From: Pleomorphomonas sp. T1.2MG-36
GTDB taxonomy: Bacteria > Pseudomonadota > Alphaproteobacteria > Rhizobiales > Pleomorphomonadaceae
Assembly (NCBI RefSeq): GCF_950100655.1
Contig: NZ_CATNLY010000045.1
Coordinates: 124,001-188,000, forward strand
Direction: 5' to 3'
Length of the DNA stretch: 64,000 nt
Position 1 is the stretch's first letter. Each line of letters begins with the position of its first letter. The notes below the pieces were generated by a model. The model saw nothing but the letters and a program-made list of their open reading frames with translations. It searched no databases and was not told the origin of the DNA. A program made the position numbers and the translations under genes. Shown one piece after another: positions 1 through 64,000 of the stretch.

Positions 1-571
1 GTTCAACATTGTCGGTCTTGGCGACAAGGCCGTCACCGAAAGCCGCGAGCGCGTCCGTGCCGCTCTGGCCGCTTCCGGCCTCGCCCTGCCTGCCAAGCGG
101 ATCACGGTCAATCTGGCGCCCGCCGATCTGCCCAAGGAAGGCAGTCACTACGACTTGCCCATAGCGCTCGGCCTCATGGTGGCGATGGGTGCCCTGCCGG
201 CCGACGCTCTTGGCGACTATATCGTGCTCGGCGAACTCTCCCTCGACGGGACCATCGCGCCGGTGGCCGGCGTGTTGCCGGCGGCAATCGCCGCCAACGC
301 CGAAGGATTGGGGTTGATGTGCCCGCGCGCCTCCGGGCCGGAAGCGGCCTGGGCCGACGGCGAGATGCCCATCCTTGCGCCCATCAGCCTGATCGCCGTC
401 GTCAACCACTTCAAGGGTACCCAAGTGCTGTCGCGGCCCGAACCGAAGGTGGCCGATGCCATGGCGATCCTTCCCGACCTCGCCGACGTCAAGGGTCAGG
501 AGAGTGCCCGGCGGGCGCTCGAAGTGGCGGCGGCCGGCGGACATAACCTGTTAGTCATATACGGCACATAA
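1..571 (+). pseudogene. comM: comM/yifB 5' part, interrupted by the island
   Basis: This is the N-terminal part of a YifB/ComM-type AAA+ protein (Mg-chelatase-like family, linked to branch migration during natural transformation). The frame is open from base 2 and the true start lies left of the window. The translated stretch shows the family's N-terminal domain, including FNIVGLGDKAV, SRERVRAAL and KGQESARRALEVAAAGGHN. The gene should then run into the Walker A loop, but after GGHN the frame enters foreign sequence and stops at 569-571. The missing 3' part, with Walker A, lies at 26095-27006 in a matching frame. Joining the halves at the ACATAA repeat gives GGHNMLMVGPPGSGKS with no lost base. 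The gene is therefore disrupted by insertion, not decayed. The truncated product lacks the nucleotide-binding loop and is probably inactive. Confidence 0.95.
541..546 (+). repeat. attL core repeat ACATAA
   Basis: Left copy of the 6-bp direct repeat shared by both island ends, within the comM codons for His-Asn. A further copy of the 9-bp string ACATAACCT starts at 566, 25 bp downstream of the one at 541, and could be part of the recombinase binding arm. The exact crossover dinucleotide cannot be read from one integrated copy. Confidence 0.8.
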
Positions 572-608
572 CCTCGACAAGGCGTGGTGCGCCGGCTATG
601 GTCGCGTC

Positions 609-2291
609 ATGCCAAAGGCCTATAGTTACATCAGATTTTCGACTCCGGAACAACGTCTCGGCGACAGCCTCCGGCGCCAGCTAGAAGCCGCGCGCAACTA
701 TGCAGCGGAGCAAGGGCTGGAGCTGGACGAGAGTCTAAGAGACGAAGGTCGTTCGGCGTACAAAGGCAAACATCGCGATGACAAGGCTGCTCTCGGGTCC
801 TTTCTGAAAGCGGTCGAGAAGGGACGGGTTGAGCGCGGCAGCTACCTGCTCGTTGAAAGCCTCGACCGTCTTAGCCGTGAACAAGTGACAGTAGCTCTCC
901 GGCTCTTTTTGCACCTTATTGAACTCGGACTGACGATAGTCACTCTCGCCGACAAGCGCGTTTATAGTGACGCGTCGCTCCAAGCAAATCCCACCGAGCT
1001 CATCATTTCGATTGTAGTAATGATGCGTGCGCATGAGGAGTCGGAAACAAAGGGAAAGCGTGTAGGTGCCGCGTGGGCAAACAAACGAATTCTCGCGGAA
1101 ACCGAAGGTCGTGCGATGACCCGGATCTGCCCCGGATGGATGCAGCTAAAGGAAGGTCGATATGAACTCATTCCTGAGCGTGTCGATATCGTAAGACGGA
1201 TTCTGCGCGAGTGCATAGGAGGCTCAGGCACTCGCTCGATTGCCTCCGGGCTCAACTCCGACGGAGTTCAGACATGGGGAGTCGGCGGCAAGAAGGGTTC
1301 ACATTGGCACGACAGCTATGTGAAGAAAATCCTCGAAAACCCGGCTCTCGTTGGTGAGTACACCCCTCGCTCTCCACGCGCCGGCGGCACGGAAGCGACT
1401 TCGGGCGCAACGCTTGTCGGCTACTATCCGGCGGTCACCGACCGCGAAACGTGGTTATCGGCACGCGCAGCTATGAGGGCGCGTGCGACGTCATCGGTGC
1501 GTGCTCCGGCCGGACTTCACCGCAACGTTTTGAGTGGCTTGCTCAAGTGCCATGCTTGTGGCGGGGGACTTCATTATATTGATAAAGGCCGGGGGCCGAA
1601 GGCAGGCGCTCCCTATTTGCAATGCGGAAACAGCCTCATGAAGGGGGGCTGTACCGAGAAAGCGAAATATAACTACGAGTCTACCGAGTCGGCCTTGCTT
1701 ATGACGCTCGCTACGAACGCTGTCGATGTTCGTGACGAGACCGTCGATGTCGCGCCATTTATGGGAGCGGTCACTGACGCGCAGGCAACGGTCGAGCGCT
1801 TGCTAGACCTCGTGGCGACAGGTGTGACGTCCGGAGCAGCCGTCGCGCGCCGAATTGCAAAGGCCGAGGCAGACCTCGCCATCGCGCAAACGGCACTCGC
1901 TAAGGCTGAGGAACGCCGCGCACTCGCTGCTTTGCAACCCCTGCGACGGATCCACATCGACTCCGCAAAGGTGGCAATAGCCCTTAGAGAGCGACCTGAC
2001 GACAGAGAGTATAGGGCCGAGGTAGCTTCTCGAATCCGCGCTGTCATAAAGACCATAACTCTATCACCCTACAAACTTAGAGTATTACTAGCTGACGAAA
2101 CCACAGTAATTGAGGGGGTTGTTAATCTAAGCTATGCCGGTGTATTCAATTTAGCTATTAACAGATTCTCTAGGATGAACCCGGATATTCCGGGAGTACC
2201 GTCGAGAGGAATTAAGCTTATTCCGCCACGAATTAATACATGGGAAGTTATTGAAGAGTCAAATAGAGTGGACGCCGAAAAAGATGAGTGA
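609..2291 (+). CDS. Large serine recombinase (site-specific integrase)
   Basis: A 560-residue large serine recombinase, most likely the integrase that placed the island in comM. The N-terminal resolvase domain (about residues 1-150) begins MPKAYSYIRFSTPEQ; Ser11 is the expected nucleophile. A recombinase domain follows (about 170-260, with ERVDIVRRIL and the ENPALVGEY end). Next come a zinc-ribbon-like stretch with paired Cys (LKCHACGGGLHY, then later Cys residues around YLQCG) and a helical coiled-coil-like segment near residues 390-440. The start ATG lies about 60 bp inside the left attachment core, the usual place for such integrases. Its 3' end becomes AT-rich and codon-poor compared with the rest. 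No separate excision factor was recognised nearby. Family assignment is secure; its target in comM is inferred from position. Confidence 0.93.
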   Translation: MPKAYSYIRFSTPEQRLGDSLRRQLEAARNYAAEQGLELDESLRDEGRSAYKGKHRDDKAALGSFLKAVEKGRVERGSYLLVESLDRLSREQVTVALRLFLHLIELGLTIVTLADKRVYSDASLQANPTELIISIVVMMRAHEESETKGKRVGAAWANKRILAETEGRAMTRICPGWMQLKEGRYELIPERVDIVRRILRECIGGSGTRSIASGLNSDGVQTWGVGGKKGSHWHDSYVKKILENPALVGEYTPRSPRAGGTEATSGATLVGYYPAVTDRETWLSARAAMRARATSSVRAPAGLHRNVLSGLLKCHACGGGLHYIDKGRGPKAGAPYLQCGNSLMKGGCTEKAKYNYESTESALLMTLATNAVDVRDETVDVAPFMGAVTDAQATVERLLDLVATGVTSGAAVARRIAKAEADLAIAQTALAKAEERRALAALQPLRRIHIDSAKVAIALRERPDDREYRAEVASRIRAVIKTITLSPYKLRVLLADETTVIEGVVNLSYAGVFNLAINRFSRMNPDIPGVPSRGIKLIPPRINTWEVIEESNRVDAEKDE

Positions 2292-2302
2292 CCACATTGG
2301 CT

Positions 2303-2824
2303 CTATTGTTCAGAGACATTTTGTTTAGGATCGACGACGGCCGGCAGTCGATCCGATGAGAGCAATTTCAGGAGAGACCGTGTTCCAATGCCTCGCGCAC
2401 GAAATAAGCGAGACGCAGGGGAAGCGGGGTAGCGGCGATCCTTAGTCGCGGCGGCGATTAGGCGGGCACCTGCAGCGCGCCATTCAGTGACGGTGCGCTT
2501 TTGCGAATTACGGATCGCGATGGCAAGGCGAGGCCAAGCATCGTCATCGATCGTAGTGAAAAATGCTTGGAGTTCGATGTCGCGGGCTACACTCATATTC
2601 GATCCACACCAGTCGCACCACGGCTGCGATGGCGTTCGGCGACAGCGAACAAGTTCGTCGGGGGCGGAATTTTTAGCGTCCGATTCGGTGATCGTCGTCC
2701 AGCCAACCCAGCCGCCGTCGAGAAACAGAACGGCTCGCTCCCAGCCTGAAACGGGCCGTCCGGATGCACGGCGGCCGACATAGATTCGGACCATATCGTC
2801 GGAGGCAGGCGTCGGCTTTTTCAC
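2303..2824 (-). CDS. Hypothetical protein downstream of the relaxase
   Basis: A 173-residue protein that I do not recognise. It starts at a GTG that overlaps the TGA of the relaxase C-terminal frame (GTGA), so it is probably translated by coupling to the relaxase. It contains one CDWC pair, several Trp residues near the N-terminus and a basic C-terminal half (KDRRYPAS, RLFRARGIGTRSLLKLL). It is soluble by appearance, with no signal peptide or membrane segment. It converges with the integrase gene, the two stops being 11 bp apart. Position suggests a mobilization accessory role, but nothing in the sequence proves that. Confidence 0.6.
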   Translation of the reverse strand: MKKPTPASDDMVRIYVGRRASGRPVSGWERAVLFLDGGWVGWTTITESDAKNSAPDELVRCRRTPSQPWCDWCGSNMSVARDIELQAFFTTIDDDAWPRLAIAIRNSQKRTVTEWRAAGARLIAAATKDRRYPASPASRLFRARGIGTRSLLKLLSSDRLPAVVDPKQNVSEQ

Positions 2825-4622
2825 GTCGGTCTCCGCTGCTCGTCCGGGGCGGCCTCGACCGTCGGCCTGGTGATCGAAGCGAGTGCTTCCGGATCAGCAT
2901 CAGGCTCGGCATGACCTTTCGCGCGCCAGCCGTCGAGTTCGGCGACGATGTCGATAGGGCGTTGCTTTGCCAGCTCGGCACGCTGATTGTCATCGAGATA
3001 GGAGCTGACGAATTTCCGCAAACCCGGTTCTAGTTTTCGCAGAGATTCGAGGTCGCCTTTCGCGGCGTTGATGAGCAAATCGGACTCGGACGCAACCCGG
3101 CGCACACCGGCTAAAATCTGCTCGTCGGCCGCCTTCTGAGCGACCTCGGCGGCCCACTGCTGTTTGAGGACGTCGGGTGCGATGTAGCCTATCACGGCCA
3201 CGTTCTGGCGCTGGCATTCGAGCCAAAGGCGCTCGCGAAACTCGTCTGGACCATGAGATTCAAGCTGCGCGCCCCATTCGTCCGCCGCTTTCTCTACGAG
3301 CGCCCGAACGGATTCATCACTGATAGAACCGTGGACGGTGACATAGTCGCCCGTGTCGTGCAGCCGGGATTCCGCAACTGAAACCCAGGCGCCGTCGGGT
3401 GCTTCGGTGACATCTTCGTAGCCGCGTTCTCTCCATGAATCCGCAATCCTCGTGATTGCGAATTCGGTGAGAGAACAGGGCGGCAGTCGGCCCTACGGCG
3501 TACGACAGCAGCTTTTTTCAGATGCTGGATGCCGCTCTCGCCGACGCCGATGTCCTCGGCAAGGGCTCGGGCGAGCGGCGTGGCTAGACGGTCTGGACCC
3601 CAGATGGTGATTTCTCGGCCGCGCGCCTCAACCCAACCGCCGTCGGTACACTGTATGCGGGTGCGGTCACGGCGGCGCACGTCGACTAAATTAATGTTTG
3701 AGGCGTAGGGGGCCGGATCAAAGTCTGGGAACCTGCTCTTCAGCAGGCCGACCTTGTAATCCGTTTTCGCTGCCTCGGTAGGAAGCTTGGGGAAACCGCG
3801 TTTTTGTTGAGACATCTCTTCCTCCAGTTTTTGCAGTTCGTTCAGGGTTTTTCGTTGCTCACGAATTGAAGTGACAACGGCAGTTCGACGGTCGTGCATC
3901 CGGCGACGGCGAACCGACGCCATCCTCTGCTCTCCAATTTGCGGTTCGGGTTCGCGCGGGTCATTGCGAGCGGCGTAGCTCCGGGCGTCGGCTCGGCGTT
4001 CGGAGCGAGTGTTGCGGAGCATGTTGTTGACGATCGTCGCCACGCGGGATCGCTCCGCCTTCAGCGCCTCGCCCTTCGTGCCGCCCTGCCGACCGCCGGA
4101 TTCAAATAGGTGGCCAAGGTCGGCGTTACGGACGGCCGCGAATCCAGTTTGGGTTGTGGGATCGAGCATGCGCGGCGTGAGCATGATGTGCGCGTGAGGT
4201 TGCGGCTCGCCATCCGCTCCCTTGGGGCAGTGGATCGCGACATCACAGACAGCCCCCGCCATAATGTATTTTTTCGTTACGGATTCGACGAACTCGCGCC
4301 ATCGATCGCGGGGCAGGTCGCGAGGGATGGACAACTCGACCTCGCGGGCGGTGACCGCATCTTTTCTTCGTTCTGCGGCCTCGACCCGGTTCCAAAGTTC
4401 AGAGCGGTCGTGAACCCAAGCTGGGGCGTCGGCAGGGGCAAGGATGAAACTTTCGACGACGTGGCGCTTGCGGCTGAAGTCGAATTCGCGGCCTGTCTGG
4501 GAGTTGGTCATTGCCGTTGCAGCGCGGTAGGCGGCGGCGGCGACGGCAGACCTGCCTTTCGAGCGCTGAAGGACCTTCACGCTCATATGGAAAAGAGTCT
4601 CGCTGGCGGGGAGGCTCGTCAT
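2821..4622 (-). pseudogene. mobA: MobA/MobL-family relaxase, frameshifted
   Basis: A relaxase of the MobQ (MobA/MobL) type, which nicks and covalently holds oriT DNA during mobilization. The N-terminal part shows the hallmarks: SVKVLQRSKGRSAVAAAAYR with the presumed catalytic Tyr, and the metal-binding PHAHIML. The frame stays good down to IQHLKKAAV near 3510, then becomes meaningless and stops at 3294-3296. Another minus-strand frame takes over with sensible protein (FAITRIADSWRERGYEDV onward), through 3201 to the TGA at 2821. A single indel between about 3465 and 3495 explains this, and an intact product would have about 600 residues. The start is placed at ATG 4622 (MTSLPASETLF); ATG 4586 (MSVKVL) is equally plausible. 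The GTGA overlap with the next gene supports the C-terminal frame as original. It is either a recent mutation or a sequencing error. Confidence 0.85.
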
Positions 4623-4626
4623 GGGC

Positions 4627-4760
4627 GGGCACTTAAGCGTCGGCCCATGACAGCCGATGACGGATTCGAGCGGTTGGAAGAACGCGAAAATCGTCCGTTC
4701 GAGGGGCAGTCGGTGCGGTGTTGGACTGCGGGGAAAACGGCGGGGCACTTAAGCGTCGGC
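4627..4760. repeat. 18-bp direct repeats with CTTAAGCG core upstream of the relaxase
   Basis: Identical copies of GGGCACTTAAGCGTCGGC lie at 4627-4644 and 4743-4760, 116 bp apart. The shared core CTTAAGCG also appears at the candidate nic region (4925-4932). They sit between the likely relaxase start and the oriT candidate, so they may bind the relaxase or a regulator. Confidence 0.7.
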
Positions 4761-4904
4761 GTAAATTCTGGCATGAAATCGACGCACGGACTCGCGAGTA
4801 TAAAACGGCCTCCAAAACGGACATCGGGCGTATCACTCGCGTCGATGATAGAGTTTAAGCGCCTACGGAACATGTAATCCGCCTCCCGAAGTCTCCAGAC
4901 AGGC

Positions 4905-4945
4905 AAGCTGCGTCACCTGTGACGCTTAAGCGCGCCTTTCAGGGA
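4905..4945 (+). other. oriT: Candidate oriT with inverted repeat and nic-like core
   Basis: Between the divergent relaxase and TraD-like genes lies a perfect inverted repeat, GCGTCAC-CT-GTGACGC (4910-4925), followed directly by TTAAGCGCGCCTTTC. The layout, a hairpin just 5' of a TAAGYGCGCC core, matches the RSF1010/MobQ oriT architecture, whose core I recall as TAAGTGCGCCCT. By analogy the nick would fall after about 4934. The match in both structure and sequence, next to a MobQ relaxase, makes this a good call, though the nick site is inferred. Confidence 0.72.
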
Positions 4946-4976
4946 AGAACTTTTCGCTTTCATCTTCCTACCGTAC

Positions 4977-4990
4977 TTGCGCCGGCGCAA
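4977..4990. promoter_or_regulatory. 14-bp perfect palindrome, candidate operator
   Basis: TTGCGCCGGCGCAA is a perfect palindrome 50 bp upstream of the TraD-like gene and inside the divergent mobilization promoter region. It is a plausible binding site for a dimeric repressor; no regulator gene is obvious in the module. Confidence 0.45.
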
Positions 4991-5040
4991 TATCAAGCGA
5001 ATTATAATCTCAAAGAGAAAAGCAGATTGGGGAGGAATAC

Positions 5041-5301
5041 ATGGTCGATTTGAGCGCACTGAGACAGCGAAAGGCCGACCTGGAATCAAGACTCGCGCAG
5101 ACGGAACAGGCGTTGAAGTCGGCTCGCCGGGCGGATGACAGCCGCCGGAAAATCGTCCTTGGCGGTGCCGTTTTGGCGGCGCTCCGGAACGGCGAAATCG
5201 ACGGATCGGTCCTGCGCGGTATCCTCGGCCGACATGTCACCGACCGGGATAAGAGGCTGTTCAGCGGCTCGGCACTCTCGATCGGGGAGACAGCGCAGTG
5301 A
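5041..5301 (+). CDS. TraD/MobC-like mobilization accessory protein
   Basis: An 86-residue protein with an N-terminal heptad-rich helix (MVDLSALRQRKADLESRLAQ) followed by DDSRRKIVLGGAVLAAL. The D-x-RRKI-x-LGG pattern is typical of the small TraD/MobC-like relaxosome proteins of rhizobial mobilization systems. Such proteins help the relaxase at oriT. A strong ribosome-binding site, GGGGAGGA, lies just upstream. It is divergent from the relaxase with the candidate oriT between them, and its TGA overlaps the GTG of the next small gene. The assignment rests on the short motif and the context. Confidence 0.75.
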   Translation: MVDLSALRQRKADLESRLAQTEQALKSARRADDSRRKIVLGGAVLAALRNGEIDGSVLRGILGRHVTDRDKRLFSGSALSIGETAQ

Positions 5302-5435
5302 GCTTCGACATCATGGCGGTCGCCGAACTCCTCGCGACACTGTTCGGAATCATCAGCGCATTGATGATTGTGTGCGTGCCGAGAAACGCTCCGAAAGCGG
5401 TTCGCCGAGTGGATATCGGGGGGGCGAGGCAATGA
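5298..5435 (+). CDS. Small single-pass membrane protein (45 aa)
   Basis: A 45-residue open frame that starts at GTG 5298, overlapping the stop of the TraD-like gene (GTGA), and ends in a TGA overlapping the ATG of the DotA-like gene (ATGA). The middle, AVAELLATLFGIISALMIV, is a clear membrane helix, and the C-terminus is basic (PRNAPKAVRRV). Four-base overlaps on both sides imply translational coupling and argue that it is a real gene. It could be a lipoprotein-like or entry-exclusion-like partner of the DotA/TraY protein, but no family was recognised. Confidence 0.7.
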   Translation: MSFDIMAVAELLATLFGIISALMIVCVPRNAPKAVRRVDIGGARQ

Positions 5436-7561
5436 GCATAATCGACATCACCGCTGCACCGGACCTGTTCAGATCGCTCCCAGCCTCCGATTGGTCAGGG
5501 AGGATGATCGACGGCATTTTCGGAACCGCGTCGGAAGCATCCTCGGTGTCGACGCTGCTCGAAATAATTGCCTCGGCTCTGGTGCTCATCGGCGCTCTGT
5601 TTTTGAGTTACGGCATACTCAGTGCGATTGTGGGAGCGGCGAGAACAGGGCGGCCGTTGTCGGATTCGACAAGCGGCGTGTGGGTGGCGTTACGACCCGT
5701 CGTCGGATTCGGAATGCTCGTTCCGATCGGCGCGGTGGGGCTATCCGGTGTGCACTATCTTGTAAAAGAAGTGGCAATTATTTCCGCAAATCTCGGCAAC
5801 GCGGTCGCCGTGCAATACGTTGAAAATGCGACGGTTTCCGGAAATTCCTCGTTGCCGATCAGCGGAGCGGGTCAGGCTCTCGTTTATGGACTGACACGCG
5901 CGGAGGTTTGCTCGGCAGTCCGGATTCAGGCTGGGCGAACACTCGGCGAAACCACGATCACAGCCGCACGGATTCCGGCTGCATCCGGATCGGTGATCCA
6001 GTCGGGGGAGCGGCGGTCGTGGTGGACGGGCGAGGTCACCGAGGCCGGGAAAACCAGTGGGTTTGCATGGGATTACGGTCCAGCGTGCGGGAGCATAACG
6101 GTTTCGAATCCTGAAAATTTCGGAGGTTTCGGCGAAACGCGGCGACAGGCTGTCGCTGGGGCTGTGGCTGCTATCCGAGATATGAAAATCGGCGACAACA
6201 TCGCTAATGTGATTGGTCGGACTCCCGGCGCAACATCAACGGATTCCGAAACGCTAGTGAAATCAATAGTTTCTGCATGGCGAGACAACGGAACGCTTGT
6301 AACCCAATTCGTTGAGCGGCTGAATCAAATTGCGGAAAGTTATGATCGCACGATTTCACAAGCCGCCCGATCGGCCGCGACAGCATCGGACTCCGGCCTC
6401 CGGCAAAAACTCGTTGAGCATGTGCGGTCGTGTGGCTGGCCTTGCGTCGGCGGGTATTACAGGATTCTAGGCACTCTGAATCTCGCGGCATCATCGACCG
6501 CGGCGGAAAATGCAACGGTGACGGCACCGGACGCGAAATCGTGGGGGCTCTACTCGTCCACTGTTGGCGCAGCGCTGAAACTCTTGGATAATCAAATACT
6601 TATTGAGGGAACGGAAGTCCGGTTGACGGCAAATGATCTGCGGACGGAGGCGGATGATGACGCGGAAACCACATTCTCCAAAATAACGGGAAGTATTACT
6701 CAACCACTGAAAGACTATTTTACGAGTTATGATGGTTTTTCGGCGGACCCGATTTCAGATCTCATGAATACCGGTAATCACCTATTGGTGGCATCCGAAA
6801 CGGCGTTCGGCGTTGGCGCGGCGGCGTCTGGAGGGTCCCACTTTTTCGGGTCCGCGGTGGGTGCGGTGTTCGATTTCTTCATGAGGGCGGGATGGCCTGC
6901 GATTGCAGCGGCGTATGGTGCCGGGGTCATGCTGCTCTATGTACTCCCACTAACGCCATGGATTTATGTGACATTTGCGTTTTTTGCATGGGCTCTCGAA
7001 TTGCTGGTGGCATCAATTGCGGTGCTGGTTTGGGCATTTTCGCACCTGCGGCTTGATGGCGGTGCCTTCGTGGATCGTGCGCAGGTGTTCGGCTACGGAA
7101 GCCTGTTCGTGTCGATTCTACTCCGTCCGGCCATCATCGTGATTGCATATGCGGCGGCAATTGCAATCGGTATAGTCGGTTTGAATTTCTTGCGTTTTTC
7201 GTTCTCGTTTGCATCCGATGCGGCAATATCCGGCTATACGCTTGGTGTATCGGGGGTATTAGTCTATGGAATACTCGCCATTGCAATCCAGTTCATGGCG
7301 TTCCATTTCATTTTCCGGTCGATACCATCCGCGCCGGAAAGGATCGGGCCGTGGCTTGGGTTGACGATCTCATCGTGGAGAGAGTCGGAGGGCGGCGCGG
7401 TGATCATGGCCGCAGTTGGCGGGCGGCTTGGCGGGATGGGGCACGGAGGGGTTCCGGGAGTCAAGGGGATCGGCGGCAAGGGGTCGGCGGGGGAGACGCC
7501 GATTCATGCCGGCGGCGCGGGGGCGTCGGCCGGGCCTGGGGCATCGAGACCGAGGGGATGA
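5432..7561 (+). CDS. DotA/TraY-like inner-membrane protein
   Basis: A 709-residue multi-pass membrane protein resembling DotA/TraY of type IVB (IncI/Dot-Icm) secretion systems. Near residues 45-70 the segment IIASALVLIGALFLSYGI is followed by GRPLSDSTSGVWVALRPVVG and GMLVPIGAVGLSG, the conserved N-terminal signature of this family. A long polar, presumably periplasmic region (about 120-460) comes next. Four or more hydrophobic helices follow in the last 250 residues, then a Gly-rich tail. The start is ATG 5432, coupled to the previous gene by ATGA overlap. No other type IVB component is present in the island, so it cannot build a machine alone. In IncI plasmids TraY determines entry-exclusion specificity, which makes a stand-alone copy interesting. 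Family confidence is good; function here is inferred. Confidence 0.78.
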   Translation: MSIIDITAAPDLFRSLPASDWSGRMIDGIFGTASEASSVSTLLEIIASALVLIGALFLSYGILSAIVGAARTGRPLSDSTSGVWVALRPVVGFGMLVPIGAVGLSGVHYLVKEVAIISANLGNAVAVQYVENATVSGNSSLPISGAGQALVYGLTRAEVCSAVRIQAGRTLGETTITAARIPAASGSVIQSGERRSWWTGEVTEAGKTSGFAWDYGPACGSITVSNPENFGGFGETRRQAVAGAVAAIRDMKIGDNIANVIGRTPGATSTDSETLVKSIVSAWRDNGTLVTQFVERLNQIAESYDRTISQAARSAATASDSGLRQKLVEHVRSCGWPCVGGYYRILGTLNLAASSTAAENATVTAPDAKSWGLYSSTVGAALKLLDNQILIEGTEVRLTANDLRTEADDDAETTFSKITGSITQPLKDYFTSYDGFSADPISDLMNTGNHLLVASETAFGVGAAASGGSHFFGSAVGAVFDFFMRAGWPAIAAAYGAGVMLLYVLPLTPWIYVTFAFFAWALELLVASIAVLVWAFSHLRLDGGAFVDRAQVFGYGSLFVSILLRPAIIVIAYAAAIAIGIVGLNFLRFSFSFASDAAISGYTLGVSGVLVYGILAIAIQFMAFHFIFRSIPSAPERIGPWLGLTISSWRESEGGAVIMAAVGGRLGGMGHGGVPGVKGIGGKGSAGETPIHAGGAGASAGPGASRPRG

Positions 7562-7565
7562 AGAA

Positions 7566-7591
7566 AGGGCGGTTCCAACCGGGGCCGCCCA
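7566..7591 (+). terminator. GC-rich hairpin after the DotA-like gene
   Basis: GGGCGG and CCGCCC arms flank a short spacer just after the stop codon, followed by ATTCTATTC. It is a plausible terminator for the mobilization operon, though the T-tract is weak. Confidence 0.4.
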
Positions 7592-7602
7592 TTCTATTCA
7601 AA

Positions 7603-7621
7603 CCCGCCGCTCAAGGGGCGG
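7603..7621. repeat. 19-bp hairpin repeat, copy 1
   Basis: CCCGCCGCTCAAGGGGCGG, with CCGCC/GGCGG arms. An identical copy is at 8714-8732. The two copies bracket the small membrane-protein genes. Confidence 0.75.
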
Positions 7622-7724
7622 TTAGGACGTTTGCCGCAGCACAAGCGGTATAGAGCGGTTTACCCGCCCTCTGCGGGGAAGCGGACTAGCGATCTATTTG
7701 ATCTTAAACACGTTATTCGACATC

Positions 7725-7964
7725 TCAATGGTCGACGGGGCACAGTGAGATTTGAATCTCGTTGTCGACGATCTCGACCATTAGGTCCATGGGATCGCCG
7801 CAATTCTCGGCGACTGCGCATGCCATCGCCGCCATGTCCTCAATGTCGAGGGCGAGGTCAATTTCCTCACCTCGATCCAGGAAATATAAGCAACGGGCGG
7901 CGTGCTTCAGCCGGTGCGTGACAGGGCAATCGAGACATCGCGATGGGAAAATTGAAACGCGCAT
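7725..7964 (-). CDS. Small hypothetical protein (79 aa)
   Basis: An acidic 79-residue protein of unknown family, read from ATG 7964 (MRVSIFPSRCLDCPVTH). It has a CLDC pair near the start and an acidic middle (DRGEEIDLALDIEDMAAMA). It is the last gene of a minus-strand series of small genes. No strong ribosome-binding site is seen; an upstream start at 8018 would overlap the preceding small gene. Coding is plausible from its composition, but function is unknown. Confidence 0.45.
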   Translation of the reverse strand: MRVSIFPSRCLDCPVTHRLKHAARCLYFLDRGEEIDLALDIEDMAAMACAVAENCGDPMDLMVEIVDNEIQISLCPVDH

Positions 7965-7989
7965 TGGGGCTCGCGAAGGGTAGCGAGCG

Positions 7990-8094
7990 CTATAAAGCGC
8001 CCGCGAGGTGAAGGGCAATCACAATCGCCGTAGGGCAGGTGATCGGCAGGAGGGCTGCGATTTCGGCCCAGTGATCGCGGATGCGATAGTGCAT
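7990..8094 (-). CDS. Tiny membrane protein (34 aa)
   Basis: A 34-residue frame starting MHYRIRDHWAEIAALL and ending in a hydrophobic stretch (TAIVIALHLAGAL). A good AGGAGG ribosome-binding site precedes ATG 8094, and the gene starts 10 bp after the stop of another tiny membrane protein. The strong ribosome-binding site and spacing are the evidence that it is real. Function unknown. Confidence 0.5.
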   Translation of the reverse strand: MHYRIRDHWAEIAALLPITCPTAIVIALHLAGAL

Positions 8095-8104
8095 GGCGGC
8101 CTCC

Positions 8105-8218
8105 TCAATGGTTGAGGAAGGCGACGAAGGCCAAAATTGCGAGGAACCATCCGAGGACGAGCACGGGCGAGAGAGCGTAGAGGGTCGCGTAGAGGGCGTG
8201 GCGGAGGCGGTAGGACAT
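8105..8218 (-). CDS. Tiny membrane protein (37 aa)
   Basis: A 37-residue frame, MSYRLRHALYATLYAL onward, with a clear single membrane helix (PVLVLGWFLAILAFVAF). An AGGAGA ribosome-binding site lies upstream of ATG 8218. It shares a short basic N-terminus followed by one helix with its neighbour at 7990-8094, so the two may act together. No family recognised. Confidence 0.55.
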   Translation of the reverse strand: MSYRLRHALYATLYALSPVLVLGWFLAILAFVAFLNH

Positions 8219-8382
8219 CGGTGTTCTCCTGTTCCTGGCCGCCGTTGTGGCGGTCATCATGGCGTCCGCCAACATCGATCCGGTCGGGTAGCTGCCTCCG
8301 CCACGGCGGACGCTTGCGCTTGGGCATGAGCGTGCCCGTCCGGATTCGATGTAAGGGAAAAACCTGATGACTGCTCTGGAGG

Positions 8383-8679
8383 TCAGGTCAGGAGACTGTT
8401 TCCGCCGGCGTAGATGCCGACGACCATCGCACCGGCAACCGCCACGAGAAGCGGCCACGAGCGGCGATATCGGCCGTTGAGGCACAACACGTAAATTGAG
8501 GCGATACCGGCGATCGTCGCGATCAGCAGCGGCCAGCGATCATCGTGCGATACGAGAATGGCAACCCATTCAGCGGCCATCACGCACAAGAGAAGACCGG
8601 CACGGGTTGCGGCCTGTTCGTGCAAGAGTCTGAATGACGCCACTGAGCTATCACTGAGTATTTTCAATATCTTATTCAT
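8383..8679 (-). CDS. Small multi-pass membrane protein (98 aa)
   Basis: A 98-residue protein with about three hydrophobic helices (AGLLLCVMAAEWVAILV, LLIATIAGIASIYVLCL, LLVAVAGAMVVGIYAG). A GGGAG ribosome-binding site lies just upstream of ATG 8679. It leads a group of small minus-strand genes that continues to 7725. Family and role unknown; position beside mobilization genes is the only functional clue. Confidence 0.6.
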   Translation of the reverse strand: MNKILKILSDSSVASFRLLHEQAATRAGLLLCVMAAEWVAILVSHDDRWPLLIATIAGIASIYVLCLNGRYRRSWPLLVAVAGAMVVGIYAGGNSLLT

Positions 8680-8713
8680 GGAAACTCCCAGGATTGCAAG
8701 CTGAAGTACGGAG

Positions 8714-8732
8714 CCCGCCGCTCAAGGGGCGG
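8714..8732. repeat. 19-bp hairpin repeat, copy 2
   Basis: Identical to 7603-7621 and in the same orientation. It lies between the 98-aa membrane protein gene and the next minus-strand gene, where it could act as an mRNA processing or attenuation hairpin. Confidence 0.75.
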
Positions 8733-8748
8733 ATATGTCTCATGTGCG

Positions 8749-9210
8749 TCAGACGATTGCCTCTTCATCGTCGTCCGGGAGCGGCGTCACCATGTCGGCA
8801 ACCGCTACAGTGGAAGCCGCGCGGAGGGCTTCACGAGCCGCGCGGAGGGCTTTCGCCGGCGTCGGGTATTTGTCGAAAAAGATCATATCGACATCAAAGT
8901 CGATCTTGATGACGTGCCAGTACTCGCGATCCGGCTCCCGGCGGCCGCTACCCGTCGTGTAATCGCCGCCGAATTCAAGCACATCGCCGGCCTTGACGGT
9001 CGTCAAATCGACGATACGACCGCGCTGTGGCAGGTATGTGCGCGTCATGCGAGCGGCGTTCGGACCGGTCAGTTGCGCGGCCCAATTTCCTCCGCGCTTG
9101 TGAGTGCAGTAGCACGGCGACTCAACCGATCCACCGTCCATGGGCCATCCGCAGCGGCCATCGCCGCCCGTCGTCTCGTCCGCCGCGTCGGCGGTCTGGA
9201 TCTCACTCAT
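8749..9210 (-). CDS. Hypothetical protein with internal tandem repeat
   Basis: A 153-residue soluble protein read from ATG 9210 (MSEIQTADAADETTGGDG), with an AGGAG ribosome-binding site 8 bases upstream. It has three Cys near residues 18-35 (GRCGWPMDGG and SPCYC), a beta-rich middle (TTVKAGDVLEFGGDYTTGSG) and the repeated motif AREALRAAREALRAA from a 16-bp tandem DNA duplication. The tail is acidic (PLPDDDEE). No family recognised. Its promoter region would be the AT-rich spacer at 9283-9540. Confidence 0.6.
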   Translation of the reverse strand: MSEIQTADAADETTGGDGRCGWPMDGGSVESPCYCTHKRGGNWAAQLTGPNAARMTRTYLPQRGRIVDLTTVKAGDVLEFGGDYTTGSGRREPDREYWHVIKIDFDVDMIFFDKYPTPAKALRAAREALRAASTVAVADMVTPLPDDDEEAIV

Positions 9211-9282
9211 GTCATTCTCCTTTTGTGCTCGGCTTTGCCGCTCTCGGCCTCGCCTTTCACGTTGCCCTCTCAAGCAACTCAT

Positions 9283-9540
9283 TATCGTAGGCAGACTAGA
9301 AGAGAACTATCTATCGGTATCAATACCTATTGAGAGACAAATTGTTAGTTAAGATATTGCTACATTATCTCGATAACTAACAGACTTCCGGACGTTATTT
9401 CTGCTTCAATCGAGAAAGGAATATTGAATACGTCTTCTCGGCATATTTCATCGCTGATTCCGGTAATTTATATTTTTTATTGCGCACGTAACGAATTCAG
9501 TATTTCATTTATTTCGTCTGTTTTTTTGTTTGTTTCGCCA
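9283..9540. promoter_or_regulatory. AT-rich spacer with two operator-like palindromes
   Basis: A gene-free AT-rich region. It holds GGTATCAATACC (9316-9327) and a 9-bp inverted repeat TGTTAGTTA/TAACTAACA (9343-9351 and 9374-9382). These are candidate operators or origin-associated sites. It is the most AT-rich part of the island, upstream of the minus-strand gene at 9210. Confidence 0.45.
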
Positions 9541-9659
9541 TGGAGTGGGGACTAGAGCTGATTTTCGAGCTGCGAGTTCGGAACGGCGCTGATTTAGGAA
9601 TTTCGTGCCTCACGGAATTAAGGCGTCCGAATTCGTTGCGCCAGGAGCCAGCGACGGGT

Positions 9660-9920
9660 TGACGGCCGGGGTGGCGGCATAGGCTTGCCCTAGGTCCTGC
9701 CCTCACATGGGGGTGGACCCAGCGCCAACGGCGCGTGTGCAAGCCGCCGCCCCGGCGGTCACCGAGGAGTAGGGTCCCGTCGTCTATGCGTGAGGCGTGG
9801 TCGGCGAAGCCGATCCGGAAGAGGCAAAAGACTCTTCCGGAAGCGCTGGAGCATCGACGATGGGCGCGACGAGGGAAACCTGAGCGGACTTTTTGGGGTA
9901 GGGAATCATACAGTCCGACT
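9660..9920 (+). ncRNA. Candidate structured RNA of unknown class
   Basis: A GC-rich gene-free stretch with many nested complementary segments. GGCTTGC (9682-9688) pairs with GCAAGCC (9739-9745), extended by GGCGGC (9673-9678) with GCCGCC (9746-9751). Inside, GGTCC (9693-9697) pairs with GGACC (9715-9719), and GCGCC/GGCGC forms a three-base-loop hairpin at 9722-9734. Downstream are TCGGC-GAA-GCCGA (9801-9813), a perfect 10-bp stem TCCGGAAGAG/CTCTTCCGGA (9814-9841) and CGGACT/AGTCCG (9885-9917). A multibranched fold is more than chance GC content would usually give. The strand is uncertain, since DNA palindromes fold both ways. It could be a structured RNA, an origin downstream of the replicase, or both. 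I could not name the class. Confidence 0.45.
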
Positions 9921-10155
9921 TGCCGAAGGCCTCTGGCGGCCTCGCAGGGCCGTTTTAGAATCGCGTCAAAAGGGTGTGATGGCAGAAACGAACGAATTTA
10001 CAGCTATGACGGGAAAAGGGGGCAGGATTCCAATCCCCCTCCGGCCCTACGGTCCGGCTGCGGTCCCCCTGGGGACCTCACGCCGCCACGCGGGGCGACT
10101 TCGGTTCTCCGCCTTGGTCCGACAGGGTCGGGCCTCGGCGTTGCGGATTGAGTGG
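9921..10155. other. GC-rich spacer downstream of the replicase, no gene called
   Basis: It contains further hairpins, including GGGGG/CCCCC arms near 10017-10040. A short plus-strand frame from ATG 9979 overlaps the replicase end and is not convincing. In ColE2-type replicons the origin lies just downstream of rep, so this spacer, with the structured region next to it, is where an origin would be sought. Confidence 0.3.
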
Positions 10156-12192
10156 CTAGGCGGCAACGGACCACGAGTCGTCGTCCCACTGGGGCGGTTC
10201 GGATGGACTACCGTCCACTGACGACAACCACAATTCATGTTCGATCAACGAGACGACATCCTCTTCGTACTCTCCGTCGTCCAATGACTGACGGACAGCA
10301 TGAGACGACGGCGGCGATCGATCCGAGTCAGTGTGGAACGGAAGAACCGTGGGTATCGAGACAGCCTCCGGAGCATCGTGACTAGCTGAACCCTCATCCA
10401 GCGCTGTGGTGTGATGGGATGAGGAGCGAGCCGTGAAAAGGCCTGCTATTTTTCTAAGACCGTCTGTCACGGTGGTCTTACAGGCCTCGGAAACCTCGCT
10501 AACGTCGGACATCGCCGCCTCGAAATGTCGGAGAACCGTGCGATAAGCAATGCCTGCACGACGTGCAACGGCCGCCTTGGTGATCTCCGCGCCCTCGGCA
10601 CGAAGGGCGGCCACGGCCTCCCGTATCGCGTTGAGCGAGGCATCCCGACGAGTGCCTGCCGCATGCCGACCACCCGCAGCCTGGCGGTCGTGGAGCGATA
10701 GGCCACCAAGGGTCCCCCTGAGAACTCCCGGGTTTGCCGTCCGACGGCGTGCAGACGGATCGAAATGAAGCGCTGCCCAACGGCAAACGGAGTGCAGCAT
10801 CCCCATTGCTTTGCGTGGCGGGACGTTTGTCATTGCGTGGCGAGCATCGTGCCCTAGCGCGGTGGCAAACGCTTGTGCGAGGTCGTCGCCTGTCAGCGCG
10901 CCCCGTTTGTCTCCCTCGGCGATCCACTGGCGAGCGAGGGACCAACAGGCCGCCGTTGCCTCTTTGAAAAAAGCGTTGCTCTGGCATTGATCGATGCCGA
11001 CCGCCGCGCCGCGAACGGCCGTTTGCCGTTCGGCCATGGCAGTCTCGTCCTCGCCAAGCCAAGGTTCAAGCAGCACCATAAGATCGGACAGACACAATGG
11101 ATCACGCGAATTCAGGACGGCAACCGACCAATGCGGCGACAATGGATTCTTGACGCGCATGGAATTGCTCAAACCACCGACATCGCCGCCGACAGGTATG
11201 CAAGCGGCCGTCAGCGCGCGGGCCACCGCATGATAAAGGCGCTGAGGACCCGGTAATGCCTTGGAATCAAATCGAATTCTGGACTTCTCGGGTAGCAACC
11301 AAATGAAATGCGGCCGGACGATTCTGCCGTCCAATAGCTCATCCCCGACGACGAGATGAGGTAGCAAATCCACGGACTCGAACGCGTCGATCAGGGTGAG
11401 GCGCATCCCATCCCATGATGCAAAAACACGATCGCAATCGATCCGGATGAAGCCCCTCACACTTTTCTGTCCCTCGACGTAGACTTGGTCGAGCCCCAAC
11501 AACTTGCTTCCGACGGCCCGCGTGAATTCCTTGGTACCGACCATAAGCGATTGTTTTAACTCTGTTTCATCCGCATCGCGCTTGCCGGGGCGAGCCTTCG
11601 GCAGGCAGCTAGCGAATAATTTTAGAAGCGGATGCTCGTCGCTCCGAAGACCCTGATAGACGAATGCCGACCGCTCCCGCCTCGTGGCGGGGTCCTCGCC
11701 GCCCGGCCAACGGTAGCCCTCCGTTAGGCGGTCAACGACGGCCTCGCGGCGATCCCTTAACGCGTCGCGGATATCGAGTTCCTTATTTACGCGGCGTCGG
11801 ATGCCCTCATCCGTCGCCATCGGAAGCTTGCGACGGGCTTCGGCGGCGAGATCGGCTTTTAGGAGATCGTAGCTGGCGAGATGCCAAGCTTCCGAGATCG
11901 AGTCCGCCGCTCCCGATGCAAGCAACTCGCGCGCCGCCTCACGGATGAGAGGTTCCCGGATAGCCCTTTCGGCCTCTTGCACAAGACGAACATTTTGGCG
12001 GCGGGCGCGGCGACAGTCAGCCTTTTTCAAGCGGGCGGCATCGGCAACACCGATGAAATCGACAGTCCCCGTGCCGATGGAACCTGCCGCACCATCCGTC
12101 CATGTGCGAACAGGACGGGGCCAAATTTGTTGACAAGTTTGGGTAGAGAAGGGCGCCGTCTGGCTGGGTGCGTATCCCAGCGACGGGATCAC
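10156..12192 (-). CDS. Plasmid-type replication protein (primase/replicase-like)
   Basis: A 678-residue protein with a central region resembling the plasmid Replicase/primase family. It has an acidic stretch FIRIDCDRVFASW, RPHFIWLLP, and the family-like SNSMRVKNPLSPHW (ColE2-Rep-type proteins show a similar R-x-KNP...W motif). The N-terminal third is charged and helical. The C-terminal part has a helix-turn-helix (EITKAAVARRAGIAYRTVLRHF) and an acidic disordered tail. It starts at GTG 12192. Its presence on an integrated island suggests the excised circle can replicate, as in some integrative elements. The family call is by motif memory; an exact subfamily is not claimed. Confidence 0.65.
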   Translation of the reverse strand: MIPSLGYAPSQTAPFSTQTCQQIWPRPVRTWTDGAAGSIGTGTVDFIGVADAARLKKADCRRARRQNVRLVQEAERAIREPLIREAARELLASGAADSISEAWHLASYDLLKADLAAEARRKLPMATDEGIRRRVNKELDIRDALRDRREAVVDRLTEGYRWPGGEDPATRRERSAFVYQGLRSDEHPLLKLFASCLPKARPGKRDADETELKQSLMVGTKEFTRAVGSKLLGLDQVYVEGQKSVRGFIRIDCDRVFASWDGMRLTLIDAFESVDLLPHLVVGDELLDGRIVRPHFIWLLPEKSRIRFDSKALPGPQRLYHAVARALTAACIPVGGDVGGLSNSMRVKNPLSPHWSVAVLNSRDPLCLSDLMVLLEPWLGEDETAMAERQTAVRGAAVGIDQCQSNAFFKEATAACWSLARQWIAEGDKRGALTGDDLAQAFATALGHDARHAMTNVPPRKAMGMLHSVCRWAALHFDPSARRRTANPGVLRGTLGGLSLHDRQAAGGRHAAGTRRDASLNAIREAVAALRAEGAEITKAAVARRAGIAYRTVLRHFEAAMSDVSEVSEACKTTVTDGLRKIAGLFTARSSSHHTTALDEGSASHDAPEAVSIPTVLPFHTDSDRSPPSSHAVRQSLDDGEYEEDVVSLIEHELWLSSVDGSPSEPPQWDDDSWSVAA

Positions 12193-12587
12193 CTGCTATC
12201 GGCGGCGGTCTTGACGACTATGCGGAACGGGCTGATCATGATCCTGTCCTTGACATGACCCCCGCGAGCGCCTGCGAAGCGCGAAGACCGGGGGTCTTGT
12301 TATTATTGGACCCACCGCGCGGTTTCAGCGTCAAGCCGCCGACGGAGCCGTTCCGCATCCGAAACAAACATCTTCAATGAAATCAGCAGCGTACAAGCCG
12401 ACCGGACTTCCGGGAGGCCGTTCGCGGCCCCGCCGACGGTTAAAAGGGCAGCATAAAGAGGGAGGGAGCCGCAAGGCGAGTGGACGGGACATTCTGCACC
12501 CGGTGGAGGGGACAATTCGTCATGAACTTTTTCGTTACGCCGATCCGCTACGATTTCCTTCAATAAACTGGGATTTGGGATACTGGC
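12193..12587. promoter_or_regulatory. Replicase leader region with a strong hairpin
   Basis: A gene-free region between the divergent replicase and methyltransferase genes. GACCCCCG (12257-12264) pairs with CGGGGGTC (12289-12296), with an inner GCGC/GCGC stem (12268-12271, 12279-12282) and a T-rich tail on the plus strand (12295-12308). A TTGACA hexamer lies at 12250-12255. The hairpin sits in the 5' leader of the replicase, where antisense RNA control of plasmid Rep genes is common. An 86-codon minus-strand frame at 12303-12563 exists but has no supporting motif. Confidence 0.4.
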
Positions 12588-13898
12588 GTGCGTGTTGTCG
12601 ATCTTTTTTGCGGTGCCGGAGGACTGTCGCTAGGCTCGATGCGGGCTGGAATGGAGATCGTCGGGGCTATTGATAGCTGGGATGCGGCCATCGAGATCTA
12701 CCGCAGGAATATTGGCGACCATGTTCGCCACGCTGACATCCGGGACGTCGTCGCCGTCGCACCCATGGTCATGGATCTGCGGCCTATCCTCATCACTGGT
12801 GGTCCGCCATGCCAAGATTTCTCGACCGCTGGGTTACGTGTCGAAGGTGAGCGCGCCGAACTAATGACCGCATTCGCGATGACAGTCGCGGTGGTGAGAC
12901 CCCAATGGTGTCTGATGGAGAATGTCGCCCGTGCGCAGAAGTCCCTGACGTGGGCGCGATCGCGGGAAATTTTGAAACGGGCGGGATATGGAATCACGGA
13001 AATCGTCGTCGATGCTTCGTGGTACGGAGTAGCTCAAACCCGGAAACGGCTGATCGTCGTCGGACGGCGTGATGAAGCTGATGGATTCCTCGCTGCGGAA
13101 ATCGATGCTGCACGACAAGCCCGCCAAACTACAATCCGCGACATCCTCGGTGAAGACATCGGAGGACAGATCGACATCCACCCTAGTCGATATGGGTGCA
13201 CTGCTGATTGGCCGACGGATGTACCTGGTCGCGCGCCACGGACTGCATCGCAAAGCTCAGGGGTGAGCGACCAGCAATACATATTCGTGCGCCCGTTCGG
13301 CGGCGGTCGGGGCGTAAGGTCAATCGACGAGCCGGCGCCAGCTCTGGTGCGAACATCACGTGAGCCGCCCGCGCCTGGATATCTGTTGAATCCTTCGCGG
13401 TTGGATCTCGTGCCAGTGAGCCAAGTACCGCATCTCAGTCAGCAGCAGACGTCGCTTTTGCAGGGATTCCCCAAGGACTGGGATTGGAGTCCCGCTCGGC
13501 GTGTCCGGGATATCGATCAGATGATCGCAAATGCCGTCCCAGTTGCGCTGGCGGAGGCCATCGGAAGAGTGATACTCGCACGACACAGGGGAGAAAGCGT
13601 CCCAGCGACCGCCGATGGATTCTCGGATTGGCTCAAGGCTCAAGGTGTGGGGGGGCAGGTACTGAGGAACCGACGTCACGCGCTCGGACGGGCGCGGCGC
13701 CTTCTCGGCGGACGTCTTTACGCCGACATCGGCGAGGAACTGCGGGCACTGGAAGAAGCCAATGGTTTCGCGGATTTGTCGCCGTCGACGCGGTCGGATC
13801 TGCGTGCAGCGCTGCGGATGCACGCTGATTGGAAAGCCTCTAAGAAAGAAGAACCCGTTAGAAGAAAAGCGCCTAGAGGCCACCATAGGCAAGTTTGA
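12588..13898 (+). CDS. Solitary DNA (cytosine-5) methyltransferase
   Basis: A 436-residue C5 methyltransferase. Motif I is VVDLFCGAGGLSLG, motif IV GGPPCQDFS with the catalytic Cys, motif VI MENVA, motif VIII QTRKRLIVVG, and motif X ANAVPVALAEAI. It starts at GTG 12588. After motif X there is an extension of about 110 residues (from about 325), rich in basic residues, not part of the usual catalytic core. No restriction enzyme lies beside it, so it is an orphan methylase that may protect the element from host restriction or mark its DNA. It is distinct from the second methylase in the defence operon. Confidence 0.9.
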   Translation: MRVVDLFCGAGGLSLGSMRAGMEIVGAIDSWDAAIEIYRRNIGDHVRHADIRDVVAVAPMVMDLRPILITGGPPCQDFSTAGLRVEGERAELMTAFAMTVAVVRPQWCLMENVARAQKSLTWARSREILKRAGYGITEIVVDASWYGVAQTRKRLIVVGRRDEADGFLAAEIDAARQARQTTIRDILGEDIGGQIDIHPSRYGCTADWPTDVPGRAPRTASQSSGVSDQQYIFVRPFGGGRGVRSIDEPAPALVRTSREPPAPGYLLNPSRLDLVPVSQVPHLSQQQTSLLQGFPKDWDWSPARRVRDIDQMIANAVPVALAEAIGRVILARHRGESVPATADGFSDWLKAQGVGGQVLRNRRHALGRARRLLGGRLYADIGEELRALEEANGFADLSPSTRSDLRAALRMHADWKASKKEEPVRRKAPRGHHRQV

Positions 13899-14103
13899 TT
13901 GCTCGTTCTGCGATCGGCCCCGTCACTACGAGACGGAAAAACTACACAATGTGCGGCTTCCTTCTAAAGATCACTATGCTCTAGTCATCTCCTCTAGTGA
14001 AGTGGCGTTTCAAACCTAGTAATGGCCGTGTCCTTAAAAAATAGGAGCTCGGGGGTTGTACCAGTGCGCAACATGAAAGCCACTCAGATACCAGATCACT
14101 TCC

Positions 14104-14131
14104 TGACTCATGTTGGCAACTGACTCACGTT
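14104..14131. repeat. 17-bp-period tandem repeat upstream of the polymerase
   Basis: TGACTCATGTT (14104-14114) and TGACTCACGTT (14121-14131) are spaced 17 bp apart, with a related TGACGTCATT at 14141. The spacing suggests iteron-like protein binding sites in the promoter of the Y-family polymerase. Confidence 0.4.
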
Positions 14132-14159
14132 TGTCAGGATTGACGTCATTTCTTCATCG

Positions 14160-14174
14160 GAACATAACACGAAC
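14160..14174 (-). promoter_or_regulatory. LexA (SOS) box of alphaproteobacterial type
   Basis: GAACATAACACGAAC matches GAAC-N7-GAAC, the reverse complement of the GTTC-N7-GTTC box bound by alphaproteobacterial LexA. It lies 16 bp upstream of the Y-family polymerase start, a site where repressor would block transcription. It predicts DNA-damage induction of the polymerase and its small partner. Confidence 0.8.
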
Positions 14175-14189
14175 AAATATCGACCGAGA

Positions 14190-15467
14190 GTGCGGGAAAT
14201 GAGGCGACCAACCGAACCAGAAAGGCTCTACCTGGATTTCGACGGTTTTTTCGCTTCGGTGGAGCAATCGGCGGACAAGCGCCTTCGTGGGCGCCCAGTA
14301 GGGGTGGTTCCATATGAGAATGGCGGCGACAGGGCCATGCTTATTGCAGTTTCGAGGGAAGCCAAGGAAGCCGGCATTAAGGGCATGATGTCAGTCCGGG
14401 ACGCCATGAGCCGATGCGCTGATCTCGTCGCGGTGCCGCAAAAACCGGACCTTTATCGTCGTGCGCACAATGTTCTCCTGAGCGAGATTGAGACTATCGT
14501 ACCGATCGACACGGCTAAATCCATTGACGAGCTCACTTGCGTCTTGGACGAAGATGCTAGGCGTGATCCAGAAGCTCTTGCGCACCGAATTAAGGCGGCA
14601 ATCAGCGATCACGTCACACCCTGGATCACATGCAGCGTCGGCTTTGCAGCCAACAGGCAGTTGGCGAAGATGGCTTGCAAGGCGAGCAAATGGAGTGGGG
14701 GCAAATACGGCGATGGCCTCGCAACTTGGCATCCGCGCGACATGCCGGCGCCATTGTTTAGAGTCGCCCTAGACGACATCCCTGGCGTTGGCTCTCGCCT
14801 TGCTCAGAAACTTCGAGCAATGGCCGTCTACTCCGTGGAGGATCTCTATAACCTCCAACCGAAGCACATGCGTCGGATCTGGCATTCAGTGGTCGGCGAG
14901 CGAATGTGGTACGCGCTGCATGGCTACGATGTTCAAGCTCCATCGAGCCAAAGGGGGATGTTTGGGCACGGCAGGGTGCTCTCTCCGGGATCTCGCACTA
15001 GGTCGGACGCAAAGGAGATCTCACGTCTGTTGTTGGTCAAAGCTGCCCGCCGTCTTCGAAGGGACGGCTATTATGCGAGTGCCCTTTGGCTCTGGCTCGC
15101 CTTACAAGATAAGTCTTGGTTCAAGCAGCTTGTGTTGCCCGTCGTCAACGATGATCAGGCCATTCTGTCTGGGCTGAAGCTGCTCTGGCAGTACTTTGAC
15201 GCCGACCACCCGGAACGTGTGTCGATCTTTCGCGTCGGCGTGACGCTTTTGGACCTTTCGCCATCAAATGAAAGGCAGCTAGATTTTCTCTTGGCAGACG
15301 ATGAACAACGTCGGCGATGGGAAGCCGCGACCATCGCGATCGACGAGTTAAACGCAAAATATTCAGCGACCGTTGTGAGCCTCGGTCCGTGGAAGCCCCC
15401 CAAGAATGGCAACGCCGGTGGAAAGATCAGCTACACGCGTGTTCCAAGTTCCGAGGACTTTTGGTGA
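14190..15467 (+). CDS. Y-family DNA polymerase (UmuC/DinB-like)
   Basis: A 425-residue translesion polymerase. The palm motifs are clear: YLDFDGFFASVE with the first catalytic Asp, and SIDELTC with the Asp-Glu pair. A helix-hairpin-helix follows (DDIPGVGSRLAQKL), and a little-finger region covers about 240-400. It is closer to mobile-element UmuC/ImpB-type polymerases than to chromosomal DinB in lacking a long C-terminal tail and clamp motif. A LexA box directly upstream predicts SOS control. The stop overlaps the start of the next gene (TGATG), so the two are coupled. It may aid replication or repair of the element after single-strand transfer; that role is inferred. Confidence 0.88.
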   Translation: MREMRRPTEPERLYLDFDGFFASVEQSADKRLRGRPVGVVPYENGGDRAMLIAVSREAKEAGIKGMMSVRDAMSRCADLVAVPQKPDLYRRAHNVLLSEIETIVPIDTAKSIDELTCVLDEDARRDPEALAHRIKAAISDHVTPWITCSVGFAANRQLAKMACKASKWSGGKYGDGLATWHPRDMPAPLFRVALDDIPGVGSRLAQKLRAMAVYSVEDLYNLQPKHMRRIWHSVVGERMWYALHGYDVQAPSSQRGMFGHGRVLSPGSRTRSDAKEISRLLLVKAARRLRRDGYYASALWLWLALQDKSWFKQLVLPVVNDDQAILSGLKLLWQYFDADHPERVSIFRVGVTLLDLSPSNERQLDFLLADDEQRRRWEAATIAIDELNAKYSATVVSLGPWKPPKNGNAGGKISYTRVPSSEDFW

Positions 15468-15724
15468 TGGTGAAGACAAAGACCGGATGGCAAACCCAAA
15501 TCCAGGTTCAAGATCTGGCAGATACGCAAAAACTTGAGTGCACCTGCCGGCAATGCGGTCATGTGCATTATCTCTACAAAGCGACTTTGACAGGACGTGA
15601 GCAGGATTACATTGATGAAGTCCAGGCCACCGAGAAGTGTTGGGCGCGAGGCTGCGGTGGCCCGGTTCGGATTGTGTTCGTTCGGACGGACGAACTGAGC
15701 GGTTTTGTGGGTGGGATGGCCTAG
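15467..15724 (+). CDS. Small Cys-rich protein coupled to the polymerase
   Basis: An 85-residue protein, MVKTKTGWQTQIQVQDL onward, with CTCRQCGHVHYLY and, about 40 residues later, CWARGCGG, giving a likely four-Cys zinc site. Its ATG overlaps the polymerase stop codon, so it is in the same SOS-controlled operon. No family recognised. The tight coupling suggests a polymerase partner or a DNA-binding accessory. Confidence 0.7.
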   Translation: MVKTKTGWQTQIQVQDLADTQKLECTCRQCGHVHYLYKATLTGREQDYIDEVQATEKCWARGCGGPVRIVFVRTDELSGFVGGMA

Positions 15725-15844
15725 ATTAGTGCGACTGCGGTCAGACTCTATTCCAGAACCACTGGCGGGTGAAGGACGATGCCATGAGGCGGTGCGCAAA
15801 TCTGATCGCGTCTCAGTCTCGCATTAGCTCTATGGTTTCGAAGA

Positions 15845-16339
15845 TTAACATTTAGTCCTACGCACCGAGCATGGCATCTGGAAGCTACCGCTCCAGATTC
15901 CCAGCCGGCTGTTACGTGCACTTCGCTCCACGTCGGCGTAACGACCCTGACTATATTTCGGCCAGTCGACCGCGTAGCCACTGGCGACGAGCCATTGGTT
16001 GATTTCAACGCCATCAGCACGGCGACATATCGCAACGATCCTGTCATAGCTGCGGCCCGTCGGTAGGCAGGATACGGGCTGCGCTGAAGCCATGAAAGCG
16101 GCTAACTCACTGGCGCTAGCTTGTCCGCAACGATAGGTCCTACCCGAATTAGCCAAACAAATCTGATAACTCTCTGGTGCGTCTACGCCATCCAAGCGAA
16201 TGCGCGCGCCGTGAATTTCGATCGTATCGCCATCGACTGTAGAAGCGCGTCCGATGATTTCAGCCGATGTGGCGTTTGCTGCGAGGAACAGCGTGCCAAT
16301 GATGCAACAAGTCGGCAGCCATGCTCTTATCAGCCGCAT
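15845..16339 (-). CDS. Secreted thermonuclease-family (SNase) protein
   Basis: A 164-residue staphylococcal-nuclease-fold protein. A signal peptide is evident (MRLIRAWLPTCC, then IIGTLFLAANATSA), followed by STVDGDTIEIHG and RIRLDGVDAPES, the family's catalytic-loop region, and NQWLVASGYAVDW plus LGIWSGSF near the end. The start is ATG 16339; an upstream ATG at 16375 is less likely because it precedes the signal peptide. It lies 43 bp downstream of the AIPR gene on the same strand and may be the last gene of the defence operon, or separate cargo. It is predicted to act in the periplasm. Confidence 0.82.
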   Translation of the reverse strand: MRLIRAWLPTCCIIGTLFLAANATSAEIIGRASTVDGDTIEIHGARIRLDGVDAPESYQICLANSGRTYRCGQASASELAAFMASAQPVSCLPTGRSYDRIVAICRRADGVEINQWLVASGYAVDWPKYSQGRYADVERSARNSRLGIWSGSFQMPCSVRRTKC

Positions 16340-16382
16340 AGGCGCTCCCTTACTCCCAGGCAACGAAATGCCCATCGACGCG

Positions 16383-18452
16383 TCAACTCGGGAAGCCTAA
16401 GTCACGTAGACGGCCTAGCAGCCCAAGCGCGTGCTTCGATTGACCATCCGTTGGAAGTTGACGAGGCATTGAGGCGCAGACTTGTAGAATCTGCATGTCC
16501 TTCGGCGTCAAACGCTTCTTGAGACGCCCCCATTCAAGTACGCGATTCCAGTGGTCCGCGCCGAGCGTAACGACTTCTGTCTGGGCATTGATGCCGTCTG
16601 TCAGACTCTTCGCCGCATGAGCTTCACGCTTTGCCGCCTTCGTGGCGTCGATCAGCGCGCGACAACTGTCAAAATCGTCGTCGTAATCGAGATGTCTGGA
16701 TTTCAGACCATTCCAGCAAGCTTGCTGCTTGGCCCATTCGGACATGTTGCGAATGCCGGCCGGAGGATGGGTAATCGCATCGTGAGCTGCTTCCGCGGCA
16801 ACCATCAGCGCACGGGCTAAAGGCTCGGAAACCGCTTGGCGGCGCCAGATGGAATCGAGGTCCAGCACCTCCTTTTCGCTTTCGGCGTCGTGAAACACCT
16901 TAGCCATGGCATAGGTAACTATGTTGGCGCGATAACCGCCTTCGTACCAAGGCTGCTTCGGTATATCTGCCTCAAGCTGTCGGAATATGATTGCCTTTGC
17001 AATCAGGCGCCTGAACCAGAGTTCGTCATACTTCGTGTCACTCTTCGACCAGGCTTCACCGATGGCCTTCGCGAATTCGGCAAAGTTCTTCTGCGCGCCC
17101 CTAGACACAAGATATGGCATCCCGGTCGCGGAAAACTCGAACTTGGCCAGATCGGTCTTGCTGACGAATTGCGCCTTCGGGTACTCCAGATCGAATTTCT
17201 TCTGTTGTGGTGTTGTCAGCTTGCTACGAGCATTGATGAACTGCCCACGCGAGCGCTCGTAGAACCACTTGCTGTCATGCCGTTCGCCGTCACGCGCCGC
17301 AAAGATGACGGTCCGGGAGAGCTGCTCCATACGGACATAAAAGGGTTGGTTCGAGAAGAAGTCAGCAGCGTTCACCTTGTTCTGAGTGTTGGCGTACTCC
17401 GAAATCCTGGGAACGATCTCTTCCGACCGCTCGGGTGGCACCACCGTCAACTTCATCTGGACAAAGACGCGATCAAGCTGCTCGGCCGCCAACTTCAGCC
17501 CGGCATGAATTGAGCCTGTAGTCTGTGCTCCATTGACGATTTGCAGGTTGCTGATCGCTGCAACGGCCAATCCAGAATCCGACTGGATCAGACTGACCTC
17601 GTCAGCCGTCGCCGACAATCCATTATTGTACGGAAAGAAGAGCTCAGGCTCTTCGCGGATCGTCTTTTGGATACCCTTGTTGGTCTTGGCCCGAGCCTGG
17701 AGGAAGGATCTGACGTTAGCCTCAAGCAGTCGCGCTCCCCACCGATCATAGATTTCGGCCAGTTGCCGCCCGGGCACTATCATCAGATAGCTTTCCAATG
17801 CCGCCCCATTTTGCGAAGCCTTGAGAGCCGGCAAGGCACCACCGAAATCTGCGGCGAAGTCGATGACCATGTCCTCGCGCGCCAACCCGGAGCGATCGAA
17901 ACGCTCGAAACGGGCCAGATCCCACACCGACCAGGTTATCGGCACTTCCCCCGCATCTGCCAGCTTCACCACATCGTCACGGCTGCTGTAGCGACGGTTG
18001 GAAACGAGAACCAGCTTGACCTTGGTGATGTGCGGCCAAGTAGCAATTATGAGGTCGGATATCTGGAAGCCAGGATCGACTTCGTTCAGTGCATCCCGGA
18101 ATTCCGGCTTGCGTGCCTGCTTGAGAAAGCGGATCAGGGGATTCAGGATTGAGGGAACATCCCCCTTGCTAAAGCTCTGCACCTCATCGCTATCATGAAA
18201 GTCGCACACGATCAGACCGAGGACGCCCTCGCTTTCGCGGGGATCGCCCGCATAACCGTCTACCCGTATCCGTTTGTTCCCGTCACCAGACTGATGAAAC
18301 GCCCTGTCCGCAGTTTCGAGCTCCCCGGCAGCCGTCAAACGCTCGGCCATGCGGTCGAAGAATGCCTCGACCATCATGATGCCACTCGCGTCCGCCTCCC
18401 GCCGAATGTCAGCCATCAGGTTCTGGTGATATTCTTCCAGTTCATCGCTCAT
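16383..18452 (-). CDS. AIPR (abortive infection phage resistance) family protein
   Basis: A 689-residue AIPR-family protein. The diagnostic block is LFFPYNNGLSATADEV preceded by VRSFLQARAKTNKGIQKTI and followed by LQIVNGAQTTGSIHAG. It starts at ATG 18452, which overlaps the stop of the PD-(D/E)XK gene (ATGA). AIPR proteins occur repeatedly with Z1, GHKL ATPase and methyltransferase genes in predicted restriction systems, as here. The biochemical activity is not established. It has no membrane segment and should be cytoplasmic. Confidence 0.88.
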   Translation of the reverse strand: MSDELEEYHQNLMADIRREADASGIMMVEAFFDRMAERLTAAGELETADRAFHQSGDGNKRIRVDGYAGDPRESEGVLGLIVCDFHDSDEVQSFSKGDVPSILNPLIRFLKQARKPEFRDALNEVDPGFQISDLIIATWPHITKVKLVLVSNRRYSSRDDVVKLADAGEVPITWSVWDLARFERFDRSGLAREDMVIDFAADFGGALPALKASQNGAALESYLMIVPGRQLAEIYDRWGARLLEANVRSFLQARAKTNKGIQKTIREEPELFFPYNNGLSATADEVSLIQSDSGLAVAAISNLQIVNGAQTTGSIHAGLKLAAEQLDRVFVQMKLTVVPPERSEEIVPRISEYANTQNKVNAADFFSNQPFYVRMEQLSRTVIFAARDGERHDSKWFYERSRGQFINARSKLTTPQQKKFDLEYPKAQFVSKTDLAKFEFSATGMPYLVSRGAQKNFAEFAKAIGEAWSKSDTKYDELWFRRLIAKAIIFRQLEADIPKQPWYEGGYRANIVTYAMAKVFHDAESEKEVLDLDSIWRRQAVSEPLARALMVAAEAAHDAITHPPAGIRNMSEWAKQQACWNGLKSRHLDYDDDFDSCRALIDATKAAKREAHAAKSLTDGINAQTEVVTLGADHWNRVLEWGRLKKRLTPKDMQILQVCASMPRQLPTDGQSKHALGLLGRLRDLGFPS

Positions 18453-19426
18453 GACCGCGGTCCTATCCCCCCAAGACTTGCACACACACTGGCCCAATCG
18501 GATCTGAAGGGACTGCAAGCCGACAACGCAATTGCATAGGTGACGTCAGAGACTCCGAGCGGCACTGGGCCTGCGATCCTCGGAAAGCCATCTGATACCG
18601 AATGAAACTCGGGTACGGAAGCGATCCACCGCCAAGCTGAGTAGTCGTGCATGGCATCGTAGCCTGCGTCAGCGAGATGCAGGTCCCACTGCATTATGGC
18701 TGACGGCTCGACCCTTTCGAGCACGCCGGTCACTTCTGCCACAATATCCGTCAGCGTTCGACCGTGCGGCAGCTGAACCCTGTCGATGGCCAAGACCGCA
18801 AGCCAGAGATGATGCCCGGCGACATCGGCCAACTGGAATTCGCTGGAAATCTTCACGAACGGCTGCGACGCCCCCCTCCGTGCCTTGACTTCGATACAAT
18901 CGGCCTCGAACTCGAAGTCCTTTGGTGCTCCGGACGGGCCTGTCCACGCGGCAAGCGCTGCCTTCGGTCCGAGTTCGGCGATCAACAGCTGGAGGACCTC
19001 GATTTCGCCGATCAGACCCTTCTGCGCTTCCTCAGACAGGACCTCGGATTTGCCGCCGCGCAGCAGATAATGCCAGCGGAATGAACGACCGATCGCCCTC
19101 TCCAGCGCTTCCCGTTCAGTTGGCGCAGGTTCGGCTGCGGCCATCAAATCGCGGCAAAATGTTTCGAACAGTTCGATCTGGGCTCTGTCTCTCAGTCGGA
19201 TATAAAGGATTGGTCCACCAGGCAACGTCTGAAACCGGATCTCCAGATTTCCCAGTCGAGGCAAATCGAGGGGCGGATCAGGCAGTTGAGATAGCTGCAA
19301 GACGAGCGTCGCATCGGCGCGCGGCATGACCGCCCAGAACCAGTTCCAGCGAGCGGCGACGGAAACACGGCGCGTATCTGTTTGCCCAGCTTCGAGACCA
19401 GACCAGGGAGTATCACTCGGTATCAC
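18449..19426 (-). CDS. PD-(D/E)XK motif protein (DUF4420 type)
   Basis: A 325-residue protein of the PD-(D/E)XK nuclease-fold group usually annotated as 'PD-(D/E)XK motif protein'. Key stretches are KGLIGEIEVLQLLIAELG, then FEFEADCIEVKARRG, where the E-x-K pair follows an acidic strand. It starts at ATG 19426, overlapping the end of the Z1 gene by 14 bp, and its stop overlaps the AIPR start. It is a good candidate for the cutting subunit of the system, together with Vsr. Confidence 0.85.
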   Translation of the reverse strand: MIPSDTPWSGLEAGQTDTRRVSVAARWNWFWAVMPRADATLVLQLSQLPDPPLDLPRLGNLEIRFQTLPGGPILYIRLRDRAQIELFETFCRDLMAAAEPAPTEREALERAIGRSFRWHYLLRGGKSEVLSEEAQKGLIGEIEVLQLLIAELGPKAALAAWTGPSGAPKDFEFEADCIEVKARRGASQPFVKISSEFQLADVAGHHLWLAVLAIDRVQLPHGRTLTDIVAEVTGVLERVEPSAIMQWDLHLADAGYDAMHDYSAWRWIASVPEFHSVSDGFPRIAGPVPLGVSDVTYAIALSACSPFRSDWASVCASLGGIGPRS

Positions 19427-22157
19427 CCTGCGCCTCCTCCTCAGTTTCTTCCTCGCCGAACATCTCGCGCATGCGCACGGTGTTGACGACGTACTCTACG
19501 GTACCACCGGTGATACTGCTGGACGGGAAGGAAAGCCCCCACGCAAGGATATCGGGAGCGTACTGGGGGCGGCCATCGACCTCACCGATCTTCGGCCTGA
19601 CCAGACGCAGGATCATCAGGGGCCGTCGCCCGGGAACCGATCTGTAGACCCTCGGCGATATCGTCTTGGGCAGCGTCTTGTCGGCGCGCTCATTCTTGTA
19701 TCTGTCCAAGGCAGCCTTGATCTGCTCTTCCGTAAGTCCTTCGCGCTCGTCCTCGGAAGACCCGACGCGGCGGCTCACGCCACTGATCGTGAACACACCG
19801 CGGGCGTGGTCGTCTGCGTCGACAGAGCGCTCGAACGGAACCAGACTAAGATGTGCCAAAGGAACCGGATCAAACTCGCTTCGCGTGGAACTCGCGATGA
19901 ATACGTCCCAGCTCTTCAGCTCGGAATTGGCGCGAGCCTCTATGTAGTCGCGTATCAGCTTCGGATCTGTAAGTGGGTCAGCTGGCGGACTTGCCGAATC
20001 TGCCCTGAAAGCACGAAGGAAAGCATCAATGAGGCCCACTGCAACACCGCGCACAAGGTGACCTCGCGAACGCGGTTCAAACTCGTATCCCTCTGCCTGC
20101 ATCCCCTCAAGAAGGTCCATGCCTGCCTGCATGTTGCGGGCAAGCTGCGCGGCGTCCACGACAATCCGCGTCGTCTCTACCAAGCTCTCGGCGAGCCCCA
20201 CTTTCATTGGCAAGGGTTTGCCGCTTCCCATCTTGTTGCGGGCAGTCACTATGAGGGACTCTGGATGGCTGCGTACGGCAAGGCCGAACTGCTCCGGAGT
20301 GGCCTTTGCCAGCTCCATGCGCTTGAGCTGGGCCTGCAGGTCATCCATTGCCTCGTGGATGTGGGCATACCAACCGACACCGGCAGCCGGCATCCAGATT
20401 CGACAGAGGTCCTCATATCCCATTCGATATCCGAACCAGCGGCCCATCTGCATCAATGTGTCGTACATGATCGAGTTGCGAAGGAAGTAGCTGATCATCA
20501 GCCCCTCCAGCGTAAGCCCACGCGACAGTGAAAAACCTCCTACCGCGATGACGGTAACCCCATGCTCGCCACCTTGATCGTAATCGAGAGCCTGAGAACG
20601 TCTGGAGGCGTTCACCTCGATTACGCGAAGGGCGACCATCACCTCATGCAGTCGCGCCTGAACGGTTGACCAGCCGCCGCCGTCGGCTTCGCCAAACTCC
20701 TCCTCCCACACAGCATGCAACGCCGCTATTTCGGGGTTTCGGAGAGCAGATGTCCCCTTCCCCGCATCAACACTGACGGCATCCCGGATGCGGCCGACCA
20801 GATCGGAAATCCGCGACCGCAGCCTTCCCTGCACGCTGGTAAAGCGCGAGGCGTTGACCAGCATGGAAGCGTGGGCTGCTTGTTGCCCACGGACGTTCCG
20901 GATCGCTCGCGCAACGATGAAGGAACGGACCGCTCTCACGAGACTCCCAGGCAGCGCGTCGACCGGATGGTTGATGTTGTGCTTGATCGGGAGGACATCC
21001 TCGTTGTCGTCAATCAACCGGACATGCTGATTCCGAGCATCGAGAAACACCTTTTGAGCGCCGAAGTAGTTCGATGGCGCGTCGAGCCCGATGATGAAGT
21101 GGCGCGGGAAGAGATCCTGACTGAAGACCTCGTCGTCGGTATCAGGATCGATGAAGATGTTGGCAAACGGAGTGGCGGTGTATCCGACGTAACAACTCCG
21201 CTCGAAAAGTTGCAAAAGCTCTCGGATCTGCCCGTTGATGCGGGTGACCTCGTCACGGGAATAGCCCGTGTTGATCGACGCGTTGTCGGCCTCGTCGTCG
21301 ATCAGAAGCATCGGCTCCTTGACCATTTGCGAACCTTGGCTGAGCGAGTGCTCCTTCAGCCACTCCAGCAGGTTCTTCAACGTGTTCGAGTTCTTCTTGA
21401 TCACCAGAACGACCGGAGCCTTGTACTGCCCCACCTGACTAGTGTTGGTCGTAGCAGTCGCCTTGTTGAAGTCCTTGAACGTGTTGGTCAAGGAAACAGG
21501 AAACTCTCGCTGATCGAATTTCCCGACGCCAATGATCTTCTGTCTTTGGGCCTTGTTGCTACTGGCCAGCCTTCCGGTATCACGACCGATGAACCCCTCG
21601 TCGATTCGCATCTGCGTCTGGTTGCGCAGGTTGTTGTGGATGCCGGCAATGACGATAATCACTTGATATCCGGCGTCCGCAGCCTTGCAGATCAGGCCGG
21701 TGTAGTTCGCCGTCTTCCCGCTCTGGACATGCCCGACAACCATGCCCTTTCGGCTCCAGCGACTCTTGTTGTCTGGATCTCCCAGACGATCGAGGATGCG
21801 GTCCGTTACCTCGTCCGTCGCGTCGATCACAGACTTTGGCAAGCCCTTCTGATTCAGCAGGCTCCTGTAGCGACTCCAGTAATAATCCCTCACCTTGCCA
21901 TTGATCCGGGCGTCATGGAGCCAGGGGCGAAAATCCTCCGCGTCAACGATCGCTCCCAGCCCCATGCTGATGCCGTATTTTTCCTCGATCAGACGCGCGA
22001 GCTCTTCGGCTTCGCCATCCTTGATCTTCCCGGCAAACATGGGCGTCGTACGCAGTTGCGCTATGATATCCCTTATCGACTGGGCGGTGTGCGGCCCCGC
22101 CTGTGAAGCCATGTACATGGCGGTCATGCCTTCAAGGCTGCTAAGCTCGGGTGTCAT
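19413..22157 (-). CDS. Z1-domain ATPase/helicase-like protein
   Basis: A 914-residue Z1-domain protein. Walker A is GHVQSGKTANYTG, with the downstream VIIVIAGIHNNLRNQTQ typical of Z1. Walker B is MLLIDDEADNAS, followed by CYVGYTATPFANI, a superfamily-2 helicase-type motif III. A late motif, GGFSLSRGLTLEGL, is also present. The start ATG 22157 overlaps the stop of the GHKL gene (ATGA), preferred over an upstream start. In predicted GHKL/MORC-type restriction systems the Z1 protein is thought to be the motor subunit. Its DNA activity here is inferred from the family. Confidence 0.9.
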   Translation of the reverse strand: MTPELSSLEGMTAMYMASQAGPHTAQSIRDIIAQLRTTPMFAGKIKDGEAEELARLIEEKYGISMGLGAIVDAEDFRPWLHDARINGKVRDYYWSRYRSLLNQKGLPKSVIDATDEVTDRILDRLGDPDNKSRWSRKGMVVGHVQSGKTANYTGLICKAADAGYQVIIVIAGIHNNLRNQTQMRIDEGFIGRDTGRLASSNKAQRQKIIGVGKFDQREFPVSLTNTFKDFNKATATTNTSQVGQYKAPVVLVIKKNSNTLKNLLEWLKEHSLSQGSQMVKEPMLLIDDEADNASINTGYSRDEVTRINGQIRELLQLFERSCYVGYTATPFANIFIDPDTDDEVFSQDLFPRHFIIGLDAPSNYFGAQKVFLDARNQHVRLIDDNEDVLPIKHNINHPVDALPGSLVRAVRSFIVARAIRNVRGQQAAHASMLVNASRFTSVQGRLRSRISDLVGRIRDAVSVDAGKGTSALRNPEIAALHAVWEEEFGEADGGGWSTVQARLHEVMVALRVIEVNASRRSQALDYDQGGEHGVTVIAVGGFSLSRGLTLEGLMISYFLRNSIMYDTLMQMGRWFGYRMGYEDLCRIWMPAAGVGWYAHIHEAMDDLQAQLKRMELAKATPEQFGLAVRSHPESLIVTARNKMGSGKPLPMKVGLAESLVETTRIVVDAAQLARNMQAGMDLLEGMQAEGYEFEPRSRGHLVRGVAVGLIDAFLRAFRADSASPPADPLTDPKLIRDYIEARANSELKSWDVFIASSTRSEFDPVPLAHLSLVPFERSVDADDHARGVFTISGVSRRVGSSEDEREGLTEEQIKAALDRYKNERADKTLPKTISPRVYRSVPGRRPLMILRLVRPKIGEVDGRPQYAPDILAWGLSFPSSSITGGTVEYVVNTVRMREMFGEEETEEEAQGDTE

Positions 22158-23653
22158 TCGTCCTCCCTGACCTCCAAGGTAGTCTCGACGAGGCGCTGGG
22201 TATCCTCCCAAGCGGACCGAAAAGGATCAACGTCCTTCATGAGTGCCATGATTTCATCGATGCTCTTTCGAGCGGTCATCAAGACAGAAAGCGTCGCCCT
22301 CACCGCCTGAGCCAGGGTGTCTTCGTCCACGCGGTCCGGAACGATCTGTTCGGCAGAACCGGCCATGTCGGCATGAAGTGCTTCAACAGGAAGCGATGCG
22401 CCCACCAGAACAATGCAGTTGAAGAATTCTCGACGGAGATGTTCCGGCAGGCGTGTGGCGAACTCGGCGAACGCGGGGTGTTCGACATTAGGGCGATATC
22501 GAATTTGGCCTTCCGCCTGAATGCGATGCCACATTGGCAGGCGGTCCTGGTCGACCAGCTTCTGCCCACGCTTGCGATATGTGCGTTTCGAGCCGTCCTG
22601 AATACGCTCGATCACTTTCTTCAGTCGCTCCCGCACTAATGGTGGTAGCTGCGCGGATGACTTCTTGACGTCAATCTTCCAGTCAGCATCCATCTGGTTC
22701 GATATGTCGATCCTGACGCGCGATAGCTTCGTGATCTCGGAGTGCCTACAGAGGCCAAACCACGTCCCGTGAATGATCAGCCTATTGCCCCGGTACAAAT
22801 AGAAACCCTGGGATTTTTGATGCCCTTCTGGCCCGCCGATCTCATCCCATTCCGCCTTGCTCATCTGCTTGTGGTGCGGAAGGGTGTAGCTCTGGATCTC
22901 TACCGTTCTGCCCCCCAGAGTCAGCGACTCGTCAGGACCGTGGATCGTCGCTGGGTTCTTGCGGGCAAACGGATCAAGCGGACGAATCTGGCGCCCGTTC
23001 AGAAGAATGCGGAGCGGCTTCGCCGCTTCCATGAAGCGGTGGAAGACGAGGCGAAGATGGTACTCGGCCTCAGCGACTCTCTGGTTGATGAGTTCGGCTC
23101 GCTTCTCTGGACTGAAGGAACCGCTCCCCTCCAATCGATCGAGCTTCTGCCAGAGAACAAGCGTGCCGCTATCTCCCAGATGATCGATCGCAGAAATCTC
23201 AGGCAGGTTGTCCGGGAGCTGAATGGCCCAATCGTTCCGCCTTGCCACATCGTCCAGATCCCAAACGGCGACTGATGTGCCACCCGATCGTCGCGAGATG
23301 ACCGTTAGCCGTCGACATTGCGAGAAGCTCGCACTCTTCAGACCAAGACCGAACCGACCAAGATCAGGTTCGTCACGAGTCGCGAGCGGGTTGCGACTGC
23401 CTGGTCGCATCGCGGCAACGAGCTCTACTTCAGACATCCCATCGCCGTCATCGATGATGGCGATATAAGGCTCCTCTGAAAACACCTCCGTTAGGATCCG
23501 AACGGTCCGGGCGTTTGCAGTGATCGAATTGTCGATGATGTCGGCAATGGCGGTATCAAGCGAATAACCGATATCCCGAAGGCCTTCGATCAGCGCACTT
23601 GCGTGAGGTGTGGCGTCAGCCCGGCGCACATTGTTCTCGTTTAGCATCGTCAT
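22154..23653 (-). CDS. GHKL-type (MutL/MORC-like) ATPase
   Basis: A 499-residue GHKL ATPase. The N box is LDTAIADIIDNSITANA, the G1 box IIDDGDGMSEVE and the G2 box GRFGLGLKSASFSQ. A middle region resembles an S5-like transducer domain (residues 200-330). Its C-terminal third is helical, without a clear nuclease motif. It lies 60 bp after the methyltransferase and overlaps the Z1 gene start by 4 bp. This matches the MutL/MORC homologues that Iyer, Abhiman and Aravind (2008) predicted in restriction-modification operons. It could act as an ATP-driven clamp around DNA. Confidence 0.9.
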   Translation of the reverse strand: MTMLNENNVRRADATPHASALIEGLRDIGYSLDTAIADIIDNSITANARTVRILTEVFSEEPYIAIIDDGDGMSEVELVAAMRPGSRNPLATRDEPDLGRFGLGLKSASFSQCRRLTVISRRSGGTSVAVWDLDDVARRNDWAIQLPDNLPEISAIDHLGDSGTLVLWQKLDRLEGSGSFSPEKRAELINQRVAEAEYHLRLVFHRFMEAAKPLRILLNGRQIRPLDPFARKNPATIHGPDESLTLGGRTVEIQSYTLPHHKQMSKAEWDEIGGPEGHQKSQGFYLYRGNRLIIHGTWFGLCRHSEITKLSRVRIDISNQMDADWKIDVKKSSAQLPPLVRERLKKVIERIQDGSKRTYRKRGQKLVDQDRLPMWHRIQAEGQIRYRPNVEHPAFAEFATRLPEHLRREFFNCIVLVGASLPVEALHADMAGSAEQIVPDRVDEDTLAQAVRATLSVLMTARKSIDEIMALMKDVDPFRSAWEDTQRLVETTLEVREDE

Positions 23654-23713
23654 ATTCGCAGCGGATTGATTCCACCTTGGCGCGAACCTGAATGCTTTAC
23701 AAGCAGGACAAAT

Positions 23714-25255
23714 TCAGAGATGTCGAGTATTCAGGACCTGCCAGACGAGCCCTGCAATTTGCCGCGCCAGCCATGGCGGAACGGCATTGCCGACCTGAAC
23801 ATATTGCTGCGTGCGATTTCCCAGAAAAAGATAGTCGTCTGGAAAAGTCTGCAGTCTCGCGGCCTCGCGTACGGTCAAGCTGCGGCATTGCGAAGCGTCA
23901 GGATGGATAAAGTAATTACCATCCTTGGAAATGTGACTGGTGATGGTCGTTGATGGTTCGTTTGCCAGCTGCACGCGAAAGCGGTCGTTGAAGTCCCCGC
24001 TCATCCAGTTCCGATGATTTGGGCTCAGCATTGCCGGAAACTCCGCAGCCCTCGGACTAACTCCCCTGACCTTGCCGAATACCGCTGCAAACAGGTACCG
24101 ACCGAGGTCGGAAGCCATATGTGCCCGCGTCTCGTGTTGAGCCAGTGCCCGAAGTTCCGAACATTCTAACCATTGCAACAGTGCATCAGAGGAAGTTCCG
24201 TAGCCGTCCGGCAATGCCGACGAGGTGCGGGCGGGAATCTCTCCCTCCATTTGGGCTGCGACTAGATTGAAAGCGAGAGTTATGCCTGCCTCGCCGTCCG
24301 TTTCGTGTACTCGCGCGAGCTCATCGGCTGCGGCGGCGACAATCAAGCTCCAGGCATCTTCTCCGTCTTCGATCCTGCTCAAGCCACTGCGTACCCGCGG
24401 CAGCGTTCCAATGACATCGGCTACGGTCCTTAGTCGCTGGGCCACCGGAATGCTTGCTCCCTCGATACCAGAAGCAACATCGGATCTGATTCCCACAATG
24501 ATCACCCTGTGGCGCCTTTGGGGAACACCAAACTCTTCGGCCTGAATAATGAAGTCGGACGGCTGAAGTGCCTCACACAAACTTGCACGGCTATCCTGAA
24601 CCCGGATGGCGCGCAGTTCGTAAACTCGCCCAGAACCGGAGCCAAGCGATGCGAGATCTTCCATCAGCATTTCGAATACGAGGCGGCTCTCAATGGTCGA
24701 TGAAAGCATGCCCTTGACGTTTTCCATCACGAAAACAGCCGGGCGCAGCCTATCAAGTACAGAAATGTATTCCCTGAACAGATAGTGCCGCTCATCGTTC
24801 TCCGGCACGTAGTCGCGTTTTCCCTTGGCACGCGCGCGACCTACCAGAGAGTAAGCCTGACAGGGTGGGCCACCGATCAAGATCGTGTCGTCAACCCTCC
24901 GGCGTAAATCTTGGATGGCCTTGTCGACGGCGTCGCGCGCATCGGTAGTTCCCAGCGCGATGCATCGCGCTTCGCTGACCGCACTCTCCCAAGCCTCCCG
25001 GTCTACATCTACCCAGTCAGGCTCACGTCCGATCGCCGCATGAAAGTCCAGAAAGCTGTCTGGAAGCCGTCCGTGACGAATACGGTATTGCCTCAAGAAG
25101 GCCCGCAGCCTCAGCGTTCGGTGAGCCGACTCTTCCTTCTCGACCGAAATACCGATGCGAAACGGCGAATGATCTTCGATTTCAAGGGACGAGAAACCTT
25201 CTCCCAGTCCACCAGGGCCTGCGAAAAGATCGACAACGCCGAAAATGGCGGGCAT
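23714..25255 (-). CDS. DNA (cytosine-5) methyltransferase of the defence operon
   Basis: A 513-residue C5 methyltransferase. Motif I is VVDLFAGPGGLGEGF, motif IV LIGGPPCQAYSLVG with the catalytic Cys, motif VI FVMENVKG, motif VIII VPQRRHRVIIVG and motif X YVQVGNAVPPWLA. A long insertion (about residues 35-95) separates motif I from motif IV, and the target-recognition region spans about 270-420. It is divergent from vsr with 65 bp between them and heads the minus-strand operon of GHKL, Z1, PD-(D/E)XK and AIPR genes. It should protect host DNA from the nuclease subunits. Confidence 0.93.
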   Translation of the reverse strand: MPAIFGVVDLFAGPGGLGEGFSSLEIEDHSPFRIGISVEKEESAHRTLRLRAFLRQYRIRHGRLPDSFLDFHAAIGREPDWVDVDREAWESAVSEARCIALGTTDARDAVDKAIQDLRRRVDDTILIGGPPCQAYSLVGRARAKGKRDYVPENDERHYLFREYISVLDRLRPAVFVMENVKGMLSSTIESRLVFEMLMEDLASLGSGSGRVYELRAIRVQDSRASLCEALQPSDFIIQAEEFGVPQRRHRVIIVGIRSDVASGIEGASIPVAQRLRTVADVIGTLPRVRSGLSRIEDGEDAWSLIVAAAADELARVHETDGEAGITLAFNLVAAQMEGEIPARTSSALPDGYGTSSDALLQWLECSELRALAQHETRAHMASDLGRYLFAAVFGKVRGVSPRAAEFPAMLSPNHRNWMSGDFNDRFRVQLANEPSTTITSHISKDGNYFIHPDASQCRSLTVREAARLQTFPDDYLFLGNRTQQYVQVGNAVPPWLARQIAGLVWQVLNTRHL

Positions 25256-25320
25256 ACCGGGCCTCTCGAATTCTGAACTGCGGCTGTATACCAGGTCCGT
25301 CAGGGAAGGCTAGGAGGCAA

Positions 25321-25788
25321 ATGGCCGATATTGTCGATCAGACAATCCGTTCAAGGATGATGTCTGGAATCCGGGGCAAGGATACCAAACCCGAGCTGTT
25401 GTTGCGCAAGGCACTCCATGCTCGCGGCTTCCGTTACAGCCTGCATTCGAGCAAACTGCCGGGCAAGCCCGACATTGTCCTCCCGAAATACAACGCGGTT
25501 GTCTTCGTGCACGGATGTTTCTGGCATCGCCACGAAGGATGTCGCTACGCCACATCTCCATCCACTCGAACGGATTTCTGGAATGCCAAGTTCGAGGCAA
25601 ACATTGAGCGAGACGAGACCGTCCAGAGGGCACTTCAAGCCTCCCACTGGAGAGTGGCAGTGGTTTGGGAGTGCGCAATCCGAAAGCCAACCATGCGAGC
25701 AATGGTAGTTGATACGCTGTGTAGTTGGCTGCGTGACGGAAATGGGAGCGCCAGCATTAGCCTCGGCGAAGGTGATATTCCGCACTAG
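25321..25788 (+). CDS. vsr: Very short patch repair (Vsr) endonuclease
   Basis: A 155-residue Vsr family nickase, which repairs T:G mismatches produced by deamination of 5-methylcytosine. Matching segments are RMMSGIRGKDTKPELLLRK, LPGKPDIVLPKYNAVVFV with the catalytic Asp, and HGCFWHRHEGC with zinc ligands. A strong AGGAGG ribosome-binding site precedes ATG 25321. It is divergent from the cytosine methyltransferase, as expected for a repair partner. In this operon type it may act in repair, in restriction, or in both. Confidence 0.92.
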   Translation: MADIVDQTIRSRMMSGIRGKDTKPELLLRKALHARGFRYSLHSSKLPGKPDIVLPKYNAVVFVHGCFWHRHEGCRYATSPSTRTDFWNAKFEANIERDETVQRALQASHWRVAVVWECAIRKPTMRAMVVDTLCSWLRDGNGSASISLGEGDIPH

Positions 25789-26099
25789 AATATAAAACAA
25801 ACACATCATCTGGTCGGCTTTGTGCTCACCACATAGGAAGGTGGCAAGTAGAATCATCCCTCATTCCTAGATCGGATGGCGTATGCCGGCCGAGTTCGCG
25901 GCGACCTTCCCGCCCCGTTGGGCTCTGGCGCTGCGCCAGACGAAAGGCTCCGCGCCGACGCCCGACATCACTGTCCGTCAGGACAAACCCAACGCCGGAA
26001 ACGAACTCAGAACTGGATAACTCCTAGGGGCAACGTCACTGTGGGTAACATGCGAGATAACCTTCTGCCATTATGAGGCACTCTAACGACTTTTATGCC
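25789..26099. other. Right-end spacer of the island
   Basis: No gene is evident. It contains a tight hairpin, TCTGGCGC-T-GCGCCAGA (near 25925-25941), which may end transcription from vsr, and CACC/GGTG arms near 25840. The last 40 bp lead to the attachment core and supply an ATG (26095) in frame with the comM 3' part. Confidence 0.6.
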
Positions 26100-27006
26100 A
26101 CATAATATGTTGATGGTCGGTCCTCCCGGTTCCGGCAAGTCGATGCTGGCGAGCCGCCTGCCGTCCATCCTGCCGGCGCTGACGCCGCAGGAACTCCTGG
26201 AAATCTCGATGATTGCCTCGATTGCCGGCACGCTCGCCGACGGACGGCTGACCGATCGGCGGCCGTTTCGTGCGCCACATCACTCGGCCTCCATGGCGGC
26301 CTTGGTCGGCGGTGGCGTGCGGGCGAAACCCGGCGAGATCTCGCTGGCCCATCGCGGCGTGTTGTTCCTCGACGAACTGCCGGAGTTCAATCCGGCCGTG
26401 CTTGACAGCTTGCGCCAGCCGCTTGAGACGGGCGACGTGGTCATTGCCCGCGCCAACAACCGCGTCACCTACCCGGCCCGCTTCCAGTTGATCGCCGCGA
26501 TGAACCCTTGCCGCTGCGGCCTTGCCGGCACACCCGGCCACACCTGCCGTCGTGGTCCGGCCTGCGCCGCCGAATATCAGGAGCGTATCTCCGGGCCATT
26601 GCTGGACCGCTTCGACCTCACGGTCGAGGTGCCCGCCGTCTCGGCATCCGACCTGATCGGCGCGCGGCGGACCGGCGAGCCATCTTCAACGGTCGCGGCC
26701 CGCGTCGCGGCGGCGCGCGCCATCCAGTCCGAACGCTATCTCTCGCTCGGTCTCGAGTCTTCGGTCACCAACGCCACGGCGCCGGCGGCCGTCATCGACG
26801 GCGTTGCCGAGCCCGATGGCGCCGGGCTGGCGTTGCTGAAGCAGGCCGCAGAGCGGCTGTCTCTTTCGGCGCGCGGCTACCACCGCGTGCTCAAGGTTGC
26901 TCGAACGCTCGCCGATCTCGACGGTTCGGACAGTGTTAGCCGCCTTCATGTCGGGGAAGCTCTCGCCTATCGTACCGGTTCCGACCGAAAGGCTCGGGCC
27001 GCCTGA
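26095..27006 (+). pseudogene. comM: comM/yifB 3' part
   Basis: The C-terminal part of the interrupted ComM/YifB AAA+ protein. After three island-derived codons it continues HNMLMVGPPGSGKSMLASRLP with the Walker A loop. It then has the Mg-chelatase-type block FRAPHHSASMAALVGGG, Walker B VLFLDELPEFN, a zinc-finger-like CRCGLAG...HTCRRG insert, and the C-terminal helical domain (LSARGYHRVLKVARTLADL). The ATG at 26095 comes from the island end, so a truncated product with an intact ATPase could in principle be made, but no good ribosome-binding site is seen. Without the N-terminal domain it is unlikely to function. Confidence 0.95.
26100..26105 (+). repeat. attR core repeat ACATAA
   Basis: Right copy of the 6-bp repeat at the junction with the comM 3' part. 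Replacing the sequence right of 546 with the sequence right of 26105 rebuilds an uninterrupted comM frame, which is the main evidence that this is the attachment core. Confidence 0.8.
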
Positions 27007-27313
27007 CCCGCCCGCAGCAAGCCAAGGTGGGCCTGGCCGAAAGCATCCCGTCGCATGTCAGCATGGCCGGGGTGATTGGCTTCCGGGGTTAGGGTCGTCC
27101 GTTATTGCCGAGTCCGAGACAGAATGCCTGCAGTGGTGGCGCCGCCGCAGCCGCAAAGCCGGTTCATTCTTGGCAAATTCTCGAATTTCGGCTGGCCATC
27201 AACCGATTGGCAACCTTGCCAGCCTAGCCTTTGCGTGCCCTGTCGAAAGCGGCCGGGTGGGCGCATTCCGAACCGGGAGCGTCGCACGATCGCGCCGCAC
27301 CTTCGGGACGGAC

Positions 27314-29779
27314 ATGACCGACCAACCGCACGCCTCGCCTGACGCCCCTTCGTCGCCACGCCCGTCCGCCGGGTGGTTGTCCAAGTCGCGCGCTTGCTGG
27401 CGACGCCGTTTGTTCGTGACCGCGGCAGCACTGGCGCTGACCGCTGCCACCGGTACCGTTCTCGTTTCGCTTGTTGCATCACCGTCGCTTCTGGTGGGCA
27501 TCGCGGCCGTCGCTGGCGGCGGTGCGCTGTTCGAAATCGGGCGCCGATCGGCCCGGCGCGACATCGGCCGTCTTTATGACGCCGCCGTAGGCTCGGCCGA
27601 GGAAGGCGACGGTTTTGGTGATCTTGTCATCCGGTGCGATACGGCAGGCCGCATCACATCCACCAGCCCCGCGACGACCGCCCGGCTCGGTCAGCCGCCC
27701 GGCGCTTTTGTCGGCCTCGACTACTCCGCCTTTGCCGCAGACCTCGCTGCCGGTGAGTTGTTCGAGCCGTCCGACATCGTCTCGCACGATGTCAGGCGTC
27801 CTCGTGCCGATCCTTGGCAGCAGTTGCGCCGCCGGTTGACGGCACTCGCCGCCCTGCCCGGCCATGCGGTGGTCCACCAAGGCCCCAATCGCCTCGTTGG
27901 CGATATCCGCATCGAGACGGTCGATGGCCCCCGCTGGTTCTCCTTTTCGGAAGCGCCGATCGTCGAGGACGGCAGGATCACCGGAACTCGCACGCTGGGC
28001 CGCGACATCACCGAACGCAAGGCAATCGAAGCGGCGCTTGAAAAGACCCGCGACGAGGCGGAGGCGGCGAGCGCCGCCAAGAGCCGCTTCCTCGCCATGG
28101 TCAGCCACGAGATTCGTACGCCGCTCAACGGCATACTCGGCATGACGGCGCTGATGCAGAAAACGCCTCTGTCCGCCGAGCAGCGAACCTACGCCCGCGC
28201 CGTCGAGACGTCCGGCGAAGCGTTGCTCACGCTGATCGAGGACCTTCTGGATTTCTCGAAGATCGAGGCGGGCCGCCTGAGCTTGCAGCTCGAGCCGACT
28301 TCGCTCGTCGCCATCGTCGAAGATCTCGTCGAGCTCATGGCGCCGCGTGCCGAAATGAAGGGCATCGAACTTGCGGCTTATATCGATCCGCGACTCGATC
28401 GCCTTGTCCTGGCCGATCCGACCCGCGTCCGCCAGGTGCTGTTCAACCTTGCGGGCAATGGCATCAAGTTCACGGCCGAGGGCGGTGTCGCCATTGAACT
28501 GCAAATGATGGAGGCAGCGGAAGGTGCGGTCGGTGTGTCGTTCCTGGTGCGCGATACGGGCATCGGCATCGCCGAGGCGGACCAGCAGCGCATCTTCGGC
28601 GAGTTCGAACAGGCCGATCCCGGCCCGGCCCGCTCCCACGGAGGCACCGGTCTCGGGCTCGCCATCGCTCGCGAGCTGACACGGCTGATGGGGGGCGACA
28701 TTCGCCTGGTGTCGGCGCCCGGCGAAGGGGCAAGCTTCGGCTTTGCGCTTCATTTTCCGCTGATCGAGGCTAGTGCCTCCATCGGCTCCGACGCTCCGGT
28801 CCAACTGCCTCCGCACGAAGTGGCCGATACCGCCGAGGCGCCCGTTTCCGATGGCGTCGTCGGCGCCCGAGCCGCTCTGGCCCTGCTCGCCGCCAGTTTC
28901 GCGGCGAAGGACGAGACGCCGCTTCCCGTGCTGGCGGCCTCTCCTTCGGCCGACCGCCGGTTCGCCGGCCGCCGTATTCTCGTTGTGTCGCACGCGCTGA
29001 TCGAGGGGCCGTTCCTGATCCGCCGCCTGTTCGATGCTGGCGCCGACGTCACCCTCGCCACCCAGAAGGACATCGAACAGGAAGTCGTCGGTTCGTGGCA
29101 GCCCGATGCCGTTCTCATCGACGCGGCCGCCGGCGATCCGCTCGCCGTCATCGAGCGAATCCGCGCCTTCTCGACGACACCGGTCGGCATACTGATCAGT
29201 GCGGCCGAACGGCCGATGCTGCCGGAACTGCAAGCTGCCGGCTACGGCGCCTATCTGGTCAAGCCGGTCAGGGCGCGTTCTCTCTCCGCCGTCATCGAAA
29301 CGCTCCTCGGTCACGGTCAGTTCGCCGCCGCCGCTGAGCCGATCGCCATGGAGCCGGCACCGCCGGAGCATCGGCTTTCGGTGCTGCTCTGCGACGATAA
29401 CGAGATCAACTTGCTGCTCGGCCGAGCCCTGGTCGAACGCGCCGGTCACGCCGTCACGCTGGGGGCGGATGGCCAGAAGGCCCTGACGGCCACGGCCACC
29501 ATGCTGGCGTCGGGTGGAAGCTTCGACGTCGTGCTGATGGACCTGCACATGCCCGAAATGGATGGCATCGAGGCGGCGCGCCGTATACGCGCGATGATCG
29601 CCGACCGCGATGGCCGACAGCCGGTGATCGCCGCGCTGACGGCCGACGCATTGCCGGAAACCAGGGCGCGTTGCGAAGAAGGACTGTTCGACGCCTGGCT
29701 CTCCAAGCCGCTGAGACCTGCCGATCTCGAGACGCTGCTTGAAGCGAGCGCCAGCGGAGCGGTGGCCCACGCCTCCTGA
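27314..29779 (+). CDS. Hybrid sensor histidine kinase
   Basis: An 821-residue membrane hybrid kinase read from ATG 27314 ([10 protein letters not shown]). Two hydrophobic helices lie at about 35-80 ([20 protein letters not shown] onward). A PAS-like domain follows (about 100-230, [14 protein letters not shown]), then HisKA with [17 protein letters not shown] (phospho-acceptor His265). The ATPase domain has [21 protein letters not shown] and [14 protein letters not shown]. There are two receiver regions. The first (about 555-675) has ILVVSH in place of the acidic pair and is probably degenerate. The second (about 690-815) is intact ([22 protein letters not shown] with Asp743, WLSKPLRP). The signal and the output partner are unknown. 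It is the first intact gene right of the island. Confidence 0.92.
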
Positions 29780-29799
29780 TGCGGTTCGGCAACGATCTG

Positions 29800-29832
29800 A
29801 AAAAACGAGGCGGAGCCAACGGCTCCGCCTCG
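29800..29832 (-). terminator. Strong intrinsic terminator between convergent genes
   Basis: A perfect 12-bp stem, CGAGGCGGAGCC/GGCTCCGCCTCG (29806-29817, 29821-29832) with an AAC loop. The A-run at 29800-29805 gives a U-tract on the minus strand, so it ends the ABC transporter operon. It may also stop the kinase transcript. Confidence 0.85.
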
Positions 29833-29861
29833 CTGCTTTCGGCAGTGCTCTTGCTCGGACC

Positions 29862-30830
29862 TCAGCCGCGGCGGCGGCGCAACTGGTCGAAGTAGACGAT
29901 CAGGATGATCAGGAGGCCGGTGATGATGCGCTGCCAGAACGAGTTGACGTTCAGGAGGTTGGCGCCGTTGTTGATGGTGGCGAGGATGAAGGCGCCGATC
30001 AGCGGACCGTGCACCGAGCCAACGGCACCGAACAACGACGTGCCGCCGATGACCGAGGAGGCGATGGCCTGCAGCTCCCAACCGTCGGCCTGCATGGCGT
30101 TGCCGACGCCGATGCGTGCGGCCAGCAGCAGTCCGACGAATGCGGCGCATGTCGAGGACAGGGTATAGGCCAGATAGACGGTCAACTTGACGTTGACGCC
30201 GGAGAGGCGTGCCGCCTCCATGTTGGAACCGACGGCGAAAATGTAACGGCCGTAGCGGCTGTGGTGGAGGAAGATGTAGGCGGGTACGCCGACCAGGATC
30301 ACCATCCAGAACAGATTTGGTAACCCGACGAAGTCGTTGCGCGAGAACTCGGTGAAGGTGTCGTTGACGATGTTGATGGTGGCACCGTTGGTGATCAGAA
30401 GACCGATACCGCGCAGGGAGGTCAGCGTTGCCAGCGTTATGATGAAAGGTGGCAGTCCCATCTGCACGATGCCGAAGCCATGGAACATGCCGATGGCGAC
30501 GCCCACGCCCAAAGTGATGACCACCGTGGTGAAGATGGAAAAGTCGTGGGTCAGCAGCCAGGCGGCGATCACGGTGCAGAAGCCGACCACCGCGCCGACC
30601 GACAGGTCGATGCCGGTGGTGATGATGACGAAGGTCTCGCCGACGGCCAGAATGGCGATCATCGACCCCTGGCGCATCAGGTTCATGATGTTGGCTTCGG
30701 TCATGAAGCTCTTCGTCGTAAAGCTCAACACGATGCACATGGCGAGCAGAAGTCCCAGCAGCGTCAGGCCAAACAGCCAGTTGGCGCTGCTTTTGCGGGC
30801 GACTGTCGCCGACTTGGTATCCGTGGACAT
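29862..30830 (-). CDS. ABC sugar transporter permease (RbsC-like)
   Basis: A 322-residue inner-membrane permease of the ribose/xylose/galactose class. It has 8-10 hydrophobic helices, the conserved GETFVIITTGIDLSVGAVVGF, and LQAIASSVIGGTSLFGAVGSVHG, both typical of RbsC relatives. It is the last gene of the three-gene operon (binding protein, ATPase, permease) on the minus strand and lies 30 bp after the ATPase. The substrate cannot be read from the permease; neighbouring catabolic genes suggest a sugar or sugar acid. Confidence 0.93.
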   Translation of the reverse strand: MSTDTKSATVARKSSANWLFGLTLLGLLLAMCIVLSFTTKSFMTEANIMNLMRQGSMIAILAVGETFVIITTGIDLSVGAVVGFCTVIAAWLLTHDFSIFTTVVITLGVGVAIGMFHGFGIVQMGLPPFIITLATLTSLRGIGLLITNGATINIVNDTFTEFSRNDFVGLPNLFWMVILVGVPAYIFLHHSRYGRYIFAVGSNMEAARLSGVNVKLTVYLAYTLSSTCAAFVGLLLAARIGVGNAMQADGWELQAIASSVIGGTSLFGAVGSVHGPLIGAFILATINNGANLLNVNSFWQRIITGLLIILIVYFDQLRRRRG

Positions 30831-30860
30831 GTATTTTTCCCCCCGGTGAACGCTCCCCGT

Positions 30861-32393
30861 TCACACACCGATCGCTTCGGACAGAATTTCCTCATGGCTC
30901 GCCGTATGATAGGCGTGCTGGGCGATGTCCTCACCGCGTCGGAAGACATGCAGCTCATCGGCGAGCTCGTAGACCTCCGGCAGGTAGGACGAGATCAGGA
31001 TGATGCCGGCTCCCTCGGCGAGCAGACGCGCCAGAAGGCGATAGATCTCCGCCTTGGTGCCGACGTCGACTCCGACCGTGGGTTCGTCGAAGATGAACAG
31101 TCGGGCGCCGTGATTGAGCCACTTGCCGATGACGATCTTCTGCTGATTGCCGCCCGACAGCGACGACACCAAGGCACCGCGCCCGGACGTCTTCACCTGA
31201 AGGTCGTTGATCTGTCTCTCGGCTCGCTGCCGATCGGCTGAAAACGGCACGAGGCCGGCCATGGTGATATGCGGGAAGATCGGCAGATTGAGATTGAAGC
31301 CGACCGGCAGGTTGATGCAAAGGCCCTGATCGCGACGGCTTTCCGGCGCGAGCGCGATGCCGAGGTCCATCGCCTGGCGTTCGGAGCGGATGTCGACCTC
31401 CTTGCCCTGCCAGAAGATGCTGCCGCCGGTCTTGCGATGCCGGCCGAACAGCGACAGCACGAATTCCGAGCGGCCGGCGCCGATCAGTCCGTAGAGACCG
31501 ACGATCTGGCCGGCGCGAACGCTGAGCGACACGTCATGGAAACCGGGGCCGCTGAAATTCTTGGTTTCGATCAGCACTTCCCCGGCCGGGAAAAACTCCT
31601 TGTGATAAATCTGCTCGAGCGACCGGTTGATCATCAAGGAGATCAGCTCGGTCTCGTTGGTATCCGACGTGACGCGCGTCCCAACCAGCGTGCCGTCGCG
31701 AAGAATGGACACGCGATCCGACAGCTCGAAAACCTCTTCCAGGCGATGGCTGATGTAGACGATGGTGACGCCGCGCTCCTTGAGGCGACGTATCAACGCA
31801 AAGAGCTGTGCCGCCTCGGTCCGGGTAAGGTAGGCGGTCGGTTCGTCGAAGATCAGGAAGCGGGTGCCGCGAATGGAGGCGCGGGCAGTTGCGATCAACT
31901 GCTGCTGTCCGATGGTCAGGTCGCCCAGCAACACGTGCGCCGGCAGCTGAAAGCCCAGATCGTCGAGGATCGACTGCGCTTTTCGGGTCATCTCGCCCTT
32001 GCGCAGCAAGCCGAAACCGACATCCTCATCGCCGAGGAACATGTTGGCGGCGACCGTCAGGTGACGGCAGAGCACCACTTCCTGGTGAACCGCGTTGATG
32101 CCGAACTCGATGGCTTCGTGCGGCGTTGCCAAGGCGACCGGTTGGCCCTCCCAGAACACATCGCCGGACGTGCGCGTGATGACGCCGGTCAGAAGCTTGA
32201 TGAGCGTCGATTTGCCTGCGCCGTTCTCGCCGACGATGGCGTGAATTTCGCCACGGACAAAGGCCAGATCGGCCGGTTTGAGTGCGTGGGTGGCGCCGTA
32301 GCGTTTCTCGAGACCGCGCAGCTCGAGAATTGGCACGCTCGCGGCGGCGATGGCGGCCTCGGCCGCCTGCCCGTGGGGATTGGTTCCAACCAT
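30861..32393 (-). CDS. ABC sugar transporter ATPase (RbsA-like, two domains)
   Basis: A 510-residue tandem ATPase. The first domain has Walker A GENGAGKSTL, a signature-like LTIGQQQLI and Walker B FLIFDEPTAYL. The second has the typical degenerate loop GLIGAGRSE, a good signature LSGGNQQKIVIGKWL and FIFDEPTVGVDV. This is the standard plan of RbsA/XylG/MglA proteins. It energises uptake with the permease and the periplasmic binding protein. It lies 184 bp downstream of the binding-protein gene on the same strand. Confidence 0.94.
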   Translation of the reverse strand: MVGTNPHGQAAEAAIAAASVPILELRGLEKRYGATHALKPADLAFVRGEIHAIVGENGAGKSTLIKLLTGVITRTSGDVFWEGQPVALATPHEAIEFGINAVHQEVVLCRHLTVAANMFLGDEDVGFGLLRKGEMTRKAQSILDDLGFQLPAHVLLGDLTIGQQQLIATARASIRGTRFLIFDEPTAYLTRTEAAQLFALIRRLKERGVTIVYISHRLEEVFELSDRVSILRDGTLVGTRVTSDTNETELISLMINRSLEQIYHKEFFPAGEVLIETKNFSGPGFHDVSLSVRAGQIVGLYGLIGAGRSEFVLSLFGRHRKTGGSIFWQGKEVDIRSERQAMDLGIALAPESRRDQGLCINLPVGFNLNLPIFPHITMAGLVPFSADRQRAERQINDLQVKTSGRGALVSSLSGGNQQKIVIGKWLNHGARLFIFDEPTVGVDVGTKAEIYRLLARLLAEGAGIILISSYLPEVYELADELHVFRRGEDIAQHAYHTASHEEILSEAIGV

Positions 32394-32577
32394 GATCGAC
32401 CCGCGTCAGTTGAAAATGCAAAGCATGCGGCCGCCACGGCCACGTCCGCGGCGCCGGTATCGACCGGCAACGGCGGCAGGGCACGGCCCGGCATGCGGGA
32501 GCGCCGGAGAAAGTCCGGCGTGACGTCTCCGGCGTCCGGACGGTCCATCTGGAACCACCCGAACGCCGGAGCCGGGA

Positions 32578-33564
32578 TCACTTCACCTTCGGGTACAGAA
32601 GTTCCTGGGCACGCGGCTCATTCATGTTGGCCGTGGTTACCAGGTTGGCGCCGGTGTCGACGAAGGCCTCGACCTTCTCCTTCTTGACGGCGGCGAGCGC
32701 CGTCTTGATGCCGTCGTAGCCCATGCGATAGGGATCCTGAACCACGAGGGCGTCGATCACGCCGTCCTTCAGGAAGCCGACGAGCTTGTCGTCGTTGTCG
32801 AAGCCGATCAGGGACACCTTGTCGCCCAGCTTGTTCTCGGCGACGGCCTGGCCGGCACCCTGGGCGGCGATCAGGTTCGAGGCGAACACGCCCTTGAGGT
32901 CCGGATTGGCGGTCAACAGGTCTGTCATGATGTTGAGGGCGGTGGTCGCCTGACCGTCACCGACCTTGTCCGCCACCAGCTTCAGGCCGGGATACTTGGC
33001 GGCCAACTGCTCCTTGAAGCCCTGAGCACGCTGCTCGAGTGAACCCGCACCCGGCAGGTTGGTGATCAGAGCCACATCGCCTTCCACCTTGCCACCATTG
33101 GCGGCGCCGATGGCGGCGGCGAGACCGTCGGCGGCGATACGGCCACCCTGGACGTTGTCGGTGGTCAGGAAGGAGGTGAAGGCCTTGGAATCGGCGGCCG
33201 AGTCGATGCCGATCACCGGCACGGACTTGGCGGCTTCATCGATCGGCTTGCCGAGAGCCTTGAACTCCGTCGGCGCGACGACAAGGGCACTGGCGCCGGA
33301 CGAAACGGCGTTTTCGATAATCGAAATCTGACCGTTGATGTCGGCCTCGGACTGGGCGCCGAGCTCGGGCACGTTCACGCCGAGATCCGTACCGGCCTTG
33401 CGGGCGCCGGCCAGAACGATCTGCCAGTAGAAGGAGGTGGTGTCCTTGACGATGATCGGAATCGTGTAGTCTTCCGCCTGAGCGGCGGCCGGGGCAACGG
33501 CCGACAGCGCAACGGCGCCAGCCAACGCGACAAGCGTGCGACGTGTAATGCCAACAGCTTTCAT
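32578..33564 (-). CDS. Periplasmic sugar-binding protein (RbsB-like)
   Basis: A 328-residue binding protein of the RbsB class. The signal peptide is MKAVGITRRTLVALAG followed by a hydrophobic core and AAAQA before the likely cleavage site. The mature part shows IIENAVSSGASALVVAP, VIGIDSAADSK and VSLIGFDNDDKLVGFLKDG, typical hinge and ligand-pocket stretches. The start ATG 33564 follows a clear GGGAGGA ribosome-binding site, preferred over an upstream start. It is the first gene of the operon and would be the most highly expressed. Ligand unknown. Confidence 0.93.
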   Translation of the reverse strand: MKAVGITRRTLVALAGAVALSAVAPAAAQAEDYTIPIIVKDTTSFYWQIVLAGARKAGTDLGVNVPELGAQSEADINGQISIIENAVSSGASALVVAPTEFKALGKPIDEAAKSVPVIGIDSAADSKAFTSFLTTDNVQGGRIAADGLAAAIGAANGGKVEGDVALITNLPGAGSLEQRAQGFKEQLAAKYPGLKLVADKVGDGQATTALNIMTDLLTANPDLKGVFASNLIAAQGAGQAVAENKLGDKVSLIGFDNDDKLVGFLKDGVIDALVVQDPYRMGYDGIKTALAAVKKEKVEAFVDTGANLVTTANMNEPRAQELLYPKVK

Positions 33565-33609
33565 GGTGATCCTCCCGAGATCAGCGTCGCTTCGACAAGG
33601 CCCGATCAT

Positions 33610-34285
33610 TGCTCCTCAGCCATCGGACTTTATCGATAAAAAACAGCGACAAATGACAACTAGCCGAAACTCCCGTACGACGCAAGGCCCGCAGGCCCTG
33701 AGCGACCGACCCTTTGGTCGACACCGCCCACATTCCCCAATGCCGTCGCTTACCGAAGCTGGACAGCTGCTTCTTATCTCACTTCAGGTAAAAATGAAAC
33801 GAACTTGTTTCGGCGTCCGAGCTATCCTTTGTATTTTCTAGTTCTCAGAACGCTTCACATCGTTTCAATTTAGACCAAACCAATTTTTATCAATGAGTTA
33901 TGAGTAAGTATCGACTTTTGGCGAATATCAAGATTGGAACATATGTTCACTTGTTTGGCGCTGTGGTTATATATATTCCATAGGCGGGTTGAGGCGGCAA
34001 ATGTGGGGGCGGTGCCCATGGGTCTTGGCGTCACACGGCCACCAGGGCACGGCCCCGCTGGGGGGCGGATCGCTGACCGGATTCGAGGGCCCATGGGTTC
34101 CGAAAGATCAGTTTCGTTCCGTGTTCTTTGTCGATAATGTGCAGCCCGTCGAACCGAGCCGAGCGATAGAAAGGTATCGAGCCATCTGGCGCGCGGCGCC
34201 GGCTTGCGGCGAGAAAACAGGATACGTCGGACGACAGGGCCGCCGGCCATGCCCCGCGAACAGGCAGGCCGGACATGAGGTGAAC
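33610..34285. promoter_or_regulatory. Divergent control region with two 12-bp palindromes
   Basis: A gene-free region between the transporter operon and its likely regulator. It contains TTTATCGATAAA (33629-33640) about 65 bp upstream of the binding-protein start, and GAACATATGTTC (33937-33948) nearer the regulator. Both are perfect palindromes and candidate operators for the regulator encoded at 34286. The stretch around 33840-33980 is notably AT-rich. Confidence 0.5.
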
Positions 34286-35173
34286 ATGCCGAAGCAGAAT
34301 ACCGTCTTCAAGGATGCCTATAACAGGTGCTTGCGGTTGCTCGTGGTGGGCGAAAGCCTGCCGTCCGAGCCGGAACTGTGCAACCTGCTCGGCGTTTCGC
34401 GGACGACGGTGCGTTCCATTCTTTCGCAAATGGTTGAAGCCGGCCTCATCGAGTGGAACAAGCGCTCAAAGGCGGTGCAACGGTCGCCGGTCAAGGCCGA
34501 CCACTTTCCCGAGCATGAAACGAGTTCGCTGTCGGAGGTGATCGAGCGGACCTTCATGAAACGCATCCTGATGGGCGGCGCCGAACCGGGCATGCAGATC
34601 AACGAACTGGAACTTGCGCGCGAAATCGGCGTCGGCACGACGTCCGTCCGGGAGTTTCTGATCCGCTTCAGCCGGTTCGGGCTGATCGAGAAGCGGCCGA
34701 ACAGCCACTGGGTGCTGAAAGGCTTTACGCGTCAATTCGCCGAGGAACTGATCGACGTGCGGGAAATGTTCGAGCTGAAGTCAGCCGCAGCTTTCGTCAG
34801 CCTGCCCCCGGAAGATCCGGCCTGGAGCGAGCTTGAGGCCCTTCGTCTCTCCCACATCGAGGTGCTGGCCGACATCGATAGCCGCTATCTCGAATTTTCC
34901 GAGCTCGATGACCGTCTTCACCGACTCATCCAGCACGCTTCCGGCAACCGCTTCATCATCGATTTCTACGACATCATCGCCATCGTCTTCCACTATCACT
35001 ACCAGTGGAACAAGGCGAACGCCCGCGAGCGCAACGGCAAGGCAATTCTGGAGCATCTCGACTATATCGAGGCCCTCAAGACGCGCCGGCCGGAAGCCGT
35101 CGAGGCTGCCTGCCGGCTTCATCTTTCATCGGCGCGTCTGTCACTGATGCAGTCGCTGTCGGACGCCGCGTGA
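34286..35173 (+). CDS. GntR-family regulator with two winged-helix regions
   Basis: A 295-residue regulator read from ATG 34286 (MPKQNTVFKDAYNRCLRLL). It appears to contain two GntR-type winged helices. The first has LPSEPELCNLLGVSRTTVRS (about residues 25-60). The second has INELELAREIGVGTTSVREF (about 105-140). The C-terminal half is an FCD-like helical sensor domain (FTRQFAEELIDVREMFELK, then a His-rich HYHYQW). It is divergent from the sugar transporter and convergent with the hydrolase gene, so it probably controls both in response to a pathway metabolite. Duplication of the DNA-binding part in one chain is unusual. Confidence 0.85.
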   Translation: MPKQNTVFKDAYNRCLRLLVVGESLPSEPELCNLLGVSRTTVRSILSQMVEAGLIEWNKRSKAVQRSPVKADHFPEHETSSLSEVIERTFMKRILMGGAEPGMQINELELAREIGVGTTSVREFLIRFSRFGLIEKRPNSHWVLKGFTRQFAEELIDVREMFELKSAAAFVSLPPEDPAWSELEALRLSHIEVLADIDSRYLEFSELDDRLHRLIQHASGNRFIIDFYDIIAIVFHYHYQWNKANARERNGKAILEHLDYIEALKTRRPEAVEAACRLHLSSARLSLMQSLSDAA

Positions 35174-35187
35174 GAGACTGGCGTCGC

Positions 35188-36030
35188 TCAATAGGTCGCC
35201 ACCCTTTGGCGCTGTTCGCCCAGTCCTTCCACGGTGAGCCGCAGCACGTCGCCCGCCGCGAGAAATTCCGGCGGCTTTCGGCCCATGCCAACGCCCGGCG
35301 GCGTGCCGGTGGTAATGACATCGCCCGGGTCGAGCCTGACGAAGCGGGATACGTAGGACACCAGCGTCCGGACGCCGAACACCATGGTTGCAGTGTTGCC
35401 GCGCTGGCGCGGCGCGCCATTGAGGTCGAGCTCCATGGCGAGAGCTTGCACGTCGGCGATCTCGTTGGGCGTTACCAGCCACGGGCCGAGCGGACCGAAG
35501 GTCGGGGCGCTCTTGCCCTTCAGCCACTGGCCGGTCCCTTCCATCTGGAAGGCACGCTCGGAGACGTCGTTGCACAGCACGAAGCCGGCAACGTGGTCGA
35601 AGGCGTTAGCTTCCTCGACTTGCCAGGCGGTCTCGCCGATCACGATGGCGAGCTCCACTTCCCAGTCGAGCTTGGTGGCTCCAGGGGGGATCAGAATGTC
35701 GTCATTCGGACCGACGATGCAGTTGGGCGCCTTGCTGAACAGGAGCGGCTCGCGTGGCACCGTACCGCCCGTCTCGGCGGCATGATCGGCATAGTTCATA
35801 CCCACCGCGATGAAGTTGCGGGTGCCGGCCACGGGCGCACCGAGGCGCGTCCCCTCCGGCACCAGCGGCAGGCTTTCGGGATCGATGGCGGCAAGCTTGG
35901 CGAGCGAGGCCTTGGCGAGCACGGTGCCGGAGAGATCGTCGATATGGGCGGAGAGATCGCGGTGGCGGCCGGCGGCGTCGACGAGACCCGGCTTTTCGGC
36001 GCCAGCGGCACCATGTCGAATGAGTTTCAT
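35188..36030 (-). CDS. Fumarylacetoacetate hydrolase-family enzyme
   Basis: A 280-residue FAH-family hydrolase, read from ATG 36030 (MKLIRHGAAGAEKPG). Diagnostic pieces are NFIAVGMNYADHAAETG, DWEVELAIVIGE with acidic metal ligands, and DPGDVITTGTPPGVGMG. The family cleaves C-C bonds in 2,4-diketo acids. One well-known member acts on 2,4-diketo-3-deoxy-L-fuconate in sugar oxidation. Together with the lactonase-like amidohydrolase next door this supports an oxidative sugar pathway. Exact substrate not assigned. Confidence 0.85.
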   Translation of the reverse strand: MKLIRHGAAGAEKPGLVDAAGRHRDLSAHIDDLSGTVLAKASLAKLAAIDPESLPLVPEGTRLGAPVAGTRNFIAVGMNYADHAAETGGTVPREPLLFSKAPNCIVGPNDDILIPPGATKLDWEVELAIVIGETAWQVEEANAFDHVAGFVLCNDVSERAFQMEGTGQWLKGKSAPTFGPLGPWLVTPNEIADVQALAMELDLNGAPRQRGNTATMVFGVRTLVSYVSRFVRLDPGDVITTGTPPGVGMGRKPPEFLAAGDVLRLTVEGLGEQRQRVATY

Positions 36031-36212
36031 GAGGGGCATCCCGTAAAACATGCGGTGTCCGCTTCTATCCCAGGAGGGCCATGCCGGGAAAGCGCCAATC
36101 GATCTCCGGCCCATCGGCCGCGCTTGCAACCTTCGTCGGGGTCCTGAGGTCGTTTTTTTCCTTTACTGTTCGGCCATAGCCGACCATCGCCCCCGCCCGC
36201 TCGAGGCTACCG

Positions 36213-37070
36213 ATGAGTGTTCCGACGCGCCTGATCGATACCCATTTGCACCTCGTCTATCGAGGTGGCCTAACCTATCCCTGGCTGGGGAGCGAGCCGG
36301 TGCTCGCCGCGCACGATTGGACCTACGAGCTCTACGCCGCCGAGGCGCATCCGCTCGGCGTCACCGACTGCCTTCATATGGAAGTCGACGTCATCGAGGC
36401 CGATTTCGATCGCGAGACCGAGTTCATACGCGATCTCGCCAGCGATCCCGCTCGCCGCATCCGGGCCGGCATTTCCAACGCTCGGCCCGAACAGGCCGGG
36501 TTTGCCGACCGGATCGATCGGGCGCGCGCCGATCCGTTCATCCGAGGCTTCCGCCGGATCCTGCATGTCGTGCCGGATGACGTCTCCAGGGCGCCGATCT
36601 TTCGCGAGAATGTCGGCCGCCTCGCCGGCACCGGACTCACTTTCGATATCTGCGTGCGCTTCGATCAACTGGGTATAGCCGCCGAACTTGTCGATGCCTG
36701 CCCTGGCGTCACCTTCGTGCTTGATCATTGCGGTGGCGGTTCGGCCTCGCGGCCGGAGAGGTTTGCGGCCTGGAAAACGGCCCTCCTCGAGCTCGCGCGT
36801 CGCCCCGGCGTTGTCGCGAAGGTATCCGGCGTCATCGGAACGGTTGGCGAGGGGTGGACGGTGGACGATCTCAGGCCGGTGGTCGAGACGACCATCGAGG
36901 CGTTCGGGTGGGATCGGGTGGTCTGGGGAAGCGACTGGCCTTGGTCCGCGCAGCGCGCCTCGCTTTCCGACTGGATCGAAGCCACATACCGCCTTGTCGA
37001 AGGCGCCAGCGAAGCGGAACGGGAGAAGCTGTTTCACCGCAACGCTACCCGCACCTACGGGATAGGTTGA
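36213..37070 (+). CDS. Amidohydrolase-family protein (lactonase-like)
   Basis: A 285-residue TIM-barrel hydrolase of the COG3618 type. Metal-site motifs are RLIDTHLHLVYRGG near the N-terminus, FVLDHCGGG in the middle and VVWGSDWPWS near the end. The family includes L-fuconolactone and L-rhamnono-lactone hydrolases. It is divergent from the FAH-family gene and is followed by the cupin gene 47 bp later. It likely opens an aldonolactone made from the imported sugar; the substrate is inferred from context. Confidence 0.82.
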   Translation: MSVPTRLIDTHLHLVYRGGLTYPWLGSEPVLAAHDWTYELYAAEAHPLGVTDCLHMEVDVIEADFDRETEFIRDLASDPARRIRAGISNARPEQAGFADRIDRARADPFIRGFRRILHVVPDDVSRAPIFRENVGRLAGTGLTFDICVRFDQLGIAAELVDACPGVTFVLDHCGGGSASRPERFAAWKTALLELARRPGVVAKVSGVIGTVGEGWTVDDLRPVVETTIEAFGWDRVVWGSDWPWSAQRASLSDWIEATYRLVEGASEAEREKLFHRNATRTYGIG

Positions 37071-37117
37071 GGGAAGCCCAAAAGTCCGGCGGTTTGCCGG
37101 CAGAAGGGAGGCTCGCC

Positions 37118-37480
37118 ATGGAAGACGATGCATTGTTTCTCGGTTTCGATCTCACTGCGGTCGAGCCGGAGGATGGCGGCCCCGATCCCGACAAAATCAT
37201 CAAGGGCAATCCGAGGAGCCGGACCTGGCTCGTCGAGGAGCGCGATGCCGAAAAGCTTTACGCCGGTGTGTGGGAATCGACGCCCGGCGCCTGGCGCATC
37301 TCCTATGACGAGTGGGAATTCTGCTCCATCCTCTCCGGCGTCTCGATCGTGCACGAGACCGGCAAGGAAACTCCACGCATACTGAGAACGGGCGACAGTT
37401 TCATCCTGCGCCCAGGGTTCTCCGGCATCTGGGAGGTGGTGGAGACAACGCGCAAACTGTTCGTCATGCGCCTGCCCTGA
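37118..37480 (+). CDS. Cupin-domain protein
   Basis: A 120-residue cupin read from ATG 37118 (MEDDALFLGFDLTAVEP) after a GAAGGGAGG ribosome-binding site. It has KLYAGVWESTPGAW, WEFCSILSGVSIV and TGDSFILRPGFSGIWEV, typical of the DUF861-like 'cupin_3' group found beside amidohydrolases and sugar-acid enzymes. It probably shares an operon with the lactonase-like gene. A sugar epimerase or regulatory role is possible; not resolved. Confidence 0.8.
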   Translation: MEDDALFLGFDLTAVEPEDGGPDPDKIIKGNPRSRTWLVEERDAEKLYAGVWESTPGAWRISYDEWEFCSILSGVSIVHETGKETPRILRTGDSFILRPGFSGIWEVVETTRKLFVMRLP

Positions 37481-37569
37481 CTGGTCATGATGACCGACGG
37501 GCCCTGGAAATCTGTCAGATATCTCTGTCGGCAGGCCGGCGGGTAAGGCAAGACAACGGCGTTCGCGAC

Positions 37570-37603
37570 AAAAAAATCGGGCGGCGGCTGTGTGCCGCCG
37601 CCC
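37570..37603 (-). terminator. Intrinsic terminator of the cold-shock gene
   Basis: A 10-bp stem, GGGCGGCGGC/GCCGCCGCCC (37579-37603), with a short loop. The A-run at 37570-37576 gives a U-tract on the minus strand, 25 bp after the cold-shock gene stop. Confidence 0.85.
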
Positions 37604-37627
37604 GTGAACTATGGCTTTTCGTTGCGA

Positions 37628-38398
37628 TCAGTCGAGAAGGCTGATCTCGACCGCCTCGCGCCCCTTCGGGGTTTCGACGATCTTCATGGCAACGCGCTGG
37701 CCATCGGTCAGCGGTCCCATGCCGGCCGACTGCAGGACGGAAATATGGACGAACACGTCCTTGCCGCCATCCTCGCCGGCCACGAAGCCGAAGCCCTTCT
37801 CGGGGTTGAACCACTTGACGGTACCGTCGAGCGGTGTCGCCGAAGAGGTGTCGACCGACCGGCGCGGAGGACGCGGCGCACCAAACCCGCCACCGCCGAA
37901 GCCGCCGCGATCGCCACCGAAGCCGCCGCGGTCACCGCCGAAGCCGCCACGATCACCACCGAAGCCACCCGGACGCGGACCACGGTCGCCACCACCGAAG
38001 CCACCCGGACGCGGAGCACGCGGTGCCTGAGGCGTCGCTGTCGTTTCATCGACCTCGAGCACTTTGACAACCTGCTTGCCCTTGGCGCCCTGGGCCACCT
38101 GAACCTTCAGCGTCGCACCCGGCGGCACGCTGTCACGACCCACCGCCTGCAACTGGCCGATGTGCAGGAAGGCGTCGCCCGAACCGTCGGTAAGCGCGGT
38201 AAAGCCGAAACCCTTCTCAGGGTTGAACCAGGATACCGTCGCTTCTACCACCGGACCGGCCGGGGGGGCGCTGTCATACGGCGAAGGACCGCCGAAACTG
38301 CGCGCCGGCCGCTCGGGACGAATGTCGAACGACGGCATCATGTCGTCATCAAATCCGCCACGCCGCCGCGGCGGGCGGAAATCCTTACCCTTACCCAT
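37628..38398 (-). CDS. Double cold-shock-domain protein with RGG linker
   Basis: A 256-residue RNA/DNA-binding protein. The first cold-shock domain (about 50-115) has ATVSWFNPEKGFGF and DAFLHIGQL. The second (about 185-250) has GTVKWFNPEKGFGFV and DVFVHISVL. Both carry the RNP1/RNP2-type aromatic motifs. Between them is a Gly/Arg linker with repeated GGFGGDR units (about 130-175). The start is ATG 38398 (MGKGKDFRPP). Two-domain cold-shock proteins are common in alphaproteobacteria; the RGG-like linker is a notable addition suggesting RNA chaperone or condensate behaviour. A strong terminator follows. Confidence 0.92.
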   Translation of the reverse strand: MGKGKDFRPPRRRGGFDDDMMPSFDIRPERPARSFGGPSPYDSAPPAGPVVEATVSWFNPEKGFGFTALTDGSGDAFLHIGQLQAVGRDSVPPGATLKVQVAQGAKGKQVVKVLEVDETTATPQAPRAPRPGGFGGGDRGPRPGGFGGDRGGFGGDRGGFGGDRGGFGGGGFGAPRPPRRSVDTSSATPLDGTVKWFNPEKGFGFVAGEDGGKDVFVHISVLQSAGMGPLTDGQRVAMKIVETPKGREAVEISLLD

Positions 38399-38934
38399 TC
38401 TGTCTTCTCGTCTCCGCCAAAACATAGCTCCAGACCGATGCCCGCGGAGAGCTGCATCGAGCCAGTTTGTTTCTAGAGAGCTATTCCACCGCAGAATTCG
38501 TCTTCTTTACCCGGCACATCGCACCATCACCTAGGCAATGGTACGCCAGACCGCCCGCACTTCAGAACCGCTCCACCCCTAGTCTTACCACAGATGTTAG
38601 CGTTTCTGCTGCTTGAAAATCGCGCGGAGGGTGGTCAGCGGATCATTTTTTGCGTTTTTTTACGTGCTTGACGCACCCTGTGCGCCGACCAAAGGCGATG
38701 CCTGGAGCGAATCGCCGATGTCGCTGCCGTTCGGAGCGAAACGCGCAAGGAAGACAGAGCCGGTGCGGCCCGGCACCGGTCGGCCGAATCGTCTTGCCCG
38801 TCACTTCGTGTATTGACGCAAGATCAGAATGGTTCCAGACCCCATTCCAAAAAAGTCCTCACCCACCCTTGAAGGCGGCTTTGACCGGGGCCACTTCGGT
38901 ATCGTTGCTCGGAACACTCCGAAAGGGAAGAAAA
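38399..38934. other. Long 5' region of the cold-shock gene and spacer
   Basis: No gene called. The part next to the cold-shock start probably holds its promoter and a long leader, as is usual for this gene type. A T-rich patch lies at 38644-38661. Short plus-strand frames here lack motifs. Confidence 0.5.
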
Positions 38935-39333
38935 ATGAGAAGCTGCGTGATGAGACCCGGCTTTCATCCGCTATCCATCGCGGCGATGATCGTCGGTTTC
39001 GTGATCTTCTGGCCGATCGGCCTGGCAGTACTTGCCTATATACTTTGGGGGGATCGCATGCGCGCCCGCTGGAACGACTTTCGCCCGGATCTCGAACGTG
39101 CTGCCCGTCGGGCTGGCTTCGAACGGGGCGGTTTCCAACACTATCGCGCCGGATCGACCGGCAATACCGCCTTCGATTCCTATCGCGAGGCCGAACTGAA
39201 GCGGCTTGAGGAAGAACGCGCGGCCCTCGACCGGATGCGTGACGAGTTCGACGAGTTCCTGGCCAACCTGCGTCGTGCCAAGGATCAGGAAGAGTTCGAT
39301 CGCTTCAAGGCAGGCCGCAACCCGTCGGTTTGA
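38935..39333 (+). CDS. DUF2852-family membrane protein
   Basis: A 132-residue protein with one N-terminal membrane helix (PLSIAAMIVGFVIFWPIGLAVLAYIL), followed by WGDRMRARWNDF. The C-terminus is a long charged helix (KRLEEERAALDRMRDEFDEFLANLRRAKDQEEFDRF). This layout is the DUF2852 family, common in Hyphomicrobiales and of unknown function. A GGGAAG ribosome-binding site precedes ATG 38935. Confidence 0.88.
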   Translation: MRSCVMRPGFHPLSIAAMIVGFVIFWPIGLAVLAYILWGDRMRARWNDFRPDLERAARRAGFERGGFQHYRAGSTGNTAFDSYREAELKRLEEERAALDRMRDEFDEFLANLRRAKDQEEFDRFKAGRNPSV

Positions 39334-39419
39334 CTTAGGGCGCCTGAACCGGGTTCTCCTCCACGACCGGCAGGCCGACAAGCCTCCGTATCCCCGACCG
39401 GATGCGGAGGCTTTGTCAT

Positions 39420-40196
39420 ATGCGCCACCGCCCCTACACTCTCGACATGCCGATTCGTCTGCCCTTCCTGCAAACTTCCGAAAAGAAGCGCTCGGCGCCC
39501 GCCAGCTTTCCGATTCTGGCCGGCGACAGCATGGTCGAGGTGACCGTGCGGCGGAACGTCCGCGCCCGACGCTACACGCTGCGGCTCGACCGGCGCGGCG
39601 ACGGCGCGGTGGTGACCATTCCGCGTCGCGGCACGATCGCCGAGGCCAAGGCCTTCGTTGCACGACATGCCGATTGGATTGCCGAACGGCTCGCGGCCCG
39701 ACCCGAAATGGCCGAGGTGCCCGTCGCGGTGCCAATTCGCGGCGTTGTCCATCGGGTTGAGGCCCCGGGATCGCCGCGCGGCCGCATTCGCTTTCTCGCT
39801 CTTGAGGATGGCCCGACGGTTGAGGTGCCCGGCGAGGCGCCGCATGTTCGTCGCCGCCTCGTCGATCATCTGAAAAAGGAAGCGCGTGTCGATCTCGCTT
39901 CCGCCGTGGCACGGCACGCGGCAACGCTCGGCGTCCGACCGACGGCGATACGCCTCAAGGACACCACGTCCCGCTGGGGATCGGCGTCCGCGCGGGGCGT
40001 GCTCGCCTTTTCATGGCGCCTGATCATGGCCCCGCCGTTCGTCCTGGACTACGTGGCTGCCCATGAGGTCGCCCATCTCAAGGAAATGAACCATTCCGAC
40101 CGCTTCTGGACGATCTGCGAGCGCCTGTGCCCGGCCACGGAGGCGGCCAAGGACTGGCTGAAGAAGAACGGCGCCGGCCTGCACCGGCTGCCCTGA
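39420..40196 (+). CDS. YgjP-like zinc metallopeptidase (DUF45/SprT type)
   Basis: A 258-residue protein of the M48-related YgjP/DUF45 group. The zinc motif is VAAHEVAHLKEMNHSDRFW, with the HEVAH pair and the downstream His. The preceding TTSRWGSASARGVLAFSWRLI is also characteristic. The start ATG 39420 is chosen for its GGAGG ribosome-binding site about 10 bp upstream. Substrate and role unknown; the family is widespread and often near cell-envelope genes, as here beside a penicillin-binding protein. Confidence 0.88.
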   Translation: MRHRPYTLDMPIRLPFLQTSEKKRSAPASFPILAGDSMVEVTVRRNVRARRYTLRLDRRGDGAVVTIPRRGTIAEAKAFVARHADWIAERLAARPEMAEVPVAVPIRGVVHRVEAPGSPRGRIRFLALEDGPTVEVPGEAPHVRRRLVDHLKKEARVDLASAVARHAATLGVRPTAIRLKDTTSRWGSASARGVLAFSWRLIMAPPFVLDYVAAHEVAHLKEMNHSDRFWTICERLCPATEAAKDWLKKNGAGLHRLP

Positions 40197-40203
40197 TCTT
40201 TCG

Positions 40204-42420
40204 TCAGTTGCCGAACAGACGCTGGAGAAGTCCCTTCTCCGCCGGGCTCGCCTCGGTGACCGGAACGTTGAGCGGCGGTGCCGGCGTTGCTCCGGGCAAC
40301 TGCGGTCCCTGCATGGGCAAGCCGTCCGTTTCGGCGAAGCTGACGCCGACATTCGTCGGCGGTGGTACCAGTTCGACGCCGGGCAGCGGACGGGCCGGCA
40401 GGCCACGGGTGGCGTCGGTCATGAAGCGGTTCCACAGCAGCGCGGTCAACGCGCCGCCGGTCGCCTTCTTCGTCGGTGTGTTGTCGTCATTGCCGAGCCA
40501 GACGCCGGCGGTGAGCCCGTTGGTGTAGCCGATGAACCAGGCGTCGCGGAAATCCTGGCTGGTGCCTGTCTTGCCGGCCACTGGCCGGTCGGAAAGAAGC
40601 GCCTTCTGTCCTGTGCCGTCGGTGACGACTGTCGACATCATGCGGTTCATGGTGCCGACGGCGACCTCCGAGATCACCCGGCCCGGACCATCGCCCTGGC
40701 GGTGGAACAGCACCTTGCCGTCCTTGGTCCGGATGTCCTCGACGAGATAGGGAATGATGCCCCAGCCGCCGTTGGCGAAGGGCACGTAGGCAGCCGTGAT
40801 TTCGAGTGGCGTCACTTCGCCCGTGCCGAGAGCGATCGATGGATTGTCATGCAGCTGGCTGACGATGCCGACGCGCCGGGCGGTCTGCACCACATTGTCC
40901 GGCCCGAGCGTGGCGGTGAGGCGCGCGGCCACGGTGTTGAGCGAACGGGCGAGGGCCGTCGTCAGCGTCACCGGACCGAGGTACTCGTTCTCATAGTTCT
41001 TCGGCGACCAGCCGTTGATGGAGACCGGTTCGTCGACCACGATGGAATCGGGCGAGAAGCCATGTTCGATAGCGGTGAGATAGACGAAGGGCTTGAACGC
41101 CGAACCCGGCTGGCGCCTTGCTTCGATGGCCCGGTCGAACTGACTGGCCGCGTAGTCCTTGCCGCCCACCAGCGCCTTGACGGCGCCGTCGTTGTCGATG
41201 GCGACCAGGGCGCCCTGGCTTGCCTTGTACTTGACGCCCTCCTTGTCGAGTGTCGTGCGGACGGCATTTTCCGCCGCTGCCTGAAGGCGGGCGTCGATCG
41301 TGGTGGTTATCACGAGATCGGTGCGGTAGCGGGCGACGTAGCCGGGCAGGAGATCCATCACCCAGTCGGCGACGTAGTTGGCGGCCGATCCGTTTTTCGC
41401 AGGCAGGGACGGCGCCCCGACTGCGGTGGCCCGCGCCGCCTCGTCGCCGCTGACATAGCCTTGATCGACCATGGCGGCGAGCACCACCTTGGCGCGGTCG
41501 GCGGCGAGTTTGGGCGAGTTGGTCGGCGCGTAGCGCGATGGCGCCTTCAGGAGGCCGGCGATGGTGGCGGCCTCGGCAAGATTGACCTCGCGGGCCGACT
41601 TGCCGAAATAGCGTCGTGACGCCGCGTCGACGCCATAGGCGCCGGCCCCGAGATAGACGCGGTTGAGATACATCTCCAGGAGTTCGTCCTTGGAGAAGCG
41701 CCATTCCAGCCAGAGCGCCAGCACCGCCTCCTGCAGCTTGCGCTCCAGCGTGCGGTCGGGCTGCAGGAACAGGTTCTTGGCGAGCTGCTGGGTCAGCGTC
41801 GAGCCGCCCTGCACCACCGAGCCCGCGAAAAGGTTGGTGACCAGCGCGCGGGAGAGGCCGATCGGGTCGACGCCGAAATGGTGGTAGAAGCGGCGGTCTT
41901 CGATAGCCACTACCGCTTCGGGCAGGAAGGGCGACATGTCGGACAGCGACACCTCTTCGCCGCCCGTGTCGCCACGGTTGGCGATGATGGTGCCGGAAGC
42001 ATCGACGATTTCGACGTTGGGTGGTCGGGTCGGGACCTTCCAGTCGTCGATCTGCGGCATGGTGGCAACGGTGTAGCCGATGATTCCGGCGACGCCGATC
42101 AGCCCCCAGATGCAGAGCACCACGCCCCAATAGACGAGGCGACCGAGCAGACCCATGCCGGACCGTCGGTTTCGTCTCGACTGGCGCTTGGATGGCTTGC
42201 GGCGCGGTCGGCGTTCGGTCATCTCCGCCTCCTCGCCATCATCGTCGAAGCGGGGCTCCACCCGCTCGACTCGTCCCGCTCGGCCGCTGCGCGAGTTCGG
42301 CAGGCTCCTCGGGGGCGTAAAGCGGTCGCCGTCGCGCGCGGAAAAATCGCCGTCTTGGGAGGGCGCCTCGAAAGTCGGCTCCGCCCGCTCGCGTCGGATA
42401 TCCCGTCTGTCGCTCCGCAT
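40204..42420 (-). CDS. Class A penicillin-binding protein (PBP1A family)
   Basis: A 738-residue bifunctional peptidoglycan synthase. A basic cytoplasmic tail of about 90 residues is followed by one membrane helix (YWGVVLCIWGLIGVAGIIGY). The glycosyltransferase domain has VVAIEDRRFYHHFGVD with the catalytic Glu, and GGSTLTQQLAKNLFL. The transpeptidase domain has GSAFKPF (SxxK Ser), SLNT and KTGTSQDF. The C-terminal tail is Pro-rich. Start ATG 42420 (MRSDRRDIRRE) is chosen over one 33 bp upstream. It polymerises and cross-links the cell wall in the periplasm. Confidence 0.93.
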   Translation of the reverse strand: MRSDRRDIRRERAEPTFEAPSQDGDFSARDGDRFTPPRSLPNSRSGRAGRVERVEPRFDDDGEEAEMTERRPRRKPSKRQSRRNRRSGMGLLGRLVYWGVVLCIWGLIGVAGIIGYTVATMPQIDDWKVPTRPPNVEIVDASGTIIANRGDTGGEEVSLSDMSPFLPEAVVAIEDRRFYHHFGVDPIGLSRALVTNLFAGSVVQGGSTLTQQLAKNLFLQPDRTLERKLQEAVLALWLEWRFSKDELLEMYLNRVYLGAGAYGVDAASRRYFGKSAREVNLAEAATIAGLLKAPSRYAPTNSPKLAADRAKVVLAAMVDQGYVSGDEAARATAVGAPSLPAKNGSAANYVADWVMDLLPGYVARYRTDLVITTTIDARLQAAAENAVRTTLDKEGVKYKASQGALVAIDNDGAVKALVGGKDYAASQFDRAIEARRQPGSAFKPFVYLTAIEHGFSPDSIVVDEPVSINGWSPKNYENEYLGPVTLTTALARSLNTVAARLTATLGPDNVVQTARRVGIVSQLHDNPSIALGTGEVTPLEITAAYVPFANGGWGIIPYLVEDIRTKDGKVLFHRQGDGPGRVISEVAVGTMNRMMSTVVTDGTGQKALLSDRPVAGKTGTSQDFRDAWFIGYTNGLTAGVWLGNDDNTPTKKATGGALTALLWNRFMTDATRGLPARPLPGVELVPPPTNVGVSFAETDGLPMQGPQLPGATPAPPLNVPVTEASPAEKGLLQRLFGN

Positions 42421-42484
42421 CGTTCGCCGCCACTCCTGAGGTCTGGGCCACACGCCCGTGGAGCATCCGATTCACCCTAAATGA

Positions 42485-42641
42485 GGCGGTTTAAGGGGGC
42501 GTAAAGGATGAGGCCGCCTGGGCACGCGCCGTCGCGACTTCGGCGCCAAGCGGCGCCGCGCGAAGCGGAAGCCGAGGGCCGGAGGCCCGCCGGCGCTTGA
42601 GGGGCAAGAAAACCGGCGGTTTAAGGGGGCGTAAAGGATGA
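42485..42641. repeat. 27-bp direct repeats between the PBP and cob genes
   Basis: Two identical 27-bp copies at 42485-42511 and 42615-42641, each beginning GGCGGTTTAAGGGGGCG, 130 bp apart in the same orientation. They lie upstream of the riboswitch and could be a duplicated promoter segment or an intergenic repeat family. Confidence 0.8.
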
Positions 42642-42683
42642 CGGCGTGCCGCTTGGTTGACTTTGCCTCGCAACAAGCCGCAA

Positions 42684-42872
42684 ATGGTCAGGCGCGACGG
42701 TCCTTCCTCATGGAGGAGGGCGCAAGAGGGAACGCGGAATCGGGTGATCCCGAAAGCCGTGGCTGCCCCCGCAACTGTGAGCGGCGAGCCTGATGCCCCG
42801 TATGCCACTGATCTGAGATCGGGAAGGCTGCATCCGGCGACGAACCGCGAGCCAGGAGACCTGCCGCCGCGC
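42684..42872 (+). promoter_or_regulatory. Adenosylcobalamin riboswitch
   Basis: The leader of the cob operon shows the cobalamin riboswitch landmarks. These are GGAACGCGGAATCGGG (42729 onward), the B12 box core GCTGCCCCCGCAACTGTGA (42762-42780), GCCACTG followed by CGGGAAGGC, and the 3' element GCCAGGAGACCTGCC (42851-42865). The order and spacing fit the consensus. It lies 102 bp upstream of the first gene and should repress the operon when cobalamin is plentiful. Confidence 0.93.
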
Positions 42873-42973
42873 ACGGATGTCAAGACCGCCGGTGGGGCGG
42901 GGAAGGACCAGATCATGACGCATGCCCCGGCGGCTTCCGGCCGCCGTTTGTCGACGTTTACGGAGAGCCGGCC

Positions 42974-43339
42974 ATGACGGCTCATCCGATCACACTGCAT
43001 GTCTGTCTTGCCTGCCGCGCAGCGGGCGACGACGAGGCTTGCCGGGCCGGTGCCCGTCTCCACGCCACTCTTGCCGCTCGCCTCGAAGGACGGAGCGACA
43101 TCCGTCTTTCCGGTGTTGAGTGCCTCTCCGTCTGCAAACGGCCCGTTACCGTCGCCTTCGCCGCGCCGGACAGGTGGACCTATGTCGCTGCCGACGCCTC
43201 TGATCCTGACGAGGTGATCGCCGCCGCCGAGCGCTACGCGGCGAGCGACGATGGCCGCGTGCCATGGCGAGAGCGTCCGCCGCTTCTGAAGTCGGGCCTC
43301 GTCGCCCGCATCCCGCCACAGCCGGAGCCCAACCGATGA
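42974..43339 (+). CDS. DUF1636-family protein
   Basis: A 121-residue protein with two Cys pairs (VCLACRAAGDD and VECLSVCKRPV), giving a thioredoxin-like ferredoxin arrangement that may hold an iron-sulfur cluster or metal. DUF1636 proteins are regularly found next to cobW/cobN in alphaproteobacterial cobalamin operons, as here. It is the first gene after the riboswitch, and its stop overlaps the cobW start (ATGA). A role in metal handling for cobalt insertion is inferred from context. Confidence 0.85.
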   Translation: MTAHPITLHVCLACRAAGDDEACRAGARLHATLAARLEGRSDIRLSGVECLSVCKRPVTVAFAAPDRWTYVAADASDPDEVIAAAERYAASDDGRVPWRERPPLLKSGLVARIPPQPEPNR

Positions 43340-44364
43340 ACGCCCAGCCCAAGATCCCCGTCACCATCGTCACCGGCTTTCTCGGATCCGGCAAGACGAC
43401 GCTGATCCGCCATGTCATCGAGCGGGCCGGCGGTCGCCGCCTCGCGCTCATCGTCAACGAGTTCGGCGACGTCGGCGTCGATGGCGACATCCTCAAGGCC
43501 TGCGGTGCCGCCGATTGTCCGGAAGACGCTATCGTCGAGCTCGCCAATGGCTGCCTCTGCTGCACCGTCGCCGACGATTTCCTGCCGGCCATCGAGGCGT
43601 TGACCAAGGGCGCCCGCCGTCCGGACCATATCATCGTCGAGACCTCGGGCCTTGCGCTGCCCAAGCCGCTGATCAAGGCGTTCGACTGGCCCGACGTGCG
43701 CGCCCGCCTCACCGTCGACGGCGTGATCGCGGTGGTCGATGCCGCGGCCGTCGCCGCCGGCCGCTTCGCCGACGATCCGGAAGCGGTGCTTGCCCAGCGA
43801 CAGGACGATCCATCGGTCGATCACGACAACCCGCTCGAAGAGGTCTACGAGGACCAGCTTCTCGCGGCCGATCTAGTGGTCCTCAATAAGGCCGATCTTC
43901 TCACCGACGACGAACTGAGGCGCATCTCGGGCGACATAGCCGCGTCGTTGCCGAAGGCGGTCCGCGTCGTGCCGACCTCGGAGGGCGAGATTGCGCCGGA
44001 AATCCTGCTCGGGCTGGCTGCCGCCGCCGAGGACGATCTCTCCAGCCGGCCGAGCCATCACGATGGTCTCGGCGAACATGATCACGACGACTTCTCGACC
44101 TTCGCCGTCGAGATCGGCGCGGCCAGCGACCCGGACAGTCTGATCGCCCGACTGAAGGCGGTCGCCGAGGCGCACGACGTTCTGCGCATCAAGGGCTTCG
44201 TTGAAATTGCCGGCAAACCGATGCGCCTTCTGGTGCAGGGCGTCGGCGGCCGCTTCCGCCATGCCTTCGATCGGCCCTGGCCGGCCGGTCCGCGCCGCAG
44301 CGCGCTGGTGGTGATCGGCGAAAAGGACATCGACGAGGCAGCCATTCGCGCGGCTCTCGCCTGA
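43336..44364 (+). CDS. cobW: CobW GTPase (metal chaperone)
   Basis: A 342-residue G3E GTPase. P-loop TGFLGSGKTTLIRH, the metal-binding NGCLCCTVADD (CxCC), switch-like VETSGLALP and the specificity motif LNKADLLTDDE are all present. A His/Asp-rich segment (HHDGLGEHDHDDF) follows the GTPase domain, then the CobW C-terminal domain. The start ATG 43336 overlaps the previous stop. In this operon it most likely delivers cobalt to the CobN-containing chelatase. Confidence 0.94.
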   Translation: MNAQPKIPVTIVTGFLGSGKTTLIRHVIERAGGRRLALIVNEFGDVGVDGDILKACGAADCPEDAIVELANGCLCCTVADDFLPAIEALTKGARRPDHIIVETSGLALPKPLIKAFDWPDVRARLTVDGVIAVVDAAAVAAGRFADDPEAVLAQRQDDPSVDHDNPLEEVYEDQLLAADLVVLNKADLLTDDELRRISGDIAASLPKAVRVVPTSEGEIAPEILLGLAAAAEDDLSSRPSHHDGLGEHDHDDFSTFAVEIGAASDPDSLIARLKAVAEAHDVLRIKGFVEIAGKPMRLLVQGVGGRFRHAFDRPWPAGPRRSALVVIGEKDIDEAAIRAALA

Positions 44365-44426
44365 GCACCCGCCCGAAAAGTTGCAGACCTTTCGGATAAG
44401 CGGAAGAACGAAGCAAGGAGGCAGGC

Positions 44427-47400
44427 TTGCATATTCTGGCCGAACAGATTCGCTCGCTCGACGACAGCGTCGCGGCGGTCGATCTCGGCCAGTCGCCGGC
44501 CGAAGTCGTGGTGTTGTCCTTTTCGGACAGCGATCTCGGTCTCGTCGCCGCCGTGCATGGACGGCTCGGTCCAGATGCGCCGAGCCTCCGCCTCGCCTCG
44601 CTCGCCGCCTTGCGCCATCCCTATTCCGTCGATCTCTACCTTGAGAAGGTCGCCGCAAAGGCGCGCTTCGTGCTGGTGCGTCTTTTGGGTGGCGCCGACT
44701 ACTGGCGTTACGGCGTCGACGAGCTTTCCATGCTGGCGCGCTCCAAGGGCATCCATCTGGCGCTGATCCCAGGGGACGACAGGCCCGATCCGCGCCTTGC
44801 CATGGCGTCGACCCTGCCGCCGGACGATCTTGATCTTCTCGAGCGCTGGTTCGCCTTTGGCGGCCCCGACAACGTATCGGCAGCACTTGCCTTCATTGCC
44901 GCGCGTCTGGGACGCGATACCGCTTGGCGCCAGCCGGCGCCCCAGCCGGCCTTCGGGCATTTTCCAGGAGGCTGTGCCAGCGGCGACCGGCGCGTGCTGA
45001 TCGTCGGCTACCGGGCGCTGGTCAATGCCGGTGACGCCGCGCCGATCGAGGCGGTGGCCGAGGAACTGGCGACGGCCGGTTTCGCGGTGTTGCCGGTCTG
45101 GGTTACGTCGCTGAAAGATCCGGAGGTCGCGGGACCACTCGGCGAAGCGATGTCCGTCTTCAAGCCCGACATCATCATCAACTGCACGGCCTTCTCCGCC
45201 CGCCGCGACGACGGAACGACGCTTCTCGACGCTGCCGACGTGCCGGTGATCCAGGCGCCTCTTTCCACCCTGTCGCGAGAAGCCTGGACGTCGTCGTCGC
45301 GCGGCCTGTCGGCTACCGATCTTGCTATGAGCGTGGTCCTGCCGGAGGTGGACGGGCGCCTCGATGGTCCCGCCATCAGCTTCAAGGCGCCCACCGATCG
45401 CGCCGAAGCCCTGGAGTACACGCCGATCCGTCACAGGCCCGACGGGGACGGCATCGATCGCCTCGTGCGCCTCGCGGACGGCTGGACGCGATTGAAACGG
45501 ATGCCGCGCTCTGATCGGCGCATCGGTCTCGTGCTCTCCAACTATTCCGGCAAGGGTGGTCGTACGGCTTATGCCGTCGGTCTCGACGGACCGGCCTCGC
45601 TCGTCGCCATTGCCGAGGATCTCAATGCGGCGGGCTATGATGTTGGGCCGCTGCCCGACGAGAAAGCACTGATCGGTGCGCTGGAAAGCGGGAACGCCAC
45701 CGTCAGCATCCCGCTTGCGGACTATCAAATTTGGTTCTCCCGTCTGCCGCAGGCACTCCGTGCGTCGATGACCGGAGCTTGGGGCGTCCCGGACGCGGAC
45801 CCGTTGGTCGAGAACGGTGCCTTCCGTCTTGCCGCCATCGTCGCCGGCAATCTCGTCATCGCGGTGCAACCCGATCGTGGTCGGCGGGACAGCCGCGCTG
45901 CCGATCATCACGATCCCAATCTTCCGCCGCGCCATGCCTATGCCGCCTTCTATCTCTGGCTCAGGCACGGCTTCGACGCCCACGCCATGGTTCACCTCGG
46001 CACTCATGGCACGCTCGAATGGCTGCCCGGCAAGGCGGCTGGTCTTTCAGGCGAGTGCGCGCCCGCAGCTCTTACGGACGGGTTGCCCGTCGTCTATCCG
46101 TTCATCGTCAACAATCCCGGCGAGGCGGCCCAGGCCAAGCGCCGCATCGCGGCCGTCATCCTCGGACATCTGACCCCGCCGTTGACCCGTGCCGGTGTCC
46201 ATGGCGACATCGCCGACATCGAAATGCTGGTCGACGAGTTCGCCAACGCCCAGGCCTTGGATCCAAGGCGGGCTAAGCATCTTGCCGCCGTGCTGACCGA
46301 CAAGGCGGAGGCTGCGGGCATCGCTGAGGCGGCTGGCCTGTCCGCCGACCTCGATCCGGCCGACAAGCTGGCGCGGCTCGATGCCTGGATCTGCGACGTC
46401 AAGGACATGCGCATTGCCGACGGTCTGCACGTGTTCGGCCGGGCGCCCAGTGAGAGCCGCATCGCCGCTCACCTTGAGGCGCTCGGCGGCGATGTCTCGG
46501 CCGCCGGCGCTTTCCTTGCCTCGGCCCACGCCGAACGGGAGGGGCTCTTGGCCGCTCTCGACGGCCGGCGCGTGGCGCCGGGGCCGTCCGGGGCACCGGG
46601 TCCGAGGCGGCTCGATGTGCTGCCGACAGGGCGCAACCTCTATGCCATTGATCCGCGCGCCGTGCCGACCCGCACCGCCATGGAAATCGGCGCCCGCACG
46701 GCCGAGGAGGTCGTCGCGCGCTACGTCGAGGACCACGGCGACTGGCCGAAAGCCATCGTGCTCGACGTCTGGGCGTCGGCATCGATGCGCACCGGCGGCG
46801 ACGATATCGCGCAAGGTCTGGCCCTCCTCGGCGTCAGGCCGACCTGGGATGCCGCCTCCGGCCGGGTGTCCGGCTTCACGGTTCTGAGCCCTGCCCGCCT
46901 CGGACGGCCGCGTGTCGATGTGACGTTGCGCGTTTCCGGCCTGTTCCGCGACGTCTTTCCCGGACAGATCGCCTTGTTCGATCAGGCGGTGAAGGCGGTG
47001 GCCTCGCTCGACGAGGACGCGGAGACCAACCCGCTTGCCGCTTGCTGCGATTCGTCGCCGTCCCGCATCTATGGTGCCGCGCCTGGAGCCTTCGGCAGCG
47101 GTCTCGGCGAGATGAGGCCGGAGGATCTGGCCGCCGACAGAACCACGTTGGCCGGCGCCTATCTCGCCGCCTCCGGCTATGCCTATGCAGTCGACGGGGA
47201 AGCCGCAGACGCCGAGGGCTTTGCCGCCCGCGTCGCCTCCGCCGATGCCTTCGTCCACGTGCAGGACCTCGACGGCCAGGACCTTCTCTCCAACGACGCC
47301 TTCGCCTCCCACGAAGGCGGCTTTGCGGCGGCCTCGGAAACGCTCGGCGGGCAGGCGGCGCTCTACCACGTCGATACCACCGGCGATGCGCCGAAGGCGC

Positions 47401-47753
47401 GCGCGCTCGGTGAGGAAATCGCCCGCGTCATCCACGGCCGCGCCGCCAATCCGCGCTGGATCGCCGGACAGATGCGCCACGGCCATCGTGGCGCGGCGGA
47501 AATCTGCGAGGCGGTCGCCAATCTCTGCGCCTTCGCGGCCCTGTCGGATGCCGTCGACCCCCGATACTTCGACCGGTTGTTCGACGCTACCTTCGGCGAC
47601 GATCGAGTGCGCGACTTCCTCGTCGAAGCCAACCCCGCAGCGGCACGCGATGCGCTTCTGCGGCTGCGGGTGGTGATCGATCGGGGCGCCTGGTCGCTTC
47701 GCCGCAATTCGGTGGCGGCTCGCTTCGCCGAGACGGAGGCGCGCCTTCGATGA
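44427..47753 (+). CDS. cobN: CobN, large subunit of aerobic cobaltochelatase
   Basis: An 1108-residue CobN, which inserts Co(II) into hydrogenobyrinate a,c-diamide together with CobS and CobT. The family blocks are visible: HLGTHGTLEWLPGKAAGLS, LPVVYPFIVNNPGEAAQAKRR, and the C-terminal FPGQIALFDQAVKAV and RPEDLAADRTTLAGAYLAA. Length is slightly below the usual ~1200. Translation starts at TTG 44427 with an AAGGAGG ribosome-binding site 8 bp upstream. The 3' end overlaps cobG by 4 bp. CobS and CobT are not in the window. Confidence 0.95.
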   Translation: MHILAEQIRSLDDSVAAVDLGQSPAEVVVLSFSDSDLGLVAAVHGRLGPDAPSLRLASLAALRHPYSVDLYLEKVAAKARFVLVRLLGGADYWRYGVDELSMLARSKGIHLALIPGDDRPDPRLAMASTLPPDDLDLLERWFAFGGPDNVSAALAFIAARLGRDTAWRQPAPQPAFGHFPGGCASGDRRVLIVGYRALVNAGDAAPIEAVAEELATAGFAVLPVWVTSLKDPEVAGPLGEAMSVFKPDIIINCTAFSARRDDGTTLLDAADVPVIQAPLSTLSREAWTSSSRGLSATDLAMSVVLPEVDGRLDGPAISFKAPTDRAEALEYTPIRHRPDGDGIDRLVRLADGWTRLKRMPRSDRRIGLVLSNYSGKGGRTAYAVGLDGPASLVAIAEDLNAAGYDVGPLPDEKALIGALESGNATVSIPLADYQIWFSRLPQALRASMTGAWGVPDADPLVENGAFRLAAIVAGNLVIAVQPDRGRRDSRAADHHDPNLPPRHAYAAFYLWLRHGFDAHAMVHLGTHGTLEWLPGKAAGLSGECAPAALTDGLPVVYPFIVNNPGEAAQAKRRIAAVILGHLTPPLTRAGVHGDIADIEMLVDEFANAQALDPRRAKHLAAVLTDKAEAAGIAEAAGLSADLDPADKLARLDAWICDVKDMRIADGLHVFGRAPSESRIAAHLEALGGDVSAAGAFLASAHAEREGLLAALDGRRVAPGPSGAPGPRRLDVLPTGRNLYAIDPRAVPTRTAMEIGARTAEEVVARYVEDHGDWPKAIVLDVWASASMRTGGDDIAQGLALLGVRPTWDAASGRVSGFTVLSPARLGRPRVDVTLRVSGLFRDVFPGQIALFDQAVKAVASLDEDAETNPLAACCDSSPSRIYGAAPGAFGSGLGEMRPEDLAADRTTLAGAYLAASGYAYAVDGEAADAEGFAARVASADAFVHVQDLDGQDLLSNDAFASHEGGFAAASETLGGQAALYHVDTTGDAPKARALGEEIARVIHGRAANPRWIAGQMRHGHRGAAEICEAVANLCAFAALSDAVDPRYFDRLFDATFGDDRVRDFLVEANPAAARDALLRLRVVIDRGAWSLRRNSVAARFAETEARLR

Positions 47754-48961
47754 ACCAGCCCCTCATTCGCGGTTGGTGTCCTGGCGTGCGCCGCCCCATG
47801 CGGAGCGGCGACGGTCTGATCCTGCGTCTGCGGATAACCGGGGGGCGTCTTGTCCCGGAGACGGCGCGGGCCATTGCCGACATCGCGCTTCGCCATGGCA
47901 ACGGCGAGCTGGACCTCGGCCGGCGCGGCGGGTTGCAGCTTCGGGGAGTCCGGGAAGACGGCTTCGCCGCCCTTCTCGCCGAAGTCGCCACCCTCGGGCT
48001 GCTCGACGCGGATGCCGGCGCCGAGGCAATCCGCAATGTCGTTGCCTCGCCTCTCTCCGATCTCGACGAGGCGGCCGAGGGCGATGCCTTCGGCCTCGCA
48101 GGGCAGCTGGAGGCAGCGCTCGTCGCGGAGGGCTCTCTCCGGGATCTACCGGCCAAGTTCGGCTTTTCGGTCGACGATAGTGGTCGCATCGGCCTCGGCG
48201 CCGTGCCGGCCGACGTCCGCCTGAAGTTCGTGCGCGGCGGTGTAGCGATCTCGCTCGATGGCGGTGCGCCAACGACGAGGATCCAGCCTGGGGAGGCGGT
48301 CGGTGCCGTCCTTCGCCTTGCGCGCGCCTTTCTCGATCTTGCGCCGACCGTCGATCCGCAGCCGCGTCGCATGGCGGCATTGGTCGGCCACATCGGCGTC
48401 GAGGCCGTGTTTGCCGCCGCCGGGCTTGAACCGACCGACGGCGCGTCGCCCGATCGGTCCGAACCTCCTCCGCTGGTTGGCGCCTTCCCCGCTCATGTCG
48501 GCGTTGCTTTACCATTTGGCCGGCTCTCTGCCGGCCAGCTTCGCACCCTAGCCGACCTCGCGGCGTCCGACATTCGGCTGACACCCTTTCGCGCCGTCCT
48601 GTTGCCCGGCGTTTCCGCCGATGCCCTGCCACGTCTCTCCGAAGCCGGCTTCATTACCAGATTCGACGATCCGCTCCTCGCGGTCGCCGCCTGCCCGGGC
48701 GCGCCTGCTTGCGGCTCGGCCGAAATCGAGACGCGCAGCCTGGCCCGTCGTCTCGCGGCACTGAAGGCTGCTCGCGGCGTCTGGCTGCACATCTCGGGCT
48801 GCGAAAAGAGCTGTGCCAGTTCCGTCGCCCATGCCGTCACCTTGGTCGGCCGTGACGGGGGCGTCGACGTCGTGCTAGACGGCGGGCCAACCGATCCACC
48901 GCGCCACACGGGCCTTTCGCCCGAGGCGATCGAGTCGCTTTTCCGTTCCGGGACATTTTGA
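47750..48961 (+). CDS. cobG: CobG, precorrin-3B synthase
   Basis: A 403-residue siroheme/sulfite reductase-like mono-oxygenase that makes precorrin-3B, a marker of the aerobic (oxygen-requiring) route. Two ferredoxin-like repeats are evident; the cluster ligands are [13 protein letters not shown] and SGCEKSCAS. The start ATG 47750 overlaps the cobN stop. Presence of cobG with cobN indicates the late-cobalt-insertion pathway. Confidence 0.93.
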
Positions 48962-48963
48962 AG

Positions 48964-49590
48964 ATGAGCCACGACTACATCCGCGACGGCGCGGAAATCT
49001 ACCGCCGCTCCTTTGCCATCATCCGCGCCGAAGCCGATCTTGCCCGCTTCCCGCCCGAGGAGGAAAAGGTCGCCGTGCGCGTCATCCATGCCGCCGGCAT
49101 GGTGGAGGTGGCCGCCGATCTCGCCTTCGCTCCTGGCGCCGTCGCCGCTGCCAAGGCCGCGCTCGAAGCCGGCGCTCCGGTGATCTGCGATTCCCGCATG
49201 GTGGCCAACGGCATCACGCGCGCCCGTCTGCCGGCCAGCAACGAGATTGTCTGTACGCTCGACGATCCCTCGGTCCCGACGCTGGCGCTCACCATCGGCA
49301 ACACCCGCACGGCCGCCGCCATGATGCTGTGGGGCGAGCGTCTCAAGGGCGCGGTCGTCGCCATCGGCAACGCGCCCACCGCTCTTTTCCACCTGTTCGA
49401 GATGCTGGATGCCGGCGCGCCCCGACCGGCGGCGGTGATCGGCATGCCGGTCGGCTTCGTCGGCGCCGCCGAATCCAAGGAGGCGCTGATCGCCGACGGC
49501 CGCGTGCCCTACATCGTGGTGCGTGGGCGGAAGGGGGGCTCGGCCATGGCCGCCGCCACCGTCAACGCGTTGGCGAGCGATCGCGAATGA
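48964..49590 (+). CDS. cobH: CobH, precorrin-8X methylmutase
   Basis: A 208-residue methylmutase that moves the C-11 methyl group to C-12 to form hydrogenobyrinate. Landmarks are [49 protein letters not shown] and [19 protein letters not shown] 48964 lies 2 bp after the cobG stop; a TTG at 48958 overlapping that stop is an alternative start. Confidence 0.95.
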
Positions 49591-50318
49591 TCGGTCCGGG
49601 AACGCTTCACGGTGTCGGCGTCGGCCCGGGCGACCCAGAACTCGTCACCGTCAGGGCGGCGAGGCTGATCGGGTCGGCGCCCGTCCTCGCCTATTTCGCC
49701 AAGAAGGGCCGGCGCGGTCATGCTCGCACCATCGTCGAGCCCTATGTCCGCCCTTATACCGAGGAGCTGCCGCTTCATTATCCGCTTACCACCGAGATGA
49801 GCTTTGCCGATCCGCTCTATGTCCGTGAGGTCGGCGGCTTCTATGCCGAGGCGGCCGAGACGCTGGCGACCCATCTCGCGGCTGGCCGCGATGTCGTGTT
49901 GATCGCCGAGGGCGACCCCCTCTTCTACGGCTCGTTCATGCACCTCTACGTGCGCCTCAGGGATCGCTTCCCGGTCAGGATCACGCCCGGCGTCACCGGC
50001 TTCTCCGGCTGCGCTTCGGCCGCCGGCTTGCCGATGACTTGGGGCGACGATGTCCTCGCCGTGCTGCCTGGCACCCTCGCCGAGGAGGACCTTGCCGCCC
50101 GCCTCGGAGGCGCGGATGCCGCGGTGATCATGAAGCTCGGCTCCAACTTCCCCAAGGTCCGGCGGGCGATTGTCAGCGCCGGTCTTGCCCATCGCGCCAT
50201 CTACATCGAGCGCGGCTCCATGGACGGCGAGGTCGTGCTGCCCCTGTCGGACAAGACCGACGATACCTCCCCCTATTTCTCCCTGATCCTGATCGGTGGC
50301 GAAGGGCGGCGGCCATGA
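49587..50318 (+). CDS. cobI: CobI, precorrin-2 C20-methyltransferase
   Basis: A 243-residue SAM-dependent methyltransferase of the tetrapyrrole methylase family. [20 protein letters not shown] opens the domain, with [18 protein letters not shown] and [15 protein letters not shown] following. This combination identifies CobI/CbiL. The start overlaps the cobH stop (ATGA). Confidence 0.94.
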
Positions 50319-51082
50319 GCGACGCGGGCGAGATCCTGGTGGTCGGTCTCGGGCCCGGTCCCGAACACTGGCGGACGCCGGAGGCGAGCGCCGCCCTCGA
50401 ACGGGCGACCGACCTCGTCGGCTATGAGCCCTATCTCGCCCGCTGTCCGCAGCGGCCCGGCCAGACGCGTCACGGCAGCGACAATCGGGTCGAACTCGAA
50501 CGGGCGCGCCTCGCCATCGATCTTGCCCGCGCCGGCCGCATCGTCGCGGTCGTCTCGGGCGGCGATCCCGGCGTCTTTGCCATGGCGGCGGCCGTTGTCG
50601 AGGCGGTGGAGGCCGATGACGCGGCCCGCCATCTGCCCGTGACGGTGATGCCCGGCGTCTCCGCCATGCAGGCTGCCGCCGCCCGGCTCGGTGCGCCGCT
50701 CGGTCACGATTTCTGCGCCATCTCGCTGTCCGACAACCTCAAGCCCTGGGATCTTGTTGAGAGACGGTTGCGGGCCGCCGCCGAGGGCGATTTCGTCATC
50801 GCTCTCTATAATCCCGCTTCGAAAGCCAGGCCGAACCGTATCTTCGAAGCGTTCGATCTCCTGCGGAGCCTGAAGGCCGGCCCGACGCCGGTTGCCTTCG
50901 CCCGCGCCGTCGGTCGTCCGGACGAGCGGCTCGTCGTGACAACGCTCGCCGCCGCTGATCCCTCGATCGTCGACATGGCGACGATGGTGATCATCGGCTC
51001 ATCAGAAAGCCGGCTGATCGACCGTCCCGGCGGAACGCCGTGGATTCTCAGCCCGCGTCAGGCGAGGGGAGGGGCGACATGA
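50315..51082 (+). CDS. cobJ: CobJ, precorrin-3B C17-methyltransferase
   Basis: A 255-residue tetrapyrrole methylase that contracts the ring while methylating C-17. Motifs include LVVGLGPGPEHWRTPEA, VAVVSGGDPGVFAMAAAV, VMPGVSAMQAAAARLGAPLG and ALYNPASKARPN. It overlaps the cobI stop by 4 bp, and its 3' end overlaps the oppositely oriented cobK by 25 bp. Confidence 0.94.
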   Translation: MSDAGEILVVGLGPGPEHWRTPEASAALERATDLVGYEPYLARCPQRPGQTRHGSDNRVELERARLAIDLARAGRIVAVVSGGDPGVFAMAAAVVEAVEADDAARHLPVTVMPGVSAMQAAAARLGAPLGHDFCAISLSDNLKPWDLVERRLRAAAEGDFVIALYNPASKARPNRIFEAFDLLRSLKAGPTPVAFARAVGRPDERLVVTTLAAADPSIVDMATMVIIGSSESRLIDRPGGTPWILSPRQARGGAT

Positions 51083-51816
51083 ACGCGCCGCGTCTCGATG
51101 TCGGCCATCACGTCGTCGAGTTCGTGATAGGTGGTGACGGTGACCGGCTCCGGCGGCGCCACCATGATCACCGGCAGGCCAAGGCGGCGCGCGGCGGCCA
51201 CCTTGCCATAGGTCGCGTCGCCACCGGCGTTCTTGGTGACCATGATCTCCACCCGTTCGGCCTGCATCAGCCGGGCCTGCGATTCCTCGTCGAACGGTCC
51301 GCGCTCCAGCAGCAGCCGGTAGTCCGGAAGGTTCAGCTCATGCGGTGGGTCGATGGAGCGGACGACATAGTGATGCTGCGGCGCCGCCTCGAAGGCGGAC
51401 AGGCCAAGCCGGCCGACGGTCAGGAACACGCACTTCGGTTCGGGGCCGAGCGCGGCGCAAGCGGCGTCGAGGTCGGGCACCTCGAGCCAATTGTCGCCCG
51501 GCATCGGCTTCCAAGGCTCGCGCGTGTAGCGGACCAGCGGCACGCCGGTCATCTCGCTGGCCGCCACGGCATTGGCGGAGATGCGGGCGGCGAAGGGGTG
51601 GGTGGCGTCGATCAAGAGGTCGATCTGCTGGTCGCGCAGGAAGGCGGCAAGGCCCTCGATGCCGCCGAAGCCGCCGACGCGGGTATTGAGGGCCTGCGCC
51701 GCCGGTTCGTGGGTGCGGCCGGCCAACGACAGCAGTGCCCAGATATCCTGGCGTTTCTGCAGCCGCTCGGAGAGGCGCGAAGCCTCGGTGGTCCCGCCCA
51801 GGACGAGAATGCGCAT
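51058..51816 (-). CDS. cobK: CobK, precorrin-6A reductase
   Basis: A 252-residue NADPH-dependent reductase (CobK/CbiJ family). It opens MRILVLGGTTEASRLSERL, then IDLLIDATHPFAARISANA, PLVRYTREPWKPM, VFLTVGRLGLSAF and VTKNAGGDATYGKVAAA, all characteristic. It is on the strand opposite to its operon neighbours: its 3' end overlaps cobJ, and its start region abuts the divergent cobL start. ATG 51816 is preferred over 51837, which would overlap the cobL start codon. Confidence 0.94.
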   Translation of the reverse strand: MRILVLGGTTEASRLSERLQKRQDIWALLSLAGRTHEPAAQALNTRVGGFGGIEGLAAFLRDQQIDLLIDATHPFAARISANAVAASEMTGVPLVRYTREPWKPMPGDNWLEVPDLDAACAALGPEPKCVFLTVGRLGLSAFEAAPQHHYVVRSIDPPHELNLPDYRLLLERGPFDEESQARLMQAERVEIMVTKNAGGDATYGKVAAARRLGLPVIMVAPPEPVTVTTYHELDDVMADIETRRVHVAPPLA

Positions 51817-51835
51817 CGGTCTTGCGGAGTCCCCC

Positions 51836-53056
51836 ATGGCTGAAACCTCCCTTTCACCCTGGCTGACGATCGTCGGCCTCGGAGAGGACGGTCTCGACGG
51901 TCTCTCTCCTGCGGCAGTTTCGGCAATCGCACAAGCGGGTTTCATCGTAGGTGGCCGTCGCCATCTTGATCTCATCAAGGCGGATCCGGCGATCGCCCTG
52001 GCTTGGCCCTCGCCCCTTGGGGACGCCTTTCCGGCCATTCTTGCCCGGCGCGGTAGTCCGGTGGCGGTGCTCGCCTCCGGCGATCCCTTCTTCTATGGCG
52101 TCGGTTCGCTTCTGGCCGAAATCGTCGATCCCCGCGAAATGACGGTGCTGCCGGCGCCGTCCGCCTTTGCGCTGGCCGCTGCCCGGCTTGGTTGGCCGGG
52201 GCAGGATGTCGTTCGCGTCAGCCTGCACGGCAGGGCGCTGGAACGCGTGCTGCCGCATGTCCAGCCGGGCGCGCGCCTGCTGGCACTGTCCTGGGACGGC
52301 ACGACCCCGGCAAAGCTCGCCGCGCTGCTGACGGAGCGCGGTCTCGGCAACAGCCGCCTCACCGTGCTGGAGGCGATGGGCGGCCTCAGGGAGCGTCGCC
52401 GATCCGCCGTTGCCGGGGCCTTCGACATCGACAATATCGATCCTCTCAATCTGGTGGCCCTTGAGGTCGAGGGTGGACGGGACGCTCGCGTCATTCCGTT
52501 TACGCCCGGTCTGCCGGACGATTGGTTCGAGCATGATGGGCAGATCTCCAAGCGCGAGGTCAGGGCGCTCACCGTCGCCGCGTTGAGGCCGACGCGCGGC
52601 GAGACGCTGTGGGACGTCGGCGCCGGTTCTGGCTCGGTCGCCATCGAGTGGATGCTGTGCGACCCCTCGCTGCGTGCCTGCGCCATCGAAGAAAATGCGA
52701 CGCGCGCCGCCCGCGTCACTCGCAATGCCCTGGCCTTCGGTGTTCCCGATCTCCGCGTGGTCGAAGCCAAGGCGCCCGCCGGCTTCGAGGCGCTTCCTGA
52801 TCCCGACGCGATCTTCATTGGTGGAGGCTCGGGCGATCCGGGCGTTGTCGACGCCTGCGTCGATCGGCTGACAGCGGGCGGTCGGCTGGTGATCAACGCG
52901 GTCACCGTGGAAACGACAGCCGAGGTTTTTGCCTTGCAAGCCCGGCTGGGTGGCGATCTGACGCAAATCGCCGTCTCCCGGCTCGACCGCATCGGCGGGT
53001 TCCATGCGCTGCGGCCGGCGCTGCCGGTGGTCCAGTGGATCTGGGTGAAGCCGTGA
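51836..53056 (+). CDS. cobL: CobL, precorrin-6Y C5,15-methyltransferase (decarboxylating)
   Basis: A 406-residue two-domain enzyme. The N-terminal tetrapyrrole methylase (CbiE part) has LTIVGLGEDGLDGLSPA and VAVLASGDPFFYGVG. The C-terminal Rossmann methyltransferase (CbiT part) has SKREVRALTVAALRP, ETLWDVGAGSGSVAIEWM and AIFIGGGSGDPG. It therefore performs two methylations and a decarboxylation. The start ATG 51836 is back to back with cobK, and the stop overlaps the cobE start. Confidence 0.95.
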   Translation: MAETSLSPWLTIVGLGEDGLDGLSPAAVSAIAQAGFIVGGRRHLDLIKADPAIALAWPSPLGDAFPAILARRGSPVAVLASGDPFFYGVGSLLAEIVDPREMTVLPAPSAFALAAARLGWPGQDVVRVSLHGRALERVLPHVQPGARLLALSWDGTTPAKLAALLTERGLGNSRLTVLEAMGGLRERRRSAVAGAFDIDNIDPLNLVALEVEGGRDARVIPFTPGLPDDWFEHDGQISKREVRALTVAALRPTRGETLWDVGAGSGSVAIEWMLCDPSLRACAIEENATRAARVTRNALAFGVPDLRVVEAKAPAGFEALPDPDAIFIGGGSGDPGVVDACVDRLTAGGRLVINAVTVETTAEVFALQARLGGDLTQIAVSRLDRIGGFHALRPALPVVQWIWVKP

Positions 53057-53433
53057 GCGGCCGGCTGGCCATCGGCGTTGGCTGTCGCCAGGGCGCTTCG
53101 GCTGTGACGATCACTCGGTTGGTCGGTGAGGCGACGGCAAGGCTCGCGCCGGCCATTGGCCTTTTCACCATCGAGGACAAGCGCGGCGAAGCCGGACTGA
53201 GCGAGGCAGCCGAGCGTCTTGCACTGCCGCTCGTCTTTCTGCCTCGCGACGTCCTCTCGGCGATGGCCGACCGCGTCGCGACGCCGTCACCGGCCGCGCT
53301 CGCCCGCTTCGGCGTCCCATCGGTGGCGGAAGCCGCCGCGCTCGCCGCTTTTGGCGGCCGGGCGCGCCTTGTCGTTCCGCGCCGTGCCGAAGAGGGCGTC
53401 ACCATCGCCGTGGCCGAGGAGATTTTGAAGTGA
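53053..53433 (+). CDS. cobE: CobE/CbiG C-terminal-like protein
   Basis: A 126-residue protein matching the small CobE family, related to the C-terminal domain of CbiG. It has [19 protein letters not shown] and LGVGC-type glycine-rich start, then [29 protein letters not shown] and [16 protein letters not shown]. It starts at GTG 53053 overlapping the cobL stop, and its stop overlaps the cobM start. Exact function in the aerobic route is not settled. Confidence 0.88.
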
Positions 53434-54212
53434 CCGTGCATTTCATCGGCGCCGGCCCCGGCGCGCCCGATCTTCTGACGCTGCGTGGCCGCGACCTGAT
53501 CGCCGCCTGTCCCGTCTGCCTTTACGCCGGCTCGTTGATTCCGCCGGCCATTCTCGCCCATTGCCCCGAAGGCGCCCGCATCGTCGATACGGCGCCGCTG
53601 TCGCTCGAAGAGATCGAGGCGGAGTATCTCCGAGCCTATCGGAATGGCGAGGACGTGGCACGACTGCACTCCGGCGACCTTTCTGTGTGGAGCGCCCTCG
53701 GCGAGCAGATTCGGCTTCTGGAAAGGCACGCCATTCCCTACACGGTGACGCCCGGCGTTCCGGCCTTTGCGGCGGCCGCAGCGGCGCTCGGCCGCGAGCT
53801 GACGCTGCCGGAGGTCGGCCAATCCCTGGTGCTGACGCGCACCTCCGGCCGCGCGTCCGCAATGCCGGAAAAGGAGAAGCTCTCGGCCTTCGCCGCAACC
53901 GGCGCGACCCTCGCTCTCCATCTCTCCATTCACGTCGTCGATCGCATCGTCGAGGAACTCATTCCTCATTATGGTGCCGACTGCCCGGTCGCCGTCATCT
54001 ACCGTGCGAGTTGGCCGGACGAGCGGATCGTCAGGGGAACGCTGGCGACCATTCTCGGCGAACTCCAGAATGCGCCGATGGAGCGAACGGCGCTCATCCT
54101 GGTCGGCCGGGTGCTCGGTGCCGAGGACTTCCGGGCGAGCGCGCTTTACTCGGCCGACTATCAGCGCCGTTTCCGGGGACGTGACTCGCGGGCAGGTGAG
54201 GGCGAAGACTAG
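53430..54212 (+). CDS. cobM: CobM, precorrin-4 C11-methyltransferase
   Basis: A 260-residue tetrapyrrole methylase. [53 protein letters not shown] and [22 protein letters not shown] are diagnostic for CobM/CbiF. It starts at GTG 53430 overlapping the cobE stop. Its 3' end overlaps that of the convergent cbiD gene by 4 bp. Confidence 0.95.
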
Positions 54213-55324
54213 ACCTGTCGGAAGCCCGTGCTCGCCAGCAGGCCACCGTTTCGGTCGAACAGCGCCACTTCCAGCATCATGCCGCAGCTGCCGATCAGCG
54301 CGGCGGCGGTCGAAAACCCGCGTTCGGCCACCGCGTCGGCAATGGGAATGCCGGCGGCGCGGCAATGCGTCAGCGCTTCAAGGGCCGTGTTGGCGTCAAC
54401 CACGGCCCGAATGAGCTCGTCGCTGCCGCCGAGGTCGGCGACGATCGAAGACAGCGCCGCGAGATCGACCGACCCGCGCTTGGAATGAAGATCGAGAAGC
54501 CCTTGGCCGAGCTTCACGCCCTTGGCGAAGCCGAGCGCCAGCGTCACGCGGGCAACAGGCGCTTTTCGCAGGTACTTCAACGTCCCGCCGACGAAGTCAC
54601 CCATATCGATCAGTTGGACGTCGTCCAGATCATGAAGTTTTTTGACGGCCTGTTCGGAGGTGTTGCCGGTCGAGGCGGCGACATGGGCGAAGCCCGAGGC
54701 GCGTGCCACGTCGATGCCGCGCTGGATCGAGGCGATCCAGGCGGCGCAGGAGAAGGGCACCACGATGCCGGTGGTGCCGAGGATGGACAGGCCGCCCATG
54801 ATGCCGAGCCGACCGTTAAGCGTCCGCTCGGCCAGTTTCTCGCCATTCTCGACCGAGATCTCCACCTCGACATCCTCGGGGCCGCCGACGATGGCGCGCG
54901 CCTCGTCGAGCGTGCGGGCGATCATGGCGCGCGGCACCGGATTGATCGCCGGCTCGCCCACGGCAAGCGGCAGGCCGGGGCGCGTCACGGTGCCGACACC
55001 CGGTCCGGCGCGGAAGACGAGGCCCGCGCCCGGTGTCGCCGGCCGAACGGTCGCGAGAATGAGGGCGCCATGGGTCACATCCGGATCGTCTCCGGCATCC
55101 TTGACCACGCCGGCTCGCGCCCAACCGTCGCCGGCCGCCGTGACGGCCAATGCAAAGGAAGGCGTCTGGCCGCCCGGCAGCGTCACCGCGACGGGATCGG
55201 GAAAGTCGCCGCTGACGAGGCGCTCGAAGGCGGCGCGGGTTGCGGCGGTGGCGCAGCTGCCGGTGGTCCAGCCACGCCTCAGATGCGGCGTTCCGCCATC
55301 CGCTTCCTTGTCACTGTCCGCCAT
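54209..55324 (-). CDS. cbiD: CbiD-type precorrin-5B C1-methyltransferase
   Basis: A 371-residue CbiD family enzyme. [61 protein letters not shown] and [14 protein letters not shown] are hallmark stretches. CbiD belongs to the classical anaerobic route, where it does the step done by CobF in the model aerobic organism. No cobF is seen here, so CbiD probably replaces it. It is on the minus strand, tail to tail with cobM and divergent from cobB. ATG 55324 is preferred over 55351. Confidence 0.93.
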
Positions 55325-55397
55325 CGATCCGCCGATCCTTTCGGGCGACAAGGTCGACGCTGTCTGCTATCGGGTCAAGGGGAAAGGTGAGGCGGCG

Positions 55398-56711
55398 ATG
55401 AAGGGCTTTCTGATCGCATCGGTGCGCTCCGGCGCCGGCAAGACGACGCTGTCGCTGGGCCTGATGACGGCGCTTGCGCGGCGCGGTTTGAAGGTGGCGC
55501 CGGCGAAATGCGGGCCCGACTACATCGATCCGGCCTTCCATGCCGTCGCCGCCGGCCGGCCCGGCGTCAACCTCGATAGCTGGGCCATGACGCCGGATCA
55601 GGTGGCGGGCCTCGCCCTGCATCAGGCAAAGGGTGCCGACCTCCTGGTGACAGAGGGATTGATGGGCCTTTTCGACGGCGTCGGCCATGAGCCCGGCCGC
55701 ACCGGATCGTCGGCGGATATTGCCGCGTCTCTCGGTCTCAAGGTTCTGCTGGTTCTCGACGTGACGGGGCAATCGACCTCGGCAGCCGCGGTGGCGCTCG
55801 GCGCCAAGCTCCTCGATCCGCGCCTGACGATTGTCGGGGTCGTCCTCAATCGCGTCGGGTCGGAGCGGCACCGTCGGCTCTGCAGCGAGGCCGTCGAGGC
55901 ACTCGGCCTCCCCGTGCTCGGCGCCTTGCCGCGCGAGACGGCGGTCGAACTGCCGGAGCGGCATCTTGGTCTGGTCCAGGCCGAGGAGACCGATGATCTT
56001 CGCCGCCGGCTCGACACCCTCGCCGATTTCGTGGAACATCACATCGACCTGGACCGCCTGATCGACCTTTGTGAGGACGCCGCATCGCCGATGGCGGCCA
56101 TCGCCACGCCGCTTCTCCAGCCGCCCGGGCAGCGCATTGCGCTCGCGCGCGACACAGCCTTCAGCTTCGTCTACCCGCACCATCTTACGGGCTGGAGCGC
56201 GGCAGGGGCGGAAATCCTGCCCTTCTCGCCGCTGGCAAGCGAGGCGCCCGATCCCACCGCCGATGTCTGCTGGTTGCCCGGCGGTTACCCCGAGCTTCAT
56301 GCCGGCGCCATTTCGGCCGCCGGCGGCTTCCTCGACGGCCTGAGGGCTTTCGCGGCGGAAAAGCCGGTACATGGAGAGTGCGGCGGCTACATGGTGCTGG
56401 GAACGGGCCTTGTCGACGCCGAGGGAACCCGTCACGCCATGGCCGGCCTGCTTGGTCTCGAAACGAGCTATGAAAGGCGACGGCTGCACCTCGGCTACCG
56501 GCGGGCGAGACTGTTCTCGAACGGTCCCCTCGGGCCGGCCGGCGCCATGCTCAGCGGGCACGAGTTCCACTATGCCTCGATCCTGACGACCGGTGGCGAC
56601 GATCCGCTTGCCGAAGTCGCCGACGCCCACGGTGGCGCGCCGGCGCCGGACGGGTCGCGGCGCGGCCTTGTCAGCGGCAGCTTCTTTCATGCCATCGCGC
56701 GGATGGAATGA
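55398..56711 (+). CDS. cobB: CobB, hydrogenobyrinate a,c-diamide synthase
   Basis: A 437-residue glutamine-dependent amidase. The ATP-binding N-terminus has FLIASVRSGAGKTTLSLG and KCGPDYIDPAFHAV, then VTEGLMGLFDG. The C-terminal class I glutaminase-like domain has CWLPGGYPELHA, HGECGGYMVLG with the catalytic Cys, and GHEFHYAS. Start ATG 55398 is 73 bp from the divergent cbiD start. It prepares the substrate for CobN. Confidence 0.95.
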   Translation: MKGFLIASVRSGAGKTTLSLGLMTALARRGLKVAPAKCGPDYIDPAFHAVAAGRPGVNLDSWAMTPDQVAGLALHQAKGADLLVTEGLMGLFDGVGHEPGRTGSSADIAASLGLKVLLVLDVTGQSTSAAAVALGAKLLDPRLTIVGVVLNRVGSERHRRLCSEAVEALGLPVLGALPRETAVELPERHLGLVQAEETDDLRRRLDTLADFVEHHIDLDRLIDLCEDAASPMAAIATPLLQPPGQRIALARDTAFSFVYPHHLTGWSAAGAEILPFSPLASEAPDPTADVCWLPGGYPELHAGAISAAGGFLDGLRAFAAEKPVHGECGGYMVLGTGLVDAEGTRHAMAGLLGLETSYERRRLHLGYRRARLFSNGPLGPAGAMLSGHEFHYASILTTGGDDPLAEVADAHGGAPAPDGSRRGLVSGSFFHAIARME

Positions 56712-56714
56712 GGA

Positions 56715-57293
56715 TCAGCTGAAACGCGCCGCTTCATCGATCAGGGCTGTGACGACACGTTCGAGCTGCGCCGCCGCCTTGTCGTTGCCAAGGCTGCCTC
56801 TCTCGTCGAAGGCCTTGTCGGCGTTGGGCACCGCCACCTGCTGCGTCAGCACGCGGGCGCCGAGGGCATTCTCCAGGATCAGCCTCAGGTGCATCAGCGA
56901 GCGGATGCCGGCGAAATGGCCGGGCGAGGCGGCTCCGATGGCGAAGACGCGCCCTGCCCAGAGGCCGCGATAGCGGTCGTCCCGGATGCGACTCAGCCAG
57001 TCTATGGTGTTCTTGAGAAGTGGTGTCACCGACTGGTTGTATTCCGGCGACGCGATGAACACGCCATGCGACGTCATCATGAGGTCCGCGAGTTTCAGCG
57101 TGGGCTCGGGGACACCGCGTGCGCCTTCGAGATCGCCGTCGTAGAGCGGCATCGGATAGTCGGCGAGCGACAGAAGCCGCACCTCGGCATCGCGCAACGC
57201 CAGTTCGCGCGCCATGAGGGCCGCGAGGCGGCCGTTGTAACTGCCGCCGCGCGTCGAGCCGGACAGCACGAGCAGGTTGGGCCGGCCTCTCAA
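56715..57293 (-). CDS. NADPH-dependent FMN reductase
   Basis: A 192-residue flavodoxin-fold reductase. [19 protein letters not shown] is the phosphate-binding loop, followed by [12 protein letters not shown] and [22 protein letters not shown], typical of this family. The only sensible start is TTG 57293, which overlaps the msrA stop codon (TTGA), so the two genes are translationally coupled. Its 3' end is 3 bp from the convergent cobB stop. A supply of reduced flavin for msrA or for cobalt reduction is possible but unproven. Confidence 0.85.
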
Positions 57294-57958
57294 GATGGCA
57301 CTCCGACGCCGGGCACCGGACAGGCGACGCCCGTGCCGCCGAGACCGCAATAGCCACCAGGGTTCTTGGCGAGATACTGCTGGTGGTAGTCCTCGGCGAA
57401 ATAATAGGGTCCCGCCGGCTCGATCGTCGTGGTGATCGCCGCTGCCCGGCCGGCCTGGGCGAGCGCCTTGGCATAGGCGTCGCGTGCCGCCTCCGCCACG
57501 GCGCGCTGTGCCTCGTCGTGGACGAAGATCGCCGAGCGATATTGGGTGCCGACGTCGTTGCCCTGGCGCATGCCCTGTGTCGGATCGTGACTTTCGAAAA
57601 ACAGGCGCACGAGATCGGCATAGGAGATGGCGTTCGGGTCGAACACCACTTCCACTGCCTCGGTATGACCGGTGCGGCCCGAACAAACCTCTTCATAGGT
57701 CGGATTTTCGGTGAAGCCGCCGCTATAGCCGACCGATGTCAGGTAGACGCCGGGTAGGCGCCAGAACAGTCGCTCGGCGCCCCAGAAGCAACCGAGAGCA
57801 AAGGTGGCGACGGCATATCCCTCGGGCACCGCACCCTTCAGCGGGCGACCGCTGACAAAATGGGTCTCGGCGGTAGCGAGCGGCCGGTCGCGGCCCGGCA
57901 GCGCCGTCTCGGGTGTCGGCAGAACGGCCGGCTTCCGGAACGTCTCGAAAAAGGCCAT
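57290..57958 (-). CDS. msrA: Peptide methionine sulfoxide reductase MsrA
   Basis: A 222-residue MsrA. The catalytic motif is [16 protein letters not shown], followed by [19 protein letters not shown] and [31 protein letters not shown] and [18 protein letters not shown] are also canonical. Start ATG 57958 ([10 protein letters not shown]) has an AAGGAAAG ribosome-binding site. It repairs oxidised methionine in the cytoplasm and is divergent from the Crp/Fnr gene. Confidence 0.95.
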
Positions 57959-58110
57959 GGCTCTTTCCTTATCTCCCCGTTCAATCGCGGTAACGGTCCG
58001 CCCCGAACCGGCTTTCCAAGATGGGACTGTCGCTATTGCTTTGCAAGACAGGCTGGCTGGCACTCAACGGCAGCTTTGCTATAACGGGCGGCAAGAGGAG
58101 TTGTTTATCC

Positions 58111-58809
58111 ATGGCGTCCCGCAAGCTAGACCGATCGCTGATCCGTGGCTTCGACCTGTTCCGCGACATGACGGAAGAGAACCTCGACGCCGTGCTCGCC
58201 ACCGTGCAGGTGCGCACCGTCGAGCCTGGCGAACCGGTGTTCAGCCAGGGGGCGCCGGCCGACGAGTTCTACCTGCTTCTCCATGGCCATCTCAAGGTTG
58301 TCCAGATCACGCCGTCCGGAGAGCAGGTGGTGGTGCGCCACGTGCTGCCGGGTGAGGTGTTCGGAATTGCCAAGGCGATTCGCCGCACCGACTATCCTGC
58401 CACCGCCGAGGCGGTGACCGAGAGCATCGTTCTGGCGTGGATGTCCTCGCAATGGCAGGACTTCGTCGTTCTCAATCCCGTTCTCGCCTTCAACGCCCTT
58501 GAGGCGGTGGGTGAGCGGCTGCAGGAAGCACATACGCGCATCCGCGAGCTGTCGACCGAGGAAGTGGAGCGGCGCGTCGCCCATGCGCTGCTGCGCCTCG
58601 TCCGGCGCGCCGGACGGAAGGAGCAGGACGGAAGCATTCTCATCGATTTCCCACTGACCCGCCAGGATATCGCCGAGATGACCGGCACCACGTTGCATAC
58701 GGTCAGCCGGTTGCTCAGCGCCTGGGAAGGGCAGGGCGTCGTTCGTAGCGCCCGCCGCCGCATTGCCGTCACCGACGAGAAACGGCTTGCCGCGCTTGCC
58801 CGGGGCTGA
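58111..58809 (+). CDS. Crp/Fnr-family transcription regulator
   Basis: A 232-residue regulator read from ATG 58111 after an AAGAGGAG ribosome-binding site. The cyclic-nucleotide-like sensor (about 20-140) has GEPVFSQGAPADEFYLLLHG and HVLPGEVFG. The C-terminal winged helix has LTRQDIAEMTGTTLHTVSRLL. There is no N-terminal Cys cluster, so it is not an Fe-S FNR; it resembles the DNR/NnrR-like groups. No FNR-type box was noticed nearby. Target genes unknown; msrA is divergent. Confidence 0.9.
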   Translation: MASRKLDRSLIRGFDLFRDMTEENLDAVLATVQVRTVEPGEPVFSQGAPADEFYLLLHGHLKVVQITPSGEQVVVRHVLPGEVFGIAKAIRRTDYPATAEAVTESIVLAWMSSQWQDFVVLNPVLAFNALEAVGERLQEAHTRIRELSTEEVERRVAHALLRLVRRAGRKEQDGSILIDFPLTRQDIAEMTGTTLHTVSRLLSAWEGQGVVRSARRRIAVTDEKRLAALARG

Positions 58810-58824
58810 TCGGGCCTGAAAGGC

Positions 58825-60357
58825 TCAGATCCAGCCGAGACTGGCGGCCGCGATCACCGCGAGCGACAGCGCGCCGACCCAAAGGGGCAGAACGACCGAC
58901 CGGCGACGGCGACGGCTTTCGCTGGCCGCTTCCGTCCGGGCGACGATCGTCTCGATGGCGTCGAAGAGGCGCGGCAGCCGGGGGGCGAGGGCGAGAAGAT
59001 CGCCAGCTGCCGATACCGCCGTCTCGATGCGTCCGATCGGTCCGAGATTGCGGGCAATCCAGCCGCCGACCACCGGTTCGGACACCTTCCACATGTCGAG
59101 GTCGGGATCGAGGCTTCGGGCAACGCCCTCGACCACCACCATGGTCTTCTGCAGGAGAATGAGCTCGGGCCGCGTCTGCATTGCGAACAGCTCGGTCGTC
59201 TCGAACAGCTGGGTGAGCAGCCGCGACATGGCGATTTCGGAAGCCGGCACGCCGTGGAGCGGCTCTCCCACCGCTCGGAGCGCCTGCGCGAAGGTCTCGA
59301 TCTCCTGTTCGGGCGGCACGTAGCCGGCTTCGAAATGGACCTCGGCCACGCGGCGGTAATTGCGGGTGATGAAGCCGTGCAGGATCTCGGCGAGGTAGCG
59401 ACGCTCGCGCGGCCCGAGGCGGCCGACGATGCCGAAGTCGACGGCGACGATCCGGCCGGAGGCATCGACGAACAGGTTGCCCTGATGCATGTCGGCGTGG
59501 AAGAAGCCATCGCGCAGGGCGTGCCGAAGGAAGGATTGCAGCAGCGTCGCGGCGAGCTTCGGCAGATCGTGGCCGGCGGCGCGGATGGCCGCGACGTCCG
59601 ACAGCTTGATGCCGTCGATCCATTCCATGGTCAGAACCGAACGGCTGGTGCGGCGCCAATCGACGCTCGGGACGCGGAAATCGTCGTCATTGGCGGTGTT
59701 TTGCGCCATTTCCGATAGCGCGGACGCTTCGAGGCGCAGATCCATTTCCAGCGTCAGCGAACGGGCGAGCGTGTCGACCACGGCGACCGGCCGGAGGCGA
59801 CGAACCCGAGGTGCCACCGCTTCGATCGCCCGTGCCGCCAGATAGAAGCCGGCAAGATCGGATGCGATGCGCCCGTCGATGCCGGGGCGCAGGACCTTGA
59901 CGGCCACGTCGCGACGCCGGCCGTCCCGGTCGGTCACCGTCGCCTTGTGGACCTGGGCGATCGAGGCGGCGGCAATCGGCGCGCCAAGCTCGGGAAACAG
60001 GCGGTCCGCATCCGGACCGAAGCTGTCGCCGATCACGGCACGGGCTCCGTCGAGGCCGAAGTCCGGCATGGCGTCCTGCAACTCGGCAAGGTCGGCGGCC
60101 AGCGCCGCGCCAACCACGTCCGGTCGCGTGGCGAGAAACTGGCCGAGCTTGACGTAGGACGGACCGAGACGGGAGAAGGCGATGGACAGGCGTTCGGCCC
60201 GGCTGGCCGCGCCGCGCCGGCGGATCGCACCGGCAAGAAGCAGTGCGGCGGACACGGCGAAGGGGCGCGGCTCGGGCAGCGGCAGCGCGTTGATCACCCC
60301 CTCGCGGGCGAGCACCCAGGCGGCGCGGACGAGGCGGGCGATATCGACGGGAAGCAT
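58825..60357 (-). CDS. ubiB: UbiB, ubiquinone biosynthesis kinase-like protein
   Basis: A 510-residue UbiB/ADCK family protein. It has the KxGQ motif in LGPSYVKLGQFLATRPDVVG, AAASIAQVHKATV, the VAVKVLRPGID Lys, HADMHQGNLFVDASGRIVAVDFG, and two C-terminal membrane helices. It lies downstream of ubiE on the same strand (gap 138 bp), a common ubiE-ubiB pairing. It is membrane-associated and needed for coenzyme Q synthesis. Confidence 0.94.
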   Translation of the reverse strand: MLPVDIARLVRAAWVLAREGVINALPLPEPRPFAVSAALLLAGAIRRRGAASRAERLSIAFSRLGPSYVKLGQFLATRPDVVGAALAADLAELQDAMPDFGLDGARAVIGDSFGPDADRLFPELGAPIAAASIAQVHKATVTDRDGRRRDVAVKVLRPGIDGRIASDLAGFYLAARAIEAVAPRVRRLRPVAVVDTLARSLTLEMDLRLEASALSEMAQNTANDDDFRVPSVDWRRTSRSVLTMEWIDGIKLSDVAAIRAAGHDLPKLAATLLQSFLRHALRDGFFHADMHQGNLFVDASGRIVAVDFGIVGRLGPRERRYLAEILHGFITRNYRRVAEVHFEAGYVPPEQEIETFAQALRAVGEPLHGVPASEIAMSRLLTQLFETTELFAMQTRPELILLQKTMVVVEGVARSLDPDLDMWKVSEPVVGGWIARNLGPIGRIETAVSAAGDLLALAPRLPRLFDAIETIVARTEAASESRRRRRSVVLPLWVGALSLAVIAAASLGWI

Positions 60358-60495
60358 CCGGCTATTTCCTCGATGGCGTCATCTGGTGAGGCGCGCCTCA
60401 CGGCATTCCATTCGTGACGGTTTCACGCGTCGGTCGGCATGACGCAGCCACGATTTTTCGACGAGCGGATGCCTCGGCATCCTGGTCGGTCGGCC

Positions 60496-61251
60496 TCAGA
60501 TCTTGACGCCGACGTGGAGCGCCACGACGCCGAGCGTCATGTTGGTGTAAGCGACGCGGGAGAAGCCGGCCGCCTCGATCATCGCCTTGAAGTGTTCCTG
60601 ATCCGGAAACCGGCGGATGGACTCGACGAGGTAGCGATAGCTCTCTTCATCCTTTGCCACCACGCGGCCGATCTTCGGCACGAGGTGGAAGGAATAGAGA
60701 TCGTACACCTTGTCGGCGACCGGCGCGTCGACGTGCGAGAACTCGAGACACAGGAAACGACCGCCCGGCTTCAGTACCCTGAAGGCTTCGGACAGCGCCT
60801 TGTCGATCTTGGGCACGTTGCGAATGCCGAAGGCGATCGTGTAGGCGTCGAAGGTGGCATCCGCCCAGGGAAGCTCCTCGGCGTTGGCTTCCACGAACTC
60901 CAGCCTGTCGAGATCGCGCGCCCGCGCCCGCTCGCGGCCGACCTCCAGCATCGAGGAGTTGATGTCGGCAACGGTGATGTCGGCGGTGCGGTTCGAGCGC
61001 TCGGCGATACGAAAGGCGATATCGCCGGTGCCGCCTGCCATGTCCAGCACCTTGAACGGGCGCCGCCCCGAGCGCGGCGGTGCGAGGCGGGAGACCATGG
61101 CATCCTTCCAGAGCCGGTGCAGGCCGCCCGACATCAGGTCGTTCATCAGATCGTAGCGCCCGGCAACCGAATGGAAAACGCTGTCGACGAGGCCTTGCTT
61201 TTCGCTCGCATTGACCTCGCGAAAACCAAAGGAAGTGCTGTTGTCCGTCAT
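60496..61251 (-). CDS. ubiE: UbiE, C-methyltransferase of ubiquinone/menaquinone synthesis
   Basis: A 251-residue SAM-dependent methyltransferase. [20 protein letters not shown] and [11 protein letters not shown] are family signatures, followed by [15 protein letters not shown] (motif I), [23 protein letters not shown], and [19 protein letters not shown]. Start ATG 61251 ([10 protein letters not shown]). It is divergent from mutM, with 122 bp between the starts. Confidence 0.95.
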
Positions 61252-61373
61252 CGTCCGTCCCGTCTGCCGTGATCCTCGCGCCATCGGCGCGCCCGCGACC
61301 ATAGCCGAAGAGAACGGCGGGCGCTATGTTGGCGGCGCGATGTGGCAATGCGTGTCAAGGAGATGGTCCGGGA

Positions 61374-62249
61374 ATGCCTGAGCTGCCGGAAGTGGAAACG
61401 GTGCGGCGCGGCCTTCAGCCCGTGCTGGAAGGGGCGACCATCTCGGGCGTCACGCTGGGACGGGCGGGGCTCCGCTACCCCTTTCCCGAACGTTTCGCCG
61501 AGCGCCTCGCCGGTCGGCGGGTGCTCGGTCTCGGTCGCCGCTCGAAATACCTTCTATGGGAGGTCGAAGGGGGCGAAACGCTGCTCGCCCATCTCGGCAT
61601 GTCCGGCTCGTTCAGGATCGAAGACCCGAGTGCGGCGCGCATGGCCGAGTCTTCGCCCGGCGCCTTCGCCCTTGCCCGATCGCGAGACGCCCGTCACGAC
61701 CACGTTCGTTTCGACCTCGGGGGCGGTACGGCGGTCGTCTATAACGATCCCCGTCGCTTCGGCTTCATGGACCTTCTGCCAACCGTCGACGCGGAGCGGC
61801 ATCCCCGACTCGCCGGCCTTGGTGTCGAGCCGACGTCCAACCTTTTCTCGGCCGCGACGCTGGCTGCCTTTGCCGACCGGCGGACACCGTTGAAGGCGGC
61901 GCTCCTGGATCAGGCCGTCGTCACCGGTCTCGGCAACATATACGTCTGCGAGGCGCTGTGGCGCTCCGGGCTAGATCCGCGCCGGCCAGCCTCGGTGCTT
62001 GCCGACCCGGAGACGGCCGAACGATTGGCGGTGGCGATCCGCGCCGTCATCGGCGAGGCGATCGAAGCCGGCGGTTCGACCCTGCGCGACCATATGCGGA
62101 CCGACGGCACCCTCGGCTATTTCCAGCATCGCTTCGCCGTCTACGGTCGCGAAGGTGAAGCCTGCCGGCGGCCGGGCTGCGGCGGAACGGTGGCACGGAT
62201 CCGACAGTCTGGACGTTCAACCTTCTTTTGTCCGTCCTGCCAGCGCTGA
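61374..62249 (+). CDS. mutM: MutM, formamidopyrimidine-DNA glycosylase
   Basis: A 291-residue Fpg. It begins [16 protein letters not shown], with the catalytic Pro after Met removal, and has [44 protein letters not shown] and the zinc finger CRRPGCGG...FFCPSCQR. All active-site elements are present. It excises 8-oxoguanine. rpsT follows 165 bp later on the same strand. Confidence 0.96.
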
Positions 62250-62414
62250 CGGCGTTGACGGCGGCCGCTTCACCGTCTATAAGCCCGCCCCAAGGATGGT
62301 GGCCGGCGGTCGTCGGCCGCCTGAAGTTTTTATGTCGTCCGTGTGGCCGGGTTCGGCATCCGCGGCGGCTCCACAACAAGTCCCAGCGCGGCTGGGAGAG
62401 AGAAAGGCTTGAGC

Positions 62415-62681
62415 ATGGCCAATACGTCGTCGGCCAAGAAGGCGACCCGCAAGATCGCGGCTCGCACCGAAGTCAACAAGGCCCGGCGGAGCCGCATGCG
62501 GTCTTTCGTGCGCAAGTTCGAGGAAGCCGTTGCTTCCGGCGACAAGGCCGCCGCTACCGAGGCCTTCAAGGTCGTCGAGCCGGAGATCATGCGGGCAGCC
62601 ACCAAGGGCATCGTTCACAAGAACACTGCCTCCCGCAAGGTGTCGCGTCTCGCAGCCCGTCTGAAGTCGGTCGGCGCTTGA
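62415..62681 (+). CDS. rpsT: Ribosomal protein S20
   Basis: An 88-residue basic S20, [20 protein letters not shown] onward, with [16 protein letters not shown] and [17 protein letters not shown]. Length and composition are normal. A terminator follows 58 bp after the stop. In many alphaproteobacteria dnaA lies next; it does not here. Confidence 0.97.
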
Positions 62682-62738
62682 GTCTAGGCGCCTGACGACG
62701 TCGGATTGACTCCAATTTCGTCCATTGCAAGCCTATCT

Positions 62739-62766
62739 AGGCCCGGCTTCAAGCTGGGCCTTTTTT
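62739..62766 (+). terminator. Intrinsic terminator of rpsT
   Basis: AGGCCCGGCTT and AAGCTGGGCCT form a stem with one G-U pair, followed by TTTTTT at 62761-62766. Confidence 0.88.
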
Positions 62767-63296
62767 GCTTTTCCGGCTCATGCGGCCAGGTCGAACGGCC
62801 TCGTTGGGGCAGGAGTCGGGTGTCAGATTTTTTATTTCATAAACAATGACTTAGATATACGTCAGATTTACGCAAGGAAGAATCCGCGACCCCGGAAACG
62901 AAAACGCGGCTAATGAATGGCGGGGCAGCCGGCGTACGACCAAAGAGGGTTTGGCAGGAAGGGTGGCCGCAAATCTTTGAATCCCCTAGGGTTCGCCGCT
63001 CACGCCTTCCGGGGCGCCCTCTCCGGTAAAAAGCGGGTTAACGACATAGGAAGATTCGGCTCTTGCTCCCCCCATGGGGCCTGTGTATGGTCAGCCCAGT
63101 TGACGCGAGCGAGCCAAGAACTCGGTTGCGAAAGTAAACTAAAGCAGGGGGCTAGCCGTCGGTAGTTCATTAAATTCGAAGGCCGAGGCAAGTAGCCAAC
63201 TCAATCCAGGAAAGGTAATTCAGTATATATGCGCATTTCGCGCATGGATCTGTTTTGTCTTTTCTGTTTGGTTCATTTTTGGGTGGTGGGGCAATC
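62767..63296. other. Spacer between rpsT and the rhodanese gene
   Basis: No gene supported. An AT-rich patch (62825-62875) carries the repeat GTCAGATTT twice, about 40 bp apart. No DnaA box was seen, so an origin is not claimed. Short frames present lack motifs. Confidence 0.5.
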
Positions 63297-63752
63297 TTGG
63301 GTGCGGGGTCATTCAACGAAGATCCAGGCTATTCGGGAGACGTTGGCGTGCGCGAGACTTGGAAGGCGCTTGCCGCCGATTCCTCGTCAGTGCTGATCGA
63401 TGTTCGGACCGTGGCGGAATGGAACTTCGTCGGCCTTCCGGATCTCGAAAGCATCGGCAAGCGCGTGCTGCTCATCGAATGGCAGCGCTTTCCGGACATG
63501 GCCGTCAACCCGGCCTTTGCCGAAGAGCTGAAGGATGCGCTTGCTGATCTCGGTGCCGGTATGGATGCATCGCTCTACTTCATTTGCCGGTCGGGCGCGC
63601 GCAGTCGATCTGCGGCGGTCGCGGCAACGGCCGGCGGTTTCGCGCGGGCCTTTAACGTGGCAGGCGGTTTCGAGGGGGCGCTCGGTCCGGATCGGCACAG
63701 GGGCTGTGTCGATGGCTGGAAAGCGAGCGGGCTTCCCTGGATTCAGAGTTGA
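63297..63752 (+). CDS. Rhodanese-like protein
   Basis: A 151-residue rhodanese-domain protein. VLIDVRTVAEWNFVGLPDLE, VLLIEWQRFPDMAVNPAF and YFICRSGARSRSAAVA, with the active-site Cys in CRSGARS, are clear. The domain-leading NEDPGYSGDVGVRETWKAL matches the usual N-terminus of this subgroup. No ATG is available; TTG 63297 (after GTGGTGGGG) and TTG 63255 are the candidate starts. Sulfur transfer or a related regulatory role; partner unknown. Confidence 0.85.
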   Translation: MGAGSFNEDPGYSGDVGVRETWKALAADSSSVLIDVRTVAEWNFVGLPDLESIGKRVLLIEWQRFPDMAVNPAFAEELKDALADLGAGMDASLYFICRSGARSRSAAVAATAGGFARAFNVAGGFEGALGPDRHRGCVDGWKASGLPWIQS

Positions 63753-63835
63753 TCCGATGCGTCGGACGAGGGCGGCCATGCGGCCGACGTGGTGCGCGCA
63801 GATCGGGAGAGCCGTCATACTGATCACATGCTGAA

Positions 63836-63985
63836 TTCCGGAGATTGCAGCTCCGGTAGATGACGGGTTTCCCGCCCGTCATGCGTATTATCGTCGGCCT
63901 TGTGGCCGACGGAGTTTGAAGGAACGTCCTCCTTTCAGGGGAGGTTCCGCCCGCCGCTCAGAACGCGGCGGAAAAAGAAAGGTCT
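63836..63985 (+). other. Cluster of five consecutive hairpins at the window end
   Basis: Stems in order: CCGGAG/CTCCGG (63840-63857), GACGGG/CCCGTC (63862-63879), CGTCGGCC/GGCCGACG (63892-63911), CCTCC/GGAGG (63928-63944) and CCGCCGC/GCGGCGG (63951-63972), the last followed by AAAAAGAAAGG. This may be a structured leader or small RNA whose continuation is outside the window. Confidence 0.4.
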
Positions 63986-64000
63986 TCCGGACGTTGCGTC

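What the first reader, a model, noticed from the sequence alone, without database searches (positions are those of the whole stretch)
5298..7561. A lone DotA/TraY-like protein on a mobilizable island may remodel a helper conjugation machine
Seen: a coupled pair (45-aa membrane protein and a 709-aa DotA/TraY-like protein) sits directly after the TraD-like mobilization gene, with no other type IVB genes anywhere in the island. Known: in IncI plasmids TraY is the determinant recognised in entry exclusion, and the SGI1 island carries its own copies of helper mating-pore proteins. Inference: this element may swap its own TraY-like subunit into a helper's type IVB channel, to escape exclusion or widen its partners; the 45-aa protein could be its own exclusion or assembly factor.
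Basis: partly seen in the sequence, partly recalled or inferred. Interest (0 to 1): 0.78.

Follow-up and report, generated by a model that had tools for sequence, protein, structure and literature searches.

The report
Lone DotA/TraY on mobilizable islands
A DNA island that probably cannot transfer itself carries one isolated piece of another element's transfer channel beside its own mobilization genes, and related islands do the same, which suggests that they customise the channel they borrow.

Summary
The 709-aa protein at 5432-7561 is a real DotA/TraY (VirB6-class) protein and a lone one: two other type IVB markers, DotH and DotI, were not found in the whole host genome. It belongs to a conserved mobilization module: MobQ relaxase, candidate oriT, TraD-like gene, dotA. 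The module recurs in a second island of the same genome, in Pleomorphomonas oryzae and in a distant single-contig genome whose island splits comM at the same place. The conserved coupled pair is traD-dotA (ATGA overlap in those three). The 45-aa ORF lies in a 134-bp insertion seen only in the window and has no homologue but itself in the protein database. In 397 sampled Hyphomicrobiales genomes, 7 of the 10 with DotA over cut-off lack DotH and DotI. Lone proteins are not one clade; another lone pair sits beside MOBP relaxases and groups with a Martelella type IVB TraY. dotA is under purifying selection (rough dN/dS 0.10-0.15). Channel remodelling is the best single explanation, but no type IVB helper was found, and the host holds a Trb-like plasmid instead. 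It would be a type IVB counterpart of SGI1 TraG and the IncP-island TrbL. The 45-aa exclusion/assembly idea is not supported.

The parts
155..571 (+). Interrupted 5' part of comM (left flank of the island)
   Evidence: ChlI and start of Mg_chelatase domain; reading ends in ..AAAGGHNLL before the island
609..2291 (+). Large serine recombinase, presumed integrase
   Evidence: Resolvase, Recombinase and Zn-ribbon domains; same three domains in the recombinase at the same comM place in G627
2303..2824 (-). 173-aa ORF of unknown function that goes with the relaxase
   Evidence: Similar by tblastx in C1, P. oryzae and, in pieces, G627; no family
2824..3480 (-). Relaxase, C-terminal stretch, in another frame than the N-terminal part
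   Evidence: tblastn of the C1 relaxase: residues 423-641 match here, frame -1
3474..4748 (-). MobQ-type relaxase, N-terminal part with the MobA_MobL domain (ORF 3294-4748)
   Evidence: PF03389 E 2.5e-47; NF041496 MobQ E 2.3e-53, 180.9 bits, under its cut-off of 200
4627..4760 (.). Two identical 18-nt direct repeats (4627-4644 and 4743-4760) upstream of traD
   Evidence: the repeat finder; a looser 2-mismatch pattern scan is not beyond chance
4910..4936 (+). Candidate oriT: inverted repeat GCGTCAC-CT-GTGACGC followed by TTAAGCGCGCC
   Evidence: Same motif in 3 of 3 Pleomorphomonas copies, not found by the same pattern in 12 other loci scanned; folds better than shuffles, z -2.1. Likeness to MobQ nic sites is recalled, from no call
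5041..5301 (+). TraD-like relaxosome gene, 86 aa
   Evidence: Weak Pfam TraD; alignment to Martelella TraD; present in C1, P. oryzae and G627
5298..5435 (+). 45-aa ORF with a hydrophobic stretch, inside a 134-bp net insertion between traD and dotA; judged not part of the conserved module
   Evidence: traD-to-dotA start distance 391 bp here, 257 bp in C1 and in P. oryzae; no homologue but itself
5432..7561 (+). dotA/traY, 709 aa, VirB6-class protein
   Evidence: TIGR04346 E 5.1e-59; profile match to DotA chain 9ngy E 3.7e-9
26095..27006 (+). 3' part of comM (right flank of the island)
   Evidence: Mg_chelatase and Mg_chelatase_C domains; reading resumes ..MLMVGPPGSGKS

Best explanation
The gene is the channel-gate part of an integrative mobilizable element's mobilization module. 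Shown: it is a DotA/TraY protein, the VirB6-class inner-membrane subunit; in three related copies its start overlaps the stop of a TraD-like gene next to relaxase and candidate oriT; it is kept by selection; lone copies also occur beside relaxases of another family; DotH and DotI were not found in these hosts. Inferred: when a type IVB conjugative plasmid enters the cell, the island's TraY is built into that plasmid's channel in place of, or mixed with, the plasmid's own. That would favour export of the island's relaxosome and change the surface read by a recipient's exclusion protein, as SGI1 TraG does with IncC channels. The 45-aa ORF is an incidental insertion.
For: Family match. Lone: no DotH or DotI in G000 and 8 other genomes. 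Conserved module in two islands of G000, in G009 and in G627; relaxase next to lone dotA in 8 of 12 lone loci. Purifying selection. Lone proteins not one clade: 5 label changes, all forced by well supported branches, without rows of unknown context. A MobQ TraA/TraC/TraD set together with type IVB genes exists. Precedents with VirB6-class subunits: SGI1, GISul2, IncP island. TraY is read by ExcA.
Against: No type IVB helper found in the host or in the 13 other genomes of the genus searched. The conjugation set recognised in the host is Trb-like. Window-clade proteins keep fewer type IVB consensus residues than 25 of 26 type IVB members. The direction of the label changes on the tree is not shown, and long branches make single places unsure. 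The window's relaxase frame is broken. The AlphaFold model is too poor to test the fold.
Confidence: 0.45

Rival explanations
1. The lone DotA/TraY works with another helper type, such as the Trb-like system already in the cell, at the coupling step: it fills the gene position where related MobQ modules keep the coupling protein and docks or gates the relaxosome, without entering a type IVB channel.
For: Host contig C54 carries a Ti-type TraA relaxase and a VirB4-family gene. In a Klebsiella plasmid and in the Martelella plasmid the gene after the TraD-like gene is a coupling protein. Window-clade proteins have drifted from the type IVB consensus.
Against: DotA/TraY is the VirB6-class part of type IVB machines, not a coupling protein. 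6 of 9 lone hosts have no VirB4-family match. Other lone proteins (both of G567, and G110) keep the type IVB consensus well (43-46 of 48).
Confidence: 0.17
2. It is a weapon or shield: a lone gate subunit that poisons the channel of incoming type IVB plasmids (fertility inhibition), protecting the island's host or the island's niche.
For: The island also carries a MzaB-E-like defence set and methylases; partner genes are missing.
Against: Its start overlaps traD beside relaxase and candidate oriT in C1, P. oryzae and G627, a transfer setting rather than a defence setting.
Confidence: 0.13
3. It is a leftover of a decayed type IVB element, kept by chance.
For: The relaxase of this copy is frameshifted; lone hosts have no other type IVB marker tested.
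Against: dN/dS 0.10-0.15 between three copies (dS is high, so rough); intact ORFs and coupling kept down to 37% identity; the same single gene kept in more than one lineage.
Confidence: 0.1
4. It acts alone as an export pore or in another membrane role without any conjugative helper.
For: Retained in 6 of 9 lone hosts without DotH, DotI or a VirB4-family match.
Against: Nothing known to me works so; the link with relaxases fits helper use better.
Confidence: 0.05

Closest known systems
SGI1 with IncC plasmids (TraG, TraH, TraN)
   Same: Mobilizable island with its own VirB6-class channel subunit (TraG), shown to replace the helper's and to overcome exclusion (abstract of PMC5389848; TraG called a VirB6 homologue in PMC5704250)
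   Different: F-type channel, three subunits, no canonical relaxase; here type IVB family, one subunit, own MobQ relaxase; function not tested
IncP island of Burkholderia glumae and GISul2
   Same: Island with a VirB6-class subunit (TrbL); the IncP island also has its own relaxase (section 11 and passages of PMC5704250)
   Different: Trb family with VirB5-class TrbJ and a TrbK or small TrbK-placed protein; here no VirB5-class gene was recognised and the small ORF is not conserved
IncI-type TraY/ExcA and the Martelella type IVB plasmid
   Same: Same protein family; MobQ TraA/TraC/TraD set on the Martelella plasmid
   Different: These plasmids carry further type IVB genes; the island does not
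Small MobQ plasmid CP137453 of Klebsiella
   Same: MobQ relaxase, divergent TraD-like gene, then one T4SS gene
   Different: That gene is a VirD4-type coupling protein, not DotA/TraY

Membership tests
DotA/TraY protein family (TIGR04346) | Profile score over the curated cut-off over the length of the model | tested here: met
   200.5 bits against 100, model positions 2-656
DotA/TraY protein family (TIGR04346) | Membrane helices at both ends with a long soluble middle | tested here: met
   Hydropathy only
DotA/TraY protein family (TIGR04346) | DotA fold | tested here: inconclusive
   AlphaFold2 mean pLDDT 43.9; no fold search run
DotA equivalog of effector systems (NF033886) | Score over cut-off 500 | tested here: not met
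   68.8 bits
Complete type IVB conjugation system | DotH and DotI homologues in the genome | tested here: not met
   No match in G000
Integrative mobilizable element | Own site-specific recombinase and a defined target gene | tested here: met
   Serine recombinase; comM split at the same place in the window and G627
Integrative mobilizable element | Own relaxase | tested here: met
   MobA_MobL domain intact, but the reading frame is interrupted after it; uninterrupted in C1 and P. oryzae ORFs
Integrative mobilizable element | oriT | tested here: inconclusive
   Conserved inverted repeat and motif; no nicking test
Integrative mobilizable element | Excision and helper-dependent transfer | not testable with these tools
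   Needs mating assays
Islands that remodel a helper channel (SGI1 kind) | Carries a VirB6-class subunit without the rest of the channel | tested here: met
Islands that remodel a helper channel (SGI1 kind) | A helper with a matching channel | tested here: inconclusive
   None in the genus sample; possible kinds on rhizobial plasmids
Islands that remodel a helper channel (SGI1 kind) | Subunit shown to replace the helper's | not testable with these tools
   Needs complementation
Exclusion protein (ExcA or TrbK kind) for the 45-aa ORF | Conserved small protein linked to the VirB6-class gene | tested here: not met
   Absent at the junction in C1, P. oryzae and G627; no homologue but itself

The most novel reading that the evidence does not exclude
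Mobilizable elements of Alphaproteobacteria have more than once kept or captured just one gene of the type IVB channel, the VirB6-class gate TraY, and wired it into the relaxosome operon where conjugative MobQ plasmids keep the coupling protein. Each element thus brings a private gate that turns a passing type IVB channel into its own exporter and hides it from that plasmid's exclusion system.
Probability: 0.32. Interest if true: 0.82.

Novelty: new variant of a known kind. Interest (0 to 1): 0.6.

Why it matters
Channel remodelling by mobilizable islands is shown for an F-type helper (SGI1) and proposed for Trb-type helpers (GISul2, IncP island). A type IVB version that carries only the gate subunit would say that this one subunit can by itself decide substrate preference or exclusion. 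It also offers a natural test set: intact lone TraY genes next to relaxases in environmental bacteria.

Tried and rejected
Structure route: AlphaFold2 on 11 relatives gave mean pLDDT 43.9, so no fold search was run. Viral contigs: 43 pattern hits, none a relative. Genome-contig scan: one relative, P. oryzae. The 45-aa ORF as a TraX-like or exclusion partner was considered and dropped: absent from the three other copies whose junction I could read; the DNA of the other close relatives (P0003, P0004, P0007-P0012) was not seen. Pfam gives DotA no family (best E 0.49). Relaxase: none shown near lone dotA of G110, Microvirga or the 9-kb G567 contig, and only a weak Mob_Pre match (E 0.019) beside G709; only chosen ORFs were scanned there. 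DotA matches under the cut-off in G451, G616 and G704 were not pursued. DotI was not searched in G611 and G710; plasmid records were tested for DotH only, 6 of them. Microvirga counts as lone only because its plasmid lacks DotH; the rest of that genome was not seen. L097 was grouped as type IVB on PLSDB's MPF_I typing; L098 and L099 as unknown.

Tree: the first count (47 rows; lone needs 10 changes, 175 of 500 shuffles as low) was inflated by rows of unknown context lying inside the window's clade. Without those 9 rows it is 5 changes, all forced, 0 of 500 shuffles as low, so lone proteins are clustered but not one clade. After this I lowered the novel-case probability from 0.35 to 0.32. Not in the tree: P0011 (573 aa), the partial DotA of G045, G104 and G105, and G378 (my stretch for it, L062, lay beyond its DotA genes). 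In one search a wrong ORF was taken for G611 and replaced before the tree. P0011 and P0012 were left out.

Papers: no report of a lone DotA/TraY on mobilizable elements was seen in the listings; the phrase cannot match a name written with a slash, so this is a weak test. The paper of Yue et al. on DotA-IcmX is not held; I know it through a passage of PMC12857230.

Full report
WHAT IS THERE. The 709-aa ORF at 5432-7561 is a DotA/TraY family protein (TIGR04346, 200.5 bits, E 5.1e-59). A profile of 11 relatives finds the solved DotA chain 9ngy at E 3.7e-9. Hydropathy shows membrane helices at the N-terminal end, a long soluble middle and a C-terminal membrane cluster. It lies in an island of about 25.5 kb that splits comM, with a large serine recombinase, a MobQ-type relaxase and cargo that includes a Y-family DNA polymerase, cytosine methylases and a MzaB-E-like defence set. 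The one named relative found in the genome-contig scan is Pleomorphomonas oryzae.

LONE STATUS. DotH (PF12293) and DotI (PF11393) have no match in the host genome. In a sample of 397 genomes of the order, DotA is over its cut-off in 10: 7 of them (G000, G009, G024, G567, G627, G706, G709) lack both markers and 3 (G045, G611, G710) have DotH. In a sample of 385 genomes of the class, 17 have DotA and 3 of these (G000, G099, G110) lack both markers. Of the 24 genomes tested for both, 9 lack both and 15 have both. Nearness alone would mislead: on two Bosea megaplasmids DotA and DotH lie about 136 and 104 kb apart, which is why whole genomes were used.

THE MODULE. A second island in the same genome (contig C1) and one in P. 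oryzae carry the same block: relaxase on one strand; candidate oriT; TraD-like gene and dotA on the other. DotA there is 79% and 76% identical to the window's. The P. oryzae island has a tyrosine-type integrase gene. G627, a single-contig genome of another family, has an island in comM, broken at the same place, with a recombinase of the same three domains, and the same block at lower identity (DotA 37%). G099 has a MobQ relaxase, a small gene that aligns with the TraD-like gene as a tblastx piece (32%) but matches no family, one more gene, then dotA. In C1, P. oryzae and G627 the traD stop and dotA start overlap as ATGA. In the window a net insertion of 134 bp separates them (start-to-start 391 bp against 257 bp) and holds the 45-aa ORF, which overlaps both neighbours by 4 bp. 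That ORF is absent from the three other junctions and matched only itself in 5.77 billion proteins. The conserved pair is therefore traD-dotA, not 45-aa-dotA. The two 4-bp overlaps leave room for the ORF being translated here.

SELECTION. Between the three Pleomorphomonas copies dN/dS of dotA is 0.13, 0.10 and 0.15; of the relaxase N-part 0.19, 0.25 and 0.21; of traD 0.27, 0.23 and 0.19. dS is 0.7 to 1.8, so the ratios are rough.

RECURRENCE. On a tree of 38 DotA proteins of known context (12 lone, 26 type IVB) the lone label needs 5 changes, all forced by well supported branches, against 10.3 in shuffles (0 of 500 as low): lone proteins are clustered but not one clade. Changes may be gains or losses and several long branches are unsure. 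An earlier tree with 9 rows of unknown context gave 10 changes, which I set aside as inflated. The clearest separate case is G024 and G706, sister to the Martelella type IVB TraY (100/99 in both trees), whose dotA lies beside a PF03432 (MOBP-type) relaxase with, in G024, a NikA/MobC-type gene; by tblastn, type IVB-family genes of Shinella, Aminobacter, Sinorhizobium and Martelella plasmids are the top matches of the G024 protein. Relaxases lie within 6.2 kb of lone dotA in 8 of 12 lone loci: five PF03389 (window, C1, P. oryzae, G627, G099) and three PF03432 (G024, G706, one of two G567 loci). In the other four none was shown.

HOW IT MAY WORK. DotA/TraY is the VirB6-class part of type IVB systems; with IcmX, DotA forms a central pentameric gate in Dot/Icm (passages of PMC12857230; table in PMC12624023). 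In IncI plasmids ExcA recognises TraY, through different segments in R64 and R621a (passage of PMC12365149), and excA and traY both vary among otherwise similar IncI1 plasmids (passages of PMC8004404). SGI1 carries TraN, TraH and TraG, which replace the helper's; TraG is needed for transfer between IncC-bearing cells (abstract of PMC5389848). The review PMC5704250 calls TraG a VirB6 homologue and describes GISul2 and the IncP island with TrbL (passages and section 11). The simplest reading is that this island brings its own gate for a type IVB helper. A possible helper kind exists: the Martelella plasmid has a TraA/TraC/TraD set and DotG, DotH, DotI, IcmT and DotA/TraY genes. Among nine close relatives, residues 241-320 are among the more variable stretches and the C-terminal membrane cluster the most conserved, as one would expect of an exclusion-read middle, but this is weak evidence; both ends also vary.

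WHAT SPEAKS AGAINST IT. No type IVB helper was found: of the 14 genomes of the genus only G000 and G009 have DotA, both lone. The conjugation set recognised in the host lies on the 105-kb contig C54: a Ti-type TraA-like relaxase (PF03389, 1145-aa frame) and a VirB4-family gene (PF03135); the other trb, traG and repABC names are my reading of ORF order and starts, not a family search. Six of nine lone hosts have no PF03135 match. The window protein keeps 34 of 48 type IVB consensus residues (0.71) against 0.60 to 0.98 in leave-one-out, only the R. leguminosarum protein being lower; other lone proteins range from 29 (G627) to 46 (G567) of 48, and the type IVB set is unevenly sampled. The window relaxase is frameshifted, so this copy may need another relaxase in trans, for instance that of C1; a sequencing error is not excluded.

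THE SLOT. In an 8.8-kb Klebsiella plasmid reached through the TraD-like gene the order is MobQ relaxase, TraD-like gene, VirD4-type coupling protein; in the Martelella plasmid it is TraA, TraC, TraD, coupling protein. In the island the gene after traD is dotA. The module seems to offer one place for a channel-facing protein, filled by a coupling protein in some elements and by the gate here. This is inference and motivates the first rival.

VERDICT. Real, conserved and found in more than one lineage; ordinary as a protein family, unusual in its setting. New variant of a known kind (islands that carry a VirB6-class subunit), in a type IVB form that I did not see described in the listings, which is a weak test.

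Noticed in passing
window 2824-4748: The relaxase reading frame is interrupted at about 3474-3480 relative to the C1 and P. oryzae copies; the MobA_MobL domain is intact.
   Followed up: partly
L003 (G000:C1:419500-439400): A second, about 75-80% similar island of the same family in the same genome, not in comM as far as fetched, with uninterrupted relaxase, traD and dotA ORFs.
   Followed up: partly
L090, L092-L096 (G000:C54): A 105-kb plasmid-like contig with a Ti-type TraA-like relaxase and a VirB4-family gene in what looks like a trb operon: a possible resident helper.
   Followed up: partly
window 16383-25788: MzaB-E-like defence genes, a cytosine methylase and a Vsr gene as island cargo.
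   Followed up: no
L089 (9672-12169) with L049 (16738-17691): Two divergent islands with related serine recombinases split comM at the same place, just before the Walker A stretch.
   Followed up: partly
L065, L067, L064, L055: In some other Alphaproteobacteria DotA genes stand in tandem (three adjacent ORFs in G296 and in G195, two in G278, two in G367).
   Followed up: no
window 10156-12192: A 678-aa ORF kept in the three Pleomorphomonas islands (76-79% by tblastx) without any Pfam, NCBIfam or PADLOC match; from its place perhaps a replication gene.
   Followed up: no
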